This document shows positions 1-64,000 of a DNA stretch of 64,000 bases, piece after piece. The notes under the pieces were generated by a model that saw only the letters and a program-made list of their open reading frames with translations, searched no databases and was not told the origin of the DNA. The DNA comes from Sphingomonas sp. JUb134. GTDB taxonomy: Bacteria > Pseudomonadota > Alphaproteobacteria > Sphingomonadales > Sphingomonadaceae. Positions within the stretch are counted from its first letter, which is position 1, and each line of letters opens with the position of its first letter. The stretch covers positions 1 through 64,000 of the forward strand of contig NZ_SLYP02000004.1 of NCBI RefSeq assembly GCF_004341505.2. Reading direction: 5' to 3'. The position numbers were made by a program, and so were the translations under genes.

Positions 1-739
1 GCCGGAGATCATTATCATCCGCGACACGCCCATCTCGTGCAGCCGACGCAACGCGGTCTTGGCAGCTTCGCGAGGCGTGTCCATCAGGCCGATCGCGCCC
101 AGGTCGCGGTCCCCCTTGCGGACCACCATTGTCGTGCGGCCGTTCTCGCGCAGCTTCGCGATTGCGTCCTGCGCGCCCTGCCCCAGCGCCGGAATGCCCT
201 CACTTCCGAACATCTCGGCCTTGCCGATCCACACCGTCTCGCCATCCACGCTCGCGGTGACGCCCCGACCGGTCAGGCTCTTGAGGTCGCCGGCAGTCGG
301 CACGGCACGATCGTTCAGACGTTCGCGGCCGTCCTTGACGATCGCTTGGGCCAGGGGATGGTCGCTCAACGCTTCGACGGCGACAGCCAGCGCCAGCAAC
401 TCGCCTTCATCGGCGCCATCGACGGGCACGACATCAGTGATGCGCGGACGACCTTCGGTCAGCGTGCCCGTCTTGTCGAAAGCGATCGCTTTGAGCGACC
501 CGAGGTTTTCGAGCGGTGCACCGCCCTTCACGAGCACGCCGCCCCGCGCTGCACGGGCAACGCCCGACAGGACCGCGCTCGGCGTTGCGATCGCGAGCGC
601 GCACGGGCTTGCCGCCACCAGCACCGCCATCGCGCGATAGAAGCTGTCGCGGAACGGCTCGTCGACGACCACCCATGCGAACAGCAGGAGCACTGACAGG
701 ACCAGGACGGCGGGCACGAAGATCCGTTCGAACCGGTCG
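1..739. repeat. Terminal redundancy, left copy (circle junction)
   Basis: Bases 1-739 are the same as 63262-64000. The most economical reading is a circular molecule of 63,261 bp read slightly more than once round. The repeated stretch lies inside the P-type ATPase gene, and its reading frame stays open across the junction, which supports true circularity over a tandem duplication. Confidence 0.93.
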
Positions 740-2031
740 GTGAAGCGCTGCGTCGGCGACTTCTGCGTCTCCGCTTCGCTCACCATCTTCACGACCTTGG
801 CAAGCGCGCTTTCATTGGAACGGCGTGTCACCTCGATCTCGATCGCGCCGCCGCCGTTGATCGTACCAGCAAAAACCCGGCTTTCCGCGTCGACTGCATC
901 GGGCTTGGCGCGTGCCGCTGCGGCATCTGCGACCGGCACCTTGTCGACCGGGATGCTTTCACCCGTGACCGGGGCCTGGTTGATCGCGCTGGTGCCCTTG
1001 ATGACGAAGCCGTCGGCAGGCAGGCGCTCGTTCGGGCGGACGATGGCAATGTCCCCGACGACCATCTGCTCGACCGGGATTTCGCTGGTCTGCCCGCCGC
1101 GTCGCACGGTCGCGGTTTCGGGCGCGAGCTTCGCCAGCGCCTCGATCGCCTTCTTGGCGCGGCCCATTGCATAATGCTCAAGCGCATGGCCGAGGCTGAA
1201 CAGGAACAGCAGCAGCGCACCTTCGGCCCATGCGCCCAGCGCAGCGGCGCCGGCCGCAGCGACCAACATCAGCGTGTCGATCTCGAACTTCTTCATCCGG
1301 AGGTTGTCGATCGCCTCGCGCAGCGTGAAGAATCCGCCGAAGAAATAGGCTGCGATATAGCAGGCGGTCGGCAGCCATTCGGGCGCGCCAGCGACCAGCC
1401 TCTCGATCGCGTAGCCGATCCCCAGCAGCGCGCCACAGGCGAGCGCGAAGATCAGCTCGGTATTGGGGCCGAGAAATTCGGCGTGGCTATGGTCGTGGCC
1501 ATCGCCGGGGCCGTGCTTCTCTTCGCCCGCGCCGTGGCCCCCGGGGCCGTGGTCGTGGCCGGCATGTTCATCGGCAGCGACCCGCTTGCCCACCCTCACC
1601 TTCAGCTTGCGAAGCGCAGCGCGCACCTCCTCTTCGGTGGTTTCGCGGCGATCATATTCGACCCGGACAGACCCGCTGGTGCTGGCGCTTGCCTGGACCA
1701 CGCCGGGCAAGGCGCACAGCGCATCGCTGACCGTGCGCGCCCGACGTTCGTGGTTGATCCCCGTCACCTGCCAGATCGCATGGCCGTAGCGCTCGGTGAT
1801 TTCGGCACCTGCGGCGCGCACCATTTCGCGCAACCGTGGCAGCGGCAGCTTGGCGGCATCGAAATGGATGCACAGCGCCGCTGGCGTGTTGCCGTCGAGA
1901 CAGATCACATGCGCCCGCTCGACACCTTCGCGCTTTGACAGGGTTGATACGAGACGGTCCAGGCAGGCATCGGCCGCGTCAGGAAGGTCCGGCAACAACA
2001 CTGGAATGTCGAGTTCGAGCTTGTCGTTCAT
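1..2031 (-). CDS. P1B-4-like heavy-metal-translocating ATPase (N-terminal part; gene crosses the window edge)
   Basis: This is the first part of a gene that continues at 63261 and ends at 62791, giving about 833 residues in all. The start is ATG 2031, overlapping the stop of the upstream CDF gene as ATGA. Two degenerate HMA-like segments (about 1-145) lack a CxxC metal site. A His/Gly/Asp-rich linker follows (about 151-183). The membrane metal site reads SPCAL near residue 473, and the phosphorylated aspartate is in DKTGT near 515. SPC plus a C-terminal HEGST motif is the signature of P1B-4 ATPases (CoaT/CtpD/CzcP types), which export Co, Zn, Cd, Ni or Fe from the cytoplasm. The exact metal cannot be told from sequence. 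It is co-transcribed with other metal transporters. Confidence 0.93.
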   Translation of the reverse strand, partial: MNDKLELDIPVLLPDLPDAADACLDRLVSTLSKREGVERAHVICLDGNTPAALCIHFDAAKLPLPRLREMVRAAGAEITERYGHAIWQVTGINHERRARTVSDALCALPGVVQASASTSGSVRVEYDRRETTEEEVRAALRKLKVRVGKRVAADEHAGHDHGPGGHGAGEEKHGPGDGHDHSHAEFLGPNTELIFALACGALLGIGYAIERLVAGAPEWLPTACYIAAYFFGGFFTLREAIDNLRMKKFEIDTLMLVAAAGAAALGAWAEGALLLFLFSLGHALEHYAMGRAKKAIEALAKLAPETATVRRGGQTSEIPVEQMVVGDIAIVRPNERLPADGFVIKGTSAINQAPVTGESIPVDKVPVADAAAARAKPDAVDAESRVFAGTINGGGAIEIEVTRRSNESALAKVVKMVSEAETQKSPTQRFTDRFERIFVPAVLVLSVLLLFAWVVVDEPFRDSFYRAMAVLVAASPCALAIATPSAVLSGVARAARGGVLVKGGAPLENLGSLKAIAFDKTGTLTEGRPRITDVVPVDGADEGELLALAVAVEALSDHPLAQAIVKDGRERLNDRAVPTAGDLKSLTGRGVTASVDGETVWIGKAEMFGSEGIPALGQGAQDAIAKLRENGRTTMVVRKGDRDLGAIGLMDTPREAAKTALRRLHEMGVSRMIMISG

Positions 2032-2636
2032 GACGACCTCCTTTCGCTTTTCTTGGTTTCGGCGCGCGCGTCGCGCAGGATTTCGACACCGCCCTTGATG
2101 GCGATGATGGCGGTGGCGAAGCCGACCAGCAGGTCCGGCCAATTGGTACCCAACCACAGCACCAGCACGCCGGCGATCAGGATGCCGCCGTTGGAAATGA
2201 AGTCGTTGAAGCTGAAGGTGGTTGCGGCCCGGAGATTGACGTCCGGATCCTTGAGGCGCTGGAGCAGCCGCAGGCAGAGGTAATTCACGACGCCGGCGAT
2301 CGCGGACATGACCATCATGGTAGGTCCGATGGGCTCGCTGCCCTGCACGTAGCGCCGTCCGACATCGATCAAGATGCCGCCCGCGAAGATCAGCAGCATG
2401 ACGCCCGAAGCGACCGCGGCGCGTGTCTTCCATGTCTGGCCCCGGGTGAGCGCCACAAGGCTCAGCGCATACACAGCCGTATCGGACAGGTTGTCGACGC
2501 CGTTGGCGATCAGCGCGCTCGAGTCCGCGAAGAAGCCGGAAACGAAGAAGCCCGCAGCGATCGCCGCGTTCAGCAGCAGGACGATCCACAGTGTGCGGCG
2601 CTCCTGCCCGCCATTGTTGTCGTTGCCCGGGATCAT
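2028..2636 (-). CDS. CDF-family cation transporter, short form
   Basis: A 202-residue membrane protein with about six hydrophobic segments, matching the transmembrane part of cation diffusion facilitators and lacking the usual cytoplasmic C-terminal domain. These proteins exchange cytoplasmic divalent metal for protons. In place of the zinc-type HxxxD pairs it has DNLSD in TM2 and NDFISN in TM5, so its metal preference may differ from classical CzcD/YiiP. Start ATG 2636 overlaps the stop of the ZIP gene by 4 bases, and its own stop overlaps the ATPase start by 4 bases, so translation is probably coupled. The other CDF gene at 12802-13428 shows the same altered motifs. Confidence 0.85.
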   Translation of the reverse strand: MIPGNDNNGGQERRTLWIVLLLNAAIAAGFFVSGFFADSSALIANGVDNLSDTAVYALSLVALTRGQTWKTRAAVASGVMLLIFAGGILIDVGRRYVQGSEPIGPTMMVMSAIAGVVNYLCLRLLQRLKDPDVNLRAATTFSFNDFISNGGILIAGVLVLWLGTNWPDLLVGFATAIIAIKGGVEILRDARAETKKSERRSS

Positions 2637-3319
2637 CCCATCATCTCCTCAAGTGTCAGCAGGGCCAGGAAGCCGACGAAAAACATCGAGCTGATGAGCG
2701 GGGTGTCGGGTTTCTCGTGCGCCTCGACCAGCAACTCCTCCGTGACGAGGTAGAGCAGCGCCATCAGCCCGAAGCTGAGGAAGCCGGCGATCATCACCGG
2801 CGACAGCGCGGCGACCGGCACGGCAGCGAGCGCGCCGATCGGCAGCAGCAGGGCCAATGCCGAGACGATCACGATGATGCGCAAGCGCGAGCGATAGGTT
2901 TCCGCCAGCTCGTCGGTCAGCGTCAGTCCCAGAAATAACACTTCCAGAGTGAGCGCGATCGTCAGCAGGAGACCTGCCTTCTCGCCCGCCACGAAAGCGA
3001 GGCCGAGCACCAGGCCGTCCACCAGAATGTCGATGCCGATCGCGGCGAGTAGCGCCATCGGCCCCTTGAAGCGGGCCTCAAGAGCCTTGAGCCCCAGCAT
3101 GGTCGCGACGCCCGCCGCCCCGCCGATCAACGTCGCGCTGGGCGATGCCTCATGCTTGACCTGCGGCAGGATTTCGGTCGCTGCCGCCGCGAACACGACG
3201 CCGGCAGCGAGATGCTGTAGGCCCGCCACGAGGCCAGGTTTCAACTTGGTGCGGCTCGCGACAATCGCGCCGAGCACGACCGCCAGCACAGGCGCAAGCG
3301 TATAGAGCAGTGCCTGCAT
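2633..3319 (-). CDS. ZIP-family metal transporter
   Basis: A 228-residue polytopic membrane protein. ZIP hallmarks are a helix containing HLAAGVVFAAAATEILP, a second DGLVLGLAF helix and a later TEELLVEAHE helix with the acidic and His residues expected at the metal site. ZIP carriers usually move zinc or iron into the cytoplasm, so its place in an efflux operon is notable; some bacterial members are permissive channels. Start ATG 3319 lies 3 bases after the stop of the upstream MliC-like gene, and the stop overlaps the CDF start. Family assignment is firm, but direction of transport and metal are inferred. Confidence 0.85.
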   Translation of the reverse strand: MQALLYTLAPVLAVVLGAIVASRTKLKPGLVAGLQHLAAGVVFAAAATEILPQVKHEASPSATLIGGAAGVATMLGLKALEARFKGPMALLAAIGIDILVDGLVLGLAFVAGEKAGLLLTIALTLEVLFLGLTLTDELAETYRSRLRIIVIVSALALLLPIGALAAVPVAALSPVMIAGFLSFGLMALLYLVTEELLVEAHEKPDTPLISSMFFVGFLALLTLEEMMG

Positions 3320-3322
3320 TTC

Positions 3323-3736
3323 CTAGGACTCCTCCGGGGTTCGGTGGCAGACGCGGATCTTCCCGCGTCGCGTGAACGCGATCGATCCGCCCGCCACGAC
3401 AGCCCGCGAATGGTCGCCGCGAAACTCGTCACCGGTTCGCTGCGCGCGCAGGATCTCGGTCCTGCCCTTCGGCAGCCAGGTGACGGCCATTTTCAAGCCT
3501 TCATCGATGAAGTCGACATCGGCGCGTGTGCCGTCGTCGCAGTACATGATGCGCTGCGCGATTAGTTTCGACGTCAGATGCTTTTCATGCGCCGGCTCGG
3601 TAGGCTGGGTCGGCGCTGGATTACACGCCCCTATAACCGCCCCGGAGACGAGAACGACGCCGAGGCGCGCGATCGCCAGACCGGCCCGATTCAGGCCGCA
3701 CAAGGTTGTCACATTTGAAATCGACGTGTCAGACAT
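3323..3736 (-). CDS. MliC-like putative lipoprotein 1
   Basis: A 137-residue protein with a hydrophobic leader ending VVLVSGAVIGAC, a probable lipobox with Cys at the cleavage site. The mature part (YCDDGTRADVDF..., ending RGKIRVCHR) resembles the small beta-barrel MliC/PliC domain that binds C-type lysozyme. I chose ATG 3736 because GGAAGAG precedes it. An upstream ATG at 3787 overlaps the previous stop as ATGA but would add an unlikely long basic tail before the signal peptide. It is paired with a paralogue at 3784-4161. A role in metal stress is inferred only from operon position; an envelope metal-binding function is possible. Confidence 0.65.
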   Translation of the reverse strand: MSDTSISNVTTLCGLNRAGLAIARLGVVLVSGAVIGACNPAPTQPTEPAHEKHLTSKLIAQRIMYCDDGTRADVDFIDEGLKMAVTWLPKGRTEILRAQRTGDEFRGDHSRAVVAGGSIAFTRRGKIRVCHRTPEES

Positions 3737-3783
3737 CGGTCTCTTCCGACGAAGCGCCCTGTGGCGTTCGAAGGCAGGGCAGT

Positions 3784-4161
3784 TCATCGCGTGCCTTCCT
3801 GCTCGCAGATCCGGGTACGGCCATCGCCTTCCACGATGGTGAGCTGCGACCCCTTGAAGGTCGCGGTGGCTGTTTCGCCGACATATTGCAGGCCCTGCGC
3901 TGGCGCGGTCAGCATCATCGGCGGTCCCCCGTTGGAGCGCCGCAAATCGATCTGCAGGCCGTTGTCCTTGTAATCGACGAACAGCGGTTCCCCGTCGGAA
4001 CAGCGATATCTATGCCGCCCCATTTCCCCGGTCGTCACGGCGCTGTCGGACGAATGGATCTGCTGCTCCGTTGGCGGGGCTGGCGGCTTTCTTTCCGAGC
4101 ACGCCGCGAGCCCGACAACGAGGATGACGGCGGGCAGCACCCGCTTACAGTGCATCATCAT
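3784..4161 (-). CDS. MliC-like putative lipoprotein 2
   Basis: A 125-residue protein with a short classical lipoprotein signal (MMMHCKRVLPAVILVVGLAAC), then a Pro-rich linker and an MliC-like domain (YRCSDGEPLFVDYKDNG, a GLQYVG segment and a terminal ICEQ). It is a paralogue of the protein at 3323-3736, and both keep a Cys near each end of the domain, probably a disulfide. The start overlaps the stop of the SRPBCC gene by 4 bases. Known MliC proteins sit in the outer membrane or periplasm and inhibit lysozyme; nothing here tests that activity. Two such genes inside a metal operon are unusual. Confidence 0.65.
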   Translation of the reverse strand: MMMHCKRVLPAVILVVGLAACSERKPPAPPTEQQIHSSDSAVTTGEMGRHRYRCSDGEPLFVDYKDNGLQIDLRRSNGGPPMMLTAPAQGLQYVGETATATFKGSQLTIVEGDGRTRICEQEGTR

Positions 4162-4646
4162 CGCGCCTTCCTCCTGTAGCGGAAGGGGACGCGCTGACGA
4201 TTGATAGCCCGGGCAGGCTGACCTACCCGCCAGCGGAGATAGGTTGCGAGGCGATCGTCAGATTCGACCATCAGGGATCGCAGGCGGCGCAACATCATCG
4301 CCGCGAACGGCAGGGAGAGCGCCCCGCGCAGCGTGCAGCTATGCGTTAGCCTGGTGCCGCCATCGTCCCCCGCCAGCTCGTACCGCTCTTCGAGCGTGAA
4401 CAGATAGGGGATGCCGCAGGACCAAGCGAAGGCGTGCGGTTTATCGAATCGATCAATCCGTGCTGGCGTCCGAATTGGCCGGGTGATGCCCTGGATCGCA
4501 AAGGTGCATTCTGTGTCGCCGAGCCGGGACGGATCATCGAGAAATACGAGCGGACTCCACGCCCGGCGATGATCCGGATCGGTGAGTGCCGACCAGATGC
4601 GCAGTGGCCCGCCGTGAAGCATCGAGCTGGTTATGGTGCGAGGCAT
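4158..4646 (-). CDS. SRPBCC-fold (polyketide cyclase/START-like) protein
   Basis: About 162 residues. The helix-grip pattern of SRPBCC proteins is visible: an early PLRIWSALTDPDHRRAW helix, a central beta-sheet and a long C-terminal helix (LRRLRSLMVESDDRLATYLRW). Such proteins bind hydrophobic ligands or act as small cyclases or chaperones; no catalytic residue is evident. ATG 4646 is chosen because GGAGATGGGG lies directly before it; an in-frame ATG at 4700 would overlap the end of czcA. A strong hairpin lies just upstream at 4663-4697. The stop overlaps the next start by 4 bases. Its role among metal transporters is unknown. Confidence 0.7.
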   Translation of the reverse strand: MPRTITSSMLHGGPLRIWSALTDPDHRRAWSPLVFLDDPSRLGDTECTFAIQGITRPIRTPARIDRFDKPHAFAWSCGIPYLFTLEERYELAGDDGGTRLTHSCTLRGALSLPFAAMMLRRLRSLMVESDDRLATYLRWRVGQPARAINRQRVPFRYRRKAR

Positions 4647-4662
4647 ATCCCCATCTCCCAGA

Positions 4663-4697
4663 GATGGGCGGGGCGATCGCGGATCGCCCCGCCCATC
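4663..4697 (-). terminator. Strong hairpin between czcA and the SRPBCC gene
   Basis: Two perfect 16-bp GC-rich arms (4663-4678 and 4682-4697) are separated by only 3 bases and begin 3 bases after the czcA stop. No U-run follows on the transcribed strand, so it is more likely a partial attenuator or mRNA-stabilising element that sets czcCBA apart from the downstream genes than a full terminator. Confidence 0.5.
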
Positions 4698-4699
4698 CA

Positions 4700-7600
4700 T
4701 CAGGCCAAGTTGTTCACGAAGGTCTGACCGTGGTCGTCCCCTTCATGCTCCTCATTGTAGTGCTCGGGTTTCTCGATCACTTTCTGCCCGAACCGGGCAT
4801 AGAGTGTCGGCAGCACGAACAGCGTAAGAAGCGTCGCCGAGATCAGACCGCCGATGACGACCGTCGCCAAAGGCTTTTGAACCTCTGCGCCGGCGCCTTC
4901 GCCCAGCGCCATCGGCACGAAGCCGAGGCTGGCGACTAGCGCGGTCATGATGACGGGTCGCAGACGCTGCATCGCGCCAACATGCGCGGCTTCCTCGCGG
5001 CTCATCCCTGATCGGATCAGATCTTGGATCGAGCTGACCATGACGAGGCCGTTGAGGACCGCGATGCCCGAGAGGGCGATGAAGCCCACTGCCGCCGAGA
5101 TCGAGAAGTCCATGCCCCGCAGGAACAGCAACAGGACGCCGCCCACCAGCGCGAAAGGCACGCCGGTGAACACGATCGCGGCGTCGCGGACCGATCCCAA
5201 CGCCCCGTAGAGGAGCAGCAGGATCAAGATGAAGCAAGCCGGAATGACCAGCTTCAGCCGTTCGCTTGCCGATTGGAGGTTCTCGAACTGGCCGCCCCAT
5301 TCGAGATAGGTGCCGGCAGGCAGCCGGAGTTGGCTGCCGATCGCCGCCTGCGCATCCGCCACGACGGATCCGACGTCGCGGCCACGCACGTTGGCTTGCA
5401 CCACCACGCGCCGCTTGCCGTTCTCGCGGCTGATCTGGTTCGGACCATCGACCACCTTGATCTCGGCGACGCTGGACAGCGGTACATAGCCGCCGCCTGC
5501 CACCGGCACCTGCACCTGTTGGAGCAGGCCGATGTCGGCACGCTGCGCCTCCGACAGGCGGATCACCACGGGGAAGCGACGGTCGCCCTCGAAGATCTGG
5601 CCCGATGTTCGCCCGCCGATCGTCGCAGTCACGGTGTCCTGCACATCCTGAGCCGTAACGCCCAACCGCGCCATCGCGTCGCGGTTGACGCGAATGTCGA
5701 GCATGGGAAGACCGGTCGTCTGCTCCACCTTCACGTCCGCTGCGCCTTGCGTTCTGCGCAGCACCGCCGCGATTTGCTCGGCCGTCCGGTTCATCTGGTT
5801 GAAGTCGTCCCCGAACACCTTCACCGCGATGTCGCCGCGCACGCCGGCGATCAGCTCGTTGAAGCGCATCTGGATGGGCTGGGTGATCTCGTAGGCATTT
5901 CCCGGAATCTTCGCGAGATTACCCTCGATCCGGCTGACCAGCTCCTCCTTGGGAAGCTCAGGATCCGGCCAATCCTTGCGCGGCTTCAGGATGACGAACA
6001 TGTCGGTCGCGTTCGGCGGCATCGGGTCGGCCGCCAGCTCGGCGGTGCCCGTCTTGGAATAGACGAATTGCACCTCCGGCTGCTTCGACATCATCCGCTC
6101 GATCGGCACCTGCATCGCCTGGCTCTGCTGGACCGACGTTGCCGGAATGCGGAGCGACTGGATCAGCAAATCGCCTTCGTCGAGCTGCGGCAGGAACACC
6201 GAGCCGAGCGTAGTGAAAGCAAGCGCCGCCACCACAAGGCTTCCCACACCCGCACCGATCGTCAGCGTCGGGCGCTTCATGGCCCGGTCGAGACCGGGTT
6301 CGTAGCGCTTCTTCAGCCACGTGATGATGCGGCCGTCCTTCTCCTCGACCTTCTTCGACAGCCAGATCGCAATCATCGCCGGCACGAAGGTGAGAGAGAG
6401 GATGAAGGCGAAGGCGAGCGCGATGATGACGGTCAGCGCCATCGGTCCGAACGTTTTACCCTCCACGCCGGTCAGCGTGAGCAGCGGTACGTAGACGAGG
6501 ATGATGATTGCCTGCCCGTACACAGAGGGACGGATCATCTCACGCGCAGCGGCTGCCACGGTCGCGAGCCGTTCCTTGACGCTGAGCAATCGGCCTTCAT
6601 GATGCTGTTGCTCGGCAAGCCGGCGCAGCGCGTTTTCGACAATGATGACGGCGCCGTCGACGATCAGACCGAAGTCCAAAGCCCCAAGGCTCATCAGATT
6701 GGCCGAGACCCCAGCGCGCAGCATACCAAAGCCTGTCAGCATCATGGTGATCGGGATGACCAACGCCGCGATCAGGGCCGCACGGAAGTTGCCGAGCAGC
6801 AGGAAGAGCACGACGATGACCAGCACCGCGCCTTCGGACAGGTTTTTCGCGACCGTCTTGATCGTCGAATTGACCAGCTCGGTGCGGTTCAGCACCGGCT
6901 GAATTACGACGTCAGGAGGCAGCGAAGCGTTGATCGTCTTCAGTTTCTCAGCGACCGCGGTCGACACGATGCGGCTGTTCTCGCCGATCCGCATGATCGC
7001 CGTGCCGACGACGACTTCGGTACCGTTCTCCGATGCCGAACCCATGCGGATCGCCTGACCCGTCTTCACAGTCGCAACTTGTTCGACCGTGATCGGCACG
7101 CCGTTACGTGTCGCGATCACGGTCCTGGCCAACTCGCTGGCATTGCGAACGAGCGCATCCGAGCGAACAGCCAGACCTTCGCCATTGCGATTGACGAAGC
7201 CACCGCCGACGCTGGTGTTATTGCGCTCCAGCGCATTTCCCAGGTCCGTCAGCGTGATGCCGAGCGAGGCCAGCTTCTGCACGTCGGGCACGACGAGGAA
7301 CTGCTTGGCGTAACCGCCAATCGAGTCGACACCGGCGAGGCCCGGTGTGGTCTTCAGAAGCGGCGTCACGATCCAGTCCTGCGCGGTGCGCAGGTAGGTC
7401 GCCTTGTCCTCTTCGGTCGTCAGTCGCTCGCCCTCTGGCGTGATGTAGCTGCCATCGGGCTGTTGGCCCGGTTCACCGGGCTTGTGCTTGTCGTCCTCGC
7501 GATGATCGAGACGAACGGTGTACATGTACACCTCGCCCAGGCCTGTCGCGATCGGACCCATTTCAGGGTTCACGCCGTCGGGCAGATTCTCTTGCACGCC

Positions 7601-7945
7601 CCGCAGACGCTCGCCCACCTGCTGGCGGGCGAAATAGATGTCCGTCGCGTCCGAAAAGACCGCCGTGATCTGCGCGAAGCCGTTGCGGCTCAACGAGCGC
7701 GTATATTCCAGGCCGGGGGTGCCGGCGAGCGCGGTTTCGATTGGAAACGACACCTGCTTCTCGACCAGCTCGGGCGAGAGGGCAGGCGCGCGGACGTTGA
7801 TCTGGACCTGATTGTTGGTGATGTCCGGCACCGCGTCGATCGGTAGCCGGTAGAGGGAAAAGGCGCCGATGGCGGCGACGATGACGGTGAGGAGCAGGAC
7901 TAGCCAGCGCTTCTCGACCGCCCAGGTTACGATACGGGCGATCAT
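4700..7945 (-). CDS. czcA: HME-RND heavy-metal efflux pump inner-membrane subunit
   Basis: A 1081-residue RND transporter of the CzcA/CusA class. Features include the N-terminal helix and periplasmic start (LPIDAVPDITNNQVQIN), the TM4 proton-relay motif DFGLIVDGAVIIVEN near residue 423, and the usual two 6-helix halves with two large periplasmic loops. The DFG...DGA...EN pattern is typical of HME1 (Zn/Co/Cd) pumps. With CzcB and CzcC it would form a tripartite complex exporting metal from periplasm or cytoplasm to the outside. An extra charged insert lies at about 148-185, and the C-terminus is His/Glu-rich (HNEEHEGDDHG), possibly metal-binding. It starts 3 bases after the czcB stop. Metal choice among Co, Zn, Cd and Ni is not certain. 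Confidence 0.93.
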   Translation of the reverse strand: MIARIVTWAVEKRWLVLLLTVIVAAIGAFSLYRLPIDAVPDITNNQVQINVRAPALSPELVEKQVSFPIETALAGTPGLEYTRSLSRNGFAQITAVFSDATDIYFARQQVGERLRGVQENLPDGVNPEMGPIATGLGEVYMYTVRLDHREDDKHKPGEPGQQPDGSYITPEGERLTTEEDKATYLRTAQDWIVTPLLKTTPGLAGVDSIGGYAKQFLVVPDVQKLASLGITLTDLGNALERNNTSVGGGFVNRNGEGLAVRSDALVRNASELARTVIATRNGVPITVEQVATVKTGQAIRMGSASENGTEVVVGTAIMRIGENSRIVSTAVAEKLKTINASLPPDVVIQPVLNRTELVNSTIKTVAKNLSEGAVLVIVVLFLLLGNFRAALIAALVIPITMMLTGFGMLRAGVSANLMSLGALDFGLIVDGAVIIVENALRRLAEQQHHEGRLLSVKERLATVAAAAREMIRPSVYGQAIIILVYVPLLTLTGVEGKTFGPMALTVIIALAFAFILSLTFVPAMIAIWLSKKVEEKDGRIITWLKKRYEPGLDRAMKRPTLTIGAGVGSLVVAALAFTTLGSVFLPQLDEGDLLIQSLRIPATSVQQSQAMQVPIERMMSKQPEVQFVYSKTGTAELAADPMPPNATDMFVILKPRKDWPDPELPKEELVSRIEGNLAKIPGNAYEITQPIQMRFNELIAGVRGDIAVKVFGDDFNQMNRTAEQIAAVLRRTQGAADVKVEQTTGLPMLDIRVNRDAMARLGVTAQDVQDTVTATIGGRTSGQIFEGDRRFPVVIRLSEAQRADIGLLQQVQVPVAGGGYVPLSSVAEIKVVDGPNQISRENGKRRVVVQANVRGRDVGSVVADAQAAIGSQLRLPAGTYLEWGGQFENLQSASERLKLVIPACFILILLLLYGALGSVRDAAIVFTGVPFALVGGVLLLFLRGMDFSISAAVGFIALSGIAVLNGLVMVSSIQDLIRSGMSREEAAHVGAMQRLRPVIMTALVASLGFVPMALGEGAGAEVQKPLATVVIGGLISATLLTLFVLPTLYARFGQKVIEKPEHYNEEHEGDDHGQTFVNNLA

Positions 7946-7948
7946 GGC

Positions 7949-9130
7949 TTAATCCTCGTGGCTCGCTTCGCCCTTGCCGATCTCGGCCTTGAGCGTGAAA
8001 CTTCCGGTGGTGGCGATCTGTTCGTTGCCGGTCAGGCCCGACCGGACGATCACCGTGTCGCCCGACGCATCGCCGAGCTGGACCGGGGTCGCCTTGAAGC
8101 CGGTGGGCGTGCGCACGAACACGACCGACTTGCCCTCGAAACTCTGGACCGCCGTCGTCGGCACGCGGACCGCCCCGCTCCCGCCGCTGCCCGTGAGCTG
8201 CACGGCTGCCGTCACAGGCTCGCCGACCCGCCATTCGCCACCGCGATTGTCGAGGGTGGCGAGCGCAGGCACGAGCCGCGTCTGCGGATCAAGCGCCGGC
8301 GACACGAAGGTCACGCGGGCGGTCGCCTGACGGCCTGCCGCCTTCACCAGCACCGTATTGCCGGGACGCACCCGGCCCGCATCCTCGGGCTTGAGATTAA
8401 GCGCGATCGACACCTGGCTCAGGTTGGCGATGCGATAGAGTTCGGCATCCGCCGCGACCGTTTGTCCCAGCGTCACGGGGCGCGCAATGATCTGGCCCGA
8501 GATCGGCGCGGCAATGCCGAGCCGGTTGAGCCCGCCGCCGCCGACACCCGCCGCCGAAACCATGCTCTGCGCCTGCGTCAGGGCGATCCGCGCCTCCGTC
8601 GCCGCTGTGCGGGCGGCGATCAGATCCTGTTCAGGGGAGACTCTCTGCGCGAACAGCCGCTGTTCGCGCGCGAGGTTCGAATTAGCGAGCTGAAGCCGCG
8701 CCCGCGCCGCCTCGACCTCGCCCTTGATCTGCGCCGCCTCGCGGCTTTCGATGACCGCAATGGTCTGGCCGCGTCCGACCGATTGGCCGAGGTTACGGGT
8801 GAGCGCGACCACGCGTCCCGCAATTGCGGCCGAGACGACCTGCGTTCCCTGTGGGTCGCCCTCGATGATCGCGGGCAGCTCGATCGTCCCGGCCCCGCCG
8901 ATGATCGGCCGTCCGACCTGGACGCCCGCTGTGGCGATCTGGTCGGCACCCAATGTGACGACGCCTTCACCGGCATGACCGCCTTCAGCACCGCCCTTTT
9001 CCGTGCCCGCTGCCGTCTCATTGGCAGCTGCGCCTTCGGCAGTTGCCTCGTTTCCGCCATCCTTGCCGCCGCAGGCAGCCAAGAGCAGGGCGAGCGACGC
9101 CGCGCCCGCGAGATAAAAGCTCTTCATCAC
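7949..9130 (-). CDS. czcB: HME-RND periplasmic adaptor (membrane fusion protein)
   Basis: 393 residues. A lipoprotein signal (LALLLAACGGKDGG) is followed by a low-complexity Glu/Ala/Gly linker ending GGAEGGHAGEG. Then come the barrel-sandwich and coiled-coil hairpin of HlyD/CzcB adaptors (GEVEAARARLQLANSNLAREQRLFAQ) and a beta-barrel with a membrane-proximal domain. It links CzcA to CzcC and may pass metal to the pump. The start overlaps the czcC stop by 4 bases, so translation is probably coupled. It lacks the long His-rich N-terminal region of Cupriavidus CzcB. Confidence 0.92.
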   Translation of the reverse strand: MMKSFYLAGAASLALLLAACGGKDGGNEATAEGAAANETAAGTEKGGAEGGHAGEGVVTLGADQIATAGVQVGRPIIGGAGTIELPAIIEGDPQGTQVVSAAIAGRVVALTRNLGQSVGRGQTIAVIESREAAQIKGEVEAARARLQLANSNLAREQRLFAQRVSPEQDLIAARTAATEARIALTQAQSMVSAAGVGGGGLNRLGIAAPISGQIIARPVTLGQTVAADAELYRIANLSQVSIALNLKPEDAGRVRPGNTVLVKAAGRQATARVTFVSPALDPQTRLVPALATLDNRGGEWRVGEPVTAAVQLTGSGGSGAVRVPTTAVQSFEGKSVVFVRTPTGFKATPVQLGDASGDTVIVRSGLTGNEQIATTGSFTLKAEIGKGEASHED

Positions 9131-10404
9131 TGATTCCCCCCATTGGGCGCACGAGCGGTCAGTCGCTCCACTTGCGCGCGGGCATTCTGGTAATTGGCAA
9201 GCGCGTCGATCGCGGCGACCCGCGTTTCGGCGAGCGTGCGTTCAGCATCGAGCAATTCGAGCTGGCCGAACTTGCCCTCGCGATAGCCGATCCGCGCGAT
9301 GCGGGCGGCCTCCTGTGCAGCCGCCAGCGCCGGCCCCGACGCCGCACGAGCCGTCGTTGCGGCATTGGCCGCCTGCGCCTGCGCGTCCGTGATCGCCTGT
9401 TCGATGTCGAGCGCGGTCACGCGGCGCTGCGCATCCGCCTGGGTCCGCTGCGCGGTCGCCTGCGCAATCGCGGCGCGACCATTGTTGAACACCGGGATCG
9501 GGATCGACACGCTGAACACCGCCGCCATGTCGTTGGTCGCTTCCAGGCGGCGGATCGACGGCCCGACGTTCAGGTCAGGCACGCGATTGGCGCGCGCGAG
9601 CCGCACGCCGGCTTCGGCAATGGAGAAATCCGCGTTGGCTGCCGCCAGCGCGAGTGTGCCGGTCGTGTTGACCGGTGCCAACGGCCCATAGACGTTCACA
9701 TCGGGAAGGCGATCGAGCAGCGTGTCATCGAGCAGGCCGTCGATCGGCCGTCCGATCCGACGCGCCAGATTGGCGCGGGCCGCCTCGGCCAAGCGAAGCT
9801 GCCGCTCCACATTGGCGTCGGCATTGATACGCGCGACATCCGCGCGCTGTTGCTCGAGTGGCGATGCCCGCCCTGCCTGCACGCGAACGCTCGCGGCCCG
9901 CAGCGCATCGCTGGCGATCCGGGCCTGATCGCGGGCTGTCATTACCCGGCGATCGGCCGCGACCGCTTCGACATAGAGCTGCGTTACCTGAAGCCGGACA
10001 TCCGCCGCGATGATCGCGGCCTGGATCTCGGCCCGGGACAATTGCGCATTGGCGACCGCGACGCGGGCGCCGCGCTTGCCGCCTAGCTCGATCGGGATCG
10101 CAAAGCCGACCGTGGTTTCCGCGCTGCGGACCCCCCGATACGGCCCGGAGCCGATGACATTCTCGACTTGGCCTTGAACCACCGGATTGGGCCGCAAGCC
10201 GGCGACTGTGCGACCTGCACGGGCCGCGTCGATTCCAGCTGTCGCCGCTTCCGCAGCAGGGGCCGAACCGCCCGCTGCACTGACCGCTTGGTCAAGCGTG
10301 TAGACCGGCGCATCCTGCGCAACAGGCGCGGACGGTCCGACCTGCGCCTGCGCCATCGTGGCGCAAGACGCTGCGGCCAGCATGGCCGCGAGGATACGAT
10401 TCAT
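9127..10404 (-). CDS. czcC: TolC-family outer-membrane efflux protein
   Basis: 425 residues with a clear Sec signal peptide (MNRILAAMLAAASCATMAQA). The rest shows two OEP repeats of long Ala/Arg/Gln-rich helices typical of CzcC/TolC exit ducts. It would trimerise in the outer membrane and receive metal from the CzcAB pump. ATG 10404 is the first gene of the czcCBA core, 60 bases after the small His-rich CzcI-like gene. No separate promoter is obvious in that gap. Confidence 0.9.
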   Translation of the reverse strand: MNRILAAMLAAASCATMAQAQVGPSAPVAQDAPVYTLDQAVSAAGGSAPAAEAATAGIDAARAGRTVAGLRPNPVVQGQVENVIGSGPYRGVRSAETTVGFAIPIELGGKRGARVAVANAQLSRAEIQAAIIAADVRLQVTQLYVEAVAADRRVMTARDQARIASDALRAASVRVQAGRASPLEQQRADVARINADANVERQLRLAEAARANLARRIGRPIDGLLDDTLLDRLPDVNVYGPLAPVNTTGTLALAAANADFSIAEAGVRLARANRVPDLNVGPSIRRLEATNDMAAVFSVSIPIPVFNNGRAAIAQATAQRTQADAQRRVTALDIEQAITDAQAQAANAATTARAASGPALAAAQEAARIARIGYREGKFGQLELLDAERTLAETRVAAIDALANYQNARAQVERLTARAPNGGNQ

Positions 10405-10464
10405 GAAAATAGGACTCCTGACGATGATCGACAGGGGCGCGCCAACGCACGCCCAAATCGGACG

Positions 10465-10794
10465 TCAGGCTTGGGGGGGCCTCAAATGGACCATGCCGGT
10501 GCGGCCGTCGAGCGACGCAGAGGCGGAGATTGTCGGCTTGGGCACTGTGAGGACGGGGGTATATTCCATCGTCGTGCGCGCAGGCGCGCCGACGTCGTGT
10601 CCGTGACAATAATTGTGATGATGCGGGACATTCTTGTCCGAGTCCGATGGCACCTGATCGATGTCACCGGCGGTATGGACCGTGAACTCAACGCCCGCGA
10701 TGCTTCCCCCCGCCAGATCGGCGGCATGGGCCATGCCGGAGAAGCTGGTCAGGACCAGCATCAGGCATGTCAGGAAAGGCAAAAAGGCTCGCAC
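10465..10794 (-). CDS. Small periplasmic His-rich protein, CzcI-like
   Basis: 109 residues from GTG 10794, preceded by GAGG. A signal peptide (FLPFLTCLMLVLTSFSGMAHA) precedes a short mature protein with a metal-ligand cluster PHHHNYCHGH. Position just before czcC, small size and the His/Cys cluster match the loosely conserved CzcI group of periplasmic proteins that modulate czc responses in other bacteria. Similarity is by pattern only, so a metal sponge or sensor role is inferred. A DUF2946-type protein is an alternative label. Confidence 0.6.
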   Translation of the reverse strand: MRAFLPFLTCLMLVLTSFSGMAHAADLAGGSIAGVEFTVHTAGDIDQVPSDSDKNVPHHHNYCHGHDVGAPARTTMEYTPVLTVPKPTISASASLDGRTGMVHLRPPQA

Positions 10795-10834
10795 TAGCTT
10801 GCCTCTATCACGGAAGGGTTTTCATGTCATTGCA

Positions 10835-12802
10835 CTAATTCGAACCAAGGGTCACTGAGCCGGAACCCGAGCGGGATCGGTCGCGCCCGTTCCAGGCGAA
10901 CCCGACCGCAATGGCGACCGCCATCAGGAGTTGCGCCAGCACCGATTGCCAAGTGGGAAACACGCCGAGCATCGACAGCCGTGGCACGTCCGCGAGCGGT
11001 GCGATGTTGATAAGGCCGGCTTCCTGGAGCGCGGCGACGCCTTTACCCGCCAGCACGACGGTCAGGACCGCCATGAGCCAGGAGCTATAGCGGAAGAACT
11101 GCGCGATCGGCAGCTTGCGACTGTAGCGAAGCATGGCCCAAGCGATCAGGCTGAGCAGTCCAATCGCCGACCCGGCCCCCGCGAGAAGCATCCCGTTGTC
11201 ACCTTGCGCCGAAAGCGCGGCATAGAACAGGATCGTCTCGAAGACCTCGCGATAAACTACGACGAACGCCAGCCCGAACAGGAACCAGCCCGACCCGCCC
11301 GAGAGCGCCCGCGACATCTTCTCGCGAATATAGCGCTGCCACTGATCGGCCTGCGCCTTGCCGTGCATCCAAATCCCGACCGAGAGCAGCACGACCGCGG
11401 CGAACAGCGAGCCAAACCCTTCCGTCAGCTCCCGGCTCGCACCGCTGATCCCGATCGCATAGGTGGCGACCGCCCAGGTGATCCCGCCCGCGATGATCGC
11501 GCTGACCCAGCCGCCATGCACGTACCGCAGCGCCTCGCCGCGCTCGGCTTTACGCAGGAACGCGATCATGGCGACAACGATGAGCAGGGCTTCGAGCCCT
11601 TCACGCAGCAGGATCGTGAACGCGCCCAGGAACGTGGACGCTTCGGTGGCGGCATCAGGCGCGAGCGCCGCTTCCGCATCGTCGAAAAGGCCGCCCAGTA
11701 CTGCGACCTTCTCCGCGAGATCATCGGGCGACGCGCCCCGGTCGATCGAGGCGCGGAACTCCCCCATCGCGCCCTCGATTCGACCCATCAGCGTCGCGTC
11801 GCGCGCGGTGAGTGTTGGCTCGATCGGCTCGAACCCATCGAGATAGGCCGACAGCGCCAGCTCTTTCGCCATGCGCGCATCGCCGCGCCGCGCAGCCGCC
11901 ACGCTTTCGGCGAGTTTGGCGCGGGCGACCGCGAGCGAGCCGGGAGCCTGTTGTATCACCTGTTCGGGATGACGACGCAGGAACGCGAGCACTGGGTCAG
12001 CCTTGGCGTCGCCGATCGCCGCGCCGAGCGCGGCCGGGGTGAGCGCGACCAGGGTTTTCAGGTCCGGAATGCGCCGGCGAAGGGTCGGGTCGGATTTCCA
12101 AAGCCGCTCGCCTTCGCGCGCCTGCGCATCCGTGAAGGCGAAGCTCCCGGCTCGGAATGCTAACGCCCAGCGCTGATCGTTGGGCAGATCGGCGAAGCTC
12201 TGCATCGCGGTCCCGTCGATGCCTTGCGTCACCACCTGATAGAGCGCGAACACGCTGCGCTGGCGCGCGCGCTCGGCATCGGTGAAAGCAATCGGGGGCG
12301 TAGCGAGCTTGGCGGCGTCAGGGCCACGGCCGTTGCCCGTCATCCCGTGGCAGGACGCGCAGGATTGTCGGAACAGTGCATCGCTGGAGACGAGGTTCGG
12401 AGCCTTATCGGGCGCGAGCGGCACCGGGTAGGCGCGCAACAGATCGGCCGCGAGCCCGTGCGCCAATGTTGCCACCTGTTCAGTCGGTCCCTTTTCCGCG
12501 ATCACCGCCTGGAGGTTGGCAGCCCGCTGGATGAGGGCTTGACGCTCCGGCTTCGCCGGCAGGCCCTGAAGCCGTGTCGAGACCGACGCGGCGAACTCCG
12601 TCATCTCGGCATATTCCGACGTGCTCTTGATCCGACCGTTGGCGACCGCGCCGCCATAATCGACGGCCATATAGTCGAGCAGCCGCCATGCGGTTTGCAC
12701 GTCGCCGGGTTCGGCGATTGCCGCAGCAGGGATCAGCAGCGCCGCGAGCGCGGAGAGCAGCCGCAACGAGAGCATTGCCCGGATCAACGCGAGCAGACGC
12801 AC
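10835..12802 (-). CDS. Cytochrome c / FTR1-type iron permease fusion
   Basis: 655 residues from GTG 12802, which shares a base with the TAG stop of the upstream CDF gene; ATG 12775 is a possible alternative. A signal peptide is followed by a c-type haem motif CASCHG near residue 148, a helical periplasmic region, and an FTR1-like seven-helix domain with the two signature motifs REGLE (near 400) and REVFE (near 518). FTR1/EfeU permeases import iron after ferrous oxidation. Here the N-terminal haem domain may replace the separate oxidase or EfeO partner. This fused layout is known in several proteobacteria. Its place in an efflux operon suggests iron repletion under toxic-metal stress, an inference. 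Confidence 0.88.
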   Translation of the reverse strand: MRLLALIRAMLSLRLLSALAALLIPAAAIAEPGDVQTAWRLLDYMAVDYGGAVANGRIKSTSEYAEMTEFAASVSTRLQGLPAKPERQALIQRAANLQAVIAEKGPTEQVATLAHGLAADLLRAYPVPLAPDKAPNLVSSDALFRQSCASCHGMTGNGRGPDAAKLATPPIAFTDAERARQRSVFALYQVVTQGIDGTAMQSFADLPNDQRWALAFRAGSFAFTDAQAREGERLWKSDPTLRRRIPDLKTLVALTPAALGAAIGDAKADPVLAFLRRHPEQVIQQAPGSLAVARAKLAESVAAARRGDARMAKELALSAYLDGFEPIEPTLTARDATLMGRIEGAMGEFRASIDRGASPDDLAEKVAVLGGLFDDAEAALAPDAATEASTFLGAFTILLREGLEALLIVVAMIAFLRKAERGEALRYVHGGWVSAIIAGGITWAVATYAIGISGASRELTEGFGSLFAAVVLLSVGIWMHGKAQADQWQRYIREKMSRALSGGSGWFLFGLAFVVVYREVFETILFYAALSAQGDNGMLLAGAGSAIGLLSLIAWAMLRYSRKLPIAQFFRYSSWLMAVLTVVLAGKGVAALQEAGLINIAPLADVPRLSMLGVFPTWQSVLAQLLMAVAIAVGFAWNGRDRSRSGSGSVTLGSN

Positions 12803-13428
12803 TACCGCTCTCCCAATTCGCGCCGAGCGCCAGTGACGATTTCATAAGCGGAGTGGAGGAACAGGAGGGCGATGAGGCCGGCGACGGCGAGGTCCGGCCA
12901 GGCGCTTCCTGTCCACGCCACCAGACCGGCCGCGGCGATCACCGCCACGTTGGCGAGCGCGTCGTTGCGGCTGAACAGCCAGATCGCGCGAACATTGGCG
13001 TCCCCTTCCCGGAAACGCGCAAGCACCAAGGCGGACACGACATTGATCGCGAGCGCGACAACGCCGATTGTGCCCATCAGTTCGGCATCGGGCGCGGTTG
13101 CGTTCAGGGCGCGCCAAATCGCGAAACCGATTACGCCCACGCCAAGCGCACCGAGAAACAACCCCTGCGTCAGCGCGACCTTTGCCCTCGCCCGTGCGGA
13201 CCAGGCAAGCGCGAGAAGACCGATAAGGCTGATCGACCCGTCCCCGAGAAAATCGAGGGAATCCGCTTTCAGCGCTTGGCTATCGGCGATGAACCCGCCG
13301 AACAGCTCGGCGACTCCGAAGCCGAGGTTGAGCACCACGACGGTCAGCAGCGCACGGCGATAGGCCGGATCGGTTTGCGCGCGCGCGGGCTCCCCGTGGC
13401 ACCCGCAGCTTTCGGTAGAAGCATTCAT
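12802..13428 (-). CDS. CDF-family cation transporter, first gene of the metal operon
   Basis: 208 residues from ATG 13428, preceded by AAGGAAGG. The N-terminal ESCGCHGE peptide has two Cys and a His, a possible cytoplasmic metal-binding tail. Six hydrophobic helices follow; the metal-site positions read DFLGD in TM2 and NDALAN in TM5, as in the other CDF gene of this operon. There is no long C-terminal domain. It would export divalent metal in exchange for protons. It is transcribed from a MerR-type promoter whose -10 element lies only 7 bases before the start codon. Confidence 0.87.
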   Translation of the reverse strand: MNASTESCGCHGEPARAQTDPAYRRALLTVVVLNLGFGVAELFGGFIADSQALKADSLDFLGDGSISLIGLLALAWSARARAKVALTQGLFLGALGVGVIGFAIWRALNATAPDAELMGTIGVVALAINVVSALVLARFREGDANVRAIWLFSRNDALANVAVIAAAGLVAWTGSAWPDLAVAGLIALLFLHSAYEIVTGARRELGER

Positions 13429-13435
13429 GCGGCCT

Positions 13436-13466
13436 TCCTTACCACCTCCAGTCGCTGTAGAAGCAA
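13436..13466 (-). promoter_or_regulatory. MerR-type promoter/operator for the metal operon
   Basis: Read on the minus strand, a -35-like TTGCTT (13461-13466) is followed by a 19-bp spacer and TAAGGA (13436-13441). The spacer holds the imperfect dyad CTACAG-cga-CTGGAG (13446-13460). A long spacer with a central dyad is the hallmark of MerR/ZntR-activated promoters. Transcription would start about at the ATG (13428), so the message may be leaderless. Confidence 0.75.
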
Positions 13467-13474
13467 GCGAAATG

Positions 13475-13489
13475 TGCGACACGTTCGCA
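13475..13489. promoter_or_regulatory. Perfect 5-bp inverted repeat in the divergent region
   Basis: TGCGA (13475-13479) and TCGCA (13485-13489) flank a 5-bp centre, 14 bases before the merR-type gene start. It may be a second regulator site or a chance dyad. Confidence 0.3.
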
Positions 13490-13503
13490 TAAGCAAGGAT
13501 GGC

Positions 13504-13923
13504 ATGATGAAGCCGGTGATGATTGGGCAGCTCGCCAGCGAGACCTCGACGAAGGTGACGACGATCCGCTTTTATGAGTCGATCGGGTTGCTCCGATCCG
13601 CCCCTCGCACGGCGTCGGGTCGCAGAACCTACGATGCCAGTGACATTGAGCGTTTGCACTTCATCCGCAACGGTCGCCGGCTTGGCTTCTCCGTCGACGA
13701 GATCCGTTCGTTGATGGGGCTGGCGCAGAACCCGGACCAGGATTGTGGTGCCGCCTCAGCTATCGCTGCTCAGCACCTCAAGGATGTGGAGGAGAGACTG
13801 GCGCAACTCGCGGTGTTGCGGGATGAGTTGGCAATGCTCAGCCAGAGCTGCACCAAGGCGCGCATGGCCGATTGTCGGATCATGAAGGCGATCGGCAAAG
13901 GCCACCCTCAAGCCGATCAATAA
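13504..13923 (+). CDS. MerR-family metal-responsive regulator, ZntR/CadR-like
   Basis: 139 residues from ATG 13504. The N-terminal winged helix (MIGQLASETSTKVTTIRFYE, then RTYDASDIERLHFIR) is followed by the long dimer helix and a C-terminal metal loop. Cys81, Cys116 and Cys124 fall where ZntR/CadR/PbrR proteins place their metal ligands, so Zn, Cd or Pb are the likeliest effectors. It is divergent from the metal operon and should bind the dyad at 13446-13460. Its stop overlaps the end of the convergent protease gene by 7 bases. Confidence 0.88.
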   Translation: MMKPVMIGQLASETSTKVTTIRFYESIGLLRSAPRTASGRRTYDASDIERLHFIRNGRRLGFSVDEIRSLMGLAQNPDQDCGAASAIAAQHLKDVEERLAQLAVLRDELAMLSQSCTKARMADCRIMKAIGKGHPQADQ

Positions 13924-15119
13924 TAATCGGCCAGCCTGAGCTCGCGCACATCACCCGAGGCCATCGTCAGCTTTACGAGGGTGCCAGCAGGCCGGGAGCG
14001 CACTTGCCAGAGCTCCCCACGCGTATAGTTCGCATCGATCGAATGGCCGTTCACCGCCACGATCCGGTCGCCGACCGCCCAGCCAGCCTTTTCCGCGGGA
14101 CTGTTCGCCGCCACATGAACAACGGTGAGCGCCGTTGGTGAGGCTGCGAGGCCAAGGCCGCTACGGTCCTTCAGCATCGGCAGGCGACGACGAGGACCGA
14201 GTGGCCGGAGCCACACGAATCCGGCGGTCACGTCGAACACCACGTCGAATTGAGCGATCAGCGGTAGGCCGACATTGCCAACCGTGCTGGTGGAGAGCCA
14301 AGCTCTCATCCCGAGTGTGGGGACGTTCGAGACGCCAAGCCCTTCGATGTTGATGTTCTGGATCGTGAAAGCATCGTTGATACGCACACCATCGACGCCG
14401 CCGATCGCCGCGGTCGAGACGAGCTTCCCGTTCAACAGCCCTTGATCGCGGGCATAGGCCGACGAGAGCATCAGCGCGGCCGAGCTGCCAAGATCGATCA
14501 TCAAGGGCACGGGAGGCAAACCCGAGACGGAAGCTCGAATGAACAGCTCCTGCTTGGCACCGCGCCCGAGCGCGACAGCGCGCCAGTCGGGACCGGCGAG
14601 AAACGTGCCTGACTTGACGACCGCCATACGCCTTTTCGCGAAATCGAGCGCGATGCAGCTACCCGTGAACATATCGGCACCGAGGAGGATATCGATCGGT
14701 CGTCCGAAGGCCGCCGACACTGAACTCAGATCACCAACGACGGCAAAGGGTAAGCGACGGGTTTCGCGGGCGAGCTGTACGTCGATGTCGCGGACCAGCA
14801 GCACCGGGGCCTTGGCGCTCAGCCCGCTAATCATGCGCCGCTCACCATCGTTCAAGCCGAGCTTCGCCGCGAGCGCCGTGCTCATGATCGACGCGCCGCT
14901 GCCACTGTCGAGCACCGCCCGCACCGGCACTCCGCGCACTTGTGCCGAAACAAGGAGGGTATCACCCGTGCCGACTTCCAGCGGCTCCCATTCGAGGTGA
15001 GCCGCACCGAAGTTCCACGAGCCCGCAGACCGGGAAGTCTGTCGCGCGAGCGTTGGAGAACCGAGCACCAAGCCGGTTCCACAGGCCACCAGCCGCGCCA
15101 CTAATGAGCGTCGAGACAT
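13917..15119 (-). CDS. Retropepsin-like aspartic protease with PDZ domain
   Basis: 400 residues from ATG 15119, with a probable export signal (RRSLVARLVACGTGLVLGSPTLA). Two retropepsin-like halves are visible: AVLDSGSGAS with Asp71 and PLMIDLGSSAAL with Asp209, giving the two aspartates within one chain. A C-terminal PDZ domain follows (about 320-385, LGLAASPTALTVVHVAANSPAEKAGWAVGD). It is likely a periplasmic protease or peptide-binding protein. The promoter upstream (15187-15217) has the same MerR-type architecture as the metal operon, implying metal induction. Convergent with the MerR gene. Confidence 0.78.
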   Translation of the reverse strand: MSRRSLVARLVACGTGLVLGSPTLARQTSRSAGSWNFGAAHLEWEPLEVGTGDTLLVSAQVRGVPVRAVLDSGSGASIMSTALAAKLGLNDGERRMISGLSAKAPVLLVRDIDVQLARETRRLPFAVVGDLSSVSAAFGRPIDILLGADMFTGSCIALDFAKRRMAVVKSGTFLAGPDWRAVALGRGAKQELFIRASVSGLPPVPLMIDLGSSAALMLSSAYARDQGLLNGKLVSTAAIGGVDGVRINDAFTIQNINIEGLGVSNVPTLGMRAWLSTSTVGNVGLPLIAQFDVVFDVTAGFVWLRPLGPRRRLPMLKDRSGLGLAASPTALTVVHVAANSPAEKAGWAVGDRIVAVNGHSIDANYTRGELWQVRSRPAGTLVKLTMASGDVRELRLADYY

Positions 15120-15186
15120 ACCGATTGCTTCAACACGGGCCGTCAAAAAGCCACCTCCAGCCCCCCGTCCGCAGGAGAGCAAATTG

Positions 15187-15217
15187 CGGTTACATGCTCC
15201 AGCCACTGGAGGAGCAA
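15187..15217 (-). promoter_or_regulatory. Second MerR-type promoter/operator, upstream of the protease gene
   Basis: On the minus strand TTGCTC (15212-15217) is followed by exactly 19 bp and TAACCG (15187-15192). The spacer opens with the perfect dyad CTCCAG-tgg-CTGGAG (15197-15211). Spacing and dyad position are the same as in the promoter at 13436-13466. It would give a leader of about 60 bases before ATG 15119. Confidence 0.7.
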
Positions 15218-15350
15218 GTGCTTTTGGTGCGCCCGAAAATCCTCAGAAGCGCTTGGAGAACTTTAGATGAAGGATGGTGCAGACCGCTTAGATGCCTTCC
15301 CGATAACGAACGGTTCCGGGGGACGCTGGGCCGATCGGGACCGCGAACGG

Positions 15351-15397
15351 TGTAAACGCTCGCGCTAAGTGGCGGCATTCTGATCGCGCTATTTGTC
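15351..15397 (+). repeat. Left terminal inverted repeat of the TniAB transposon
   Basis: 47 bp beginning TGTAAACGCTCGCGCTAA, matched by 18377-18423 on the other strand with two differences. Two internal motifs start at 15360 and 15384. Confidence 0.9.
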
Positions 15398-15408
15398 GGC
15401 GAGCGTCG

Positions 15409-15981
15409 CTACGCGGCTACCGGCTTGGTCTCGGCCGATCGCACATAGGCGTAGAGTTTTGGCTTGGAGATGCCGAGCATCGAGCAAATCTTGGCGATCG
15501 GCATCGTGTTCTCGTGGTAGAGCCTGACGGGCAGGTCGCGCTTGTCCTTGCCGAGTGCGGCCGGCCGGCCACCCTTCTTGCCGCGAGCGCGGGCTGCGGT
15601 GAGACCGGCCTGGGTCCGCTCGCGGATCAGGTTGCGCTCGAACTCCGCCAATGCCCCGAACAGGTGGAAGGTAAGCTTGCCCGACGTGGTGGTCGTGTCG
15701 ATCGCCTCGTGCAGGCTCAGCAGCCCGACCTTTTCCTCGTCGAGGTAGGTCATCCATCCGATCAGATCACGGAGCGAGCGGCCGAGCCTGTCGAGGCGCC
15801 AGACCACCAGTGTGTCGCCGGCGCGAAGCAGCTCCTTCACCTTTTCCAATCCAGGGCGAGCGGCAGTCGCCCCGGAGGCCTTGTCGGTGATGACCTTCTC
15901 GCAGCCGGCAGCCTTCAGCGCATCACGCTGGAGGTCCAGGTTCTGCTCGGCGGTCGATACGCGGGCGTAACCGATTTTCAT
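15409..15981 (-). CDS. Serine resolvase/invertase of the TniAB transposon
   Basis: 190 residues. The catalytic N-terminal domain begins MKIGYARVSTAEQNLDLQ with the active-site Ser in the YARVS motif. It continues with VVWRLDRLGRSLRDLI and EFERNLIRERTQAGL, and ends in a helix-turn-helix (PIAKICSMLGISKPKLYAYV). It would resolve cointegrates formed by the transposase or act as a TniR-like protein. It is divergent from tniA; the gap at 15982-16172 is the expected place for the res site and promoters. Confidence 0.9.
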   Translation of the reverse strand: MKIGYARVSTAEQNLDLQRDALKAAGCEKVITDKASGATAARPGLEKVKELLRAGDTLVVWRLDRLGRSLRDLIGWMTYLDEEKVGLLSLHEAIDTTTTSGKLTFHLFGALAEFERNLIRERTQAGLTAARARGKKGGRPAALGKDKRDLPVRLYHENTMPIAKICSMLGISKPKLYAYVRSAETKPVAA

Positions 15982-16172
15982 GCGTAGGGCCGGTGGCGCC
16001 CCGATCGGGCGCGGTTTGGGAAGAAAGTCGTCATCGGCAGGTCTATGTTGCCCTAGTTTTCTTTACCGGGTAGATTTACGTCGAACAGGCCGGTTTGGCA
16101 ACGCGAGCGGACTCGCATGGCGATGGGCAGGCAAATCTCCGTTTTCCTTACCTGCGACACGGACCGTCGGCG

Positions 16173-17573
16173 GTGACGCATCCGGCGCTTGTCCCGCCGC
16201 TGGCGATCGAGCGCTACCGCGTCCTTGAACCGCACCTCGCCGATGGCATCCCGCTCGCGGACCTCGCCCGCACCGGCACGCTGAGCGAGCGGACGTTGCA
16301 GCGCTGGCTCGGGCGCTACCGTGCCGAAGGACTTGCCGGTCTCGCGCGTCTGCCGCGCAACGATCGGGGCAGGCTGCACCTGCCGGAACATCTGGTCGAA
16401 CTGACCCGCACTCTCGCCACCAAGCGCCCGCGACCCCCGGTCGCCGCCATTCACCGAAAGGTGCAGGAACTCGCCATCGCGCATGGACACCGAACCCCCA
16501 GCTATGCGGCCGTCGCGCGTGTCGTCAGGGCGATACCGGCAAGCCAGATCGCCGCAGCCTCCGATCCGGCCGTCTACCGCGACCAGCACGAGCTAGTGCA
16601 TCGGCGCGAAGCCGCGACCTCGAACGAGATGTGGCAGGCCGATCATACCGTTCTCGACATTCTCGTGCTCGATGATGCCGGAACCCCGGTGCGTCCTTGG
16701 CTGACCGTCATCGTTGACGATCACAGCCGAGCCATCGCCGGTTACTTCCTCAGCCTCGATGCCCCCAGTGCCCTCAACACGGCGCTCGCCTTGCGGCAGG
16801 CGATCTGGCGCAAGCCCAATCCCGAATGGATCGTCAGCGGCATTCCCGAACAGCTTTACGTCGACAACGGCTCGGATTTCATCTCCGAGCATATCGAGCA
16901 GGCGTGCATCGCCCTCAAAATCCGCCTCATCCATTCGCTGCCGGGGCGTCCTCGCGGGCGCGGCAAGATCGAGCGGCTGTTCCGCACCATCAACGACATG
17001 TTCCTGCCCGACCTGCCCGGCCACCTGATCGCGGGCAAGCCGCTGTCGGCGCCAGTGCTCACGCTCGACGAGCTGCGCGCCCGCTTCGAGGCGTTCGTGT
17101 GCGGCGTCTATCATCGTCGCCCGCATGGCAGCACCGGCGAACCGCCGATCACGCGCTGGCAGAAGGGCGGGTTCCTGCCCGCAATGCCCGACAGCCTTGA
17201 ACAGCTCGACATGCTGCTCGTGCACGTGCCCAAGCCCCGTAAAGTGCTGCGCGACGGCATCCGTCTGATGGGCAGGCGCTATGTCGAACCCACGCTCGCG
17301 GCCTTCGTCGGCGAGCAGGTCGAGGCGGTCTATGACCCCCGCGACCTGACCGAGATCCACGTCTACCACCAGGGCCGGTTCGTCTGCCGTGCGCTCAGCT
17401 CCGAGCACGCTGGGCACCCGTCGTTGCGCGCGATCCAGCGCGCCCGGCGCGGCGCGAAGGAGCGCGACAAGCAGGTGCCTGCCCCCACGGAGACCTTCGA
17501 TGGCGACCAAGAGGATACGGCTTCCCGGCCCACCACCTACCGAGGGCTCCGGCTCTACGCCGCTGACGATTGA
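16173..17573 (+). CDS. tniA: DDE transposase, TniA/Mu-type
   Basis: About 466 residues if GTG 16173 is used; an upstream TTG 16095 is in frame but would add a weak, atypical tail. Helix-turn-helix segments precede an RNase H-fold core with the triad Asp157 (WQADHT), Asp231 (YVDNGSDF) and Glu267 (RGKIERLF), the last two separated by 35 residues as in the IntI/Mu/TniA group. A Mu-type beta-barrel C-terminal domain follows. It would bind the repeated motifs in the transposon ends and carry out strand transfer with TniB. It overlaps the start of tniB. Confidence 0.88.
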   Translation: MTHPALVPPLAIERYRVLEPHLADGIPLADLARTGTLSERTLQRWLGRYRAEGLAGLARLPRNDRGRLHLPEHLVELTRTLATKRPRPPVAAIHRKVQELAIAHGHRTPSYAAVARVVRAIPASQIAAASDPAVYRDQHELVHRREAATSNEMWQADHTVLDILVLDDAGTPVRPWLTVIVDDHSRAIAGYFLSLDAPSALNTALALRQAIWRKPNPEWIVSGIPEQLYVDNGSDFISEHIEQACIALKIRLIHSLPGRPRGRGKIERLFRTINDMFLPDLPGHLIAGKPLSAPVLTLDELRARFEAFVCGVYHRRPHGSTGEPPITRWQKGGFLPAMPDSLEQLDMLLVHVPKPRKVLRDGIRLMGRRYVEPTLAAFVGEQVEAVYDPRDLTEIHVYHQGRFVCRALSSEHAGHPSLRAIQRARRGAKERDKQVPAPTETFDGDQEDTASRPTTYRGLRLYAADD

Positions 17574-18378
17574 GTTCCTGGTCGAGCAGCCGTTCCTGGC
17601 GACCCGCGAACATGCCCGGTTCGTCGAGTTTGCCGAAGCCTGCGCGCACTACCGCTATATCGGCGTGTGTCATGGCCGGCCGGGCGTCGGAAAGACGCGA
17701 TCGGCGCGCGAGTTTTCCAGCTTCCCCGACCTGGGGGAATATGCCGCGCTCCGTCCCATTGCCGCGCTCCTTGGCGAAAAGGTCGCTCGCTGCCGCGCCG
17801 TCTTCTACACCGTGTCGGTCAGCAACACGCCCAAGACGATCGACGCGGTGTTGGGCCTCAACCTCATTAAGCTGGGCTATGCCCGGCTGACGGTCGCGGG
17901 CGGCTCGCAGGACGAAATCACCCATGACGCCGCCCGCATCGCCTGCCCCCTCGTCATCGTCGACGAGGCCGACCGCCTGACCATAAAGTCGCTCGAACAT
18001 CTCCGCGACATGGCCGATCGCCACGGCTTCGGGCTGATCCTGATGGGTATGCCGGGCTTGGAGAAGCGCCTCGCCCGCTATGCCCAGCTCTACTCGCGGA
18101 TCGGCTTCGTCCACGAGTTCAAACCGCTTACCGAGACCGAAATGCGGCTGCTGCTCGCGACCCACGCCGGCGATTTCGGGATCAGCTTCGACCCGGCCCA
18201 ACTCGACGCGATCGAAGCGCAGGCAGCCGTGATCCGCATCACGCGCGGCAACTTCCGGCTCATGGAGCGCCTGTTCGCGCAGATGCGGCGGATCATGACC
18301 CTCAACCGCGTCGAGGAGGTCACCGCTGACATCGTTCAGGCCGCGCGCGATTGCCTCGTCATCGGACCCGGCAACTGA
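17500..18378 (+). CDS. tniB: TniB-type AAA ATPase transposition factor
   Basis: 292 residues from ATG 17500 (GGAGACC upstream), overlapping the tniA end. The Walker A motif is GRPGVGKT (59-66) and Walker B is LVIVDEAD (151-158), with a C-terminal AAA lid (ITRGNFRLMERLFAQM). Relatives (TniB, TnsC, MuB, IstB-like) select target DNA and activate the DDE transposase. Its stop lies at the inner edge of the right inverted repeat. Confidence 0.87.
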   Translation: MATKRIRLPGPPPTEGSGSTPLTIEFLVEQPFLATREHARFVEFAEACAHYRYIGVCHGRPGVGKTRSAREFSSFPDLGEYAALRPIAALLGEKVARCRAVFYTVSVSNTPKTIDAVLGLNLIKLGYARLTVAGGSQDEITHDAARIACPLVIVDEADRLTIKSLEHLRDMADRHGFGLILMGMPGLEKRLARYAQLYSRIGFVHEFKPLTETEMRLLLATHAGDFGISFDPAQLDAIEAQAAVIRITRGNFRLMERLFAQMRRIMTLNRVEEVTADIVQAARDCLVIGPGN

Positions 18379-18423
18379 CAAATAGCGCGATCAGAACGCC
18401 GCCATTTAGCGCGAGCGTTTACA
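18377..18423 (-). repeat. Right terminal inverted repeat of the TniAB transposon
   Basis: 47 bp, the reverse complement of 15351-15397 with two differences. It directly follows the tniB stop codon. Confidence 0.9.
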
Positions 18424-18692
18424 CAGGATAAGATCCATACCGTTTCCGGAACCACTTTCTTGTTTCCTCTTCGAAATTGGACTGTGCTGATGAGTTTGAG
18501 CGATGGTGGCTTCGCTCATACACTACGCGCTACCAGGCCCCTGCCCGTTTCTTAGGCTTAACGTTGTAGCTCAAGACCCCGGGGGCTCAGCCTCCCTTCT
18601 CCGGTTCTTGCCGCTGCGCAAATCCCTCGATCTACCTGCCGCCGTCGTGTGGTCGCACGGCATCATCCAAAGACCTATTTAGGCCGTCATGA
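18424..18692. other. Non-coding stretch between the TniAB transposon and the integrase remnant
   Basis: About 270 bases with no convincing reading frame. A CCCCGGGGG run near 18577 is the only local feature. It may hold the attachment-site side of the truncated integrase, but I see no repeat that proves it. Confidence 0.4.
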
Positions 18693-19500
18693 CTAGCCAA
18701 TCTTCGCCATAAGGCGCCCCGCCGCCCCCTGCTCTGCCGCGAGATTGCGATTATAAGCGAGCGGCATCCGCGGCGACTTCCACCGCAGCGCGTCCATGAT
18801 GCCGGCCAAATCCTCCCCGCTGGCGAACAGGTCCTGATTGAGCCCGATCCGCGTCGAGTGCGCACTGATCCCCTTCAGCAACCGCGCCAGATCGTCCGCC
18901 GTCAAATCGGGCAGCGCGCCACGGTCGAACGCGCGGCCGATGATCGACCGAAAGATTGGTCCGATCGAGCCCGGGTGCAGCGCCACGGTGCCGATGTCAT
19001 ATTCGACGCGCGCCTTCACCGCCGGCTTGGACAGCGTCTTGCGCAGATCCCACGTCTCCCGGCCCGAGATGCTGTCGATCGGCCGACCGCGCACGGCTGC
19101 CCGCGCCTTGTAGCGCCGCACCTGCACCCGCCGGAACAGCGGCCCTGTCGTGATCCCCGCCGCTTCGGTCCACGCCGCGATCGCCGCGACGGTGCGCGGG
19201 CTGAGGTAGGCGGTCGCCCCCTCCCCGTCTTGATCGCCCTTATGACGCAGAATCTGCAGCAGCCGCGCTTCGGGATCGATCGCCTCCTCAATATGCTCAA
19301 TGGCGACCGCCACCAGTTCGGAGGCGCGCAGCCCGGTGTCATAAGCGGCCGATAGCAGCGCCCGATCACGCAGCCCCGGCAGATCCTCGCCACAACTCTC
19401 GAGCAGCGCGCGGATGTTGAGCCCCCGCGCCTTGTCGCGCTCGACGTCGCGCACCGGGCCCTTGAACCGCAGCGGCCGCGCCTGCTTCTGCGCAGCCCCC
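18693..19500 (-). pseudogene. Tyrosine integrase, N-terminus lost
   Basis: The catalytic half of a tyrosine recombinase. TGLRASELVAVAIEH contains the first catalytic Arg, HSTRIGLNQDL the HxxR pair, and MPLAYNRNL the nucleophile Tyr. The frame continues upstream of GTG 19454 as KQARPLRFKGPVRDVERDKA to about 19500, where it meets an oppositely oriented Tn3 transposase fragment. The N-terminal arm/core-binding domain is missing, so the gene is probably inactive. Confidence 0.8.
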
Positions 19501-20163
19501 TTCTTCGGCTACCGCTTCGCGCCGCGCCTGCGCGACATCAAGGAGCGTCGTTTACACCTCCTTCCCGGCCAAGAATCCGGCCCCTTGCTTCCCGGCATGA
19601 CGGCCGAACCGATCGCATTGGGTCATGTCGCGGCGCATTGGGACGAACTGCTGCGGTTCGCCACGTCGATCCGCACCGGCACCGTCACTGCTTCGGCAAT
19701 GCTGCGCCGCTTGTCCGCCTATCCGCGACAGAACGGACTGGCCCTCGCACTACGCGAGCTGGGCCGCCTCGAACGCTCCATTTTCATGCTCGACTGGCTG
19801 CGCGACATCGACCTGCGCCGGCGCACCCAGGCGGGCCTCAACAAAGGCGAAGCCCGCAACGCGCTCGCCCGCGCGCTCTTCTTCAACCAGCTCGGCGAAC
19901 TGCGCGATCGTCGGTTCGAGAACCAGACCTATCGCGCCTCCGGCCTCAACCTGCTCGTCGCCGCCATCATCTTGTGGAACACTCGCTATCTCGAAATGGC
20001 GCTGGCGGACATCGGCACAGCCGACGAAATCGCACGCCACATCGCGCCATTGGGCTGGGAGCATATCTCGCTGACCGGTGACTATAGCTGGAATGTTGAA
20101 GATCAACCCGATCCGGACGCCTTGCGACCGCTGCGCGCCGTCAACTCCCTACTTGCCGCGTGA
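19501..20163 (+). pseudogene. Tn3-family transposase, C-terminal fragment
   Basis: About 220 codons beginning FFGYRFAPRLRDIKERRLHL, which aligns with the last quarter of the intact Tn3 transposase elsewhere in this window (compare LGYRFAPRIRDL at 61230). It includes LRRLSAYPRQNGLALALREL and TQAGLNKGEARNALAR. The catalytic N-terminal portion is absent, and no 38-bp Tn3 terminal repeat is visible downstream. It is a remnant of an element different from the two at 56228-61875. Confidence 0.8.
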
Positions 20164-20295
20164 CGTTCGCTATCCGTTCGCCCTTTCCGTGCAGATACGT
20201 CACTTTCGTGTAGTCACCCCTTATAAAGAACGGTCAAATCCGCTTATGTGATAACTGCAATTATCAACTATCCACTCTCAGGGAACACGAGAGAC

Positions 20296-20322
20296 CACAA
20301 CCAACCGATGACTTTGGTTGTG
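20296..20322. promoter_or_regulatory. Operator-like perfect inverted repeat before the DUF1612 gene
   Basis: CACAACCAA (20296-20304) and TTGGTTGTG (20314-20322) form perfect 9-bp arms with a 9-bp centre, 20 bases before ATG 20343. It is likely a repressor site or a leader hairpin. The surrounding 20164-20295 shows nothing else definite. Confidence 0.5.
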
Positions 20323-20342
20323 ATACGAGATAGGCAAACACC

Positions 20343-21269
20343 ATGGCTCGCCCTGCCCCAGCACCTCCCCTTTTGCTTATTGGTCGGCTCGACGGCCGCC
20401 TTCTAGGAAGCCCGGCGCGCGATATCTGGCTCGCCCGCGCCCGCGTGAAGGCCGCGGCGACGGTCGCCGGCATCGCCGGTGTCCCGGTCGATACAGCGGC
20501 CCTCCTCGATTGGATTTGCAGTCGAACCCCTCCACCCCGCCATAGCGAGGGCCTCAACGATCCACTCTCTATCGCCGCGCTCATGCACTTCTTGTTGCTC
20601 GCCGACGATTCCAGCGATCCCGTCGCCCGCGCCTCGCTCAATGTGCTGCGCACCTTGCTCGATGATCGCGCGCAGGCCGAGATGTGGGGCGGAGATGATC
20701 TGGTCCGGTTCGGACAGACGTTCAGAGAGGCCCGGAAGAGACTTTGCGTCCCATACCCCTCCCCTACCCTTCTATCAGTCGCTGAGCGCCTCCTGGCAGT
20801 CCACAAGGAGCTGGAAATCAGTCCGACGGAGGGTCGCAGCGTCACGACCATCGACGGGCGCACGCTCCACGTCGATCCGAGAAGCTTCGGAACGGTCTGG
20901 CTTCTCGCCTGCATGCTCCCCAGCGCGCTGGCTGCCGCTGGCTTCACGCTCCAGCATATTCCGTCCTTTGTGTGGCTCCCAAAGTTTCTGTCGAGCGGCC
21001 CTGCCGAGCTAGCGGAGGAACTCGAAGCCGCGCTCGGGCGCACAGCCGCGTTGGGGCTCACAGAGCTCGACAGGCTTGAGCGCATTGTAGCCACCCTGCC
21101 CTCAGACCTTGGCGTTACGCGGCGGAGCAAGTTGCCCACACTCATGCGCCTGGAGGCATCATACCCCGGACTGCGCGTGCCCGCGATCGCCCGCTTGCTC
21201 GGCATATCTCCACAAGGCGCGGCGAAACTGGCCGCGCAGGCTCGATCGGCGGTTACAGTCCGCTATTGA
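20343..21269 (+). CDS. DUF1612/helix-turn-helix plasmid protein
   Basis: 308 residues. The N-terminal half (RLDGRLLGSPARDIWLARAR...) resembles the DUF1612 family found on plasmids of rhizobia and sphingomonads. The C-terminus carries a helix-turn-helix (YPGLRVPAIARLLGISPQGAAKLAAQA). Function is unknown; DNA binding is likely. It is convergent with parB and overlaps its end by 7 bases, so it forms part of the plasmid-maintenance region. A 9-bp inverted repeat directly upstream may be its own operator. Confidence 0.75.
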   Translation: MARPAPAPPLLLIGRLDGRLLGSPARDIWLARARVKAAATVAGIAGVPVDTAALLDWICSRTPPPRHSEGLNDPLSIAALMHFLLLADDSSDPVARASLNVLRTLLDDRAQAEMWGGDDLVRFGQTFREARKRLCVPYPSPTLLSVAERLLAVHKELEISPTEGRSVTTIDGRTLHVDPRSFGTVWLLACMLPSALAAAGFTLQHIPSFVWLPKFLSSGPAELAEELEAALGRTAALGLTELDRLERIVATLPSDLGVTRRSKLPTLMRLEASYPGLRVPAIARLLGISPQGAAKLAAQARSAVTVRY

Positions 21270-22279
21270 GGCCAATGCTGGTCCAGGAGGGATCGGATGG
21301 CCTCCTCAGCATCCTGGCGTGTCGCTCCGCCCCTGTTCAGCAAGGTTAGACGGACGCCCTTGCGGTCGGCACTCTCGATCCGGAGCACCGGCTTGCCGGC
21401 CGCGGTCGAGACCGTCTCGGCCTTTCCTGTCTTCTTGGGGGATCCTGTCTTCTTGGGGGCGTCGACCGCCAGGCTTAGCGCCTTGATAACATCAAGGATC
21501 GATTGGGCTGGAGCGCCGGCTTCCCGAGCATCCGCGATCCGGCCTGCTTCGGCGAACGCCCTCGCCTTCCGCTCATCCGGCTTTAGCAGGCCCTTTAGCG
21601 CTATGGCATTGCGGACTCCGAGGTCCTGTGGATTGGAAAATGCCCGCGTCAGTTCGGTAGGCAGTCGGGCAAGATCGAGATATCGGGTGAGCCAGCTTTC
21701 GCTCACCTTCAATCGCTCCGCCATCGTCCGCTGTCGCCCATCATAATAGAGGTCCAGCGCCCGGAGATAGTCCCTCGCCCGCTCAAGATCGGTAAGATCG
21801 TCGCGCGCCCGATTCTCGATGTCGGCCAGGCGAAATGCTTCCTCGTCGCCGATCTCCCGGATATCGACGAGGAACTTGAAGTCCGGATAATTGTGCGAGC
21901 GCAGCCAGCTAATCGTCCAATGCCGCCTCGCCCCGCAGATTACCTCGAAGTCATAGTCCGCGTGGCCGGACACGCGCCGCACGATCGCGGGCATTTCCTG
22001 GCGACCTTGCGCCTTCATACTCTCGATGAGATCGGCGCAGCGTTCTTCAGTGAGGAGCGCATAGTCGCGATTATGACCGATCCACATGCGACAGCGCGCA
22101 GGGTCCACCAACTCGTGGGTTCGGGTTACAATCGCCCCTGACGCGAGGTCTGACAGCCGGTTCGATCGGCCGGTCAGGACGTTTGATGCGATCCCGGTCC
22201 GGCGCTGCGGCGCAGGTTCATCCGACAGATCGATCCCTGCCGCCAGATCGGCCGCAAAGCCACTGTTTTTCCTGCTCAA
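21263..22279 (-). CDS. parB: ParB-type centromere-binding/partition protein
   Basis: 338 residues. The ParB N-terminal domain includes the CTP/DNA motif region EVICGARRHWTISWLR (about 115-130), followed by a helix-turn-helix (RTMAERLKVSESWLTRYLDLARLP) and a basic linker and C-terminal dimer region. It would bind the palindromes at 22298-22348 and 23709-23728 and stimulate ParA. It lies 79 bases downstream of parA with two palindromes in the gap. It is encoded with rep and parA on the same strand. Confidence 0.88.
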   Translation of the reverse strand: MSRKNSGFAADLAAGIDLSDEPAPQRRTGIASNVLTGRSNRLSDLASGAIVTRTHELVDPARCRMWIGHNRDYALLTEERCADLIESMKAQGRQEMPAIVRRVSGHADYDFEVICGARRHWTISWLRSHNYPDFKFLVDIREIGDEEAFRLADIENRARDDLTDLERARDYLRALDLYYDGRQRTMAERLKVSESWLTRYLDLARLPTELTRAFSNPQDLGVRNAIALKGLLKPDERKARAFAEAGRIADAREAGAPAQSILDVIKALSLAVDAPKKTGSPKKTGKAETVSTAAGKPVLRIESADRKGVRLTLLNRGGATRQDAEEAIRSLLDQHWPQ

Positions 22280-22297
22280 GCGAGCCTCCCTTCACCG

Positions 22298-22317
22298 AAA
22301 TTGCACGCGTGCAATTT
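22298..22317. promoter_or_regulatory. parS: Putative parS site 1
   Basis: A perfect 20-bp palindrome with half-site AAATTGCACG and MluI-like centre, between parA and parB. It shares its core with 22335-22348 and 23709-23728. Confidence 0.7.
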
Positions 22318-22334
22318 TCTCCGTTCTTCCGATC

Positions 22335-22348
22335 TTGCACGCGTGCAA
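22335..22348. promoter_or_regulatory. parS: Putative parS site 2
   Basis: A perfect 14-bp palindrome TTGCACGCGTGCAA, 37 bp centre-to-centre from site 1, just after the parA stop. Confidence 0.65.
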
Positions 22349-22358
22349 TTCGGTATTT

Positions 22359-23564
22359 TCATGCCAGCGCAGCCCTTCGCAGAGCCGGTTGGTGGCTCGG
22401 CCACATCGACCGAATATCGACTTCGATTTCACTGTTTACGCCGTCGAGATAACCCAAGCATCGGTTACGAACGGCCGAACTGGTGGCCGGTCCGTCGAGC
22501 TCATAAACAGTCATGAGCCGTGCGGTCGCATTGTCAATCTCGGCCGAATCCTTGAGCGGCGTGCGGACCATCGCGTGGCCGAACAAGGTCCGCATCAACT
22601 GTAACAGCTCCTTCTGCATCGACTTGTTTTCGTCGACCTTCGAGGCAACAAATCGGAGGAACTGGAGCTGCGGCGCCATACCTCGCTCTGCAAGCTGTTC
22701 GATCGTCTCGTCGAGCATCGAAAGGAAGGCGGCGGTCGAGGAGAAGTCCATGACCGTCGGCGGGACCGGCACCACCAGCGCGTTCGCGGCGCGAAGCACG
22801 GACAGGGAGATCGCCCCGAGCGCGGGCGGTGGATCCATCACGATGACGTCGAAGCGATCGGCAATACTGTCGATACCGACCTTGAGGCGGTTCAACAGCG
22901 CATCGAACCCTCCCCTCGCCATCCTCGCAGCAAGCTCATACTCGGAATTGAACAGCCTCAGATTGGCCGGGATCAGCTCCAAACCGTCAAAATGAGTCTT
23001 GCGGAGCGCGTAATCGAGTGAGGTCCGTTCATCCTCCCGGAGGAACGGATAAAGCGTGTCATCTTCAGTCAGATCGAGGTCAGGCACATAGCCGAACAAA
23101 GTCGTCGCGGAGGCCTGGCTGTCACAGTCGACGAGCGCCACCCGATAGCCTCTGATCGCGAGATACTGGGCGAGATGGACAGCAACGGTCGACTTCCCGA
23201 CGCCGCCCTTGAAGTTCTGGACTGCGATGACGCAGGCCGGATCTCCTGGTGCCCGATATGGCCGGGTCCCGAAGACCCCCCGCATGTCATTCAGCTGTGC
23301 CAGCGTATAGCGTTCACGCCGGTTATTATCGCCGCGCGACGGCTCTGGCAGGCGACCGTCCTTCTCTGCGTCGCGAATCGCAGCCGGTGTGCGGCCCACC
23401 AGTTCCGCAGCCTTGCTGATAGTGAAAGTCGGTTCACGCCGGTCATCAGCTCGAGCGCTACGCGCTGAATCCCTCAGCTTTTCCAGCACCGACGACGTTC
23501 GCGCGGCAAGCGTCGCAACCGAGACGAGACGTTCGGCTTCCTCAATATCGAGTCCGTTAGACAC
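22359..23564 (-). CDS. parA: ParA partition ATPase, type Ia with N-terminal DNA-binding domain
   Basis: 401 residues from GTG 23564, chosen because AAAGGTGGGC precedes it; an in-frame TTG at 23585 is less likely. An N-terminal MerR-like helix-turn-helix (FTISKAAELVGRTPAAIRDAE, about 47-67) is followed by the deviant Walker A KGGVGKST (119-126), Walker A' DCDSQAS and Walker B VIVMDPPP. Type Ia ParA proteins segregate plasmids with ParB and autoregulate through the N-terminal domain. It is flanked on both sides by the parS-like palindromes. Confidence 0.9.
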   Translation of the reverse strand: MSNGLDIEEAERLVSVATLAARTSSVLEKLRDSARSARADDRREPTFTISKAAELVGRTPAAIRDAEKDGRLPEPSRGDNNRRERYTLAQLNDMRGVFGTRPYRAPGDPACVIAVQNFKGGVGKSTVAVHLAQYLAIRGYRVALVDCDSQASATTLFGYVPDLDLTEDDTLYPFLREDERTSLDYALRKTHFDGLELIPANLRLFNSEYELAARMARGGFDALLNRLKVGIDSIADRFDVIVMDPPPALGAISLSVLRAANALVVPVPPTVMDFSSTAAFLSMLDETIEQLAERGMAPQLQFLRFVASKVDENKSMQKELLQLMRTLFGHAMVRTPLKDSAEIDNATARLMTVYELDGPATSSAVRNRCLGYLDGVNSEIEVDIRSMWPSHQPALRRAALA

Positions 23565-23708
23565 ATGCCCACCTTTCGCAATCAAGCAGATGGTACTTCA
23601 ACTTGCGCTTTTCGGTCAAGAAAATCGCGAATTGCGAAAGTGAGCATCCGCTATTCGTGTATTTTCGCCCTCCTGCGGCCCTATCCTGACTCGGTGGGGG
23701 CTACGGGA

Positions 23709-23728
23709 AAATTGCACGCGTGCAATTT
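23709..23728. promoter_or_regulatory. parS: Putative parS site 3
   Basis: A perfect 20-bp palindrome with the same half-site AAATTGCACG as site 1, placed immediately after the rep stop and about 145 bp before parA. It may also be the parA operator. Confidence 0.7.
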
Positions 23729-23729
23729 C

Positions 23730-24965
23730 CTAGCTCGGCCGTCCCCGGCGCGTAAGGAAGGCCTCGCAGAATCCCTTCCAAGACTTCTCGAGTTTCGACC
23801 CCGAGAGCGTGTTGAGACGATCCCCCATATGCTCACGGTATGCGTCTGCGATCAGGTCGACGTCCCATCCACCGCCGTGGCGCAACCCTATCTCGCGCGC
23901 CGCATTCTCGGTCACGCCGAAGTGCAGCTTACCCCGCGGGAAACGCGCCCATGGCTCAGCGTTCACCCCAGCGGAACTTTCTGGGGTGGCAAGAGACGCG
24001 GTCACGCGCTTGAGGACGTCAGCCACCGCCGCACTATCTACTGCGTCGCTGCGGGGGAGGGCGCTCTCAATGGCAACGACTTCTTCGACCGCATCCTCCC
24101 GGCGCGCCTTCCGCCCGGTTGAGTGCCGACCAAGTTCATCGACCGTCGCGATCTGCGCAGGCGCGTCCTTGGGCGCGAAACGGAACTCAATCTCGGTTAC
24201 CGCGCGGCCGCGTCGGATCTCCTGCCACTCCACCGTGTAATGGGCGAGCTGATCGATTTCTGTCTTGGCAACGGTCAGGACCTTTCGCCGTAACTGGGCG
24301 AAGTCGCCGTATTTATCCGGATCGATCCCAAGCGCCGCACGCAGGCCGACCATATCGACCTTCCACACCGGCTGACGCCGATGCAGACGAAGCGCACCCT
24401 CCTCGTAAAGCTTGAGCGCATAGGCCGACCGGAAACCCAGAACGGCCTGACGGTTCATCACCGCATAGGTTTCGGACTCCTGGATCAGGCGGCGAGCATC
24501 CGGCGTGAACTGCCATTCGATCCAGCCCGTCTCCTTACCGCCGTCTCCCACCTCCTCGACTTCTTCCCAGGAAGCCTGGATCAGGTTGAAACGCTTGGTT
24601 GTCCGCTTCCCGCGCCAAGACTTGTCGTCCTCGGCAAACAGCGTGCGATGAAGCTCCTCAAGCATATCGCCGATGCGTTCGTTGCCCTTGTGGCCGCGGC
24701 GGATATCCGCCTTTCGCATCCGGTGGGTTATGTCTTGCCACGCATCGCCGCCCGCCGTCAGGATCATCAGCGCCAGCAGGCGCGAGGAGGTGAGACTGAG
24801 AGACTGGCCCTTGACGAATCGAACCTCGACGAGCCTACCGGGTTTGACGAACTCGTCGCCGCCTTTGCGGGCGAGGGCAGCGGCCACGCGCATAGACCGG
24901 GCGGTCGAAACTTCATCGCCGCCAACGTCTTGCTCGTTTTCCGCTGGTTCTCCCATGCGATTCAC
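23730..24965 (-). CDS. Replication initiator, Rep_3 superfamily
   Basis: 411 residues. The tandem winged-helix layout of Rep_3/RepB-type initiators is suggested by GQSLSLTSSRLLALMILTAG in the first domain and by FRSAYALKLYEEGALRL with IDPDKYGDFAQLRRKVL in the second. The C-terminal tail (about 290-411) is extra. It would bind the iterons at 25038-25287 and repress itself at the inverted repeat 24987-25020. The gene order rep-parA-parB with interspersed palindromes makes this the probable main replicon of the plasmid. Confidence 0.83.
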   Translation of the reverse strand: MNRMGEPAENEQDVGGDEVSTARSMRVAAALARKGGDEFVKPGRLVEVRFVKGQSLSLTSSRLLALMILTAGGDAWQDITHRMRKADIRRGHKGNERIGDMLEELHRTLFAEDDKSWRGKRTTKRFNLIQASWEEVEEVGDGGKETGWIEWQFTPDARRLIQESETYAVMNRQAVLGFRSAYALKLYEEGALRLHRRQPVWKVDMVGLRAALGIDPDKYGDFAQLRRKVLTVAKTEIDQLAHYTVEWQEIRRGRAVTEIEFRFAPKDAPAQIATVDELGRHSTGRKARREDAVEEVVAIESALPRSDAVDSAAVADVLKRVTASLATPESSAGVNAEPWARFPRGKLHFGVTENAAREIGLRHGGGWDVDLIADAYREHMGDRLNTLSGSKLEKSWKGFCEAFLTRRGRPS

Positions 24966-24986
24966 CCCAATCTGCGGGGAAAGTTG

Positions 24987-25020
24987 CCTGTCCTGACCTC
25001 GCTCGTCAAGTCAGGACAGG
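24987..25020. promoter_or_regulatory. Rep autoregulatory operator (inverted iteron halves)
   Basis: CCTGTCCTGAC (24987-24997) and GTCAGGACAGG (25010-25020) are perfect 11-bp inverted arms around 12 bp, 22 bases upstream of the rep start. The arm repeats the GTCAGGA/GACAGGA core of the iterons, the classical design by which Rep dimers repress rep while monomers bind the origin. Confidence 0.72.
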
Positions 25021-25037
25021 CTAATTGGCGGAAATCG

Positions 25038-25370
25038 CCCCCAGGAGGTCAGGATAGAATCGCTGTCAGACTCGGTCGAAATTCCAGCGATTCTGCTGAG
25101 TCGCACAATCCGAAGGGCACGCCCCAATTGGACAGGTCAAACAGCAAGAAAATACCCACATTACCGTGCCTGGAAAGGCCTCCCCCAAGAGGACAGGATA
25201 GCCCCCAAGGGGACAGGATAAGTCCCCCATGCCGACAGGATAAAGCCCCCAAGAAGGCAGCCAATTGCCCCCATCAGGTCAGGAATGACGTCAATTCCCT
25301 TAACAAATACAATCAGTTGCTCTCCCTGAATCTATGAATCATTAGAATCTGAGAATCACCCCGCCGCTGG
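25038..25370. other. oriV: Iteron-type replication origin (oriV)
   Basis: Six copies of a CCCCCAAGNGGACAGGATA-like iteron start at 25038, 25183, 25203, 25225, 25247 and 25269. The last four are at a steady 22-bp pitch (two helical turns), and the fifth and sixth are degenerate. Downstream, about 25290-25360 is AT-rich with four GAATC repeats, a candidate unwinding element. No clear DnaA box was found. 25371-25536 leads to the Toprim gene without another feature. Confidence 0.8.
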
Positions 25371-25536
25371 CGCGCCGGGCGTTTTTCAAAATGTGATTTG
25401 AAAGAAGTGAGTCGGCGAACGCCTCCCCGACTCGCCCCACCTCCACGATCGCGCCTCAGGATAGGCCATGATGACCCCATGGCTCCAGATGGAAGAGAGG
25501 AGGGGGGCTGCCGTGGGCGAGCAAGGAGGATGAACC

Positions 25537-26391
25537 ATGCCCCTCACAGCAAAGCGCCCGACCCGAGAACTCGTCGACCTTGTCGGAACCCTCGGCGGCA
25601 AATGGTCCGGCTATGTCGCTATGTGCCGATGCCCCGCGCATAACGACAGCGACCCAAGCCTCTCGATCAGACAGGGTGATCGCGGAATCCTCGTGACCTG
25701 TTTCGCAGGCTGCGCCCGTGAAGATGTGCTCCGCGAACTCAGGCGTGTACGATCAGGCCATCACTATCCGATTCCCGATGAAGGCCAGTACCACCGACCC
25801 TCGACCGGCGCGCGCATCTGGGACCAGGCTCTCGAGATTACCGGAACGCTTGCTGAGCGCTATCTGGATCGACGCAATCTGCTTCCGGCGCCGCCCGACG
25901 TCCGCTATCACCCGCGATGCCCCTATATGCCGAAGCCGAGAACGGTCTATCAACCGGCTCTGCTCGTCGCGGTGCGCGAAATCAGCCAGCTCGTCGCCAT
26001 TCAGCGGATCTTCCTCGACCCCGCGTCCGCCGACTATGTGCGCAAGGTCATGCTTGGCGTCCCGGGCAGCGGCGCGTGGCGGGGCAGGGCAGGGGGTTCG
26101 ATCCTCGCCATCGCCGAGGGCTTCGAAACGGCGGACGCCTTCAGCCGAATGCACGACATCCCGTGCTGGGCATCGCTCGGGGCCCGCCGCCTCGACCAAC
26201 TGATTATTCCTCCCAGCGTCACCACGCTCCTGATTGCCGAAGACAACGATCTGGAGGGACGGCGAGCCGCGGCCAACGCTCAACAGCGCTACATCCGGCC
26301 AGGTCTCTCGATCGAACGTGCGCCGCCACCATCCATCTACAAGGATTGGGCCAAGGCGCTTGATGCTAACGAGCGGCTTCGCCGCATCTAG
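25537..26391 (+). CDS. Toprim-domain primase-like plasmid protein
   Basis: 284 residues from ATG 25537 with a strong AAGGAGG site. A primase-type zinc ribbon (Cys30, Cys32, His35, Cys55, Cys59 in CRCPAHNDSD...CFAGC) precedes a Toprim fold with ILAIAEGFETADAF (catalytic Glu) and LLIAEDND (acidic pair). It lacks a helicase domain. It could prime replication at the neighbouring origin or assist the downstream strawberry-notch gene; this order is common on alphaproteobacterial plasmids. It lies 78 bases before the next gene. Confidence 0.85.
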   Translation: MPLTAKRPTRELVDLVGTLGGKWSGYVAMCRCPAHNDSDPSLSIRQGDRGILVTCFAGCAREDVLRELRRVRSGHHYPIPDEGQYHRPSTGARIWDQALEITGTLAERYLDRRNLLPAPPDVRYHPRCPYMPKPRTVYQPALLVAVREISQLVAIQRIFLDPASADYVRKVMLGVPGSGAWRGRAGGSILAIAEGFETADAFSRMHDIPCWASLGARRLDQLIIPPSVTTLLIAEDNDLEGRRAAANAQQRYIRPGLSIERAPPPSIYKDWAKALDANERLRRI

Positions 26392-26469
26392 GCGCCGAGC
26401 GCCGGAAAAGGGGAGGGGGACCGGGAATGTGTCGCTGCCGAAGGTGCAGCCACGCAGGAGCCTCTAAAA

Positions 26470-27755
26470 ATGTCCAATCTCTTCGACACGGCCGCCCAGG
26501 CTGATCGCGAGGCTGTCCGCCTCCTCCTTCCTCATCTCCAGTCCGGCGATCCCGTCCACCGCCGGGTACTAAACCAAGCGATGTCGGCGGCTTTCGGTGG
26601 GTCCGATGCCGATGGTCACTGGACCCAGCGCGATAGCTTTGAACTCCTCGAGCACGCGCTTTCCATCCATCTGCAGGCAAGCGGGTCAATTCTCTCCGGA
26701 ATGGCGGATATCCGTCCCCTGATCGCCCTCTCCGAGCGCTTGCCGACCCAGACCGTCCGCAGCGAAAATCAGATCGAATGGCAGCAATTCTCGACCCCGA
26801 TTGATATCGCGGGCATCCTCACTTTGCTGGCCGACGTGCAGCCGGAGGATGTCATCCTCGAACCGAGCGCCGGTAACGGGCTCCTGGTCGCGCAGCTCCC
26901 GACCCACAAGGCGCTCCATCTCAACGAACTGGACCCGCTTCGTCGAGGCAGGCTTCACGCCGCTTTCCCCTCGGCAATCGTCACAGGCCACGATGGAGCA
27001 ACGATCAACTCGACACTCGCTTCGTTTGATCGGCCAACGCTGATCCTTATGAATCCGCCGTTCTCACGGTCCATCGGCCGCGGAGCTGACGACTATGCCG
27101 CTGTTCGCCATCTGCAGGCGGCACTGCGTCGCCTGGTCCCGGGTGGCCGACTGGTTGCGATCATGCCCGACTGGTTTGGCCCGGGCGCCCGGATGCGCGA
27201 CCAGTACGAAACCGTTTTGCGCGACGTGACCGTCCGAAGCGCCATTCGCCTGGAAAAATGCTACCAGAAGCACGGGACCTCGATCGCGGTTCGCATCTTC
27301 GTCATCGACAAGGTCCCGGGCAAATCGCCGCCCGCGGTCATCCAGCGCGCGTCGATCGCCGATCTCATCGATGTCCTCGTCATTCCCGAACGATCGTCCG
27401 CACGGCCCAATGTGGCGGTGCCCGCTCCGAAGCGATCGACGGGGGTGGCCCTCTTCCGCGCGGTCAAGAGCAGCCGACCAGGGCCTCGTGCCTATCACGC
27501 CCCGACACGCAACAACGTCCTACCGGTCGAATATTCGAAGCTCGAGGTTGCTGCTCCGCTGCTCGAGCAGACCGGCGTCTATCTACCCTACCGCCCGAGC
27601 CGCATTAGCTTCGCCAAGGCTGGTGAGCATCCGACAGCCCTCGTCGAATCCGTTGCGATGGGGTCGATCCCGGCACCGATCCCGGACTACGTGCCATCTC
27701 TCCCCGAACGGACCGTCAGCGAACGTCTTCTATCGGCCTCGCAGCTCGAGACCGT
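26470..27755 (+). pseudogene. Strawberry-notch methylase/helicase copy 1, N-terminal part (interrupted)
   Basis: This encodes the adenine-methylase-like N-terminal part of a large methylase/helicase protein, homologous along its length to the gene at 34329-36794. SAM-domain features are EPSAGNGLL and the catalytic NPPF tetrad in ILMNPPFSRSIG (about 195). The homology runs to SASQLETV at 27755 and stops where an insertion begins; the frame then closes at 27798 with foreign residues. The downstream half resumes in register at 29419. Large proteins of this type resemble phage/plasmid anti-restriction or DNA-processing proteins such as P1 DarB. Confidence 0.82.
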
Positions 27756-27784
27756 AGCACATTGGGAAGCGCTGGTTTGGGAGC

Positions 27785-27907
27785 CGCTATGGCCCTGATG
27801 AAGACAAGGCCGCGTAGCGGCCGCAGGCTTCATCAGGGCAAGCCATGACCGGTCAGCAGGTATCTAAAGTGAGGTTGTCGAGACAACACTTTGGAGGCTG
27901 ACCGACC
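27785..27907 (+). ncRNA. Structured leader of the IS110 element, candidate bridge RNA
   Basis: Two nested hairpins lie before the recombinase gene. The first has CCCTGATGAAG (27793-27803) pairing with CTTCATCAGGG (27828-27838) around an inner GGCCGC/GCGGCC stem. The second has AAAGT/ACTTT enclosing GTTGTC/GACAAC (27866-27892). IS110-family recombinases use a bridge RNA encoded in a non-coding end. Structure supports a candidate only; loop-target pairing was not established. Confidence 0.4.
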
Positions 27908-29179
27908 ATGACCAAGCTCACCTCTACGCCTGCCGGCGCCGTGCTGGTAGCTATCGATATGTCCAAGAGCCGGCAGGAGGTTCTCATCGAGCGACCGGAA
28001 GGCGGCCGGCGCCGGCGGATGACCGTCATGGCAACCAGGCAGGACTATGACGGCTTTGCCGAAAAACTCGCTGCCATCGGGCGCCCTATCATTGTCGGGT
28101 TCGAGGCGACGGGTAATTACCATCGCACGCTGGCACATCGGCTGCTGACGGCAGGGTTCGAGCTGCGCCTCATCTCGTCGGTCGCGCTCGCCAGAACGCG
28201 CGAGGCGCTGCACAATGGCTGGGACAAGAACGACCCCAAGGACGCGCAGGTCATCCTGCACATGCTGCGGATCGGTGCGACGCAGCGCTACGTCGATCCT
28301 CTCGCCGCGGGCATCAATGACCTGCAGGAACTCTCGAAGACCCACGAAACGATCTCTAGGATGAAGACGCAGACCTGGCACCGCATCCTGACCCACTACC
28401 TGCCGCTGTACTTCCCCGAGATCGCCCGCTTCGCAGGCAACAGCCGGTCCGACTGGTTTCTCGCGCTCATCGAGCGGTTCCCCACTCCTGCCAGCATCAC
28501 CGCGCTCGACGCTGGGGCATTCTCGGCAGCTGCCTGGCCTCTCATCGGCCGCAAGGTTTCCAAGGCCCGTCTTGTCAATGACATATACGAAACGGCCTGC
28601 GCTTCGGTGGCTCTGCCGGTCCCGGAGGATTCGGCAGCAATTACCATGTTCCGCATGGTCATCGCGCAGGGACGCAGCCTCATCCACCAGCGTGACGAGA
28701 TAGAGCGGCTTGCCCATGACAGGCTGGCCGAGCATGTTGATTATAAGCTGCTGCGCAACATTCCGGGCATTGGTCCGATTAACGCGCTGACCATTCTGGC
28801 CGAGGCCGGTGATTTGCGTCGCTTCAACCATCATCGACAGTTCCTGAAGTTCTGCGGCCTCGATCTCGCAACGTGCCAGTCAGGCACGTTTCGTGGCCGC
28901 ACCAAGCTGTCCAAGTACGGCAACGCGCGTCTGCGCCGCACCTTCTGGATGGCTGCCCAGGTCGCCGCGCGTCAGCGCGACAACAGTTTCCGTGACAAGC
29001 TCGGACGGTACACCGCCGGGCACGCGGACGATGCCGACCGTCGCCGCAAGGCGATGACGGCGCTCACCGCCAAGATGGCGCGCGTGGCTCACGCCGTCGT
29101 CAAGACGGGGACAGAGTACCGGCCGTTCCTCGAACGGTCGGATGCCAGGTGGAAGGACCCCTCTCTGCAAGTGCCGTGA
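27908..29179 (+). CDS. IS110-family transposase (DEDD recombinase)
   Basis: 423 residues. The N-terminal RuvC-like DEDD domain starts VAIDMSKSRQEVLIE and includes FEATGNYHRTLAHRLL and DKNDPKDAQVI. The C-terminal Transposase_20 domain has IPGIGPINALTILAEAGDLRRF and a conserved Ser near CQSGTF, with KYGNARLRRTFW after it. This two-domain layout defines IS110/IS1111 recombinases, which insert without classical DDE chemistry. The gene looks intact. A hairpin (29180-29200, AGGG-CGCTCG/CGAGCG-CCCT) directly follows it. Confidence 0.9.
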   Translation: MTKLTSTPAGAVLVAIDMSKSRQEVLIERPEGGRRRRMTVMATRQDYDGFAEKLAAIGRPIIVGFEATGNYHRTLAHRLLTAGFELRLISSVALARTREALHNGWDKNDPKDAQVILHMLRIGATQRYVDPLAAGINDLQELSKTHETISRMKTQTWHRILTHYLPLYFPEIARFAGNSRSDWFLALIERFPTPASITALDAGAFSAAAWPLIGRKVSKARLVNDIYETACASVALPVPEDSAAITMFRMVIAQGRSLIHQRDEIERLAHDRLAEHVDYKLLRNIPGIGPINALTILAEAGDLRRFNHHRQFLKFCGLDLATCQSGTFRGRTKLSKYGNARLRRTFWMAAQVAARQRDNSFRDKLGRYTAGHADDADRRRKAMTALTAKMARVAHAVVKTGTEYRPFLERSDARWKDPSLQVP

Positions 29180-29418
29180 GGGCGCTCGTCGAGCGACCCT
29201 GTAGATAATGTTCGGGCCTTCCACCTGGGTGCGTATCTCGTTTTAAGGATGGTGAGGACCACGGCCGCCCCGGCGCCGCTGGATCCTGTGTTTGCTATGG
29301 CAGGGAGCGATCCCGTTGACGGTGGAAGCCATCTGGCTCAGATTGCATGCCGCGCCGATGGTTGTCGGCGCATGGATATCTGCTGGCCAAAACCCGCCGC
29401 TGCTTCCAGACATAGGAC

Positions 29419-30588
29419 GTTGTCTATGCGGGCCACGCCTGGGCTCAATGGATCCCCGGAAACTTCAAACCCGACAAAGAGGGCGTCGGCCTGATCCTCG
29501 CCGAGGACGGTCATACTTATCGCAAAGGATTCTTTCTTGGCGACGGCACCGGCGCCGGCAAGGGACGCCAGATTGCGGCCTGCATACTCGACAACTGGCT
29601 GCAGGGCCGTCGCCGCAATATCTGGGTCTCCAAGAACGCCCCTCTCCTCGAAGATGCGCGCCGCGATTGGACGGCGTTGGGTGGGCTCAGCGGTGACATT
29701 CAGCCACTTTCCAACTGGAAAATCGATGAGCCGATCGCCCTCGATCAGGGTGTGTTGTTCGTAAGCTATCCGACCCTGCGCTCCATGCGGGGCGATTCGA
29801 CGCGGTTGAAGCAGATCATCGATTGGGCCGGCGCTGACTTCGAGGGTGTCATTGCTTTCGACGAAGCTCATGAGATGGGCGGCGTCGCAGGCGGGGAGGG
29901 GGCTCTTGGCGCCAAGGACGGATCCCAGCAGGGCATCTGCGGGGTGCTGCTACAGAACCATCTACCGGCGGCACGGATTCTCTATGCCTCGGCCACCGGC
30001 GCGTCGGTCGTCAACAATCTCGCCTATGCCGTGCGCCTCGGGCTATGGGGACCGGGCACGGCCTTTCCCGATCGCGAGCAATTCATCAGCGGGATCAGCA
30101 AAGGCGGTATCGCAGCGATGGAGCTTGTCGCGCGCGACCTCAAGGCGACGGGTCTCTATGTGGCCCGGGCCCTCAGCTTCGCTGGCGTCGAGTATGAGAT
30201 CCTGCGGCACGAGCTGACCCCCGCCCAGATCGAGATCTACGACACCTACGCCGACGCCTGGTCGATCATCCATCAGAACATGGAGCGGGCGCTCGAACTG
30301 ACGGGCGTGGTCGACGGACTGGAAAATGCGACACTTAATAGCGGGGCCAAAGCCTCCGCCCGCTCGCGTTTCGAGTCCACCAAGCAGCGCTTCTTCGGCC
30401 AAGTGCTGCTCTCGATGAAGCTGCCAACCGTGATTGCCGCCGTCCGGGAGCACCTGAAGGCGAACCAGTCGGTCGTGATGCAACTCGTCACCACCGCCGA
30501 ATCCATCCTCGACCGGCGCCTGGGTTCGCTCAGTCCGGATGAACGCGCCGAACTGGAGATCGATCTGTCTCCCCGCGAATACGTGTAA
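29419..30588 (+). pseudogene. Strawberry-notch methylase/helicase copy 1, ATPase part (truncated by the RIT element)
   Basis: The frame resumes as VVYAGHAWAQWIPGNF and carries Walker A GTGAGKGR, the Walker B box DEAHE and SATGASVVNNLAY, matching the strawberry-notch NTPase domain of the second copy. It ends LSPREYV and a TAA supplied by the RIT end (30584 onward). The C-terminal helicase domain expected after LSPREYV is missing. With the upstream insertion, this copy is broken twice. Confidence 0.85.
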
Positions 30589-30695
30589 TGTGGAGCTCCA
30601 CATTACACATATTCTTTGCAGTCGCAGTTTATGTCGAGCGTGGCGGCGAGAGACGCAGGTTTCCTTCGGTTTTCCATGATTTCACTCCAGATAAT
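30584..30695 (+). repeat. Left 112-bp inverted repeat of the RIT element
   Basis: Identical in reverse complement to 34222-34333. Its outermost 24 bp form a self-complementary palindrome (half TGTAATGTGGAG) that provides the TAA ending strawberry-notch copy 1. Confidence 0.9.
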
Positions 30696-30726
30696 ATGCG
30701 GGTTAGAGGGAGTGTTCGAAGACGGG

Positions 30727-31731
30727 TCAGGCCCGCCTTCGAACGTCGGTGAGCATTGTGATCAAGGCGTCGGAAGGCGGCTTGAAGCGCCCCGGCTTGA
30801 TCGCAGGGGCACCGTGGGCTGCGAGAATCTGCAGCTTCTCTTCGGGATCGGCGCGCAAGTAGGTCTCGGTGCTCTGGATACTGGCGTGGCCGAGCCATAA
30901 TGCGACCTTGCGAATGTCCCCCGTCGCCGCGAGCGTGTGCATCGCGCAAGAATGACGAAGCACGTGGGGTGTGACGCGCTTCCCAAGGATCGACGGCTGC
31001 TTCGTCGCTGCCGTCTTGACGTGCTCGGCCAATCGGAACGCAAATCCGTCGCGGGTCATCGGCTGCCCGTTGGCATTGAGGAAAATCTCGGTGACCTCAA
31101 CTTGAGGCCGGATCGCAAGCCATGCGCGCAATGCGATCTGGGTCTCCTTCCACAGCGGCAGGACCCGTTCACGTCGCCCTTTGCCCATGATGTGCATGGT
31201 GGACAGGGAGCGGTCCGGGAAATCGCCCAGTTGCAGCGTTACGAGTTCCGACACCCTCAGTCCGCCAGCATAGGTAAGATGCAGCATCGCGCGATCACGG
31301 GTGCCGAGGCGTGTCCGGGGATCGGGTGTATCGAGCAAAGCCTTGATCTCGGCCCGGTCGAGGTAATCGATCAGCGCCTTGTCTGTCTTCTTGGTCGGGA
31401 TTGCTCTGACACGGAGTGCCTGATCGAGGCAGGCTGGAATCCGGTACTCGATGTATCGGAAGAAGGATCGGATCGCGGCGAGCCTGCCATTGCGGGTCCG
31501 CACGCAGCTGCCGCGGCCGATCTCCACATGATCGAGGAAGGCCATGATCATGTCTGTGCCGAGATCCTCAACCTCGAGATCGGTCGGTCGGCGCTTCAGC
31601 CGATCGGCAGCGAACTGGACGAGGAGGACGAAGCAGTTGGCATAGGTCTTCACCGTGTGCGGGCTGACGGCGCGTTCGCGCGGCAGATGTTCCCGCAGAT
31701 ATGCCGAGAGATGGGGAGCAAGCGCCGTCAT
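30727..31731 (-). CDS. RIT tyrosine recombinase, third gene (RitC-like)
   Basis: 334 residues, XerC/D-like. An N-terminal SAM-like core-binding domain (LREHLPRERAVSPHTVKTYANCF) is followed by the catalytic domain with Arg in YAGGLRVSELVTLQ, the HxLRHSCA box and GHASIQSTETYLRAD carrying the nucleophile Tyr. Start ATG 31731 overlaps the stop of the middle recombinase by 4 bases, so the three are probably translated together. Confidence 0.88.
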   Translation of the reverse strand: MTALAPHLSAYLREHLPRERAVSPHTVKTYANCFVLLVQFAADRLKRRPTDLEVEDLGTDMIMAFLDHVEIGRGSCVRTRNGRLAAIRSFFRYIEYRIPACLDQALRVRAIPTKKTDKALIDYLDRAEIKALLDTPDPRTRLGTRDRAMLHLTYAGGLRVSELVTLQLGDFPDRSLSTMHIMGKGRRERVLPLWKETQIALRAWLAIRPQVEVTEIFLNANGQPMTRDGFAFRLAEHVKTAATKQPSILGKRVTPHVLRHSCAMHTLAATGDIRKVALWLGHASIQSTETYLRADPEEKLQILAAHGAPAIKPGRFKPPSDALITMLTDVRRRA

Positions 31732-32660
31732 GCCGCTTCTCCTTGAAAAAGTTGCTCGCTTGCAGCCGCAATGTCGCGCAGCAGCACTGGCGTGGCTTCG
31801 AGATACCAGTACGTGTTGGCGATCGACGCGTGCCCCAGGTAGACACTGAGACCGGCCATGTGGTGGGCAATGGCCTCCCTCTCACGCGGGCAGGACTCAA
31901 GCGAGCGAACAGCGAACGTATGTCGCAGATCGTGGAGTCGCATGCCTGCCGTACCGGTTGCTCCACGATATCCGAGAAGCCGGGCCAACCTGACGAACAC
32001 GACGTGGGCGCGCACCTTGTGCGGCGCCCGCCCCCGGATAGTGACGAACAGGTCATTACACTTGGCCGGGTGCTTCGCGCGGATCGCAATGTAGGCTTCG
32101 AGTGCTTGGCGCGTCGATGGCTGCAAGGCGATCAGTCGCTGCTTGCCGAACTTGCCGTTGCGGACGACCAGCCCATCCTCGACCAGATCGTTGCACTGTA
32201 GCGCGAGAGCCTCGGAAATCCGGAGACCTGTCGCCGCGAGCAGGCCGAACAGGTAATGGTACGTGTATGGGCTAATCGTGCCATGGGGCGGAACGTTCAA
32301 TGCCGCCGCCATGATCGCCCGCACCTGGTCCGCTTCGATTATGGTCGGAGTGGGACGTGGCCGCTTCCCCCGGCCGAAAACGCCGACAGGCGGGACTTCG
32401 TTGTCTGGGTCCTCGGCATGAGCGAAAAGGCTGAAGTTACGAGCAGCGTCGTACCTATGGCGAGCCACGTTTTGCGAGCTTGCCGTGTGGCACCAGTCGT
32501 AGATGCGCTGCACTCGGGTGTGCCGGTCACCGAAGCGTTCAGCGAAAGCGGCGTATTGGCGCAGCAGTCGTTCCTGTTCCGAGAACTTCCGCCCCAAGCT
32601 GCGATACAGCGAGACGTATCTGGCAATCTGCGTGCTCAGCATGACGGTTCTCCCGGCCAT
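31728..32660 (-). CDS. RIT tyrosine recombinase, second gene (RitB-like)
   Basis: 310 residues. Catalytic elements are ATGLRISEALALQ, MRLHDLRHTFAV and YLGHASIANTYWYLEAT with the likely nucleophile Tyr. It has an N-terminal core-binding region (RYVSLYRSLGRKFSEQERLLRQY). It overlaps the first recombinase gene by 25 bases and the third by 4. In RIT elements all three proteins are thought to be needed for movement; none looks damaged here. Confidence 0.88.
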   Translation of the reverse strand: MAGRTVMLSTQIARYVSLYRSLGRKFSEQERLLRQYAAFAERFGDRHTRVQRIYDWCHTASSQNVARHRYDAARNFSLFAHAEDPDNEVPPVGVFGRGKRPRPTPTIIEADQVRAIMAAALNVPPHGTISPYTYHYLFGLLAATGLRISEALALQCNDLVEDGLVVRNGKFGKQRLIALQPSTRQALEAYIAIRAKHPAKCNDLFVTIRGRAPHKVRAHVVFVRLARLLGYRGATGTAGMRLHDLRHTFAVRSLESCPREREAIAHHMAGLSVYLGHASIANTYWYLEATPVLLRDIAAASEQLFQGEAA

Positions 32661-34183
32661 GGCTGCGCGATTTTCATGAGCATCGGCAGGTCGACCTTGG
32701 CGTAGATGGCGGTGGTCTCGGGCGAGCTGTGGCGCAGGATCGTTCCAACGGACTCCAGCCCTGCGCCCGCGCGCAGCAAGTTGGTGGCAAGCGAATGCCG
32801 GAAAATGTGCGATCCGGTCGGCACGCCTTCGATCCCGCCGCGCTCATGCGTGCGTGCAACGATGCCGGCGATCTCCGCCGATGAGCGGAACGAACGGAAC
32901 GGGGCTTGCGCGCGCACGAACAGATGCGGATCGGCGGTCTTGGGACGCGCCGTGGCAATGTAGTCCAGGATCGCGTCACCGACGTCCTGAGGCAATGGCA
33001 GGCGATCAGGCCGACGCGTCTTGCCCTTGACCGTCAGGTGGCCCGAGCGCCAGTCGATATCGTCGAGGTGCATATCCCGAATATCACCGGCACGCAGGCC
33101 AAGCCGGGCGAGCAGGAGAATGATGGCCTTGTCCCGAACTTCCACCGGGCGATCAGTCGGACATGCGCCGATGATCTGCTCGATCGTTGCCGGGTTAACG
33201 TGCCGGGGCAGCGTCGAAAGACGGTAGCGTTGCACTGATGGGATCGCGTGCAACAAAGCTGGACGGCAAATACCCTGCACGACCAGGAACCGAATATAGC
33301 TCCGTATTATCGTGACGAGCAGTGATGCCGAACCCGGCGTCTCCTTGCTTCGTTGTTGAAACGCCCGTCTGAGGACGGCTGCATCCCATTGTGAAGGCTC
33401 GCCGAGCATAGGCGCGAGCCGCCTGATATCGGCCCGGTAGCGCCGGATCGTCTCATCGGTCGCGCCGCGGTGTTGCTTGAGCCATGCCAGATATGCCGCC
33501 ATGTGCGGGTCGTCATCCGACACCAGTTCGACTGAAGGGATGACACCGCGGTCGCGCAAGAACTCGACGAAGTGCCGAGCGCCTCGCCGCCGCCGCTTCG
33601 CGCCCGAGGCAACAAGCTTGCCTCGCTTGCGCCAGACCGGACATCGACAATCATGCGCGCCGTACTGGTCGATGATCGTGTCATCGATATCGGCCCATTG
33701 TCGTCGCGCAATGCGAAGCCAGGCCGCGAAATGCTCGGCCTCGGATCGATAGGACTGGGCCGGTCCTTGCGCGAGTTGCAAGCGATCGATCCCATCGAAA
33801 TAGTCGGCGAGGTGCCGTGGCAGATCGTCGATCCCGTCGTCGACACCGACGTAGCCTTGATCCTCCAGGAAGCGGACGAAGCGCCTGACTCGCGCTGCAA
33901 TGTCCGCCTTATAGACTGGCTGCTGCGCCGAATACCGGTGGCAACGGCACCGATGCTTCTCGAACCGCCGAACGGTCCGATCGTCGATCGTGCGGATCGC
34001 GATCCCATGCAGTTCCATCCAATGCAGGAAATGACGGGCCGCAGCGCCAAACAGAATCGCACTGCCTGACCTCTCGTCGAGCGACAGAGAGGAGAGGAAT
34101 GCGGTGAGTAGAGCGTCGTGACTGGGCGGGTCTTCGACCCGGAGCCGGGCCGCTCGAAACGACAATAATGATCTTGATCGCAT
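32636..34183 (-). CDS. RIT tyrosine recombinase, first gene (RitA-like)
   Basis: 515 residues, longer than a standard integrase owing to an N-terminal extension containing CRCHRYSAQQPVYKAD and DCRCPVWRKRGK, Cys/His-bearing segments that may bind metal. The catalytic domain has ARLGLRAGDIRDMHLDDI, GSHIFRHSLATNLLRAGAG and RHSSPETTAIYAKVD. ATG 34183 has AAGGA upstream and sits 38 bases inside the right inverted repeat, so its promoter probably lies in the repeat. The first gene of the three. Confidence 0.88.
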   Translation of the reverse strand: MRSRSLLSFRAARLRVEDPPSHDALLTAFLSSLSLDERSGSAILFGAAARHFLHWMELHGIAIRTIDDRTVRRFEKHRCRCHRYSAQQPVYKADIAARVRRFVRFLEDQGYVGVDDGIDDLPRHLADYFDGIDRLQLAQGPAQSYRSEAEHFAAWLRIARRQWADIDDTIIDQYGAHDCRCPVWRKRGKLVASGAKRRRRGARHFVEFLRDRGVIPSVELVSDDDPHMAAYLAWLKQHRGATDETIRRYRADIRRLAPMLGEPSQWDAAVLRRAFQQRSKETPGSASLLVTIIRSYIRFLVVQGICRPALLHAIPSVQRYRLSTLPRHVNPATIEQIIGACPTDRPVEVRDKAIILLLARLGLRAGDIRDMHLDDIDWRSGHLTVKGKTRRPDRLPLPQDVGDAILDYIATARPKTADPHLFVRAQAPFRSFRSSAEIAGIVARTHERGGIEGVPTGSHIFRHSLATNLLRAGAGLESVGTILRHSSPETTAIYAKVDLPMLMKIAQPWPGEPSC

Positions 34184-34221
34184 GTTGGTTCCTTCGACTT
34201 GTTCAGGTCGAGGGAACCGTA

Positions 34222-34333
34222 ATTATCTGGAGTGAAATCATGGAAAACCGAAGGAAACCTGCGTCTCTCGCCGCCACGCTCGACATAAACTGCGACTGCA
34301 AAGAATATGTGTAATGTGGAGCTCCACATTACA
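34222..34333 (-). repeat. Right 112-bp inverted repeat of the RIT element
   Basis: Perfect reverse complement of 30584-30695. Here the outer palindrome extends to 32 bp (34306-34337) because the host flank continues the symmetry. Confidence 0.9.
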
Positions 34334-36794
34334 CATACTCGCGCGGGGAGAGCTCGATGTCGAGGTTGGCGCGCTCCTCGGCACACAGGCCGGCAAGGGC
34401 GCGGTTGAGCATCGCCTCCGAGGTCGAGACGAGCTGCACCACCACGCTGTCACCGCGGGCAAGGTCCTTGGCGATCGCGGGGATCAGCGATGGGAGCTTC
34501 ATCCCGATCAGGAGCTGGCCGAAGAACCGCTGCTTGGTCGACTCGAAGATCGACAACGCGGCGGCCTTGGCCCCGCTGTTGTAGGTATCCTTCGAGAAGC
34601 TGTCGGTGACGCGCGTCGCATCGAGGGCGGCGCGCAGGTTGGCGTGGATGATCGCCCATGCATCGGCATAGGCGTCGTACACCGCGATCTGGTCGACCGT
34701 GAGCTGATGCTCCAGGATGTCGTACTCGACGCCGGCGAAGCTCAGCGCGCGCGCGGCGTAGAGCCCCTGCATCTTGAGATCGCGCGCGATCAGCTCCAGC
34801 GCCGCGATCCCGCCCCGGCGCAGGCTTTCCACGAACGCCTTGCGGTCGGCGAAGGCCGTGCCCGGCCCCCACAACCCGAGGCGTGTGGCGTAGGCGAGAT
34901 TGTTCACGTCCGATGCGCCCGTGGCGGAGACGTAGAGGACGCGGGCGCGGGGAAGGAGGTTCTGCAGGCGGACGCCGGCGATCCCCTGGTCGGACCCGTC
35001 CTTGGTGCCGAAGCGGCCTTCGCCGCCGGCGACACCCGCCATCTCGTGCGCCTCGTCGAACACGATCATGCCGTCGAAGCCGTCCCCCAGCCAGTCGAGG
35101 ATCTGGCGAAGCCGTGTGCCTTTGTCGCCGCGGTTGGAGCGCAGCGTCGCATAGGTGAGGAAGAGTACGCCCTCGCCGGCGCCGACGGGTACCCCGAGCT
35201 TCCACTGGTTGAGGTGCTGGATGTCGAGTGCGAGGCCGCCCACCGCGGTCCAGTCACGGCGCGCATCCTCCAGCAGCGTCTCGGTCTTGGAGATCCAGAC
35301 GTGCTTGCGACGGCGGCGGAGCCACTGGTCGAGGATGATCGAGGCGACCTGGCGGCCTTTGCCGGCGCCGGTGCCGTCGGCGAGGAAGAAGCCGGTTCGG
35401 TAGGGCTGGCCCGCGTCGTCAGGCGTCAGGGACAAGCCCTCTTCGGCGGGCAGGAACCGGCCCGGGAGATCGCGCTCGAAAGCATCGCTGGCGTAGATCA
35501 GCGTCTCGAGCTGGGCGTCCGACAGGACCTTGCCGTCGACGACGTGGGCCGGAAGCTGAGGCCGGTAGCTCGGCCGCGGCGCGGTGATCGAGCCCATGGC
35601 AATCGATTCCACCAGCGCCGTCGGGTGCTGCGACGCGCACCCGATCGCGATCCGGCTCGGCCGATAGGGCAGGTAGACGCCCACGGCCTCCTCCACGGGC
35701 GCCGGCTCGGCCATGACGGTATAGTCGATGTTGCGGGTGGCATTGGACACGCGCTCGCGCGTGGTCGGTGCCGGGAGGCGGCGCCGTGCCGAGAGTCCGC
35801 CGAGGAGCGAGCCGGAGGAGGGGCGCATGGAGCGCGGTACCGGCGAGGGAGCGGGCGACGCGGGCGCCTGGACGGCGGCGATGTGGGCGAGGGCGGCCGC
35901 CAGCGTCTCGCAGGGCGTCAGGTCGGCCCCCCCGGGCTGGCCCTTTTCGAGGAGCATGATCTTCACGGCCTGGCCAGTGCCGTGCTTGGCATAGGCGTTA
36001 GCCGGCAGGAGGAGGTGCAGGGTAAGGCCGCACCCTTCGCTGGCCTTGATCCAGGCCCGGCTCGACGTGTCGACGCGGTCGGGGAGGATGGCGGCGCAGC
36101 GGCCACCCGGGGCAAGCCGCATCAGCGCGGCGCGGAGGTGGCGGAACGCCGCCAACGGATCGGCGTGACGGCCGATGCTGCGCGAGAAAGGCGGATTGAT
36201 AAGCAGCGCGGTCGGCCGGATCGTCGGGGATAGCAGATCGTGTATCAGCTCGGCGTCGTGGCGGGTGACGGATACGCCCGGAAAGGCGGCCTGAAGCATC
36301 TCGGCGCGGGCAGGATCGAGCTCGTTAAGGACGAGGCTGGCGCCAGCGCGGCGCGCAAAGGCGGCGAGGAGGCCGGTGCCGGCGGAAGGCTCCAGCACCA
36401 GGTCGGTGGGCGATAGGCGAGCGGCGAGCGCCGCGAGATACGCGATCGGCGCGGGAGTCGAGAATTGCTGGAGCGCGATCTGCTCCTCGCTCCGGACGGT
36501 GTGCGTGGGCAGACTCGCCACTAGGTCGGAAAGCGCAGCAAGGCAGGCCATAGGCTCGAACGGCAGGACCGCGCGCTCGAGGTGGAACACCTGGGCGAGT
36601 TCCAGCATGTCGTAAGCGTCGCGTAAGCACCAGCGCCCGTCAGCCGAGGATCGGCCATAGGCCTGCTCCATTACCCACAGCAGCGTGTCGCGCTGGAGCG
36701 AGCCGTTCCTGGCGATCGCCTCCGCGACAGCCTTGGCGGCGGTGATGGGGGGTTCGGTGAAATCGAATTCGAGGGCTGCGGCTGAGGTGCGCAT
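34329..36794 (-). CDS. Strawberry-notch methylase/helicase copy 2, C-terminally truncated
   Basis: 821 residues from ATG 36794 (GGAGCCCC upstream). An N6-adenine methylase-like domain has EPSAGTGLL and NPPF in LLINPPFSRSIG (about 201). A Pro/Ala/Ser-rich linker leads to the strawberry-notch P-loop ATPase: Walker A GTGAGKGR (about 474) and DEAHE (about 580). It ends LSPREYV with TAA from the RIT palindrome, so the helicase C-terminal domain of full-length relatives is absent. The remaining domains are uninterrupted, so a shortened protein could still be made. Possible roles are DNA modification or anti-restriction. It could equally be called a pseudogene. Confidence 0.82.
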   Translation of the reverse strand: MRTSAAALEFDFTEPPITAAKAVAEAIARNGSLQRDTLLWVMEQAYGRSSADGRWCLRDAYDMLELAQVFHLERAVLPFEPMACLAALSDLVASLPTHTVRSEEQIALQQFSTPAPIAYLAALAARLSPTDLVLEPSAGTGLLAAFARRAGASLVLNELDPARAEMLQAAFPGVSVTRHDAELIHDLLSPTIRPTALLINPPFSRSIGRHADPLAAFRHLRAALMRLAPGGRCAAILPDRVDTSSRAWIKASEGCGLTLHLLLPANAYAKHGTGQAVKIMLLEKGQPGGADLTPCETLAAALAHIAAVQAPASPAPSPVPRSMRPSSGSLLGGLSARRRLPAPTTRERVSNATRNIDYTVMAEPAPVEEAVGVYLPYRPSRIAIGCASQHPTALVESIAMGSITAPRPSYRPQLPAHVVDGKVLSDAQLETLIYASDAFERDLPGRFLPAEEGLSLTPDDAGQPYRTGFFLADGTGAGKGRQVASIILDQWLRRRRKHVWISKTETLLEDARRDWTAVGGLALDIQHLNQWKLGVPVGAGEGVLFLTYATLRSNRGDKGTRLRQILDWLGDGFDGMIVFDEAHEMAGVAGGEGRFGTKDGSDQGIAGVRLQNLLPRARVLYVSATGASDVNNLAYATRLGLWGPGTAFADRKAFVESLRRGGIAALELIARDLKMQGLYAARALSFAGVEYDILEHQLTVDQIAVYDAYADAWAIIHANLRAALDATRVTDSFSKDTYNSGAKAAALSIFESTKQRFFGQLLIGMKLPSLIPAIAKDLARGDSVVVQLVSTSEAMLNRALAGLCAEERANLDIELSPREYV

Positions 36795-36914
36795 CGAGGG
36801 GCTCCGTTCTGTCGCCCGGTGCTCATCACCGGATCAACAGGCCGGAGGCCTCCCTCTCCTCTAGTTTAGTGGGTTGCGTGTCAGCCTGGAGCGAAGCCCA
36901 AAGAGCTAGCTCCG

Positions 36915-37872
36915 TCAGGCCGCCTCGGACGCCATCTCCACGTCTTCGTACACCTTGAGCTGCTCGTCGGACCTGACATCGTCCGATCCTGCCAGCGTCG
37001 CGATCTGCGGAACGATCGGCCGGGCTCGCTGTGCGTGCCGGGCCGTGAACGTCACGAACGTCTGCAGGCGAGGCCGCCCAGCGGTGGGTACCTTTTCGCT
37101 GTGCAGCGACAGCGAGAAGCCCGGCAGGCTGTCCTGCTCGGCCACCTTGGTGATCTCCGCGCGCGCATTCCGAAGCCGGGCTGCGCCGCACCCCATGCGC
37201 TGCGCCACCTCCTCGAGACCGAGCGTAAATGGCTGGTCGGGCTGGCAATGGAACATAGCGATCTCGTAAAGTCGACGCTGGATCGGAGTCAGCGTGAAAT
37301 AGTCGAGATCATAGGCCGCGAGACGACGATCGCGAAGCACGGCGCGATAGAACCAATCGCAGACCGTCACCTCGATATATTTGACGCGCTTCTCGCCGCG
37401 TACATCCTCCGCGTAGACTACGCGAAAGTGATCGAGCCAGGAGAAGTTGTCTTCCTGGGTTTCACCCCCCCGTCGCAATGTTCGTTTCGACAACGGTATT
37501 CCTGAGCCGCCGCAGAGCATCGATCAGGTAGGTGTAGGAACGCTTGCTCGCGTTCGAACCGGTGATCCGGAACAGATCGTGCGCGGTGAAGCGGATGGTT
37601 CGCGCAGGCGAGCCACCCCGGTCGAGGAGATCCGTCATGATGCTCGCGACGTAGAGCAGGATCTCCTTGTCGTAGATCGTCGCGATCCCGTGTTTCCCCG
37701 ACGACACCTCAATGCTCACGCCTTCGGCCTGAAACGTCATGGGTTCGAGCTGTCGGGCCTTCTTCAAAGCGAAGAACGGAAACTCGGCCACGGTCCGTTC
37801 GCCCAGAATCTCTCCGAGCAGGGGGCTATCGAGCGTAAACAGGTTGCCTTGTATCTCCATGGGTCGCGCCAT
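36915..37872 (-). pseudogene. repA: Replication initiator protein A (RPA family), frameshifted
   Basis: Two frames together encode one RepA/RPA-type initiator of about 318 residues. The first part (ATG 37872, GAGGAG upstream) runs NLFTLDSPLLGEILGERTVAE to TNIATGG and stops at 37462. The second resumes GGETQEDNFSWLDHF and runs to 36915. The break is at a run of seven C on the plus strand (37465-37471); six would join the frames. It is either a real inactivating slip, a sequence error or, less likely, programmed slippage. The region 36795-36914 holds nothing obvious. Confidence 0.8.
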
Positions 37873-37946
37873 CGGGGGACTCCTCGAGGGAGGTGATGAC
37901 AAACATTGGCGCCCCGTTGCAACGCCCGATCCGCATTCTCCCGGGC

Positions 37947-38399
37947 TTTCGTGCGGTAAAGCACGAGCTTTAGAGCCTTTAAGCGCCGATCTTCGACCGA
38001 TCTGCCGCCTCGATCCCGTTCAAGGGACGAGTGCCGACTGGAATGCTGATCAGATCCGATTCGCTTTCGGCCCTGCCGCCTTGATTCGTGCTTTACCGCA
38101 CGAAAGTGCCGGTCCGTAGCGCGTGAGCGGCCCGGATGTGGTGAGTTACCGCACGAAAGGTCATCCAAACAGGTCAATGCGGGCCAGCTTCAGGCGGGAA
38201 AGCGCACGTAAGCCAAGCCCCGCGGACGGTGATGAGGACGAAAACGCGCACGAAAGCCGGTAGAGCATCGATGTAGCGGCGCCCTACCGGATTCTGAACC
38301 GCGTCAGGATCTGGAGTGGAATAGCGCACGAAAGGGAGCGAGCCGCCCTGCGTGTCGATGGGCGAGGTTCGAGCGACGTTCGTGCTTTACCGCACGGAA
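37947..38399. repeat. Iteron-like repeat cluster A of the second replication region
   Basis: Copies of TTCGTGCTTTACCGCACGAAA, itself a 7-bp-arm inverted repeat, lie at 37947-37967 (reversed), 38085-38105 and 38379-38399. Partial copies ending GCACGAAAG lie near 38141-38159, 38247 and 38324. The stretch 37903-38441 has no gene. It separates the RPA-type repA from repC and probably forms an origin or initiator-binding region. Confidence 0.75.
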
Positions 38400-38441
38400 G
38401 GGTCGTAGGGGCGCGGCTCGCAGCGGCGGGCAACCACCCGA

Positions 38442-39680
38442 TCACTGGAGCGCCGGGCTGGTGCGGAAGCCCCAGAGGCTCTTCGACAGATCGAGTTCGC
38501 CGCGATGAGCGCGGGTCACCATTCCAGCGAAATAGGCGCCCGGCGTCAGGCGGATTTCATCGCGAGCGTCCCGTTCCGCTGTGATCATAACGGCGATCGA
38601 CGCCCCATCGGCGCCGAGATGGTCGAGCGCATCAACCCAGGTCCCGGTTCGTATGCCTAGATCGTTCCGAAGCCGGGCAGCGGCCCGATGAAGATCGGTC
38701 CAGCCCGGCCGGTCACGATCTACGTACATCGCCGTGGTTGGAAACATCTCGACGAGCTCACGGGGCGAGGTCTTGAAGTCGCTCTTGGACGGCGATGCCG
38801 GGAGCTCGGCTTCACCGTCATGTCCGCCCTCCCGATCAAAACTACAATCTCGCAAAGCCTGTACGGATTTGAGAGAGGGGTTGGTTTGTATATGTATGAA
38901 GGGTGAGGATTTTGACCCTGAGCCGTCTGTTTCTACGACAAACATGAACTCGTCGATCGTGCGGCCGATCTCCGCTTCGACAGCCGGAAGACCCGCAATC
39001 GCGGCCTCATAGGCCGTTGCGTCGCGGCTCGTGCGCGCAGCTGCGGCTTGCTGGGCGATCTTCTCGATGGCGTCCTGAAGCGCGATCCAGTGCGAGCCGG
39101 TCAGGCGCATGTCGGCCGCCTGGGCGAGCGCCTGCGCAACCATGCGACGTACCCGCGCAATCTCCTGGCGGCCGAGTTTGTCCATCCGGGAGAAGGCGCT
39201 GTGAGCCTCTGCTGCGGCTTTCAGCTCCTGAAAGCGGACGCGTAGAGGAGAGAGATCGATCCCATAGGCGCTGATGATCTCGCCCGTGTCGCTTCTCTGT
39301 CCACGACGACGACCGTGGGCGGCGTCGCGCATCGTGACGAGAGCCAAGGCGCGGAGCTGGCGGAGCCGGGCCTTGATCGCACTCTCGGTGACACCGGCGA
39401 GCTCAGCCAGCGTGTAGTTGCTCGGCCACGCGATCGGCCGGGCATCGCCCTTGTAATCGTCGGGGCGGGTGTAGCCGATCAGATGCTTCAGCGTCTCGAG
39501 CGCTGACGCGCTCAGTCCGATGGCCGTCTTGGCGCCGTCGAGGATGCGGTAAAGATCGTTGCGATCGACATCGCCCGCGGTCTCCATCCGCGCTGCCAAC
39601 TCCCGCTCGATATGTCGGGTGAGCGCGGAGATCGGGCGGGCTCCGGTCCGCCCCGTAAAGGCGGTTTGGGTATAGGACAT
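38442..39680 (-). CDS. repC: RepC-type replication protein
   Basis: 412 residues from ATG 39680 (GGGGAG upstream). The N-terminal region (RNDLYRILDGAKTAIGLSASALETLKHLI) and winged helix (WPSNYTLAELAGVTESAIKARLRQLRALALV) match the RP-C family of repABC initiators. The C-terminus contains a variable linker and SPRELVEMFPT. RepC normally initiates replication from an origin inside its own gene. No repA/repB partition pair of the repABC type adjoins it; instead an RPA-type repA and CGTGC...GCACG repeats flank it, an unusual arrangement. Confidence 0.85.
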   Translation of the reverse strand: MSYTQTAFTGRTGARPISALTRHIERELAARMETAGDVDRNDLYRILDGAKTAIGLSASALETLKHLIGYTRPDDYKGDARPIAWPSNYTLAELAGVTESAIKARLRQLRALALVTMRDAAHGRRRGQRSDTGEIISAYGIDLSPLRVRFQELKAAAEAHSAFSRMDKLGRQEIARVRRMVAQALAQAADMRLTGSHWIALQDAIEKIAQQAAAARTSRDATAYEAAIAGLPAVEAEIGRTIDEFMFVVETDGSGSKSSPFIHIQTNPSLKSVQALRDCSFDREGGHDGEAELPASPSKSDFKTSPRELVEMFPTTAMYVDRDRPGWTDLHRAAARLRNDLGIRTGTWVDALDHLGADGASIAVMITAERDARDEIRLTPGAYFAGMVTRAHRGELDLSKSLWGFRTSPALQ

Positions 39681-39958
39681 CGTTCGACACTCCCCGTGGG
39701 AGGCCGTCACCAGACAAAGCTATAGCGTGGCGCGAGGCGCGCGATCTTGAACGGGGCGGGGGAGGGTGCTACCTACAGCTACTGTCGTAGTAGGCCTCAC
39801 GCTTGCCGGCGTGTGGTAGCGGATCTCCGCAGGGTGCCCGGCCTCGTGCCGGGCATTCTTTATTTGGTCACAGCCGGCTCCCTGTCCCGCCGCGATTCCC
39901 TTTGATCCGGCGTCGAAACCAGAAGCGTGGAAAACGGCGCAGCGTTCAAGGCAGCTGA

Positions 39959-40012
39959 CTCGTGCTTTACCGAACGAAAGGGGCACCAATTCTCGTGCTT
40001 TACCGCACGAAA
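39959..40012. repeat. Iteron-like repeat cluster B upstream of repC
   Basis: Two more copies of the CTCGTGCTTTACCGCACGAAA motif at 39959-39979 (one mismatch, CGAACG) and 39992-40012, 33 bp apart. 39711-39958 shows no convincing gene; the cluster may regulate repC or belong to its origin. Confidence 0.75.
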
Positions 40013-40046
40013 CCGCACGCGCCGCGCTCGCCGCAGTAAGTGACGG

Positions 40047-40505
40047 TCAAACGCCTAGTCGTTCTGCGCCCAATTGCAGATCAAGCCAGTGATCGAGGGC
40101 GTCGCCAAGTACAGGCTGCATCGTGACGATCAGTCGGCGGCGGTCGTTCGGGTCCGGTCCACGGCTGATATAGCCCAGCGCTTCGATGTTCTCGATGTGC
40201 CGCAGCGCTGTCGTCGTCGATCCGCCACTCAGGCTGCAGAGTTGCGAGACGGCGACAACGTGCTGTTCACGCGTCGCGACGTATAATTCTAGGATCATGT
40301 CCCAGCTCGGATCGTAGAACCGAACACCGGTGAATTGTGTAAACCTGCGGCGTCGGCCCGAGAGGATCGCCTTCGCCGCAGCGAGACGCCCCCCGTCGCT
40401 TTCTTGGCTCGACCGCTGCGCAGTAAGCAGGGTGTCCTCGATCGCCTTGCGGGGAAGGCGAACGACGACGTCTATGAGTTCGTCTCCTTGAGATGCTGTA
40501 GCCAT
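40047..40505 (-). CDS. MarR-like winged-helix regulator
   Basis: 152 residues. A winged-helix domain is visible (VVAVSQLCSLSGGSTTTALRHIENIEALGYISRGPDPNDRRRLIVTMQPV), with the basic wing and RRRL segment typical of MarR proteins. The N-terminal third is unusual and basic (SGRRRRFTQFTG). Such small regulators often lie beside replication genes of sphingomonad plasmids. The start overlaps the end of the next upstream gene by 34 bases, so they are probably co-transcribed. Ligand and targets are unknown. Confidence 0.7.
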   Translation of the reverse strand: MATASQGDELIDVVVRLPRKAIEDTLLTAQRSSQESDGGRLAAAKAILSGRRRRFTQFTGVRFYDPSWDMILELYVATREQHVVAVSQLCSLSGGSTTTALRHIENIEALGYISRGPDPNDRRRLIVTMQPVLGDALDHWLDLQLGAERLGV

Positions 40506-40957
40506 TGTCGTCTCGACCCATCTCGGATGTGGGGCGCGGCATGAGACGCCAGGCGGAAAGTCCCGAGCGCGAGCGCGCCGAGTGCCAGATAGGCGTAGAT
40601 GCCGAGGCCGGTGTGGTAGGCAAAGAGCGGCACGCGCGGCAGCAGCGCTCCGCAGATGCTCATAAAGAGATCAGCCAGAGCGAATCCTGCTGCCCAAACG
40701 GGCCAGAAGCGAGTGGTCGTCGTTCCCAGCCAGAAGAAGCCGGCGGCGACGGCGGCGTCGATGGCGAGCACCCAGCCTTCGGCGGGCACCCAAGCGCTAG
40801 AGGGGGCAAGCAGCCGAAACGCTATCGTTGCGCCGAAGCCCGCGACGTTGATCAAGACGCCCAGCCGCTCGGGTCTGCCGCCCCGCACCAAGGCGAAAAG
40901 CAGCACGACCACCATGACCACGTTGAAGACGACCGCGAGGATAACCTGGGTCGTCAC
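40472..40957 (-). CDS. Hypothetical membrane protein, five or so helices
   Basis: 161 residues from GTG 40957. Hydrophobic segments at about 5-25, 34-52, 61-78, 83-104 and 112-135 predict an integral inner-membrane protein with a basic C-terminal tail (RDGSRRQWLQHLKETNS). No recognised motif. The GC pattern and tight packing with the MarR-like gene support a real gene. Function unknown. Confidence 0.6.
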   Translation of the reverse strand: MTTQVILAVVFNVVMVVVLLFALVRGGRPERLGVLINVAGFGATIAFRLLAPSSAWVPAEGWVLAIDAAVAAGFFWLGTTTTRFWPVWAAGFALADLFMSICGALLPRVPLFAYHTGLGIYAYLALGALALGTFRLASHAAPHIRDGSRRQWLQHLKETNS

Positions 40958-40979
40958 AGGCTTCGCCGTCCCCCGTTTC

Positions 40980-41321
40980 TCAGGCCCCCTGCAGCTCCCT
41001 TTCCTCTTCCGACGCGATTGCCGGTTTCGGCAGGTTCTCGCCCCAACTCGTTTCGGAGAGGCCGAGCTGCCGGCCGGCCTTTTCGATCGAGAGGTGGGCC
41101 CGCAACGCCATCTGGTCCTGACCTTCGACGAGTGCAGCGAGCGCCGCCACAGTCGCCTTCACCGTCCGCTGGGCCATCGCAGGGGAGAGCCGATGAGCGT
41201 CCGTCGCGTCGAGCGTGGTTAGGAGAAACTGGGCGGTGTCGCGGGCTGCAAGATTGATCGATCGCTCGGCCTTCCGCAGCTCGTCGGCGATGATCCGGCT
41301 GGTGTTCGTCAGTGCGTTCAT
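40980..41321 (-). CDS. Hypothetical small helical protein
   Basis: 113 residues from ATG 41321 with a strong GAGGAGGCG site. Mostly alpha-helical and Ala/Leu-rich (RIIADELRKAERSINLAARDTAQFLL...QRTVKATVAALAALVEGQDQMA). The length and amphipathic helices recall phasin-like or structural proteins, but there is no firm family. It lies 22 bases upstream of the membrane gene and 27 downstream of the LuxR-type gene in one probable operon. Confidence 0.6.
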   Translation of the reverse strand: MNALTNTSRIIADELRKAERSINLAARDTAQFLLTTLDATDAHRLSPAMAQRTVKATVAALAALVEGQDQMALRAHLSIEKAGRQLGLSETSWGENLPKPAIASEEERELQGA

Positions 41322-41348
41322 TGCGCCTCCTCGGGCGCACAGCGCCCG

Positions 41349-41837
41349 TCAAAGTGGTTTCAGCCCAAGCAGGAGGAGCAGCGTCACGAGGGCCATGCCG
41401 GCCGCAGTCAGCCCTAGCGGAACAACGATCGCGATGATCGTGGTCCAGGAGGCGACCTGCTTCCAGGTCATCATGTTCGCTGCCGCCCTAGCGGTCGGCC
41501 AGGCAGGAGGAAGCGGGAAAGTCGGCTCGTCGGAAGGTAGGGCGATTGCAGGGGGTAAAGGCTCTACCCCGGCGTCGTGATCAGCGAGGAGGCGTGCTGC
41601 GTCAAAGCGTGTCGGCACGCCGAGGAGATTGTTCGCCTTCAACAACTGCTTGTCGACAGCACGGTGGCTGCTGCCCGTCGTCGCCGCAATCTCCTTCGAG
41701 CTGCGATTTTGGAGCACGAGGCGGAGGTAGGATTTTTGCCTCTCGGATAACAGGCCGATCCGCTCCGGGGGCGTCAGCCTGTCGTTGGAGGTGGGGAAGG
41801 GGGCGGTAGGGTCACGACCGGGATCGGTGGTCAGCAT
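41349..41837 (-). CDS. LuxR-type HTH protein with C-terminal membrane segment
   Basis: 162 residues from ATG 41837. A GerE/LuxR helix-turn-helix (LSERQKSYLRLVLQNRSSKEIAATTGSSHRAVDKQLLKANNLLG) lies near the N-terminus. The C-terminal end is a long hydrophobic region (TTIIAIVVPLGLTAAGMALVTLLLLLG), so it is a DNA-binding protein tethered to the membrane. No sensor domain is present. Membrane-bound LuxR-HTH proteins of this size occur beside plasmid replication genes in sphingomonads; target unknown. A TTG start at 41858 would add seven residues. Confidence 0.72.
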   Translation of the reverse strand: MLTTDPGRDPTAPFPTSNDRLTPPERIGLLSERQKSYLRLVLQNRSSKEIAATTGSSHRAVDKQLLKANNLLGVPTRFDAARLLADHDAGVEPLPPAIALPSDEPTFPLPPAWPTARAAANMMTWKQVASWTTIIAIVVPLGLTAAGMALVTLLLLLGLKPL

Positions 41838-41950
41838 TCTTGGTACATAGGTGCGCAACTCGGAACGGTTCGACTCCAGGTCAGGGGCAATTTCGACTCA
41901 CGCGTCACCCCATGCAAGGCTTCGTTCGCAGCCGTCTCGGCCAAGTGCTT

Positions 41951-42259
41951 CTAATGAAGGACAGATGCGTCACGAAGCGATGCGGACGCGTCCTGGAGGT
42001 ACGTTGCCCAGAGCGACAGGATCCGCGCTTCTGCCGGCCGTTCCGCAGCGGAGATAGAAGCGAACTCAGCGAGCATGCGCGCAAGATCGCCGCTCGCAAC
42101 GACGCGCTCCCGCTCTAGGATCGTGGCAAGGAAAGCCAGGCACTCGCCTTGCGCGCGCACCAGGGCATCCAACTCGGCCGAGATTGGAGGTTCCGAGTCT
42201 CGCTGAAGGGTCTCGGCTTCTCGACGCCAGCGCGCGGGTAACCATTTTGACAAAGCCAT
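41951..42259 (-). CDS. Hypothetical protein, small helical
   Basis: 102 residues from ATG 42259. Sequence is helical and acidic/Ala-rich (SAELDALVRAQGECLAFLATILERERVVASGDLARMLAEFASI) with no recognised domain. The open frame continues upstream to 42757 but that extension has basic, noncoding-like composition, so the internal ATG is preferred. No good ribosome site precedes it. 42260-42685 contains nothing else I can support. Confidence 0.45.
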   Translation of the reverse strand: MALSKWLPARWRREAETLQRDSEPPISAELDALVRAQGECLAFLATILERERVVASGDLARMLAEFASISAAERPAEARILSLWATYLQDASASLRDASVLH

Positions 42260-42685
42260 TGAGCGCGTCCCACCGTCCGCCGCAGCCGGGACGGTTGAAC
42301 ACGCGGGAACACTGGTAACCACGCCCCACGTATTCCCCACACCGGCAAGCCGACGACAAGGTCTTTTATTCCGCGGGCCGCCCGACAAAGTCGGGGACCC
42401 AGTGTTCGGCCGCACATGCGGGCCAGGTTCGGTGTTCAAGCCGCTCCTTGGCTTGCCTGCTATGGCACAGACGCGCTTTGAACGCACCCCAATCTTGTGG
42501 CGCCGATCGACGCAGAGGGGTGCTAGGCGACGGTGAGGCTCATGGTGCTTGCCGGAACGGCTATAACGTGACAGGGTGGCTATTTCGGGCCGGCTAATCT
42601 CGCTAGGCTCGGCGACATCGGTAATTGCTGTTATGAGCCGGTATCGGCGGCAGGGGCTCACTTGAGCGTACCCGATGGAGCCACT

Positions 42686-43404
42686 GTGACGAACCCTATT
42701 CGCGCGGCGCGGGTGTACCTGCGTGTCAGCACCGAGGAGCAGGATCTCGAACGCCAAGAGGCGATCGTCGCCGGTGCGCGTGCGGCCGGCTATTACGTGG
42801 CAGCGGTATACCGAGAGAAGGCGTCGGGCGCGCGGCCCGACCGGCCGGAGCTAATCCGCATGATCGAGGATCTGCAACCGGGGGAGGTAGTGCTGGCCGA
42901 GAAGATTGACCGGATCAGCCGCTTGCCGCTCCCGGAAGCCGAGCGGCTGGTGGCGGCGATCCGTGCCAAGGGCGCGCGGCTAGCGGTGCCGGGATCGTGG
43001 ACCTGTCTGATTTCGTAGCGGACAGTGCCGGTGTAGCGCGCATCGTGCTCGAAGCGGTGCAGGACATGCTGCTGCGAGTCGCGCTCCAGACCGCGCGCGA
43101 CGACTACGAGACGCGGCGCGAGCGCCAGCGCGAAGGGATCGAGATTGCGAAAACGGCAGGCCGGTACAAAGGCCGCAAGCCGGACACGGCGCTCCACAAG
43201 CGCATCGTCGGGCTCAGGGAGGCAGGCATGAGCATTGCGCGGACGGCCGAGCTGGCCGGCTGCAGCATTGCGCAGGTGAAGCGGGTAACCGCGCTGCATC
43301 GGTCGAAAGCGGATTCAGACATGAACGGGACGCGCGCTCAAGGTGCGAGTCATGCGACGAAGATCGTCACTTCGGTCGTCGAAGCGGATCGCGCGGCGAG
43401 CTAA
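42686..43404 (+). pseudogene. Serine resolvase, frameshifted
   Basis: A resolvase split by a one-base loss. The first frame from GTG 42686 (GGAG upstream) gives RVYLRVSTEEQDLERQ with the active-site Ser and VVLAEKIDRISRL, then goes wrong after ARLAVPG. The second frame resumes VDLSDFVADSAGVARIVLEA near 42997 and ends with a helix-turn-helix (MSIARTAELAGCSIAQVKRV). One extra G in the GGG at about 42992 would restore it. Probably inactive. Confidence 0.78.
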
Positions 43405-43470
43405 CCGGACGGGTTTACCAGGCGATATACACGGCGAGCTCGTCCGGCGCCCCGTTCGGGACTGCCCGTT

Positions 43471-43989
43471 TCAGGCTGTCGCGCGGCGGTTCCATGGCAT
43501 GGCGCGTAGCAGCCTCGCCAGGCCGCACCACCCGGTCATACCGGCGAACATCAGCCCTCCGCCTACGAATGCCGACAGGACGAGGTATGCAGGCGCGACG
43601 AACAGGCCAAGCAGCACTCCGGTCAGCACCAACGCGCCAGCGGTAATTTGCACCTGCCGCATGATCTCCAGCGGCTGCGAACGATCGATGGCGGTCGGGT
43701 ATCCCGCACCACGCCATGCATCGATGCCGCCTGCAAGAATATAGGCAGGGGCTGCACCCGCAGCCGTGCCGAGCTGAGCTGCATTGGCCGCGGTACGCAC
43801 ACCGGACTTACAGTGGAAGACGACCGGACGCCCGTCACGCGGGAGATCGCCGATCCGGTCGAGCGGGATGTTAACGGCGCCGGGGATGCGCTCTCGCGCA
43901 TGTTCGTCGGCACCGCGAACGTCTATCAGACGCGCACCAGCATCGATCGCGACGCGGGTGTCGGCGGGAGAGAGAGTCGTAAGGGTCAT
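43471..43989 (-). CDS. Rhodanese-domain membrane protein (DUF2892 fusion)
   Basis: 172 residues from ATG 43989 (AAGGA upstream). The rhodanese domain has active-site Cys60 in HCKSGVRT, preceded by ARLIDVRGADEHARERIPGA. The C-terminal part (about 110-165) has two membrane helices of the DUF2892 kind (GALVLTGVLLGLFVAPAYLVL). It would move persulfide sulfur at the inner membrane, for example in sulfide detoxification. It lies 4 bases after the BigR-like gene and should be derepressed by sulfide or persulfides. Confidence 0.87.
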   Translation of the reverse strand: MTLTTLSPADTRVAIDAGARLIDVRGADEHARERIPGAVNIPLDRIGDLPRDGRPVVFHCKSGVRTAANAAQLGTAAGAAPAYILAGGIDAWRGAGYPTAIDRSQPLEIMRQVQITAGALVLTGVLLGLFVAPAYLVLSAFVGGGLMFAGMTGWCGLARLLRAMPWNRRATA

Positions 43990-43993
43990 CGCA

Positions 43994-44311
43994 TCAATCC
44001 TTGCAGTAAAGTTGGTAGAGGGTGGCAAGGAGCGTTTCGACGCGCGGATCGCCGATGGCGTACCAAAGGGTCTGGCTTTCGCGGCGGAAGGTGACGAGGC
44101 CTTCGTCGCGCATCTTTGCGAGATGCTGCGAACAGGCCGATTGCGACAGCCCGACATCGCGCGAGAGATCGCCGACGGTCACCTCCCCATGCTCGACCAG
44201 CTTACACAGCAGCATCAGCCGGCGCACGTTGCCGATCGCCTTCAGTGTGTCGGCGACCTGTTCTGCCTTCGCTTCGAAGGTAGCCAGATCCATCAGCCCG
44301 GGCATCCGCAT
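43994..44311 (-). CDS. ArsR-family persulfide-sensing repressor, BigR/SqrR-like
   Basis: 105 residues from ATG 44311 (GGAG upstream). The winged helix has VGLSQSACSQHLAKMRDEGLV. Cys36 (LMLLCKLVE) and Cys103 (LYQLYCKD) are 67 residues apart, matching the redox pair that BigR, SqrR and YgaV use to sense persulfides through a tetrasulfide bridge; Cys60 is extra. It has no classical metal-site CxC. It should repress itself and the downstream rhodanese gene through the ATTAG dyad in its leader. Confidence 0.85.
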   Translation of the reverse strand: MRMPGLMDLATFEAKAEQVADTLKAIGNVRRLMLLCKLVEHGEVTVGDLSRDVGLSQSACSQHLAKMRDEGLVTFRRESQTLWYAIGDPRVETLLATLYQLYCKD

Positions 44312-44317
44312 CGCTCC

Positions 44318-44333
44318 ATTAGAGCTTGCTAAT
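44318..44333 (-). promoter_or_regulatory. BigR-type operator dyad
   Basis: ATTAG (44318-44322) and CTAAT (44329-44333) flank AGCTTG just upstream of the repressor start. A second, weaker dyad GCTAAT/ATTGGC lies at 44343-44356. AT-rich ATTAG repeats are the usual target type of BigR-like repressors. Confidence 0.65.
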
Positions 44334-44788
44334 TTAGAGGCGGCTAATGCATTGGCAAGTGCTAACGGAAGACATTCGTGATCCGGCCCCAAACTGGGTC
44401 ATGACATGGAACGGGCACGAAACTTCGCTCAGCCTGTCGGAACCATACAGGTCAATTGCCGCACATGCTGGCTATCCGACAGAGATTGTCTTGTAAGCGC
44501 CGCAAGGGGCACGAGCAGTCGCTTTGGTGCTGCCGTTGGACGACGGCAATCAGGTGTTTTCTGACAGGTTCGAGCGTCCCGTTTCCCCGTCGATCCGGCA
44601 CCATTCCGGGAAAAGGCAATCGGGAACAGGATTTGGGAAAGCCCGCTCCTGGGCCGTGATCCGACTTCACGGGGGCACCGTCGTTCCCGATTGCCGTTCC
44701 CAATCGGGAAGGCTGATAACCGGCTCACCCATGGAATAAACCCGGACGAGCGTCGTCTATGCTTTCAGGACTGATGCGCCGGAGGCTT
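44334..44788. promoter_or_regulatory. Intergenic control region with GGCAATCGGGAA repeats
   Basis: No gene in this 455-bp gap. GGCAATCGGGAA (44615-44626) is inverted as TTCCCGATTGCC (44684-44695), and a near-palindrome TTCCCAATCGGGAA follows (44697-44710). These sit upstream of the DUF305 operon and are likely binding sites for a regulator; the downstream ECF sigma factor may also act here. Confidence 0.5.
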
Positions 44789-45172
44789 ATGCGTAGACGA
44801 TATTGGATGCTCGGTCTGACTGCTTCGGCCCTGCTCACAGGCGCAGTCGCGGCCGCCCCTGCCGGTGGTTACGCCAGCATGGTGGCTGCCGCGATGGACC
44901 GGATGATGGCGGGCATGATGGTCAAGCCGTCCGGCAACGTCGACCGCGACTTCGTCACGATGATGCTCCCGCATCATCAGGGTGCGATCGATATGGCAGT
45001 GGCGGAGCTGCGCTACGGCCATAACGAGCAGCTCAAGCGCATCGCGCAGGAGATCATCATCGATCAGCAGCAGGAGATTGCCGCTATGAAGTTGGCGATC
45101 GGTCAGCCGCTACCGCCTTCGACGCCGGCCCCGACGCAGGGCGGCGACCACCACAGCCCTATGGAGCACTGA
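44789..45172 (+). CDS. DUF305 periplasmic protein
   Basis: 127 residues from ATG 44789, chosen for GGAGG directly upstream. A signal peptide (MLGLTASALLTGAVAAAPA) is followed by the DUF305 helical bundle with MLPHHQGAIDMA and RIAQEIIIDQQQEIAAMK. DUF305/CopM proteins are periplasmic and some bind copper; the Met/His-rich segments (DRMMAGMMVK, HHSPMEH) would suit that. First gene of a four-gene operon, 1 base before the beta-propeller gene. Confidence 0.83.
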   Translation: MRRRYWMLGLTASALLTGAVAAAPAGGYASMVAAAMDRMMAGMMVKPSGNVDRDFVTMMLPHHQGAIDMAVAELRYGHNEQLKRIAQEIIIDQQQEIAAMKLAIGQPLPPSTPAPTQGGDHHSPMEH

Positions 45173-45173
45173 C

Positions 45174-46613
45174 ATGATCCGGACCATCCTGCGCTCGGCC
45201 GCCTTGCTGATGAGCGCCGCACCGGGCCTCGCCATGGCGCAGCAGGCGCCGTGGAACGCCAAGGACATGCCCGTCAGCCACCGCGACCGCGTCTATGCGT
45301 CCGAACAATTCTCCAACACGGTGTCGGTGACGGACCCGGCCGACAACCGGCTGCTCGGCGTCATCAAGCTCGGCGATCCGCAGCCGATGAACTTCTCCCC
45401 GCTCTACAAGGGACAAGTGCTGGTCCACGGCCTGGGCTTCTCGCCGGACGGGAAGACCTTGGCGGTCGTGTCGATCGGATCGAATGCCGTGTCGTGGATC
45501 GACACCGCCACCAACACGGTCAAACACACGACCTATGTCGGGCGCAGTCCGCACGAGGCGTTCTTCACGCCGGACGGAAAGGAGGTCTGGGTCACCGTTC
45601 GCGGCGAGGACTATATCGCCGTGCTCGATCCCGCGACGTACAAGGAAACCGGCCGCATCAAGACGCCCGGTGGTCCGGGTATGACGATCTTCTCGCCCGA
45701 TGGGCGATACGGCTATGTCTGTTCCTCGTTCAATCCGGTGCTGGCCGTGTTCGATGTCGCAACCCACGCACAGGTCGGACAGGTGGCGCAGCCGAGCCCA
45801 TTCTGCCCCAACATCGCCGCGACGCCGGACGGCAAGCAGGCGTGGTTTACGCTAAAGGACATCGGCAAGACGGTCGCATTCGATGCCAGGCCACCCTTCA
45901 CAATCCTCAAGGTGCTGGATACCGGGCCGATCACCAATCACGTCAACTTCGCCCGCACGGCCAAGGGGCAGTTCGCCTATGTGACGGTCGGCGGGGAGAA
46001 TGCGGTGAAGGTGTTCCGCACGTCCGACTTCACGCTGGTGGCAACCATTCCAGTCGGCAAGATGCCGCACGGTGTCTGGCCGTCCGGCGACGGTCGGCGC
46101 ATCTATGTCGGGCTGGAGAATGCCGATGAGCTGGCCGCGATCGACACCGCTGGCAACACGGTCGTCGCTACCGTGCCGGTCGGACAGGCACCGCAGGCGA
46201 TCGCCTATGTGCCGAACGCTGTTCCGACAGGCCCCGGCACCGACAATCTCCAGCCGCTCGGCACGGCCGGCAAGGCGTTGCATCTGACTATGGGGCCGAT
46301 CGGCGGCAAGGGTGCGGCAAGCAGCATCACCCTCTTCGACCAAGGCATCATTCAGGTCGTGCAGAGTGCCGTTACCGGTTTGCAGCCCAAGAAGCCCTAC
46401 ATGCTCGTGCTGACCGCCAACGCGGATGGTAGCGGCGCTGTAGAGCCGCTTGCCAACTTCATGAGCAACCCGGCGGGTGCGGCGATCGTCAACGCGTCGG
46501 GTCCGATCCGGCAGATCGTTCAAGGCAGCACCGCGACGCCCCGCCGTTTTCTGGCGGTCGCTGAGGTGGTGAACGGCGCGCCGGGACGCATCGTGCAGGT
46601 ACAGCGCGACTGA
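45174..46613 (+). CDS. YncE/YVTN-type beta-propeller protein, secreted
   Basis: 479 residues with a Sec signal (AALLMSAAPGLAMAQQ). Multiple beta-propeller blades are evident, each with a TPDGK or SPDG turn (GFSPDGKTLAVVSIG, FTPDGKEVWVTVRG, FSPDGRYGYVCSS, PSGDGRRIYVGLEN). A C-terminal beta-rich extension of about 130 residues follows. Probably periplasmic; relatives bind DNA, metals or partner proteins, and no enzyme active site is visible. Co-transcribed with the DUF305 gene and the sigma/anti-sigma genes. Confidence 0.82.
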   Translation: MIRTILRSAALLMSAAPGLAMAQQAPWNAKDMPVSHRDRVYASEQFSNTVSVTDPADNRLLGVIKLGDPQPMNFSPLYKGQVLVHGLGFSPDGKTLAVVSIGSNAVSWIDTATNTVKHTTYVGRSPHEAFFTPDGKEVWVTVRGEDYIAVLDPATYKETGRIKTPGGPGMTIFSPDGRYGYVCSSFNPVLAVFDVATHAQVGQVAQPSPFCPNIAATPDGKQAWFTLKDIGKTVAFDARPPFTILKVLDTGPITNHVNFARTAKGQFAYVTVGGENAVKVFRTSDFTLVATIPVGKMPHGVWPSGDGRRIYVGLENADELAAIDTAGNTVVATVPVGQAPQAIAYVPNAVPTGPGTDNLQPLGTAGKALHLTMGPIGGKGAASSITLFDQGIIQVVQSAVTGLQPKKPYMLVLTANADGSGAVEPLANFMSNPAGAAIVNASGPIRQIVQGSTATPRRFLAVAEVVNGAPGRIVQVQRD

Positions 46614-46614
46614 C

Positions 46615-47124
46615 ATGGACCCGCTTGCCGCCGCGATCGAGCCCCTGATCCCCGGTCTGCGCCGCTATGCCCGGTCGTGGTTGCGCGATCGGGCAATGGC
46701 AGATGACGTGGTGCAGGATTGTCTCGAGCGCGCGGTCGGGCGCTGGCGACAACGACGCGGGGCGGAGGTGCGCCCATGGGTCTATACGATCCTGCACAAT
46801 CTGTTGGTCGACCATCAGCGGCAGCATAGCCGGCGAGGCACAGCGGTTCCGCTCCACCTCGTGGACGACGCCACGCTCGGCCGTCCGGCCGATCAGGAAA
46901 CAGGCCTACACCACCGCGACCTGCTGCGCGCCCTTGATGCGTTGCCCGAGGAGCAGCGAACGGTGCTGCTCCTCGTATCGGTCGAGGGCCTGCCCTATGC
47001 GGAGGTCGCTGCCGTTGTCGGCGTGCCGCTGGGCACGGTGATGTCGCGCATATCCCGGGCGCGCGACCGACTGGCGACCCTCCTCCGGGAGGGTGAACGG
47101 CCGCGATTGAGGAGCGTGCAATGA
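46615..47124 (+). CDS. ECF sigma factor
   Basis: 169 residues. Region 2 reads YARSWLRDRAMADDVVQDCLERAVGRW with the -10-recognition segment, and region 4 is ALPEEQRTVLLLVSVEGLPYAEVAAVVGVPLGTVMSRISRARDRL. No sensory extension. Its start is 1 base after the beta-propeller stop and its end overlaps the anti-sigma start by 4 bases. It probably drives this operon in response to an envelope signal, perhaps metal or oxidative. Confidence 0.9.
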   Translation: MDPLAAAIEPLIPGLRRYARSWLRDRAMADDVVQDCLERAVGRWRQRRGAEVRPWVYTILHNLLVDHQRQHSRRGTAVPLHLVDDATLGRPADQETGLHHRDLLRALDALPEEQRTVLLLVSVEGLPYAEVAAVVGVPLGTVMSRISRARDRLATLLREGERPRLRSVQ

Positions 47125-47891
47125 CCAGCCCGATCGGCGAGGACGATCTGGCCGCATGGATCGATGGCAGGCTGTCGCCCGAGCGGCAGCGCCTGGTCGA
47201 CGCCTATCTTGAAGGCCAGCCGGACCTGCATGCCCGTTTGCGGGAACAGGCGGAGCAGGCGCGAGCCCTTGCATCCCTGTTTGCCCCGATCGCGGATGAA
47301 CCGATCCCGGCGACGATGCGCGTCGCAGCCATCAGGGGGCGGCAACGTCAGCCGCGATGGCAATTCGCCATCGCCGCGTCACTTCTGCTGGCGGTCGGGT
47401 TTGGCGGTGGTTGGTCGAGCGCGAAGTGGAGCGGTGAACCCCGCGCAGGCATCGCGGCGCTGGCCAACGAGGCGAGTGACAATTTCCGTGTCTATGCCGC
47501 CGACCGGATACGACCGGCGGAGATCGGTCCGGATCAGCGCGCCATGCTGATCCGATGGACCTCCGCCCGTTTGGGTGAGCGCGTCACCATCCCGGACCTC
47601 AGCACAGCCGGCTATCGCTATGGTGGGGGGCGACTGGTCGCGACGCCTCACGGCCCTGCGGCACTGCTCCTCTACGACGGACCGCAAGCGTCGAAACTCG
47701 CGGTGCTGACGAGGCCTATGCAGATCGACAAGACTGCGAGCATGACCAGCACGTCCAGCGGGACCATGGGCCGGGTCACATGGGCAGTCGACGGGATCGG
47801 CTATAGTGTGGTGGGCGAGCGGCCTGCGGCCGAGCTGCATCCGATTGCCGATGAAGTCCGGCGGCAGGCCGATGCGGCGCTGGTGTCCTGA
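47121..47891 (+). CDS. Membrane anti-sigma factor
   Basis: 256 residues. A short cytoplasmic zinc-less anti-sigma-like N-terminus (EDDLAAWIDGRLSPERQRLVDAYLEGQPDL) precedes one membrane helix (FAIAASLLLAVGFGGGWSS, about 78-96) and a periplasmic domain. This is the usual ECF anti-sigma/FecR-like topology, holding the sigma factor until a periplasmic signal is received. Start overlaps the sigma gene by 4 bases. Confidence 0.88.
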   Translation: MTSPIGEDDLAAWIDGRLSPERQRLVDAYLEGQPDLHARLREQAEQARALASLFAPIADEPIPATMRVAAIRGRQRQPRWQFAIAASLLLAVGFGGGWSSAKWSGEPRAGIAALANEASDNFRVYAADRIRPAEIGPDQRAMLIRWTSARLGERVTIPDLSTAGYRYGGGRLVATPHGPAALLLYDGPQASKLAVLTRPMQIDKTASMTSTSSGTMGRVTWAVDGIGYSVVGERPAAELHPIADEVRRQADAALVS

Positions 47892-47943
47892 TAGCGCCCT
47901 TGCTGCTCCTCAGCGCCGACAGGCACCGGGCGGGCCAGCGCGA

Positions 47944-48060
47944 TCAGGGCTTGCGCTCGGCATCCTTCCTGGCGGCCTCGGCCGGCGTCAGGCGGGCTCG
48001 CTCGCGGATGTGGCGTTCCAACGGCGCGCCGACGAACAGGACGAGCATCGCAAGGATCAC
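47944..48060 (-). CDS. Possible small membrane protein (start uncertain)
   Basis: The minus-strand frame ending at 47944 encodes RPWPLITGGVILAMLVLFVGAPLERHIRERARLTPAEAARKDAERKP, a single hydrophobic helix with a charged helical tail, a coding-like pattern. The only plain start is GTG 48060, which would drop the first part of the helix; the open frame extends to about 48148 without ATG. It may be the remnant of a longer gene. Confidence 0.35.
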   Translation of the reverse strand: MILAMLVLFVGAPLERHIRERARLTPAEAARKDAERKP

Positions 48061-48228
48061 CCCGCCAGTGATGAGCGGCCATGGACGATCAAACGTCGCA
48101 GGCCCGCCTAACGCTCCAAGTCTTCGAGACCATCGCAGACGAAAGGCTGCCGATCATTCCGATATCTAGATTGGAATGACCATATCAAACGGTTGGTCGT
48201 ATCGATCTAAGTACGCGATATATGCTGC

Positions 48229-49101
48229 ATGACCCTGGAGCAGCTCAGAATCTTCGTCGGTGTCGCGGAGCGCGAACACGTCACCAAGGCAGCGGAGGCG
48301 CTGAACGTCACGCAGTCCGCTGCCTCCGGCGCGGTCGCGGCCCTCGAAGCGCGCTACGGAGTTCCTCTTTTTCACCGCGTCGGGCGTGGCATCCAGCTAA
48401 CCGAAGCAGGCCGAGGCTTTCTGGAGGAAGCGCGCGCGGTGCTGGGGCGGGCAGCGCATGCCGAGACGATGCTCGCGGACTATGCCGGGCTTGCGCGTGG
48501 TTCGTTGCGGATCGTCGCTAGCCAGACGATCGCGAGCTACTGGTTGCCGGCAAAGCTCGCCGCCTTCCACGAACGCCACCCGCAGATCGCGGTTGAGCTC
48601 GCGATCGACAACACCGAAGGCGCGGCAGCGCAGGTGCTGAGCGGCGCGGCGGAACTCGGCTTTGTCGAGGGCGAGGTGGACGAACCGGCACTCGCCCACT
48701 GGAACGTCGGGCGTGATCCGATGGTGCTGGTCGGCCGCGAGGACGCCGAACGTGTCGACGAGGCCTGGCTGCGCACTGAACGCTGGATCGTCCGTGAGCT
48801 GGGATCGGGTACGCGCTCGACCTTCGAGGACGTGCTGCGAACGCGCGGGTTTGATCCGGCCCAGCTGACGATAGCGATGACGCTGCCGTCCAACGAGGCG
48901 GTGCGCACCGCCGTCGAGGCGGGTGCCGGCGTTGCCGTCTTGTCGCGATTGGTCGTCGCGCGCGCGCTCAAGGCCGGTGACCTTGTCGAGCTGCCGCTCG
49001 GGCTGCCCGACCGCGCCTTTCACGCGCTGCGCCACAAGGAACGCTATCGCACCCGCGCGGCCGACGCGCTGACGGACCTCATCAAGGAGCAGGTCGCATG
49101 A
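48229..49101 (+). CDS. LysR-type regulator of the sulfite module
   Basis: 290 residues. The N-terminal helix-turn-helix (TLEQLRIFVGVAEREHVTKAAEALNVTQSAASGAVAALE) and the LysR effector domain (LRIVASQTIASYWLPAKLAAF, AVRTAVEAGAGVAVLSRL) are complete. It resembles CysB/CysL/CbbR-type regulators. It overlaps the start of the exporter gene by 4 bases and points the same way, so it is co-transcribed with its likely targets. No clear T-N11-A box was identified in the AT-rich 48160-48228 leader. Confidence 0.88.
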   Translation: MTLEQLRIFVGVAEREHVTKAAEALNVTQSAASGAVAALEARYGVPLFHRVGRGIQLTEAGRGFLEEARAVLGRAAHAETMLADYAGLARGSLRIVASQTIASYWLPAKLAAFHERHPQIAVELAIDNTEGAAAQVLSGAAELGFVEGEVDEPALAHWNVGRDPMVLVGREDAERVDEAWLRTERWIVRELGSGTRSTFEDVLRTRGFDPAQLTIAMTLPSNEAVRTAVEAGAGVAVLSRLVVARALKAGDLVELPLGLPDRAFHALRHKERYRTRAADALTDLIKEQVA

Positions 49102-50249
49102 CTGCCGACACGCACTCCGTTCTCAGCGGCCTCAAGCCGCTCAGCCGGCTCGATCATCCCCGCGAGATGATTCGTCAGTTCACGCCCAACTGGTTCGCCG
49201 CGACGATGGGCACCGGTATCCTCGCGCTCGCGCTGCCGCAGGTGCCCGGCATCGACCCTTCGCTTAAACCCGTCGGCGAGGTGTTGTGGTTCTTCAATAT
49301 CGCACTCTTCGCGCTGTTCGCCGGCCTTTATGGCGCGCGCTGGGTGATGTTCGGGCACGAGGCGCGGCGCATCTTCGGGCATAACACCGTGTCGATGTTC
49401 ATCGGCACCATCCCGATGGGCCTCGCGACGATCATCAACGGCTGCCTCGCCTTCGGCATCGCACGGTTCGGGAATGGCATCGTACCGGTCGCACACGTCC
49501 TGTGGTGGATCGACGCCGCCATGTCGCTCGCCTGTGGCGTGCTGATCCCGTACATGATGTTCACCCGTCACGAGCACAGCCTGGACGGCATGACCGCGGT
49601 ATGGTTGCTGCCGGTCGTCGCTGCCGAAGTGGCGGGCGCCAGCGGCGGGCTGCTCGCGCCGCATCTGGCCGATCCTCATGCGCAGCTAGTCACGCTTGCG
49701 ACCTCCTATGTGCTGTGGGCCTATTCGGTGCCGGTCGCGTTCGGCATCCTCGCCATCCTCATCCTGCGCATGGCGCTCCACAAACTGCCGCAGGAGAGCA
49801 TGGCGGCGTCCTCCTGGCTGGCGCTGGGACCGATCGGCACGGGTGCTCTGGGCATGCTGGTGCTCGGGGCGGACGCGCCGGCTATCCTCGCGGCGCACGG
49901 GCTGGCCGGTGTCGGTGCCGTCGCGCAAGGGATCGGCGTTGTGGCCGGACTCTGCCTGTGGGGCTTCGGCCTGTGGTGGCTGGCGCTCGCGACGCTCATC
50001 ACCATCCGCTACTGGCGCGCCGGCGTCCCGTTCAACCTGGGCTGGTGGGGCTATACCTTTCCGCTCGGCGTCTACACCGTCGCCACCTTACGCCTAGGCA
50101 CGACGCTGAACCTCGGTTTCTTCGGTTTCGTCGGCACGGTGCTGACAGTCGCGCTTGCGGCGATGTGGCTGCTCGTCGGCGCCAAGACGCTGGCCGGTGC
50201 ATGGCGGGGCAACCTGTTCGTCTCACCCTGCATCGCCACCCCGAACTGA
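49098..50249 (+). CDS. TDT-family (TehA/SSU1-like) transporter, probable sulfite exporter
   Basis: 383 residues with about ten hydrophobic helices. The family start FTPNWFAATMGTGILALALPQ and helices such as TVSMFIGTIPMGLATIINGCLA and NLGWWGYTFPLGVYTVATLRLG fit the tellurite/dicarboxylate transporter family. SSU1 and TauE-like relatives export sulfite, and the neighbouring sulfite oxidase makes that the likeliest substrate. Alternatives are C4-dicarboxylate or tellurite. Confidence 0.87.
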   Translation: MTADTHSVLSGLKPLSRLDHPREMIRQFTPNWFAATMGTGILALALPQVPGIDPSLKPVGEVLWFFNIALFALFAGLYGARWVMFGHEARRIFGHNTVSMFIGTIPMGLATIINGCLAFGIARFGNGIVPVAHVLWWIDAAMSLACGVLIPYMMFTRHEHSLDGMTAVWLLPVVAAEVAGASGGLLAPHLADPHAQLVTLATSYVLWAYSVPVAFGILAILILRMALHKLPQESMAASSWLALGPIGTGALGMLVLGADAPAILAAHGLAGVGAVAQGIGVVAGLCLWGFGLWWLALATLITIRYWRAGVPFNLGWWGYTFPLGVYTVATLRLGTTLNLGFFGFVGTVLTVALAAMWLLVGAKTLAGAWRGNLFVSPCIATPN

Positions 50250-50338
50250 TCCGCCATGATGATCGGATCAGTCGGTCCGATCACTTGCAGAATGCCCCTT
50301 CGATCTGCCAGCGTGACTGGCCACAGGAGAGCCTTGTC

Positions 50339-51574
50339 ATGGACAATTTCGACGCCGGGCTGGCGAGTGAGACCAGCCGTCGCCGCTTTCTCAGCCATGC
50401 CGCGCTCGGCACCGCCGGCCTTGCCGCCGCGCCGGCACTGGCGCAGCAGCTCGTCGACCTGAAGCTGCCCGGCGGCAATGCCGAGCGGCCGATGACCAGC
50501 GCCTTTCCCGGCAAGGGCAGCATGATCCTCCAGCGCGTCCATCCACCCTTGCTGGAGACGCCGATGGAGGTCTTCGACAAGTCGGTGTTCACGCCCAACG
50601 ACCAGTTCTTCGTCCGCTGGCACTGGGCCGACATACCGACCTCGATCGACGTCGAAAGTTTCCGCCTCAACGTCTTCGGCCACGTCAATCGGCCGCTGTC
50701 GATCAGCCTCGCTCAGCTGCTGCGCCTTCCACGGGTCGAGATGGCGGCGGTGAACCAGTGCTCGGGCAACAGCCGCGGGCTGTTCCAGCCGCGCGTCGCC
50801 GGCGCGCAATGGGGCAATGGCGCGATGGGCAACGCCAAGTGGCTCGGCGTTCGCCTGCGCGACGTGCTCGACCTCGCCGGGGTCAAGGCAGGCGCGGTGC
50901 AGGTGCGCTTCGGCGCTCTCGATCAGCCGGTCGTGGCGGGCGCTCCTGACTTCGAGAAGGCACTCGACATCGACCATGCCCGCGACGGCGAGGTCATGAT
51001 CGCCTTCGGCATGAACGGCGAGCAACTGCCGCTCCTCAACGGCTTTCCCTGCCGGCTGATCGTGCCGGGCTGGTACTCGACCTATTGGGTCAAGATGCTG
51101 AACTCGATCGAGGTACTGCCCGGCCCCGACGACCAGTATTGGATGGCCAAGGCCTACAAGATCCCCGCGACGCCGGGCGCGAATGTCGCGCCCGGCGCCA
51201 GAGACTTCCCGACTGTCCCCATCAACCGCATGATCCCGCGCAGCTGGATGACCAGCCTGCCCGATGGCCAGACGATAGCCTATGAGGCATCGATCCCGGT
51301 CGGCGGCATCGCGATGGGCGGCGACTGCGGCGTCGCCAAGGTCGATGTATCGTCGGACGGAGGCCGCACCTGGTACAGGACGACGCTCGGAGCGGACGAG
51401 GGCAGGTACAGCTTCCGTCGGTGGGATGGTCGCGTGCCGCTGCGACGCGGTGCCAACCCGATCATGGTGCGCTGCTGGAACACCAACGGTGTCGCCCAGC
51501 CGATGAAGCCGATCTGGAACCCGGGCGGGTTCATGCGCGGCAATATCGAGACCACCACCATCATCGCGGCCTGA
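50339..51574 (+). CDS. sorA: Sulfite dehydrogenase molybdenum subunit
   Basis: 411 residues from ATG 50339 with AGGAG upstream. A twin-arginine signal (SRRRFLSHAALGTAG) sends the folded molybdoprotein to the periplasm. The Mo-ligand Cys is in NQCSGNSRG (about 140), and the PGWYSTYWVK segment and a C-terminal dimerisation domain follow, as in sulfite oxidases. With SorB it would oxidise sulfite to sulfate. 50250-50338 is a short leader without another gene. Confidence 0.9.
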   Translation: MDNFDAGLASETSRRRFLSHAALGTAGLAAAPALAQQLVDLKLPGGNAERPMTSAFPGKGSMILQRVHPPLLETPMEVFDKSVFTPNDQFFVRWHWADIPTSIDVESFRLNVFGHVNRPLSISLAQLLRLPRVEMAAVNQCSGNSRGLFQPRVAGAQWGNGAMGNAKWLGVRLRDVLDLAGVKAGAVQVRFGALDQPVVAGAPDFEKALDIDHARDGEVMIAFGMNGEQLPLLNGFPCRLIVPGWYSTYWVKMLNSIEVLPGPDDQYWMAKAYKIPATPGANVAPGARDFPTVPINRMIPRSWMTSLPDGQTIAYEASIPVGGIAMGGDCGVAKVDVSSDGGRTWYRTTLGADEGRYSFRRWDGRVPLRRGANPIMVRCWNTNGVAQPMKPIWNPGGFMRGNIETTTIIAA

Positions 51575-51586
51575 GGAGCGAGTAGC

Positions 51587-52069
51587 ATGAAGACCCCGTC
51601 TCCCGGCATGATGGCTGCTGGCCTGATCGGCCTGACCGGCATTATCCTCGTCTCGATCGGGGCGCCGAGCAGCCGCAAGGCGCCTGCCCCGATCTCCGAG
51701 ACATCCGAGCCGGCACCTCCCACCAGCGTCTCAGCCCGCGGCTTTTCGCTCGCCTCGACCAGCGTCGACCTGCCGGTCGATGACGCTACCTACCCCGATG
51801 GTCCGCACGCCGACGTCATCAACGCCAACTGCACTTCGTGCCACTCGGCCAGCATGGCGCTAACTCAGCCTGCGCTATCGGCGGACCAGTGGAAGGCGAC
51901 CGTCACCAAGATGCGTGAGGTGTACAAGGCGCCGGTGGCCGAGAAGGACGTTGACGCGATCGTTGCTTATCTCACCGCTATGCCGAGCCAGAAAGCGGCA
52001 CCCGCAACCGGCAAGGCACAGGATCCCGACCCCAAGGTGGCTCCTGATGTCTCAGGTGGAACCGGATAA
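51587..52069 (+). CDS. sorB: Sulfite dehydrogenase cytochrome c subunit
   Basis: 160 residues. An N-terminal membrane/signal segment (MMAAGLIGLTGIILVSI) and a Pro-rich linker lead to a single c-type haem site CTSCH (Cys82, Cys85, His86), with a distal Met in the MREVYKAPV region. It takes electrons from SorA and passes them to the respiratory chain. It is longer than Starkeya SorB owing to the linker. 12 bases after sorA. Confidence 0.87.
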   Translation: MKTPSPGMMAAGLIGLTGIILVSIGAPSSRKAPAPISETSEPAPPTSVSARGFSLASTSVDLPVDDATYPDGPHADVINANCTSCHSASMALTQPALSADQWKATVTKMREVYKAPVAEKDVDAIVAYLTAMPSQKAAPATGKAQDPDPKVAPDVSGGTG

Positions 52070-52226
52070 GCAAACCTCTCGCATAATCTAAAAAGGCGAT
52101 CTCGACAGACGATCGGCAGCCTTCAGTAGGACTTTTTCAACAGCCACGGTCGGTTCTGACACCAACTCGCCACCCCAGCTTTTCCAAGGGTTTGCAGGTG
52201 TCATAAACCCGTGCCACAATGACAGC
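52070..52226. promoter_or_regulatory. Candidate res site upstream of a resolvase gene
   Basis: The gap holds inverted TGACACC (52158-52164) and GGTGTCA (about 52196-52202), consistent with a resolvase-binding region. Nothing else is evident. Confidence 0.35.
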
Positions 52227-52826
52227 ATGGAAACCGTGCCAAATGGTCGCAGGCTGATCGGCTACGCCCGCGTGTCGCGCGGCGACTCGCAAGACCTCGA
52301 CCCGCAGCTTCGCGCGCTGACCGATTCGGGATGCGATCCGATCTACCGCGAGGAGGCATCGGGCGGCCGGTCCGATCGGCCCGAGCTGGCGCGCGCGATC
52401 GGCGCGTTGCAGCCCGGCGACGTATTCGTGGTGTGGAAGCTGGACCGGCTATCGCGCTCGCTTCGCGACCTCCTGTTCACGCTGGAGAAGATCACCGAGG
52501 CAGGCGCGGGGTTCCGATCGCTGACCGAGGCCGTCGATACCACCACGGCGGCAGGGCGCTTGATGACGCAGACCCTGGGCGCGTTCGCCGAGTTCGAGCG
52601 CGCCATGATCCGCGAGCGGACCATGAACGGGCTGCATCATGCGCGCCAGGCGGGGCGGCACCTTGGACGTCGGCCGAGCCTCACCGGCCCCCAGCGTGCC
52701 GATATCATCGCCAAGGCCGAATCCGGCCAAGGCTCCCCCGCCCAGCTCGCCAACCTGTTCCGCGTGTCGCGATCGACCGTGCAGCGCGTATTGCGCGAAC
52801 ATCGGGCGCGATTGGCGGGAGTGTAG
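52227..52826 (+). CDS. Serine resolvase/invertase
   Basis: 199 residues, complete. GRRLIGYARVSRGDSQDLDPQ carries the active-site Ser, followed by VVWKLDRLSRSLRDLLFTL and EFERAMIRERTMNGL, and a C-terminal helix-turn-helix (PAQLANLFRVSRSTVQRVL). It is the only gene of a transposon visible here, so it may be a plasmid multimer resolvase or what remains of a mobile element. Confidence 0.87.
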   Translation: METVPNGRRLIGYARVSRGDSQDLDPQLRALTDSGCDPIYREEASGGRSDRPELARAIGALQPGDVFVVWKLDRLSRSLRDLLFTLEKITEAGAGFRSLTEAVDTTTAAGRLMTQTLGAFAEFERAMIRERTMNGLHHARQAGRHLGRRPSLTGPQRADIIAKAESGQGSPAQLANLFRVSRSTVQRVLREHRARLAGV

Positions 52827-52956
52827 CCCCCTGCCCTGCCCGGCTTGATGGAGGTCGTCGTTTCGACGTCCGCGTCTTTATCCTACCCACCCGACCCTTG
52901 GGCCGAGCAACGCTTATCTCTTGACCGCGTTGTGAGATACAACTACATTTGAGCCA

Positions 52957-53307
52957 ATGCATCGAAAAGCCCTGCGCAACATTTCGTGGATCAAGGGCGC
53001 GCTCAAAGAGTTCGGCCGCTTTCCCGAGGACGCGCAGGACCAGGCGACCGACGCTCTCACGGTGATCGCCGAGGGCGACACGCCGGAAATCGCCAAGCCC
53101 ATGACCGGGTTGGGTTCGGGCATATGGGAACTGGCGATCAAGGAACGGGGAGAAGCCTTCCGGGTGATCTACGCCCTCCAGCTCGACGACGACATTTGGG
53201 TGGTTCACGCCTTCCAGAAGAAGTCCAAGAGCGGGATCGCCACCCCGAAGCAGGAAATCGACTTGGTGCGCGAGCGCATCAAGCGTCTGAAGGAGGCGCT
53301 GCAATGA
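52957..53307 (+). CDS. higB: HigB/RelE-type toxin
   Basis: 116 residues. Matches the phage-Gp49-like/HigB toxin family: ISWIKGALKEFGRFPEDAQ, KPMTGLGSGIWELAIKERGEAFRVIYALQLDD and a basic C-terminus (AFQKKSKSGIATPKQEIDLVRERIKRL). These are ribosome-dependent mRNA interferases. It precedes and overlaps (ATGA) its antitoxin, the reversed order typical of higBA. It should help keep the plasmid by post-segregational killing. Confidence 0.85.
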   Translation: MHRKALRNISWIKGALKEFGRFPEDAQDQATDALTVIAEGDTPEIAKPMTGLGSGIWELAIKERGEAFRVIYALQLDDDIWVVHAFQKKSKSGIATPKQEIDLVRERIKRLKEALQ

Positions 53308-53642
53308 CCGACGATGACGACTTCGAGCTGATCCGAGGCACTGGCAACGTCTATGCCGACCTTGGCATGAAGGAACCCGAACAGCGCCAGCTTCGCGCCA
53401 TTCTGGCGGGCGAGATCAGCAAGACGCTGGCGACCGACAATCTGACGGTGCGGGCGGCCGAGAAGATCACCGGCGTCGCTGCCGCCGATTTTTCGCGCAT
53501 CCGCCAGGCCAAGCTCAAGGGCTTTACCATCGACCGGTTGATGACGATTCTCGACCGGCTCAATCGCGACGTGCAGGTGTCGGTATCGGTATTGCCGCGT
53601 AAGGTGGACGGTCAGGCGGGGTTTCACCTTCATCCGGCCTGA
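53304..53642 (+). CDS. higA: HigA-type antitoxin
   Basis: 112 residues from ATG 53304, overlapping the toxin stop by 4 bases. The Xre-like helix-turn-helix (LTVRAAEKITGVAAADFSRIRQAKLKGFTIDRLMTILDRL) would bind both toxin and promoter. An acidic N-terminus (TDDDDFELIRG) is common in these antitoxins. It is complete and pairs with the preceding gene. Confidence 0.87.
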   Translation: MTDDDDFELIRGTGNVYADLGMKEPEQRQLRAILAGEISKTLATDNLTVRAAEKITGVAAADFSRIRQAKLKGFTIDRLMTILDRLNRDVQVSVSVLPRKVDGQAGFHLHPA

Positions 53643-53668
53643 TCGGCACGCACCGAGAGAGATTGAAG

Positions 53669-53908
53669 ATGGCTGACAACAAACACCGAGGGCCAACCCT
53701 CGACAGCTTCCTTGAGCAGGAAGGCTTTCTTGCCGACTCACAGACCAAGACGATCGACGAGGACGCCGTTCGATCCGAAATGCCGAACGCCGAGACGCGC
53801 GCGGCGATGGAGTCGGCGCGCGTTACAATGAAGGCGCACCGCGTCGGCTTCACCGATCCGCAGGAACTCCTTGACGCCCTCGACGACGAAACTCGTTTAG
53901 GTCGCTGA
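53669..53908 (+). CDS. Small antitoxin-like protein (RelB-type), no partner seen
   Basis: 79 residues from ATG 53669. The C-terminal stretch PNAETRAAMESARVTMKAHRVGFTDPQELLDALDD resembles RelB/DinJ-like antitoxin tails. No toxin gene follows; the next 180 bases are a repeat-rich non-coding region before a ParA gene. It could be an orphan antitoxin, a third component for the preceding higBA pair or an unrelated protein. Confidence 0.5.
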   Translation: MADNKHRGPTLDSFLEQEGFLADSQTKTIDEDAVRSEMPNAETRAAMESARVTMKAHRVGFTDPQELLDALDDETRLGR

Positions 53909-54033
53909 TAGCAGCAGGACATGGGGTGCCTGCCGCTGCGCGGCACCGCCGCTCAAGCGGTCTTGGCCCGCCGGGTTCCGATCGGCTGGCGGGGGCGAGG
54001 ATCCGCGCAGCGGATCGCCGCCTTGACCTAGAC

Positions 54034-54096
54034 GCATGGAACGTCCACACGTGAACGTGTTCACAAGTCCACACGTTCACGTGTTCAGGGGTTCAC
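54034..54096. promoter_or_regulatory. GTGAAC-type repeat cluster before the second ParA gene
   Basis: Dense inverted and direct copies of GTGAACGTG / CACGTTCAC and shortened forms (GTCCACACG) lie in the 60 bases before ATG 54097. Similar clusters occur at 54716-54760, 55046-55080 and 55345-55390. A centromere/operator for the ParA-RHH system is likely. 53909-54033 shows nothing else. Confidence 0.7.
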
Positions 54097-54780
54097 ATGA
54101 AGGTCATCACCGTCATCAGTCAGAAGGGCGGCGCGGGTAAGACGACACTGGCAATCCACCTAGCCGCGGCCGGGGCGGGCGCGGGGCTTGCCGTGTTGAT
54201 TCTCGATACCGACCCGCAGGCGACGGCAAGCCACTGGAGCGAGTGGCGCGGATCGTCGGACCTTGAGGTGGTCGATTGCGCCTCCCCTCCCCTTTTGCCC
54301 CGCAAGCTCCAACAAGCGGCCGAACTCGGGGCCGACTTGGTGGTGATCGACACCCCGCCCCATGCCGACATCATGGCGCGGGAGGCCTGCAAGGTCGCAG
54401 ACCTGGTGTTGATTCCGTGTCGTCCGCAAGCCTTCGACCTCAAAGCCGTCGAGATGACGGCCGAGCTTGTGCAGGCGAGCGGCAAGCCCGCGTTCGTGCT
54501 GTTCATGGGCGGCCCCCAGCGCGCGCCGACAACCTACCGGGATGCCCGCGAGCTGATCGAGGGCAGCGATGGCGTCGCCGGCATGGGCGTAGACGTTGCG
54601 CCCGTCATGCTCACCCAGCGGGCGATCTATCATCACAGCACGGCGCAGGGGAAAACCGCGATCGAGCTGGAACCCGAAGGTAAAGCGGCCGAGGAGGTCG
54701 CCGCGCTATGGGCGTGGACAAGTGGACAGGTGAACGTGTCCACACGTTCACGGATGAACAAGAAGCGGGGCGCGGCATGA
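54097..54780 (+). CDS. ParA-family ATPase, type Ib (second partition system)
   Basis: 227 residues. Deviant Walker A is KGGAGKTT at the N-terminus (MKVITVISQKGGAGKTTLAIHL), Walker A' is DTDPQAT, and VVIDTPPH is the Walker B region. There is no N-terminal DNA-binding domain, which places it with short ParF/Soj-like ATPases that work with ribbon-helix-helix partners. The final 45 bases contain part of a GTGAAC repeat cluster. It overlaps the next gene by 4 bases. Confidence 0.88.
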   Translation: MKVITVISQKGGAGKTTLAIHLAAAGAGAGLAVLILDTDPQATASHWSEWRGSSDLEVVDCASPPLLPRKLQQAAELGADLVVIDTPPHADIMAREACKVADLVLIPCRPQAFDLKAVEMTAELVQASGKPAFVLFMGGPQRAPTTYRDARELIEGSDGVAGMGVDVAPVMLTQRAIYHHSTAQGKTAIELEPEGKAAEEVAALWAWTSGQVNVSTRSRMNKKRGAA

Positions 54781-55043
54781 GCAAATTTGGCGCGATGAAG
54801 CAGCAGCGGGTGGAGAAGGCTGGCGCGATCGGCGACAGCCCCGACCAGGCGACGGCGACGCCCGCCACCCGCGCGCAGACCCGGCAGGGCAAGAAGGCCG
54901 TGAGCGCCTATTTCAGCCCCGAGGTCAGTCGCGGTCTGAACATGCTGGCGGCCGAGCAGGGAACGACGTTGCAGGCGCTCCTTGGCGAAGCCATCGACCT
55001 GCTCATGCGCCAGCACGGCAAGCATCCGTTTGGCGAGCGATAA
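54777..55043 (+). CDS. Ribbon-helix-helix protein, ParG-like 1
   Basis: 88 residues from ATG 54777 (ATGA overlap with ParA). A disordered basic N-terminus (KQQRVEKAGAIGDSPDQATATPATRAQTRQGKK) precedes a ribbon-helix-helix (AVSAYFSPEVSRGLNMLAAEQGTTLQALLGEAIDLLMRQHG). That layout matches ParG, the centromere-binding partner of ParF. It is bordered on both sides by GTGAAC repeat clusters. Likely CTP-independent partition adaptor and repressor. Confidence 0.8.
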   Translation: MSKFGAMKQQRVEKAGAIGDSPDQATATPATRAQTRQGKKAVSAYFSPEVSRGLNMLAAEQGTTLQALLGEAIDLLMRQHGKHPFGER

Positions 55044-55096
55044 CTGTCCACGTGTGAATATGTGAACGTGTGAACACAAGATTAGGAGCTTTGGGG

Positions 55097-55348
55097 GTGG
55101 CAAGATCGACGAACGCCAGGAAATCGACCGGCACGCCCGCAGAGGTTGAAGAACCGATGCTGCCGATCGAAGCGCCACGTCGCCAGCGCAATCGCATCGG
55201 CAAGAAGTCGATCGCCGGTCGTTTCGATCCGGCGGTTGCCCGAGCGTTCGCGATCCTCGCCGTCAAGGAAGACAGCACGATCGAGGCGATGTTGACCGAG
55301 GCCGTCCTCGACATTCTCCAGAAATACAATCAGCCCATCGAGAAGTGA
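55097..55348 (+). CDS. Ribbon-helix-helix protein, ParG-like 2
   Basis: 83 residues from GTG 55097, chosen for AGGAG upstream; an earlier in-frame GTG at 55070 lies within a repeat cluster. Basic disordered N-terminus (ARSTNARKSTGTP) followed by KSIAGRFDPAVARAFAILAVKEDSTIEAMLTEAVLDIL, a ribbon-helix-helix. It is a paralogue-like second RHH protein after ParG-like 1, separated by a repeat cluster; two RHH adaptors for one ParA is unusual. Confidence 0.7.
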   Translation: MARSTNARKSTGTPAEVEEPMLPIEAPRRQRNRIGKKSIAGRFDPAVARAFAILAVKEDSTIEAMLTEAVLDILQKYNQPIEK

Positions 55349-55705
55349 ACAGGTTCACGTGTGAATGTGTGAACACGTGAACACCTGACCTATTGCGCCA
55401 GCATTATAGAGCGCACTTCCCAAAGACATAGGAATCTGACAGGCTTTGGTGTCGGCGGACACGTTCGCCGATTCGCCGTGGCGATCGTAGCGGGTGGCAC
55501 CGCTAGGGCCAAAACGACGAAAGCCCGGCTTGGCGGCCGGGCTCTCGGAAAGTCTGATGGGCGGAGGCCCGCGTTCTGTAGCAGGAACAGCCTCCCGCAG
55601 ATCGGACGCGAAGTCAACTCGAAAACGCTGTTTTCGAGAACGGGAGAGCTTTGTCCATGAAGGATTGCCGCCAGCAGCCGGGCCGACCGAACGACGGGAG
55701 GTTCC
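55349..55705. promoter_or_regulatory. Control region of the fourth replication-type gene
   Basis: No gene. It begins with a GTGAAC repeat cluster (to about 55388). A GC-rich hairpin AGCCCGGC/GCCGGGCT lies near 55526-55548, terminator-like for transcription from either side. CTCGAAAAC and GTTTTCGAG form a perfect 9-bp inverted repeat around GCT at about 55618-55638, likely an operator or initiator site. Confidence 0.5.
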
Positions 55706-56245
55706 ATGCAAACTGTGTTCGAGGCCCTTGGAGGGGCGAAGGGTAGGCGGCCCGGCCGTCAGACCGGCCAGCGGGTCCACCGCTACAGCCGCACCGAGGA
55801 GGGCCGGGAAGGGCGGTTCTGGCAACCGTTCAGTCCCAAGAACGTCGCTCGCTTCATGCAGGCGGCCGAGAAATATGACCGGTTGAAACGGCTTGCCCAC
55901 CGGCGCGAGCGCAACAACCGCGAGAATGGCGCGATCGGCCATGTCGGGCTTGAGGTGTTGCGCGAGTTGCTTCGCCTGATCGACTACAAGACAGGCCGAC
56001 TCGATCCGGCCATCGCGACGCTGGCGCTTCGCATCGGCCGCTCGATCGCGGCCGTGGTGGATGCGCTCAAGCGGCTCAAGGCGCATGGCTTCCTCGACTG
56101 GTTGCGTCGCTATGTGCCGACCGGCAACGCAGGAATGCGCGGCCCCCAGGTCAAACAGACCTCGAACGCCTACCGCTTGATGCTCCCGCCGCAGGTCGAG
56201 CGTGGCATGACGCCTCCACCGCCAGAAGGGGTCGGTTCCGGCTGA
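55706..56245 (+). pseudogene. Plasmid replication-type HTH protein, truncated by Tn3
   Basis: Native sequence runs to 56227, then the Tn3 end supplies the last codons and a TGA at 56243. The N-terminal domain (DRLKRLAHRRERNNRENGAIGHVGLEVLRELLRLIDYKTGRLDPA) and winged helix (IATLALRIGRSIAAVVDALKRLKAHGFLDWLRR) match alphaproteobacterial plasmid replication/HTH proteins, usually longer. ATG 55706 has GGGAGG upstream. Its loss by transposition would leave this replicon module inactive, though a shortened product of 179 residues is possible. Confidence 0.7.
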
Positions 56246-56260
56246 GGGCGGAATGACACC

Positions 56261-59158
56261 CTAAGCGCCGGCGTCCTTGGGCCAAAGGTACTCGCCAGTG
56301 AGGAGGATGTGTGCCCATCCGAGCGGCGAAATATGGGCGAGAAGATGGTCGGGGGTATCGAGCCCTTCGCGGCGCCGGGCCTCAACGGCATGGCCAAGGT
56401 GCAGGGTGTTCCAGTAGACGATGATGGCGGTGAGCAGGTTGAGGCCGGCGATCCGGTAATGCTGACCCTCCGTCGTGCGGTCGCGGATTTCGCCCTGACG
56501 GCCGATGCGCAGGGCATTTTTCAGCGCATGATGTGCCTCGCCTTTGTTGAGGCCGACCTGTGCACGGCGCTGCATGCCGACGTCGAGTATCCATTCGATG
56601 ATGAACAGCGTCCGCTCGATCCGGCCCACCTCGCGCAGCGCGGAGGCAAGATCGTTCTGGCGCGGATAGGAGGCGAGCTTGCGCAAGATGCTGCTCGGCG
56701 CGACCTGTCCAGCGCTCATGGTGGCGGCGCAGCGGAACAGATCGGGCCAGTTGGAAACGATCAGCGCCTCACGCGCCTTGCCGCCCACCAGCGGGCGCAA
56801 TTCGCTCGGCGTCGCGGCAGGGTCGAACACGTACAGTCGTTTGGATGGGAGGTCGCGGATGCGCAGTACAAGGCGGCAGCCGAGCATCGCGCTGATCCCG
56901 AACAGATGATCGGTGAACCCGCCAGTGTCGGCGTACTGCTCTTCGATCCGTCGCCCTGCCTCATTCATCGTCAGCCCGTCGAGTAGATAAGGTGCTTCGC
57001 TGACCGTGGCTGGAATGGTCCGCGATGCAAACGGCGCGAAGCGGTCGTTGACGTGGGTATAGGCCTTGATGCCGGGATCGTTGCCGTAGCGGGCGTTGAT
57101 CGTATTCATCGCTTCGCCCTGCCGTGCGGCGGGGAAGAACTGGCCATCGGCCGATGCGGATCTGCCCATACCCCAGACCTGGGCCATCGGCAGCGCCCCT
57201 TGCGCCGCGACCACGTTGGCCAGCGCCTGGTCGATCGCCTCGCTTTCGACGTGCCAGCGAGCGAGACGGGAGAGTTGCCAATAGTCGTGAGTGTTGGAAG
57301 CCTCTGCCATCTTACGCAGACCCAAATTCAGGCCCTCGGCAAGCAGGACGTTGAGCAGGCCGATTCGGTCGCCGCATGGCACGCCGGTGCGCAGATGCGT
57401 GAAGGCATCAGTGAAACCCAGCGCGGTATCGACTTCGAGCAGCAGATCGGTGATGCGGACGGGCGGCAGCCGGCGATACAGATCAAGCACCAGATCCTCG
57501 ATCCCATCCGGCGCGTCAGCGGTGAGCCGATCAATGCGCAGCGTGCCGTCCTCGATGCTGCCTTTCGGAATTGTACCGCTGCGCACGGCGCGACCGAGCC
57601 GGGCAAGGCCATCAGCGAGACGCACTTTGCGGTCAGCCAGCCAGACATGCGGGTCGGACGGGACCGCCAGCTTCGCGGCATGCGCGACCGCCATCGGCAC
57701 GAGGACGTGGCGCAGGTCACCATATCGATGCGAGCGGTCGAGCCATATGTCGCCCGAGCGCAGCGCGTCGCGCAGGTGAAACATGACCGCGACTTCCCGG
57801 AGGCGGGCATCATCATCGCCCTTCGCCCGCAACTGTCGCCGCCATTTGGAATGCGGGCGCAAGAAATCGTCGGCCGCCGGAACTGCGCCCTTGGTAGCGA
57901 TGACGGTAGCCGCGTCCAGCAAAGGCCGTGCAACCGCCGCAGCTTTGAGGTCGAGGCATCGCAGCATGCGCGGGGCATACCGACGGAAGCGGTGATACCC
58001 CTGATCAACATAGGCCAGCGGATCATCGCCCAAGGTGTCCGTCAACGTCTTGGCCGTAGCGACGAGGCTGGTGAGCCGTTCCCATCCCGCCCCGCCCGCG
58101 ACCGCATCTTCCAGCGACGCGCCGTCGCCATGCGCTTCGAGCAATGATTGACCGAGTGCAGTGAAGCCGTTCAAAGTCGCAGTGGTAGCGCCTCTGGTTT
58201 CTACGACCCGCGCGTCATGCAGTTGCTTCGCGTCGCGCCAGGTGCGGCCAACGATCCGGTCATGTGTTTCGATCACCGCATCCGCAGTCGCCGTGGCCCA
58301 TTCAATGACGCAGACCGCCATGATAGCGCGGCGCCGATCGGCGCCGAGGTCGCGCAGGCCATCGGCGAAGTAGCGCTCGCCCTGCCGGCGTAGCCGGGCG
58401 ACGCGATGCGGTGGAACACCGGCAAGTATACCATCATTGAGGTTCATCGCGCGCAGGAACTCGAGCCGGTCGAGCAGCCGGTTCGCCGCGGCGGAGTTGT
58501 TGCCCGGCTCAATCCGGCGCAGCCAGATGAAGCGGCTGATCGCCCCCGGCAGCATCTCGGTAGTCAGTCGGTCGAGCCCATCACAGGCGACGGGATCGAG
58601 ACGGGCCGCGATCCGCTTCTCGATCCGACGTTCGGCGGCGACGAGCGCGTCCGCGCACAAACGCTCGATTGTCGTGATCGCCGGCAGGATGGTCATGGTT
58701 TCACGGCAGCGGGCAATGAAGCGCCGGGCAAGGTCGTCGTTTGAGCGTGCCTGCTCGGCTTCGGCGAGAAGCCAATCGCGGAAAGCCCTGGCATACGGTC
58801 CCCGTCCGGGGAACATTCTGTATCCGTAGATACGGCGCAGCGCCTCCATGTGCTGGTGGCGGGTTTGGCGTCGAACGGCATAGGCCGCGAGCGTCTCGCC
58901 AGCGATGCCAAGCTGGGCGCCTAGAAAGGCAGATACAGTGTGTGGGATCAGTTCGCCGGGAGCAAGGGTCCGGCCTGGATATCGCAGCGCGCACAACTGC
59001 AGGGCGAACCCGATGCGGTTCTCCGGTCGGCGACGCCGGTCGATATGAATCAGGTCATCGTCTGCCAGAAGATAATGGCGCAGCAGCGCCGCTTCGTCAG
59101 TCGGTAGGTCGAGTAGGGCCGAACGCTGTCGGGCGCTGAGGATATGGCGTCTCGGCAT
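56261..59158 (-). CDS. tnpA: Tn3-family transposase
   Basis: 965 residues from ATG 59158 (MPRRHILSARQR); an in-frame start 19 codons upstream is less likely. The C-terminal DDE_Tnp_Tn3 domain carries SASADGQFF, HVNDRFAPFASRTIPAT, YADTGGFTDHLFGISAMLG (catalytic Asp region) and LNKGEAHHALKNAL (catalytic Glu). Length matches full Tn3 transposases. The stop lies inside the left inverted repeat. Replicative transposition is expected. Confidence 0.92.
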   Translation of the reverse strand: MPRRHILSARQRSALLDLPTDEAALLRHYLLADDDLIHIDRRRRPENRIGFALQLCALRYPGRTLAPGELIPHTVSAFLGAQLGIAGETLAAYAVRRQTRHQHMEALRRIYGYRMFPGRGPYARAFRDWLLAEAEQARSNDDLARRFIARCRETMTILPAITTIERLCADALVAAERRIEKRIAARLDPVACDGLDRLTTEMLPGAISRFIWLRRIEPGNNSAAANRLLDRLEFLRAMNLNDGILAGVPPHRVARLRRQGERYFADGLRDLGADRRRAIMAVCVIEWATATADAVIETHDRIVGRTWRDAKQLHDARVVETRGATTATLNGFTALGQSLLEAHGDGASLEDAVAGGAGWERLTSLVATAKTLTDTLGDDPLAYVDQGYHRFRRYAPRMLRCLDLKAAAVARPLLDAATVIATKGAVPAADDFLRPHSKWRRQLRAKGDDDARLREVAVMFHLRDALRSGDIWLDRSHRYGDLRHVLVPMAVAHAAKLAVPSDPHVWLADRKVRLADGLARLGRAVRSGTIPKGSIEDGTLRIDRLTADAPDGIEDLVLDLYRRLPPVRITDLLLEVDTALGFTDAFTHLRTGVPCGDRIGLLNVLLAEGLNLGLRKMAEASNTHDYWQLSRLARWHVESEAIDQALANVVAAQGALPMAQVWGMGRSASADGQFFPAARQGEAMNTINARYGNDPGIKAYTHVNDRFAPFASRTIPATVSEAPYLLDGLTMNEAGRRIEEQYADTGGFTDHLFGISAMLGCRLVLRIRDLPSKRLYVFDPAATPSELRPLVGGKAREALIVSNWPDLFRCAATMSAGQVAPSSILRKLASYPRQNDLASALREVGRIERTLFIIEWILDVGMQRRAQVGLNKGEAHHALKNALRIGRQGEIRDRTTEGQHYRIAGLNLLTAIIVYWNTLHLGHAVEARRREGLDTPDHLLAHISPLGWAHILLTGEYLWPKDAGA

Positions 59159-59253
59159 GCACGGCTTGTCCCCATTGAACAGAAGTCTGTTTTGGACAAC
59201 ACTGACCCCACGCAAATCAAGGCTTTTCGAGGCCTAATTCCAGAAGGGTTCAA
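59159..59253. promoter_or_regulatory. Putative res site and divergent promoters of the Tn3 element
   Basis: The 95-bp gap between tnpA and tnpR contains the dyad AACAGA-AG-TCTGTT (about 59178-59191). The res site of a Tn3 element normally lies here. Confidence 0.45.
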
Positions 59254-59883
59254 TTGGGACAGCGCGCCGCCATCTACGCCAGGGTTTCGACAGCCGACCA
59301 GTCGTGCGAACGGCAGCTCCGCGACCTGGCCGGCTTTGCCGAGCGTGGCGGCTATGAAGTGGTCGAGGTCTTCCGCGAAACCGCGTCGGGCATGAAGGCA
59401 AACCGTTCGGCGCGGGCTGAGGTGATGAAGCTGGCGCAGGCACGCCATATCGATGCGATCCTCGTTACCGAACTCAGTCGCTGGGGGCGTTCGACCCAGG
59501 ACCTGCTCGATACACTCAACCGGCTGTCGGGCTGGCGCGTGTCGGTGGTCGCGATGAGCGGCATGACGTTCGAGGTCGATACGCCGCATGGGCGGATGAT
59601 GGCGACGATGCTCGCAGGTATAGCCCAGTTTGAGCGCGACATGCTGAGCGAGCGGGTCCGCTCTGGCCTTGCTGCAGCGCGGGCACGTGGCCGCAAACTC
59701 GGCCGGCAACTGGGGGAGCGACCCAAGTCGGACCGCCTCGCGCCCAAAGTGTTGGCGCATATCGCCGAGGGGCGGAGCTATCGCTGGATCGCTCGCGACC
59801 TGGGACTCAGCAAGAACACGGTCGCCGGGATCGTGGCTCGCGCACGGGGTAACGTGAGCCCTGATGTCACGGTGACGACATGA
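59254..59883 (+). CDS. tnpR: Serine resolvase of the Tn3 element
   Basis: 209 residues from TTG 59254 with AGAAGGG upstream. Active-site Ser is in AAIYARVSTADQSCERQ; it has VTELSRWGRSTQDLLDTL, FERDMLSERVRSGLAAARARG and a C-terminal helix-turn-helix (YRWIARDLGLSKNTVAGIVARA). It resolves cointegrates formed by TnpA. Its stop overlaps the next start as ATGA. Confidence 0.9.
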   Translation: MGQRAAIYARVSTADQSCERQLRDLAGFAERGGYEVVEVFRETASGMKANRSARAEVMKLAQARHIDAILVTELSRWGRSTQDLLDTLNRLSGWRVSVVAMSGMTFEVDTPHGRMMATMLAGIAQFERDMLSERVRSGLAAARARGRKLGRQLGERPKSDRLAPKVLAHIAEGRSYRWIARDLGLSKNTVAGIVARARGNVSPDVTVTT

Positions 59884-60437
59884 CCGGGGCGTCTGGACGG
59901 CTGCGTCCCGATCCCCGGCGCAAGGCGCGGTTTCGCGAAATCGCCCGAGGCATTGTCGCCAAGGATCGCTACAATCGGAAGTACGGGATCGCCGTCGACA
60001 CTGCTGGCGCCATCGCGCAGGCGCTAGAGCGCGCGTACCGCGATGGAGTCCGGGACGACCCGGCCGCAGCCGTTCAAGCGCCCGAACAGGATGATGCCGG
60101 CCCGCTGGAATGGGCGTTGATCCCACCACGACCGCGAGATGCCTTCTGGAGTATCTGCCTATACACCCTGGGCCGCGATACCGATCTCCCACGTGACGGC
60201 CATCTCGCTCCGGCTATTACCGAACGCGGAACGCCCGGATGGACACTCGTGGCAGGAGGGTACACCCCTGACAGGGTGATCAGCGATAGGAGCATTGGCC
60301 CGCTTGTCCGCCTCGGCCTTATCGCGCTCGCAGTCGATTTACCGGTTCGCATGATCGTAACCGCACAGGGGAAGGAAACATGGGCTCTCTTCTGCCAGCG
60401 CGGTGGGATGTACCCTGAGGATCTCACTGACATTTGA
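59880..60437 (+). CDS. Tn3 passenger protein of unknown function
   Basis: 185 residues from ATG 59880, overlapping tnpR by 4 bases, so translation is coupled. Basic N-terminus (GRLRPDPRRKARFREIARGIVAKDRYNRKYGIAVDTAGAIAQALERAYRDG) and a mixed C-terminal half (LEWALIPPRPRDAFWSICLYTLG...DRVISDRSIGPLVRLGLIALAVD). No family recognised. Being fused to the tnpR message hints at a transposition or regulatory role rather than a random cargo. Confidence 0.6.
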   Translation: MTGASGRLRPDPRRKARFREIARGIVAKDRYNRKYGIAVDTAGAIAQALERAYRDGVRDDPAAAVQAPEQDDAGPLEWALIPPRPRDAFWSICLYTLGRDTDLPRDGHLAPAITERGTPGWTLVAGGYTPDRVISDRSIGPLVRLGLIALAVDLPVRMIVTAQGKETWALFCQRGGMYPEDLTDI

Positions 60438-60511
60438 TCCATTTGATCGACATCCATCCGGCGGAATGGTGAAGGGCAGCATCCGCCCCGTTGCAGACGT
60501 TCCCAATGGTC

Positions 60512-60630
60512 GTCATCCCGGCGCATGCCGGGACCGTGGGCTGTCTTTAGAAGCAGCCTCACGTCCGGGCGCCCTGGCGATAGCTATCGCCTCAAGACTT
60601 GCCCACGGTCCCGGCATGCGCCGGGATGAC
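60512..60630. repeat. REP-like 30-bp inverted repeat pair with inner palindrome
   Basis: Perfect 30-bp arms at 60512-60541 and 60601-60630 (starting GTCATCCCGGCGCATGCC) enclose 59 bases that contain GGCGATAGCTATCGCC (60576-60591), a 16-bp palindrome. This looks like chromosomal REP/BIME sequence of sphingomonads carried inside the transposon. Confidence 0.75.
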
Positions 60631-60658
60631 GGATGACCGCGCCCCACCCCAAATCAGC

Positions 60659-60792
60659 CGTCACCCTGAACTTGTTTCAGGGTCCATCAATCCGAAAGCC
60701 CAGTTTATGATCGGCCAACCGAGATGGCGGCACGAGCCACCACGCTCCGGCACCAATCGCCCGATGGATCCTGAAACAAGTTCAGGATGACG
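60659..60792. repeat. REP-like inverted repeat pair 2
   Basis: Arms at 60659-60688 and 60763-60792 (core CCTGAACTTGTTTCAGG) are inverted with two mismatches. Such CCTGAACTTGTTTCAGG elements are common between chromosomal genes of sphingomonads. No gene lies in 60438-60838. Confidence 0.72.
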
Positions 60793-60877
60793 CAAGGCGG
60801 GGGCGCGATGTCCGCTCCCCACCCCTTCTTGCCGTTTCGCTTAGGGTGTCATTTCGCCCTCAGCCGGAACCGACCCC

Positions 60878-61848
60878 ATGATCGGGCGCTCGCCATGATC
60901 GTGGAGGCCCACGCCGCCCTGCCCATGGCCGCCTTCTGGGGACAAGGGCAATCGGCATCCAGCGACGGGCAGTTCTTCCTTGCTACCGAGCAGGGCGAGG
61001 CGATGAATCTGATCAACGCGAAATATGGCAACGTCCCGGGCCTCAAGGGATACAGCCATGTGTCCGATCAATATGCGCCGTTCGCAACCCAGGTGATCCC
61101 GGCAACGGTCAGCGAGGCTCCCTATATCCTGGACGGGCTGCTCATGAATGACGCGGGCCGCCGCGTTCGCCAGCATTTTGCCGACACGGGCGGCTTCACC
61201 GATCATGTGTTCGCCGCCTGCGCCTTGCTCGGCTACAGGTTCGCCCCCCGTATCCGCGATCTCCCTCAGAAAAGACTCTATGCCTTCACGCCCAACGCGA
61301 CGCCGGCCAATGTGCGAGCGCTGGTCGGAGGTAAGATCAATGAACCGCTCATCGAGCGCAACTGGCCCGACATCCTGCGCATCATGGCGACGATCGCAGC
61401 GGGGATCGTCGCCCCCAGCCAGATTCTTCGCAAGCTCGCCTCTTACCCGCGCCAGAATGAGCTGGCCCTCGCATTGCGAGAGGTGGGCCGCATCGAGCGA
61501 ACCCTGTTCATGATCGACTGGATTCTTGATGCCGGCCTCCAGCGCCAGGCTCAGATCGGCCTCAACAAGGGTGAGGCCCACCACGCCCTAAAGCGCGCCA
61601 TCAGCTTCCACCGCCGAGGTGAAATCCGGGATCGATCCGGCGAAGGCCAGCACTATCGCATCGCCGGAATGAACCTGCTCGCCGCCATCATCATATTCTG
61701 GAACACCATGAAGCTCGGCGAGGTCGTCAATACCCGGGCCGCCAGCGGTACCCATATCGCGCCTGATCTACTCGCCCACGTCTCGCCGTTGGGATGGGAA
61801 CACATCAATCCAACCGGGGAATATCGCTGGCCCAAATCCTTAGCGTAG
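60878..61848 (+). pseudogene. Second Tn3-family transposase, C-terminal fragment
   Basis: About 323 codons beginning at the outer edge of the intact Tn3 (HDRALAMIVEAHAALPM) with SASSDGQFFLATEQGEAMNL, HVSDQYAPFATQVIPAT and LNKGEAHHALKRAI. It aligns with the last third of the intact transposase but differs throughout, so it is another element. Its own terminal repeat follows at 61838-61875. The 5' two thirds are gone. Confidence 0.85.
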
Positions 61849-61875
61849 GATTCCGCCCCCTCCCGCAAACGCCCC
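61838..61875 (-). repeat. Terminal inverted repeat of the second Tn3 element
   Basis: 38 bp reading outward as GGGGCGTTTGCGGGAGGGGG... to CTACGCTAAGG on the minus strand, overlapping the end of the tnpA fragment. No partner copy was found in the window. 61876-62044 contains nothing further that I can support. Confidence 0.75.
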
Positions 61876-62044
61876 CTACGATTGAGAAGCGCGGCGGAAT
61901 CTCTTAGATTGATCGCTGGAGGCTTTGTTCGCGGAGACGCGCACATTGCCTTCTTTTCGTTTTAGGAAGCGCTGCCCTAAGCGACAGAAGCCAGAGCTTT
62001 GACAATGCGGCATTCCGCGATGGAGCCGACCATGTATCTTGATC

Positions 62045-62794
62045 CTATCGGTGCAGACACGCGATGATGGCGGTCACGACGGCGGTGGTTTCCGCGACGT
62101 CGCGCACCCTCACTGTGTCGAGGCCGATTTCAGCAGCGGGATAGTCATTCCCACCGGGGAATATCGCATCCCCAATGAACAGCATCCCGTCGAGCGGGAC
62201 ACCGCTCTCGGCACTCAGGCGCTTCAGGCCATAGCCCTTGTCGATCCCTGCTCTGGTCACGTCGATCGATGTCGTGCCACCGAGATTGATCGAGAGCTCC
62301 GGCAGCTTCGCGCGCAACGTGGCCTGCAACGCGGTCCTCTTCTTTCGGTCAGGATCCCACGCTTCCTTTTCCTTCAGCGGCGCTGCCTGCCCCAGGCCCG
62401 AAAAGGTGATCTGGCTGCCCCGGTCCTCGATCCGTTCGCCCCAGATACGTTCGTCGGCGAGACCGGCATCGGTCAGCGCCTGATCGAAGGCCGTGCGGAT
62501 CTTCGCCTTCTCCGCGTCGTCGAACAGTTCGGCATAGACCGCGCGCCAAGCGCCATTGATGAACCGATAGAGTTTCGTGCCTGTGGTCGGCATCAACCAG
62601 AGACGGTCGAGCGCGACGCCGGCAGGAAGGCGCGAGGCGATCTGCTTTTCGAACTGCGGCCAGTCCCCGCCCGAGATCACCGCCACATCCGTGATGGCGA
62701 GCAATCGGGCGAGGATTGCGGCCATATCCTCCGATAACGGCCGCTTGCTCTCGGCAAGCGTGCCGTCGAGGTCGAAGGCGATCAGCCACTTCAT
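62045..62794 (-). CDS. HAD-IIB phosphatase, phosphomannomutase-like
   Basis: 249 residues. HAD motif I is FDLDGTLAESK, motif II lies at AVISGGDW, and motif IV is GDAIFPGGNDY. The cap region (LWLMPTTGTKLYRFINGAWR) is that of HAD-IIB/PMM-type enzymes acting on sugar phosphates. It ends the metal operon, overlapping the ATPase stop by 4 bases. Its role there is unclear; it might be a stress-linked sugar-phosphatase or simply be carried along. Confidence 0.8.
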   Translation of the reverse strand: MKWLIAFDLDGTLAESKRPLSEDMAAILARLLAITDVAVISGGDWPQFEKQIASRLPAGVALDRLWLMPTTGTKLYRFINGAWRAVYAELFDDAEKAKIRTAFDQALTDAGLADERIWGERIEDRGSQITFSGLGQAAPLKEKEAWDPDRKKRTALQATLRAKLPELSINLGGTTSIDVTRAGIDKGYGLKRLSAESGVPLDGMLFIGDAIFPGGNDYPAAEIGLDTVRVRDVAETTAVVTAIIACLHR

Positions 62795-64000
62795 GCCGCC
62801 TTCCCTGCCGGATCGCGGTAGGCGAGCAGCCTGAGCGCATTGATGACGACGAGCAGCGTCGATCCCTCATGAACCGCCACCGCTGGCCCAATGCCGAGGC
62901 CGAGGATGGTAGCAGGCACCAGGAAGGCGACGACACCCAGGCTGACGAAGACGTTCTGCCGGATGATTCCACGGGTATGGCGGCTAAGACCGACTGCGAA
63001 TGGCAGGTGCGCCAGATCGTCGGCCATCAGCGCCACGTCGGCTGTCTCCAGCGCAACGTCCGACCCCGCCGCGCCCATCGCGATGCCGACCGTGGCGCTT
63101 GCCATCGCCGGCGCATCGTTCACGCCGTCGCCCACCATCGCGACCTTGTCTTCGCCGGCGAGCTTCTTGATCGCGGCAACCTTGTCTTCGGGCATGAGGT
63201 CGCCCCACGCTTCGTCGATCCCGACTTCGTCGGCGATCGCTTCGGCGACTTTCTGGTGATCGCCGGAGATCATTATCATCCGCGACACGCCCATCTCGTG
63301 CAGCCGACGCAACGCGGTCTTGGCAGCTTCGCGAGGCGTGTCCATCAGGCCGATCGCGCCCAGGTCGCGGTCCCCCTTGCGGACCACCATTGTCGTGCGG
63401 CCGTTCTCGCGCAGCTTCGCGATTGCGTCCTGCGCGCCCTGCCCCAGCGCCGGAATGCCCTCACTTCCGAACATCTCGGCCTTGCCGATCCACACCGTCT
63501 CGCCATCCACGCTCGCGGTGACGCCCCGACCGGTCAGGCTCTTGAGGTCGCCGGCAGTCGGCACGGCACGATCGTTCAGACGTTCGCGGCCGTCCTTGAC
63601 GATCGCTTGGGCCAGGGGATGGTCGCTCAACGCTTCGACGGCGACAGCCAGCGCCAGCAACTCGCCTTCATCGGCGCCATCGACGGGCACGACATCAGTG
63701 ATGCGCGGACGACCTTCGGTCAGCGTGCCCGTCTTGTCGAAAGCGATCGCTTTGAGCGACCCGAGGTTTTCGAGCGGTGCACCGCCCTTCACGAGCACGC
63801 CGCCCCGCGCTGCACGGGCAACGCCCGACAGGACCGCGCTCGGCGTTGCGATCGCGAGCGCGCACGGGCTTGCCGCCACCAGCACCGCCATCGCGCGATA
63901 GAAGCTGTCGCGGAACGGCTCGTCGACGACCACCCATGCGAACAGCAGGAGCACTGACAGGACCAGGACGGCGGGCACGAAGATCCGTTCGAACCGGTCG
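62791..64000 (-). CDS. P1B-4-like heavy-metal ATPase (C-terminal part; continues at 1-2031)
   Basis: This is the end of the gene described at 1-2031, with the last part of the ATP-binding domain (GDGVNDAPAMASATVGIAMG hinge motif) and the final two membrane helices ending in HEGSTLLVVINALRLL, the TM6 signature of P1B-4 ATPases. The stop is at 62791. 63262-64000 repeats the first 739 bases. The whole gene is best read as 2031 to 1 then 63261 to 62791. Confidence 0.93.
   Translation of the reverse strand, partial: DRFERIFVPAVLVLSVLLLFAWVVVDEPFRDSFYRAMAVLVAASPCALAIATPSAVLSGVARAARGGVLVKGGAPLENLGSLKAIAFDKTGTLTEGRPRITDVVPVDGADEGELLALAVAVEALSDHPLAQAIVKDGRERLNDRAVPTAGDLKSLTGRGVTASVDGETVWIGKAEMFGSEGIPALGQGAQDAIAKLRENGRTTMVVRKGDRDLGAIGLMDTPREAAKTALRRLHEMGVSRMIMISGDHQKVAEAIADEVGIDEAWGDLMPEDKVAAIKKLAGEDKVAMVGDGVNDAPAMASATVGIAMGAAGSDVALETADVALMADDLAHLPFAVGLSRHTRGIIRQNVFVSLGVVAFLVPATILGLGIGPAVAVHEGSTLLVVINALRLLAYRDPAGKAA
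63262..64000. repeat. Terminal redundancy, right copy (circle junction)
   Basis: Same sequence as 1-739. It marks the overlap of the two ends of a circular plasmid. Confidence 0.93.

Follow-up and report, generated by a model that had tools for sequence, protein, structure and literature searches.

Probable joining of two different plasmids by a RIT element at its target, the strawberry-notch gene

Introduction

RIT elements, like the element described here, consist of three overlapping tyrosine-recombinase genes with inverted repeats, about 3.5 kb in all. They are widespread, and their movement is called undemonstrated or untested in the relevant parts of PMC3414803 and PMC10214605. The former describes RITs that have an inverted repeat of 28-9 bp overlapped by a palindromic sequence, and holds that their mobility has yet to be demonstrated. 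In PMC10214605, Table 1 gives an inverted repeat of 34 bp and, for target specificity, empty site and movement, records no formal test; according to the Discussion of that paper, laboratory transposition of RITs is not known. A double core-binding domain of the long RitA is stated in PMC8138268. A literature search found no publication that describes RITs inserted into strawberry-notch genes, the content of Ricker et al. 2013 lying outside its scope.

Other recombinase systems carry sequence from site to site or group several recombinases. In the strand-biased circularizing integrative elements (SE) and Tn554, as summarised in PMC10214605, a 6-bp core beside one end travels with the element, and after insertion the 6 bp of the target lie beside one end. 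GInts have three recombinase-related genes, integrate site-specifically and produce attachment-site variants upon excision (described in PMC5385486). GInts also have a fourth essential gene, ginD, and cargo; the element analysed here has neither, and no room for them.

Results

We analysed positions 1 to 64,000 (forward strand) of contig NZ_SLYP02000004.1 from Sphingomonas sp. JUb134 (GCF_004341505.2), hereafter the window. It holds one entire circular plasmid of 63,261 bp, the terminal overlap of the contig being identical over 14,304/14,304 bp, with a different replication module on either side of a RIT element. At 30577-34340 this element separates two different strawberry-notch (SNO) genes, A and B, each represented by its 5' part and cut directly after ...LSPRE, in agreement with an earlier note that a RIT element joins two SNO genes cut at the same codon. 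The features are as follows.

21263..26391, no strand assigned: left plasmid module, 95.7% to S. morindae p1
21263-22279, minus: ParB-like, left module
22359-23585, minus: ParA, left module
23730-24965, minus: Rep3 initiator, left module
25537-26391, plus: toprim, left module
26470..30588, plus: SNO gene A, 5' part only, split by IS110; open reading frame ends at 30588 in ...LSPREYV and stop
about 27756-29417, plus: IS110-family insertion within gene A (alignment gap against L135; Pfam)
27908-29179, plus: IS110 transposase in gene A (Pfam)
30577-30579, no strand assigned: GAA, gene A side
30580..30585, plus: outer core S5, gene A side, TACGTG, element-borne
30584..30695, plus: left terminal inverted repeat, 112 bp including palindrome, 100% to right arm
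30586..34331, recombinase trio on minus: RIT element including a 20-bp palindrome at each end; body 99.97% to copies L009 and L030
30586..30605, no strand assigned: 20-bp palindrome, source of gene A TAA stop
30606..30611, minus: inner core I5, gene A side, TATGTG
30727..31731, minus: RitC-type tyrosine recombinase, 334 aa (Pfam Phage_integrase, 3.7e-31)
31728..32660, minus: RitB-type tyrosine recombinase, 310 aa, overlaps both neighbours (Pfam Phage_integrase, 4.1e-16)
32636..34183, minus: RitA-type tyrosine recombinase, 515 aa (Pfam Phage_integrase, 1.3e-26)
34222..34333, minus: right terminal inverted repeat, 112 bp, 100% to left arm
34306..34311, plus: inner core I5, gene B side, TATGTG
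34312..34331, no strand assigned: 20-bp palindrome, source of gene B TAA stop
34329..36794, minus: SNO gene B, 5' part only, 821 aa, AAA_34 domain, ends in ...LSPREYV and stop
34332..34337, minus: outer core S5, gene B side, TATGTG, element-borne
36915..39710, minus: right plasmid module, replication initiator A and RepC
36915-37902, minus: replication initiator A, right module, two overlapping frames
38442-39710, minus: RepC, right module

The recombinase trio runs from 34183 to 30727 with overlaps of 25 and 4 bp and a Phage_integrase match in all three proteins; the names RitA, RitB and RitC were assigned from gene order and not from family models. In the 515-aa RitA-type protein, Pfam gave a SAM-like domain match at residues 230-303 only. 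Terminal inverted repeats with the palindrome are present, about 84-90 bp of the repeat being common to the 3' ends of copies elsewhere, and the gene B side (34303-34340) mirrors the layout of the gene A side. The RIT ends provide a TAA for the 5' half of an invaded gene, and a ribosome site, a start and an in-frame leader for its 3' half.

The two SNO parts are different homologues, as had been claimed: amino-acid identity to gene B is 42% for the first piece of gene A and 62% for the second. Gene B is without the C-terminal helicase domain (Pfam). The earlier note had both genes ending in LSPREYV followed by the element's TAA, which holds for LSPRE as host sequence and for the TAA but needs correcting for YV. 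In the uninterrupted gene most closely related to gene A, the 6-bp core is TATGTG where the window has TACGTG, and two gene B relatives have TTCGTC and TTCCTC where the window has TATGTG. Host sequence stops at ...LSPRE; the final Y-V codons and the TAA are brought by the element.

The survey covered 80 sources, among which 65 elements had readable flanks. The SNO codon site is occupied by 64/65 of these, the exception (L073) being inserted in another gene, which bears out the proposal of site-specific rather than random insertion. Equally, 12 of 12 loci with recognizable ends lie at the SNO site in a second collection, partly of the same species, and distantly related elements of Dinoroseobacter pDSHI03 and S. 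amiense use the same site; a long terminal repeat was looked for around the Dinoroseobacter relative and none was found. It is thus well supported by sequence comparison that this RIT clade inserts at one conserved site in plasmid SNO genes, at codons LSPRE-xx-x-DYL. Relative to the gene, 28 of the 50 two-ended copies have the same orientation and 22 the opposite one.

Junctions at this site were ordinary 5'/3' in 49 cases, as expected if a single insertion leaves the two halves of one gene, with two 5'/5', one 3'/3' and 12 single-end only. The 5'/5' junctions are the window's element and L063. The 3'/3' junction, in another genome (L074), is the product expected as the reciprocal of 5'/5'; it could be a misjoin, given an assembly in which recombinase frames are broken and several RIT copies occur. 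Junctions of both kinds are what the suggested recombination between elements would leave.

An ordinary copy has three 6-bp cores: S5 outer (c1), I5 inner (c2) and S3 beside the 3' half (c3). S3 was exactly the core of the nearest intact gene in 15/39 copies (shuffle mean 3.5, maximum 9 in 2,000), and the amino acids matched that gene in 37/39 for S3, 19/39 for S5 and 12/39 for I5. In 8 pairs with at least 95% identical host 3' flanks, S3 was equal in 8/8, S5 in 25% and I5 in none. At the level of such comparisons, c3 is shown to be the current host's own 6 bp and the other two cores look like those of earlier hosts; the element ends apparently keep a trace of the genes visited most recently.

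Pairs of copies with identical bodies were then compared. In 6/10 such pairs the cores are displaced by one position and the element's orientation relative to the gene is reversed, a number that 20,000 shuffles did not reach (at most 4). All four identical-body pairs within one strain (L093/L094, L056/L057, L098/L100, L014/L101) fit this shift rule, and such identical bodies at different sites indicate that RIT copies are probably mobile. The rule is missed by L009/L030, L015/L093, L015/L094 and L010/L049, the last by a single base. SE-like integration via the outer core with orientation kept was rejected, with 0/10 pairs. For gene A, the shift model called beforehand for a host core of TATGTG, and the uninterrupted sister gene has TATGTG; this core is among the commonest (S5 8/50, I5 10/50, S3 8/50), so the window's fit is consistent with the model, not diagnostic of it.

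Gene order on the two sides of the window's element matches different plasmid types. Gene A is 96.4% identical to S. morindae p1 across its last 1,168 bp, and that plasmid, 95.7-96.4% identical to the window's left side, carries an uninterrupted SNO gene; uninterrupted SNO genes are also found on relatives (~80%) of the right side. The earlier note had proposed looking for the missing 3' halves on sister plasmids; a plasmid with an orphan SNO 3' half was searched for and none was found. Neither 3' half of genes A and B was found in the strain's own genome, as the proposed loss of both 3' ends predicts, and no parent plasmid with the window's RIT in gene A or gene B was found. Since different plasmid replication genes lie on the two sides, two plasmids appear to have been joined.

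That both 5' parts are natural genes ending at SPREYV, with the RIT inserted between two convergent genes, was rejected and has a negligible chance of being right. Both open frames do finish neatly with TAA, but SNO genes are usually full-length: an SNO match at E <= 0.001 occurs in 158/397 family genomes, some of the matches weak, and most among those listed are frames of about 1,400 aa spanning the site. Among these listed matches no full gene ending at SPREYV without a RIT was noticed, as the earlier reading required; moreover gene B lacks its C-terminal domain and the sister plasmid has gene A intact. An assembly chimera, in which two separate SNO::RIT loci were collapsed onto a single RIT copy, is disfavoured and very improbable. 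The genome has three full RIT copies, repeats cause misjoins, and the survey includes several draft contigs of about 3.7 kb that stop at RIT ends; however, the window's copy shares only 86% identity with the other two, which have SNO 5' and 3' halves of their own, no orphan 3' half turned up in the genome, and the identical ends of the contig overlap to give a circle.

If two SNO::RIT copies of a single plasmid had undergone inversion or crossover, no fusion of plasmids would be needed, and contig C2 of the same genome does bear two SNO::RIT loci. This route is improbable, as each side has its own replication module syntenic with a different plasmid type and a simple inversion would retain the 3'/3' side. 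Less remote, if still unlikely, is a direct fusion of the plasmids by the recombinases, one element's 3' end reacting with another's inner core with no homologous crossover. The same product is expected and the cores at both junctions are consistent with it, but nothing sets it apart from homologous crossover: the RIT body is so uniform that the breakpoint is unreadable.

Discussion

Two different plasmids seem to have been united by the RIT element at the SNO gene that it targets. We consider it likely that an SNO-specific RIT, two-plasmid fusion by crossover, loss of the 3' side and core shift together account for the window. A first RIT copy would have entered SNO gene A on a plasmid with the Rep3/ParAB module, and a daughter copy, perhaps through a circular intermediate, SNO gene B on a second plasmid with the RepC/RPA module, where it would lie the other way round relative to the gene. 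A crossover between these copies, whether by homology within the body or by the recombinases at a core, would yield a cointegrate that holds a 5'A-RIT-5'B junction and a 3'A-RIT-3'B junction. The side with the 3'/3' junction would have been lost later, with both 3' halves and downstream genes, leaving the 63-kb two-replicon plasmid. This order of events is inferred.

The integrated copy would read 5'gene-GAR-c1-palindrome-c2-TIR...TIR-GAA-c3-3'gene, TIR being the terminal inverted repeat, with c3 the current host core and c2 and c1 those of the previous two hosts. At the next jump c3 and c2 would go along with the element, which would enter through c2, so that each core moves on by one place and the element is turned round relative to the gene. 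That the ends form a three-place register of the last sites, with a flip per jump, and make the invaded gene a working two-piece gene is a tentative idea, on balance somewhat doubtful. Were the register real, parent and daughter copies would always be oppositely oriented relative to their genes, and crossovers would therefore favour head-to-head plasmid fusions. The split-gene design, if true, would let the element spare its host replicon by unusual means; the invaded SNO helicase-methylase gene is perhaps a candidate anti-restriction gene.

Compared with other RITs, the SNO RITs have one fixed SNO target codon, a longer terminal inverted repeat (about 84-112 bp against 34 bp in Table 1 of PMC10214605), a translatable leader in it, and 6-bp core turnover. 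They are SE-like in having the host 6 bp beside one element end and the element's 6 bp beside the other. Unlike SE and Tn554, they have two cores flanking a palindrome at one end and flip at each inferred step, and the window's element has three recombinase genes only rather than the SE core set of intA, tfp, intB and srap. Tn916-type elements have coupling sequences, variable sequences carried from the previous site. The SNO RITs share such carriage, but have a nearly single target gene and seemingly keep two successive former sites. A Tn916 heteroduplex spacer is mentioned in PMC10214605.

What this analysis newly suggests is the two-replicon fusion, the element-borne YV codons and a 6-bp core rule for copy movement. 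The core shift provides sequence evidence for parent-to-daughter RIT moves. Recent hosts can be read from it, and it gives a reaction scheme for a three-recombinase system that lends itself to testing. The shared SNO target gene is also a portal for fusing unrelated plasmid backbones.

Some other RIT copies carry an extra 434-aa gene with no Pfam match. A second RIT family, with a different inverted repeat, lies in SNO near residue 711 and was examined for a leader like that of the SNO RITs described above; in L012, the single copy of it read closely, an in-frame stop precedes the middle piece.

A RIT element between two different SNO genes

The recombinases-in-trio (RIT) element at 30577-34340 is flanked by the 5' parts of two strawberry-notch (SNO) genes:

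26470-30588, + strand: SNO gene A, 5' part, pointing toward gene B across the RIT
36794-34329, - strand: SNO gene B, 5' part, pointing toward gene A across the RIT
34183-32636, - strand: RitA, Phage_integrase match, overlapping RitB
32660-31728, - strand: RitB, Phage_integrase match, overlapping RitA and RitC
31731-30727, - strand: RitC, Phage_integrase match, overlapping RitB

As an earlier note had claimed, the two SNO genes are different homologues: the two pieces of gene A, within which an IS110 element is present, are 42% and 62% identical to gene B at the amino-acid level. On an intact SNO protein of 1,406 aa (P0001), the cut falls at about residue 824, between AAA_34 (392-711) and Helicase_C_4 (885-1138). 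AAA_34 was found in gene B and Helicase_C_4 was absent.

RIT elements of this type reside in SNO genes

We scanned 80 sources, not deduplicated by strain: the window, 8 loci of plasmids or the strain's own genome (L009-L016), 58 genome-contig loci (L030-L087) and 13 further plasmid loci (L090-L102). The plasmid loci represent 19 of 27 plasmid records; of the 8 left out, H5 and H18 seem to duplicate H4 and H17, two hold an end only and four, including the one later taken up as L167, are distant. At least one end with at least 24 nt of flank was present in 65 sources and absent from 15, many of which are contigs stopping at the element. The flanked elements comprised 49 insertions between SNO 5' and 3' parts (5'/3'), eight with the 3' end only, four with the 5' end only, two 5'/5' (the window and L063), one 3'/3' (L074) and one in another gene (L073). 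The survey thus bore out the proposal of site-specific insertion into SNO, with 64 of 65 flanked elements there. The exception, L073:8843-12563, occupies a run E-SI-F-DFV, resembling E-xx-x-D[FY], in a gene with no Pfam match; there too, TAA stands at one end of the element and a leader in frame at the opposite end.

In a further sample of 397 family genomes, 15 of 29 new loci were examined; ends were recognizable in 12, all in SNO, although several of these have every core in common with earlier loci and probably belong to the same species. SNO matches (E <= 0.001) occurred in 158 of the 397 genomes, most among the matches listed being full length. Distant RIT relatives in Dinoroseobacter shibae pDSHI03 (Rhodobacterales) and Sphingobium amiense occupy SNO at about the same position, which points to an old preference. 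A long terminal repeat was looked for around the pDSHI03 relative and not found.

Earlier records of RIT insertions include radC and an IS66 tnpA gene (PMC2864759). Table 1 of PMC10214605 gives RIT inverted repeats of 34 bp and records no formal test of their target specificity, empty site or movement. A related 6-bp footprint of strand-biased circularizing integrative elements (SEs) and Tn554 is described in that paper as well. We found no report of an SNO target or a core shift for RIT elements in the literature searched.

Three 6-bp cores mark the junctions

The 5' junction reads GAR-core-palindrome-core-TIR (terminal inverted repeat), the exception at GAR being L084, an error-rich assembly; the 3' junction reads TIR-GAA-core-gene. 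We compared the outer 5' (S5), inner 5' (I5) and 3' (S3) cores with those of 31 uninterrupted genes, a 3' flank at least 80% identical being available for 39 of 49 interrupted genes. S3 was identical to the core of the matching uninterrupted gene in 15/39 and synonymous in 37/39; S5 reached 5/39 and 19/39, and I5 3/39 and 12/39. Over 2,000 rounds of shuffling, S3 gave a mean of 3.5 identical cores and a maximum of 9. Among eight interrupted pairs with 3' flanks at least 95% identical, S3 was equal in all eight, S5 in 25% and I5 in none. S3 is the host's own core. Many S5 and I5 cores are codon pairs that also occur in intact SNO genes, such as TATGTG, TTCCTG, GCCATC and TATATC. The earlier observation that both window genes end in LSPREYV followed by the element's TAA is correct; the YV, taken there as host sequence, is by this comparison element-borne, which is why both genes share it.

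Insertion may produce a split gene

All 58 of 58 5' ends have TAA as the codon following the core, partly by construction, because ends were chosen by likeness to a palindrome starting with TAA; in the distant L147, L148 and L167 the palindrome starts with TTA, without a stop at that place. At the 3' end the TIR carries TATCTGGAGTGAAATC-ATG, with one or two bases altered in some copies, followed by a leader of 21 codons that shares the frame of the SNO 3' half. This frame is open in 27/27 distinct variants, weak evidence alone because one further forward frame and two of the reverse frames are open in every variant too, and the third reverse frame in 26 of the 27. Differences among divergent variants number 694/619/1,242 at codon positions 1/2/3 (non-independent pairs), and the leader motif L-D-I....K-E lies at the same offset as the host L-D-I....R-E. 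For 69 3' ends (L073 left out), the 3' frame spans at least 580 codons in 52, runs off the contig in 13 and is shorter in four (L009, L086, L092, L095). These features suggest that the host makes and uses both fragments, and that insertion yields a split gene beyond mere breakage. A role proposed for SNO-type ATPases coupled to adenine methylases is to guard incoming DNA from restriction (PMC5512222).

A probable core shift and flip between copies

Of the 50 5'/3' copies that have both ends, counting L073, 28 have the trio running along the gene and 22 against it. Ten pairs have letter-for-letter identical bodies, and six obey one rule: the putative child is inverted, its S5 equals the parent's I5 and its I5 the parent's S3. 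In 20,000 shuffles of S5/I5, the number of fitting pairs was 0 in 16,216, 1 in 3,494, 2 in 274, 3 in 15 and 4 in one. A same-orientation version of the rule, also tried, was obeyed by 0/10 pairs. All four identical-body pairs within one strain fit (S. xenophagum C1, p2 to p1; S. chungbukense; S. yanoikuyae SHJ, less informative because its cores repeat; Sphingobium sp. YBL2), and L046, L048 and L047 can be read as a two-step chain in that order, the second step at 99.97% body identity. Against the rule, L009/L030, L015/L093 and L015/L094 misfit and L010/L049 is one base off.

Origin of the 5'/5' junction

Under this rule, the copy in gene B would descend, in inverted orientation, from the one in gene A, and the host core of gene A must therefore be TATGTG. 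The sister plasmid has TATGTG there, as required beforehand, which backs this descent weakly because TATGTG is a common core. If each daughter is turned round with respect to its gene, a crossover joining a plasmid that carries the parent to one that carries the daughter would give a cointegrate with 5'/5' and 3'/3' junctions; the window has the first of these and would have lost the second. Both 3' ends had been noted earlier as missing, and a search of the strain's own genome agrees: among its seven SNO matches (three window pieces, four halves of two split genes on C2, another contig), the 3' half of neither A nor B was found. In L063, which gives another 5'/5' junction, a backbone like that of pNL1 (ParB, ParA, RepA 99.8-100%) is joined to another SNO family. 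The 3'/3' junction of L074 is a weaker case because it comes from an assembly in which RIT occurs several times and recombinase frames are broken.

The window is the whole plasmid: the first 14,304 bases of its 77,565-bp contig recur exactly at the contig end, making a circle of 63,261 bp. Because the contig continues past the circle's start, window 63262-64000 (739 bases) repeats 1-739. Left of the RIT lie ParB-like, ParA, Rep3 and toprim genes, and this side matches Sphingomonas morindae NBD5 plasmid p1 at 95.7-96.4% identity; in p1 an uninterrupted SNO gene is followed by ParB and zincin genes. Right of it lie RepC and replication initiator A; this side resembles plasmids of S. aliaeris and S. 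insulae (78.8% and 79.2% overall), and the uninterrupted S. aliaeris SNO gene shares 80% identity with the 5' part of gene B. Replication initiator A (36915-37902) is in two overlapping frames, through either a frameshift or a sequencing error. Two Tn3-family transposase genes lie at 56261-59215 and, shorter, 60787-61848.

Other RIT copies

A second RIT family sits near SNO residue 711 (ADAW-[AT]-I / IH) in L012:2880-6679, L009, L091, L093-L095, L097 and L101, with an inverted repeat of 39-52 bp in the two copies checked (L012, L101); several SNO genes are in three pieces, cut by both families. The RIT of the window or a near relative also occurs in metagenome bins assigned to Chloroflexi, Rhizobiaceae and Hylemonella (L032, L059 and L067, with SNO flanks; L071, without flank), perhaps mis-binned sphingomonad plasmid contigs. 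In the pDSHI03 relative (L166:2415-4856), a DEAD/DEAH helicase gene, possibly cargo, separates the trio from the SNO 5' half. In L090 (6255-7559), L016 and further copies of 5.1 kb, an additional gene of 434 aa with no Pfam family is found between RitC and the inverted repeat; the SHJ copies L098 and L100 have an IS256 transposase gene there as well.
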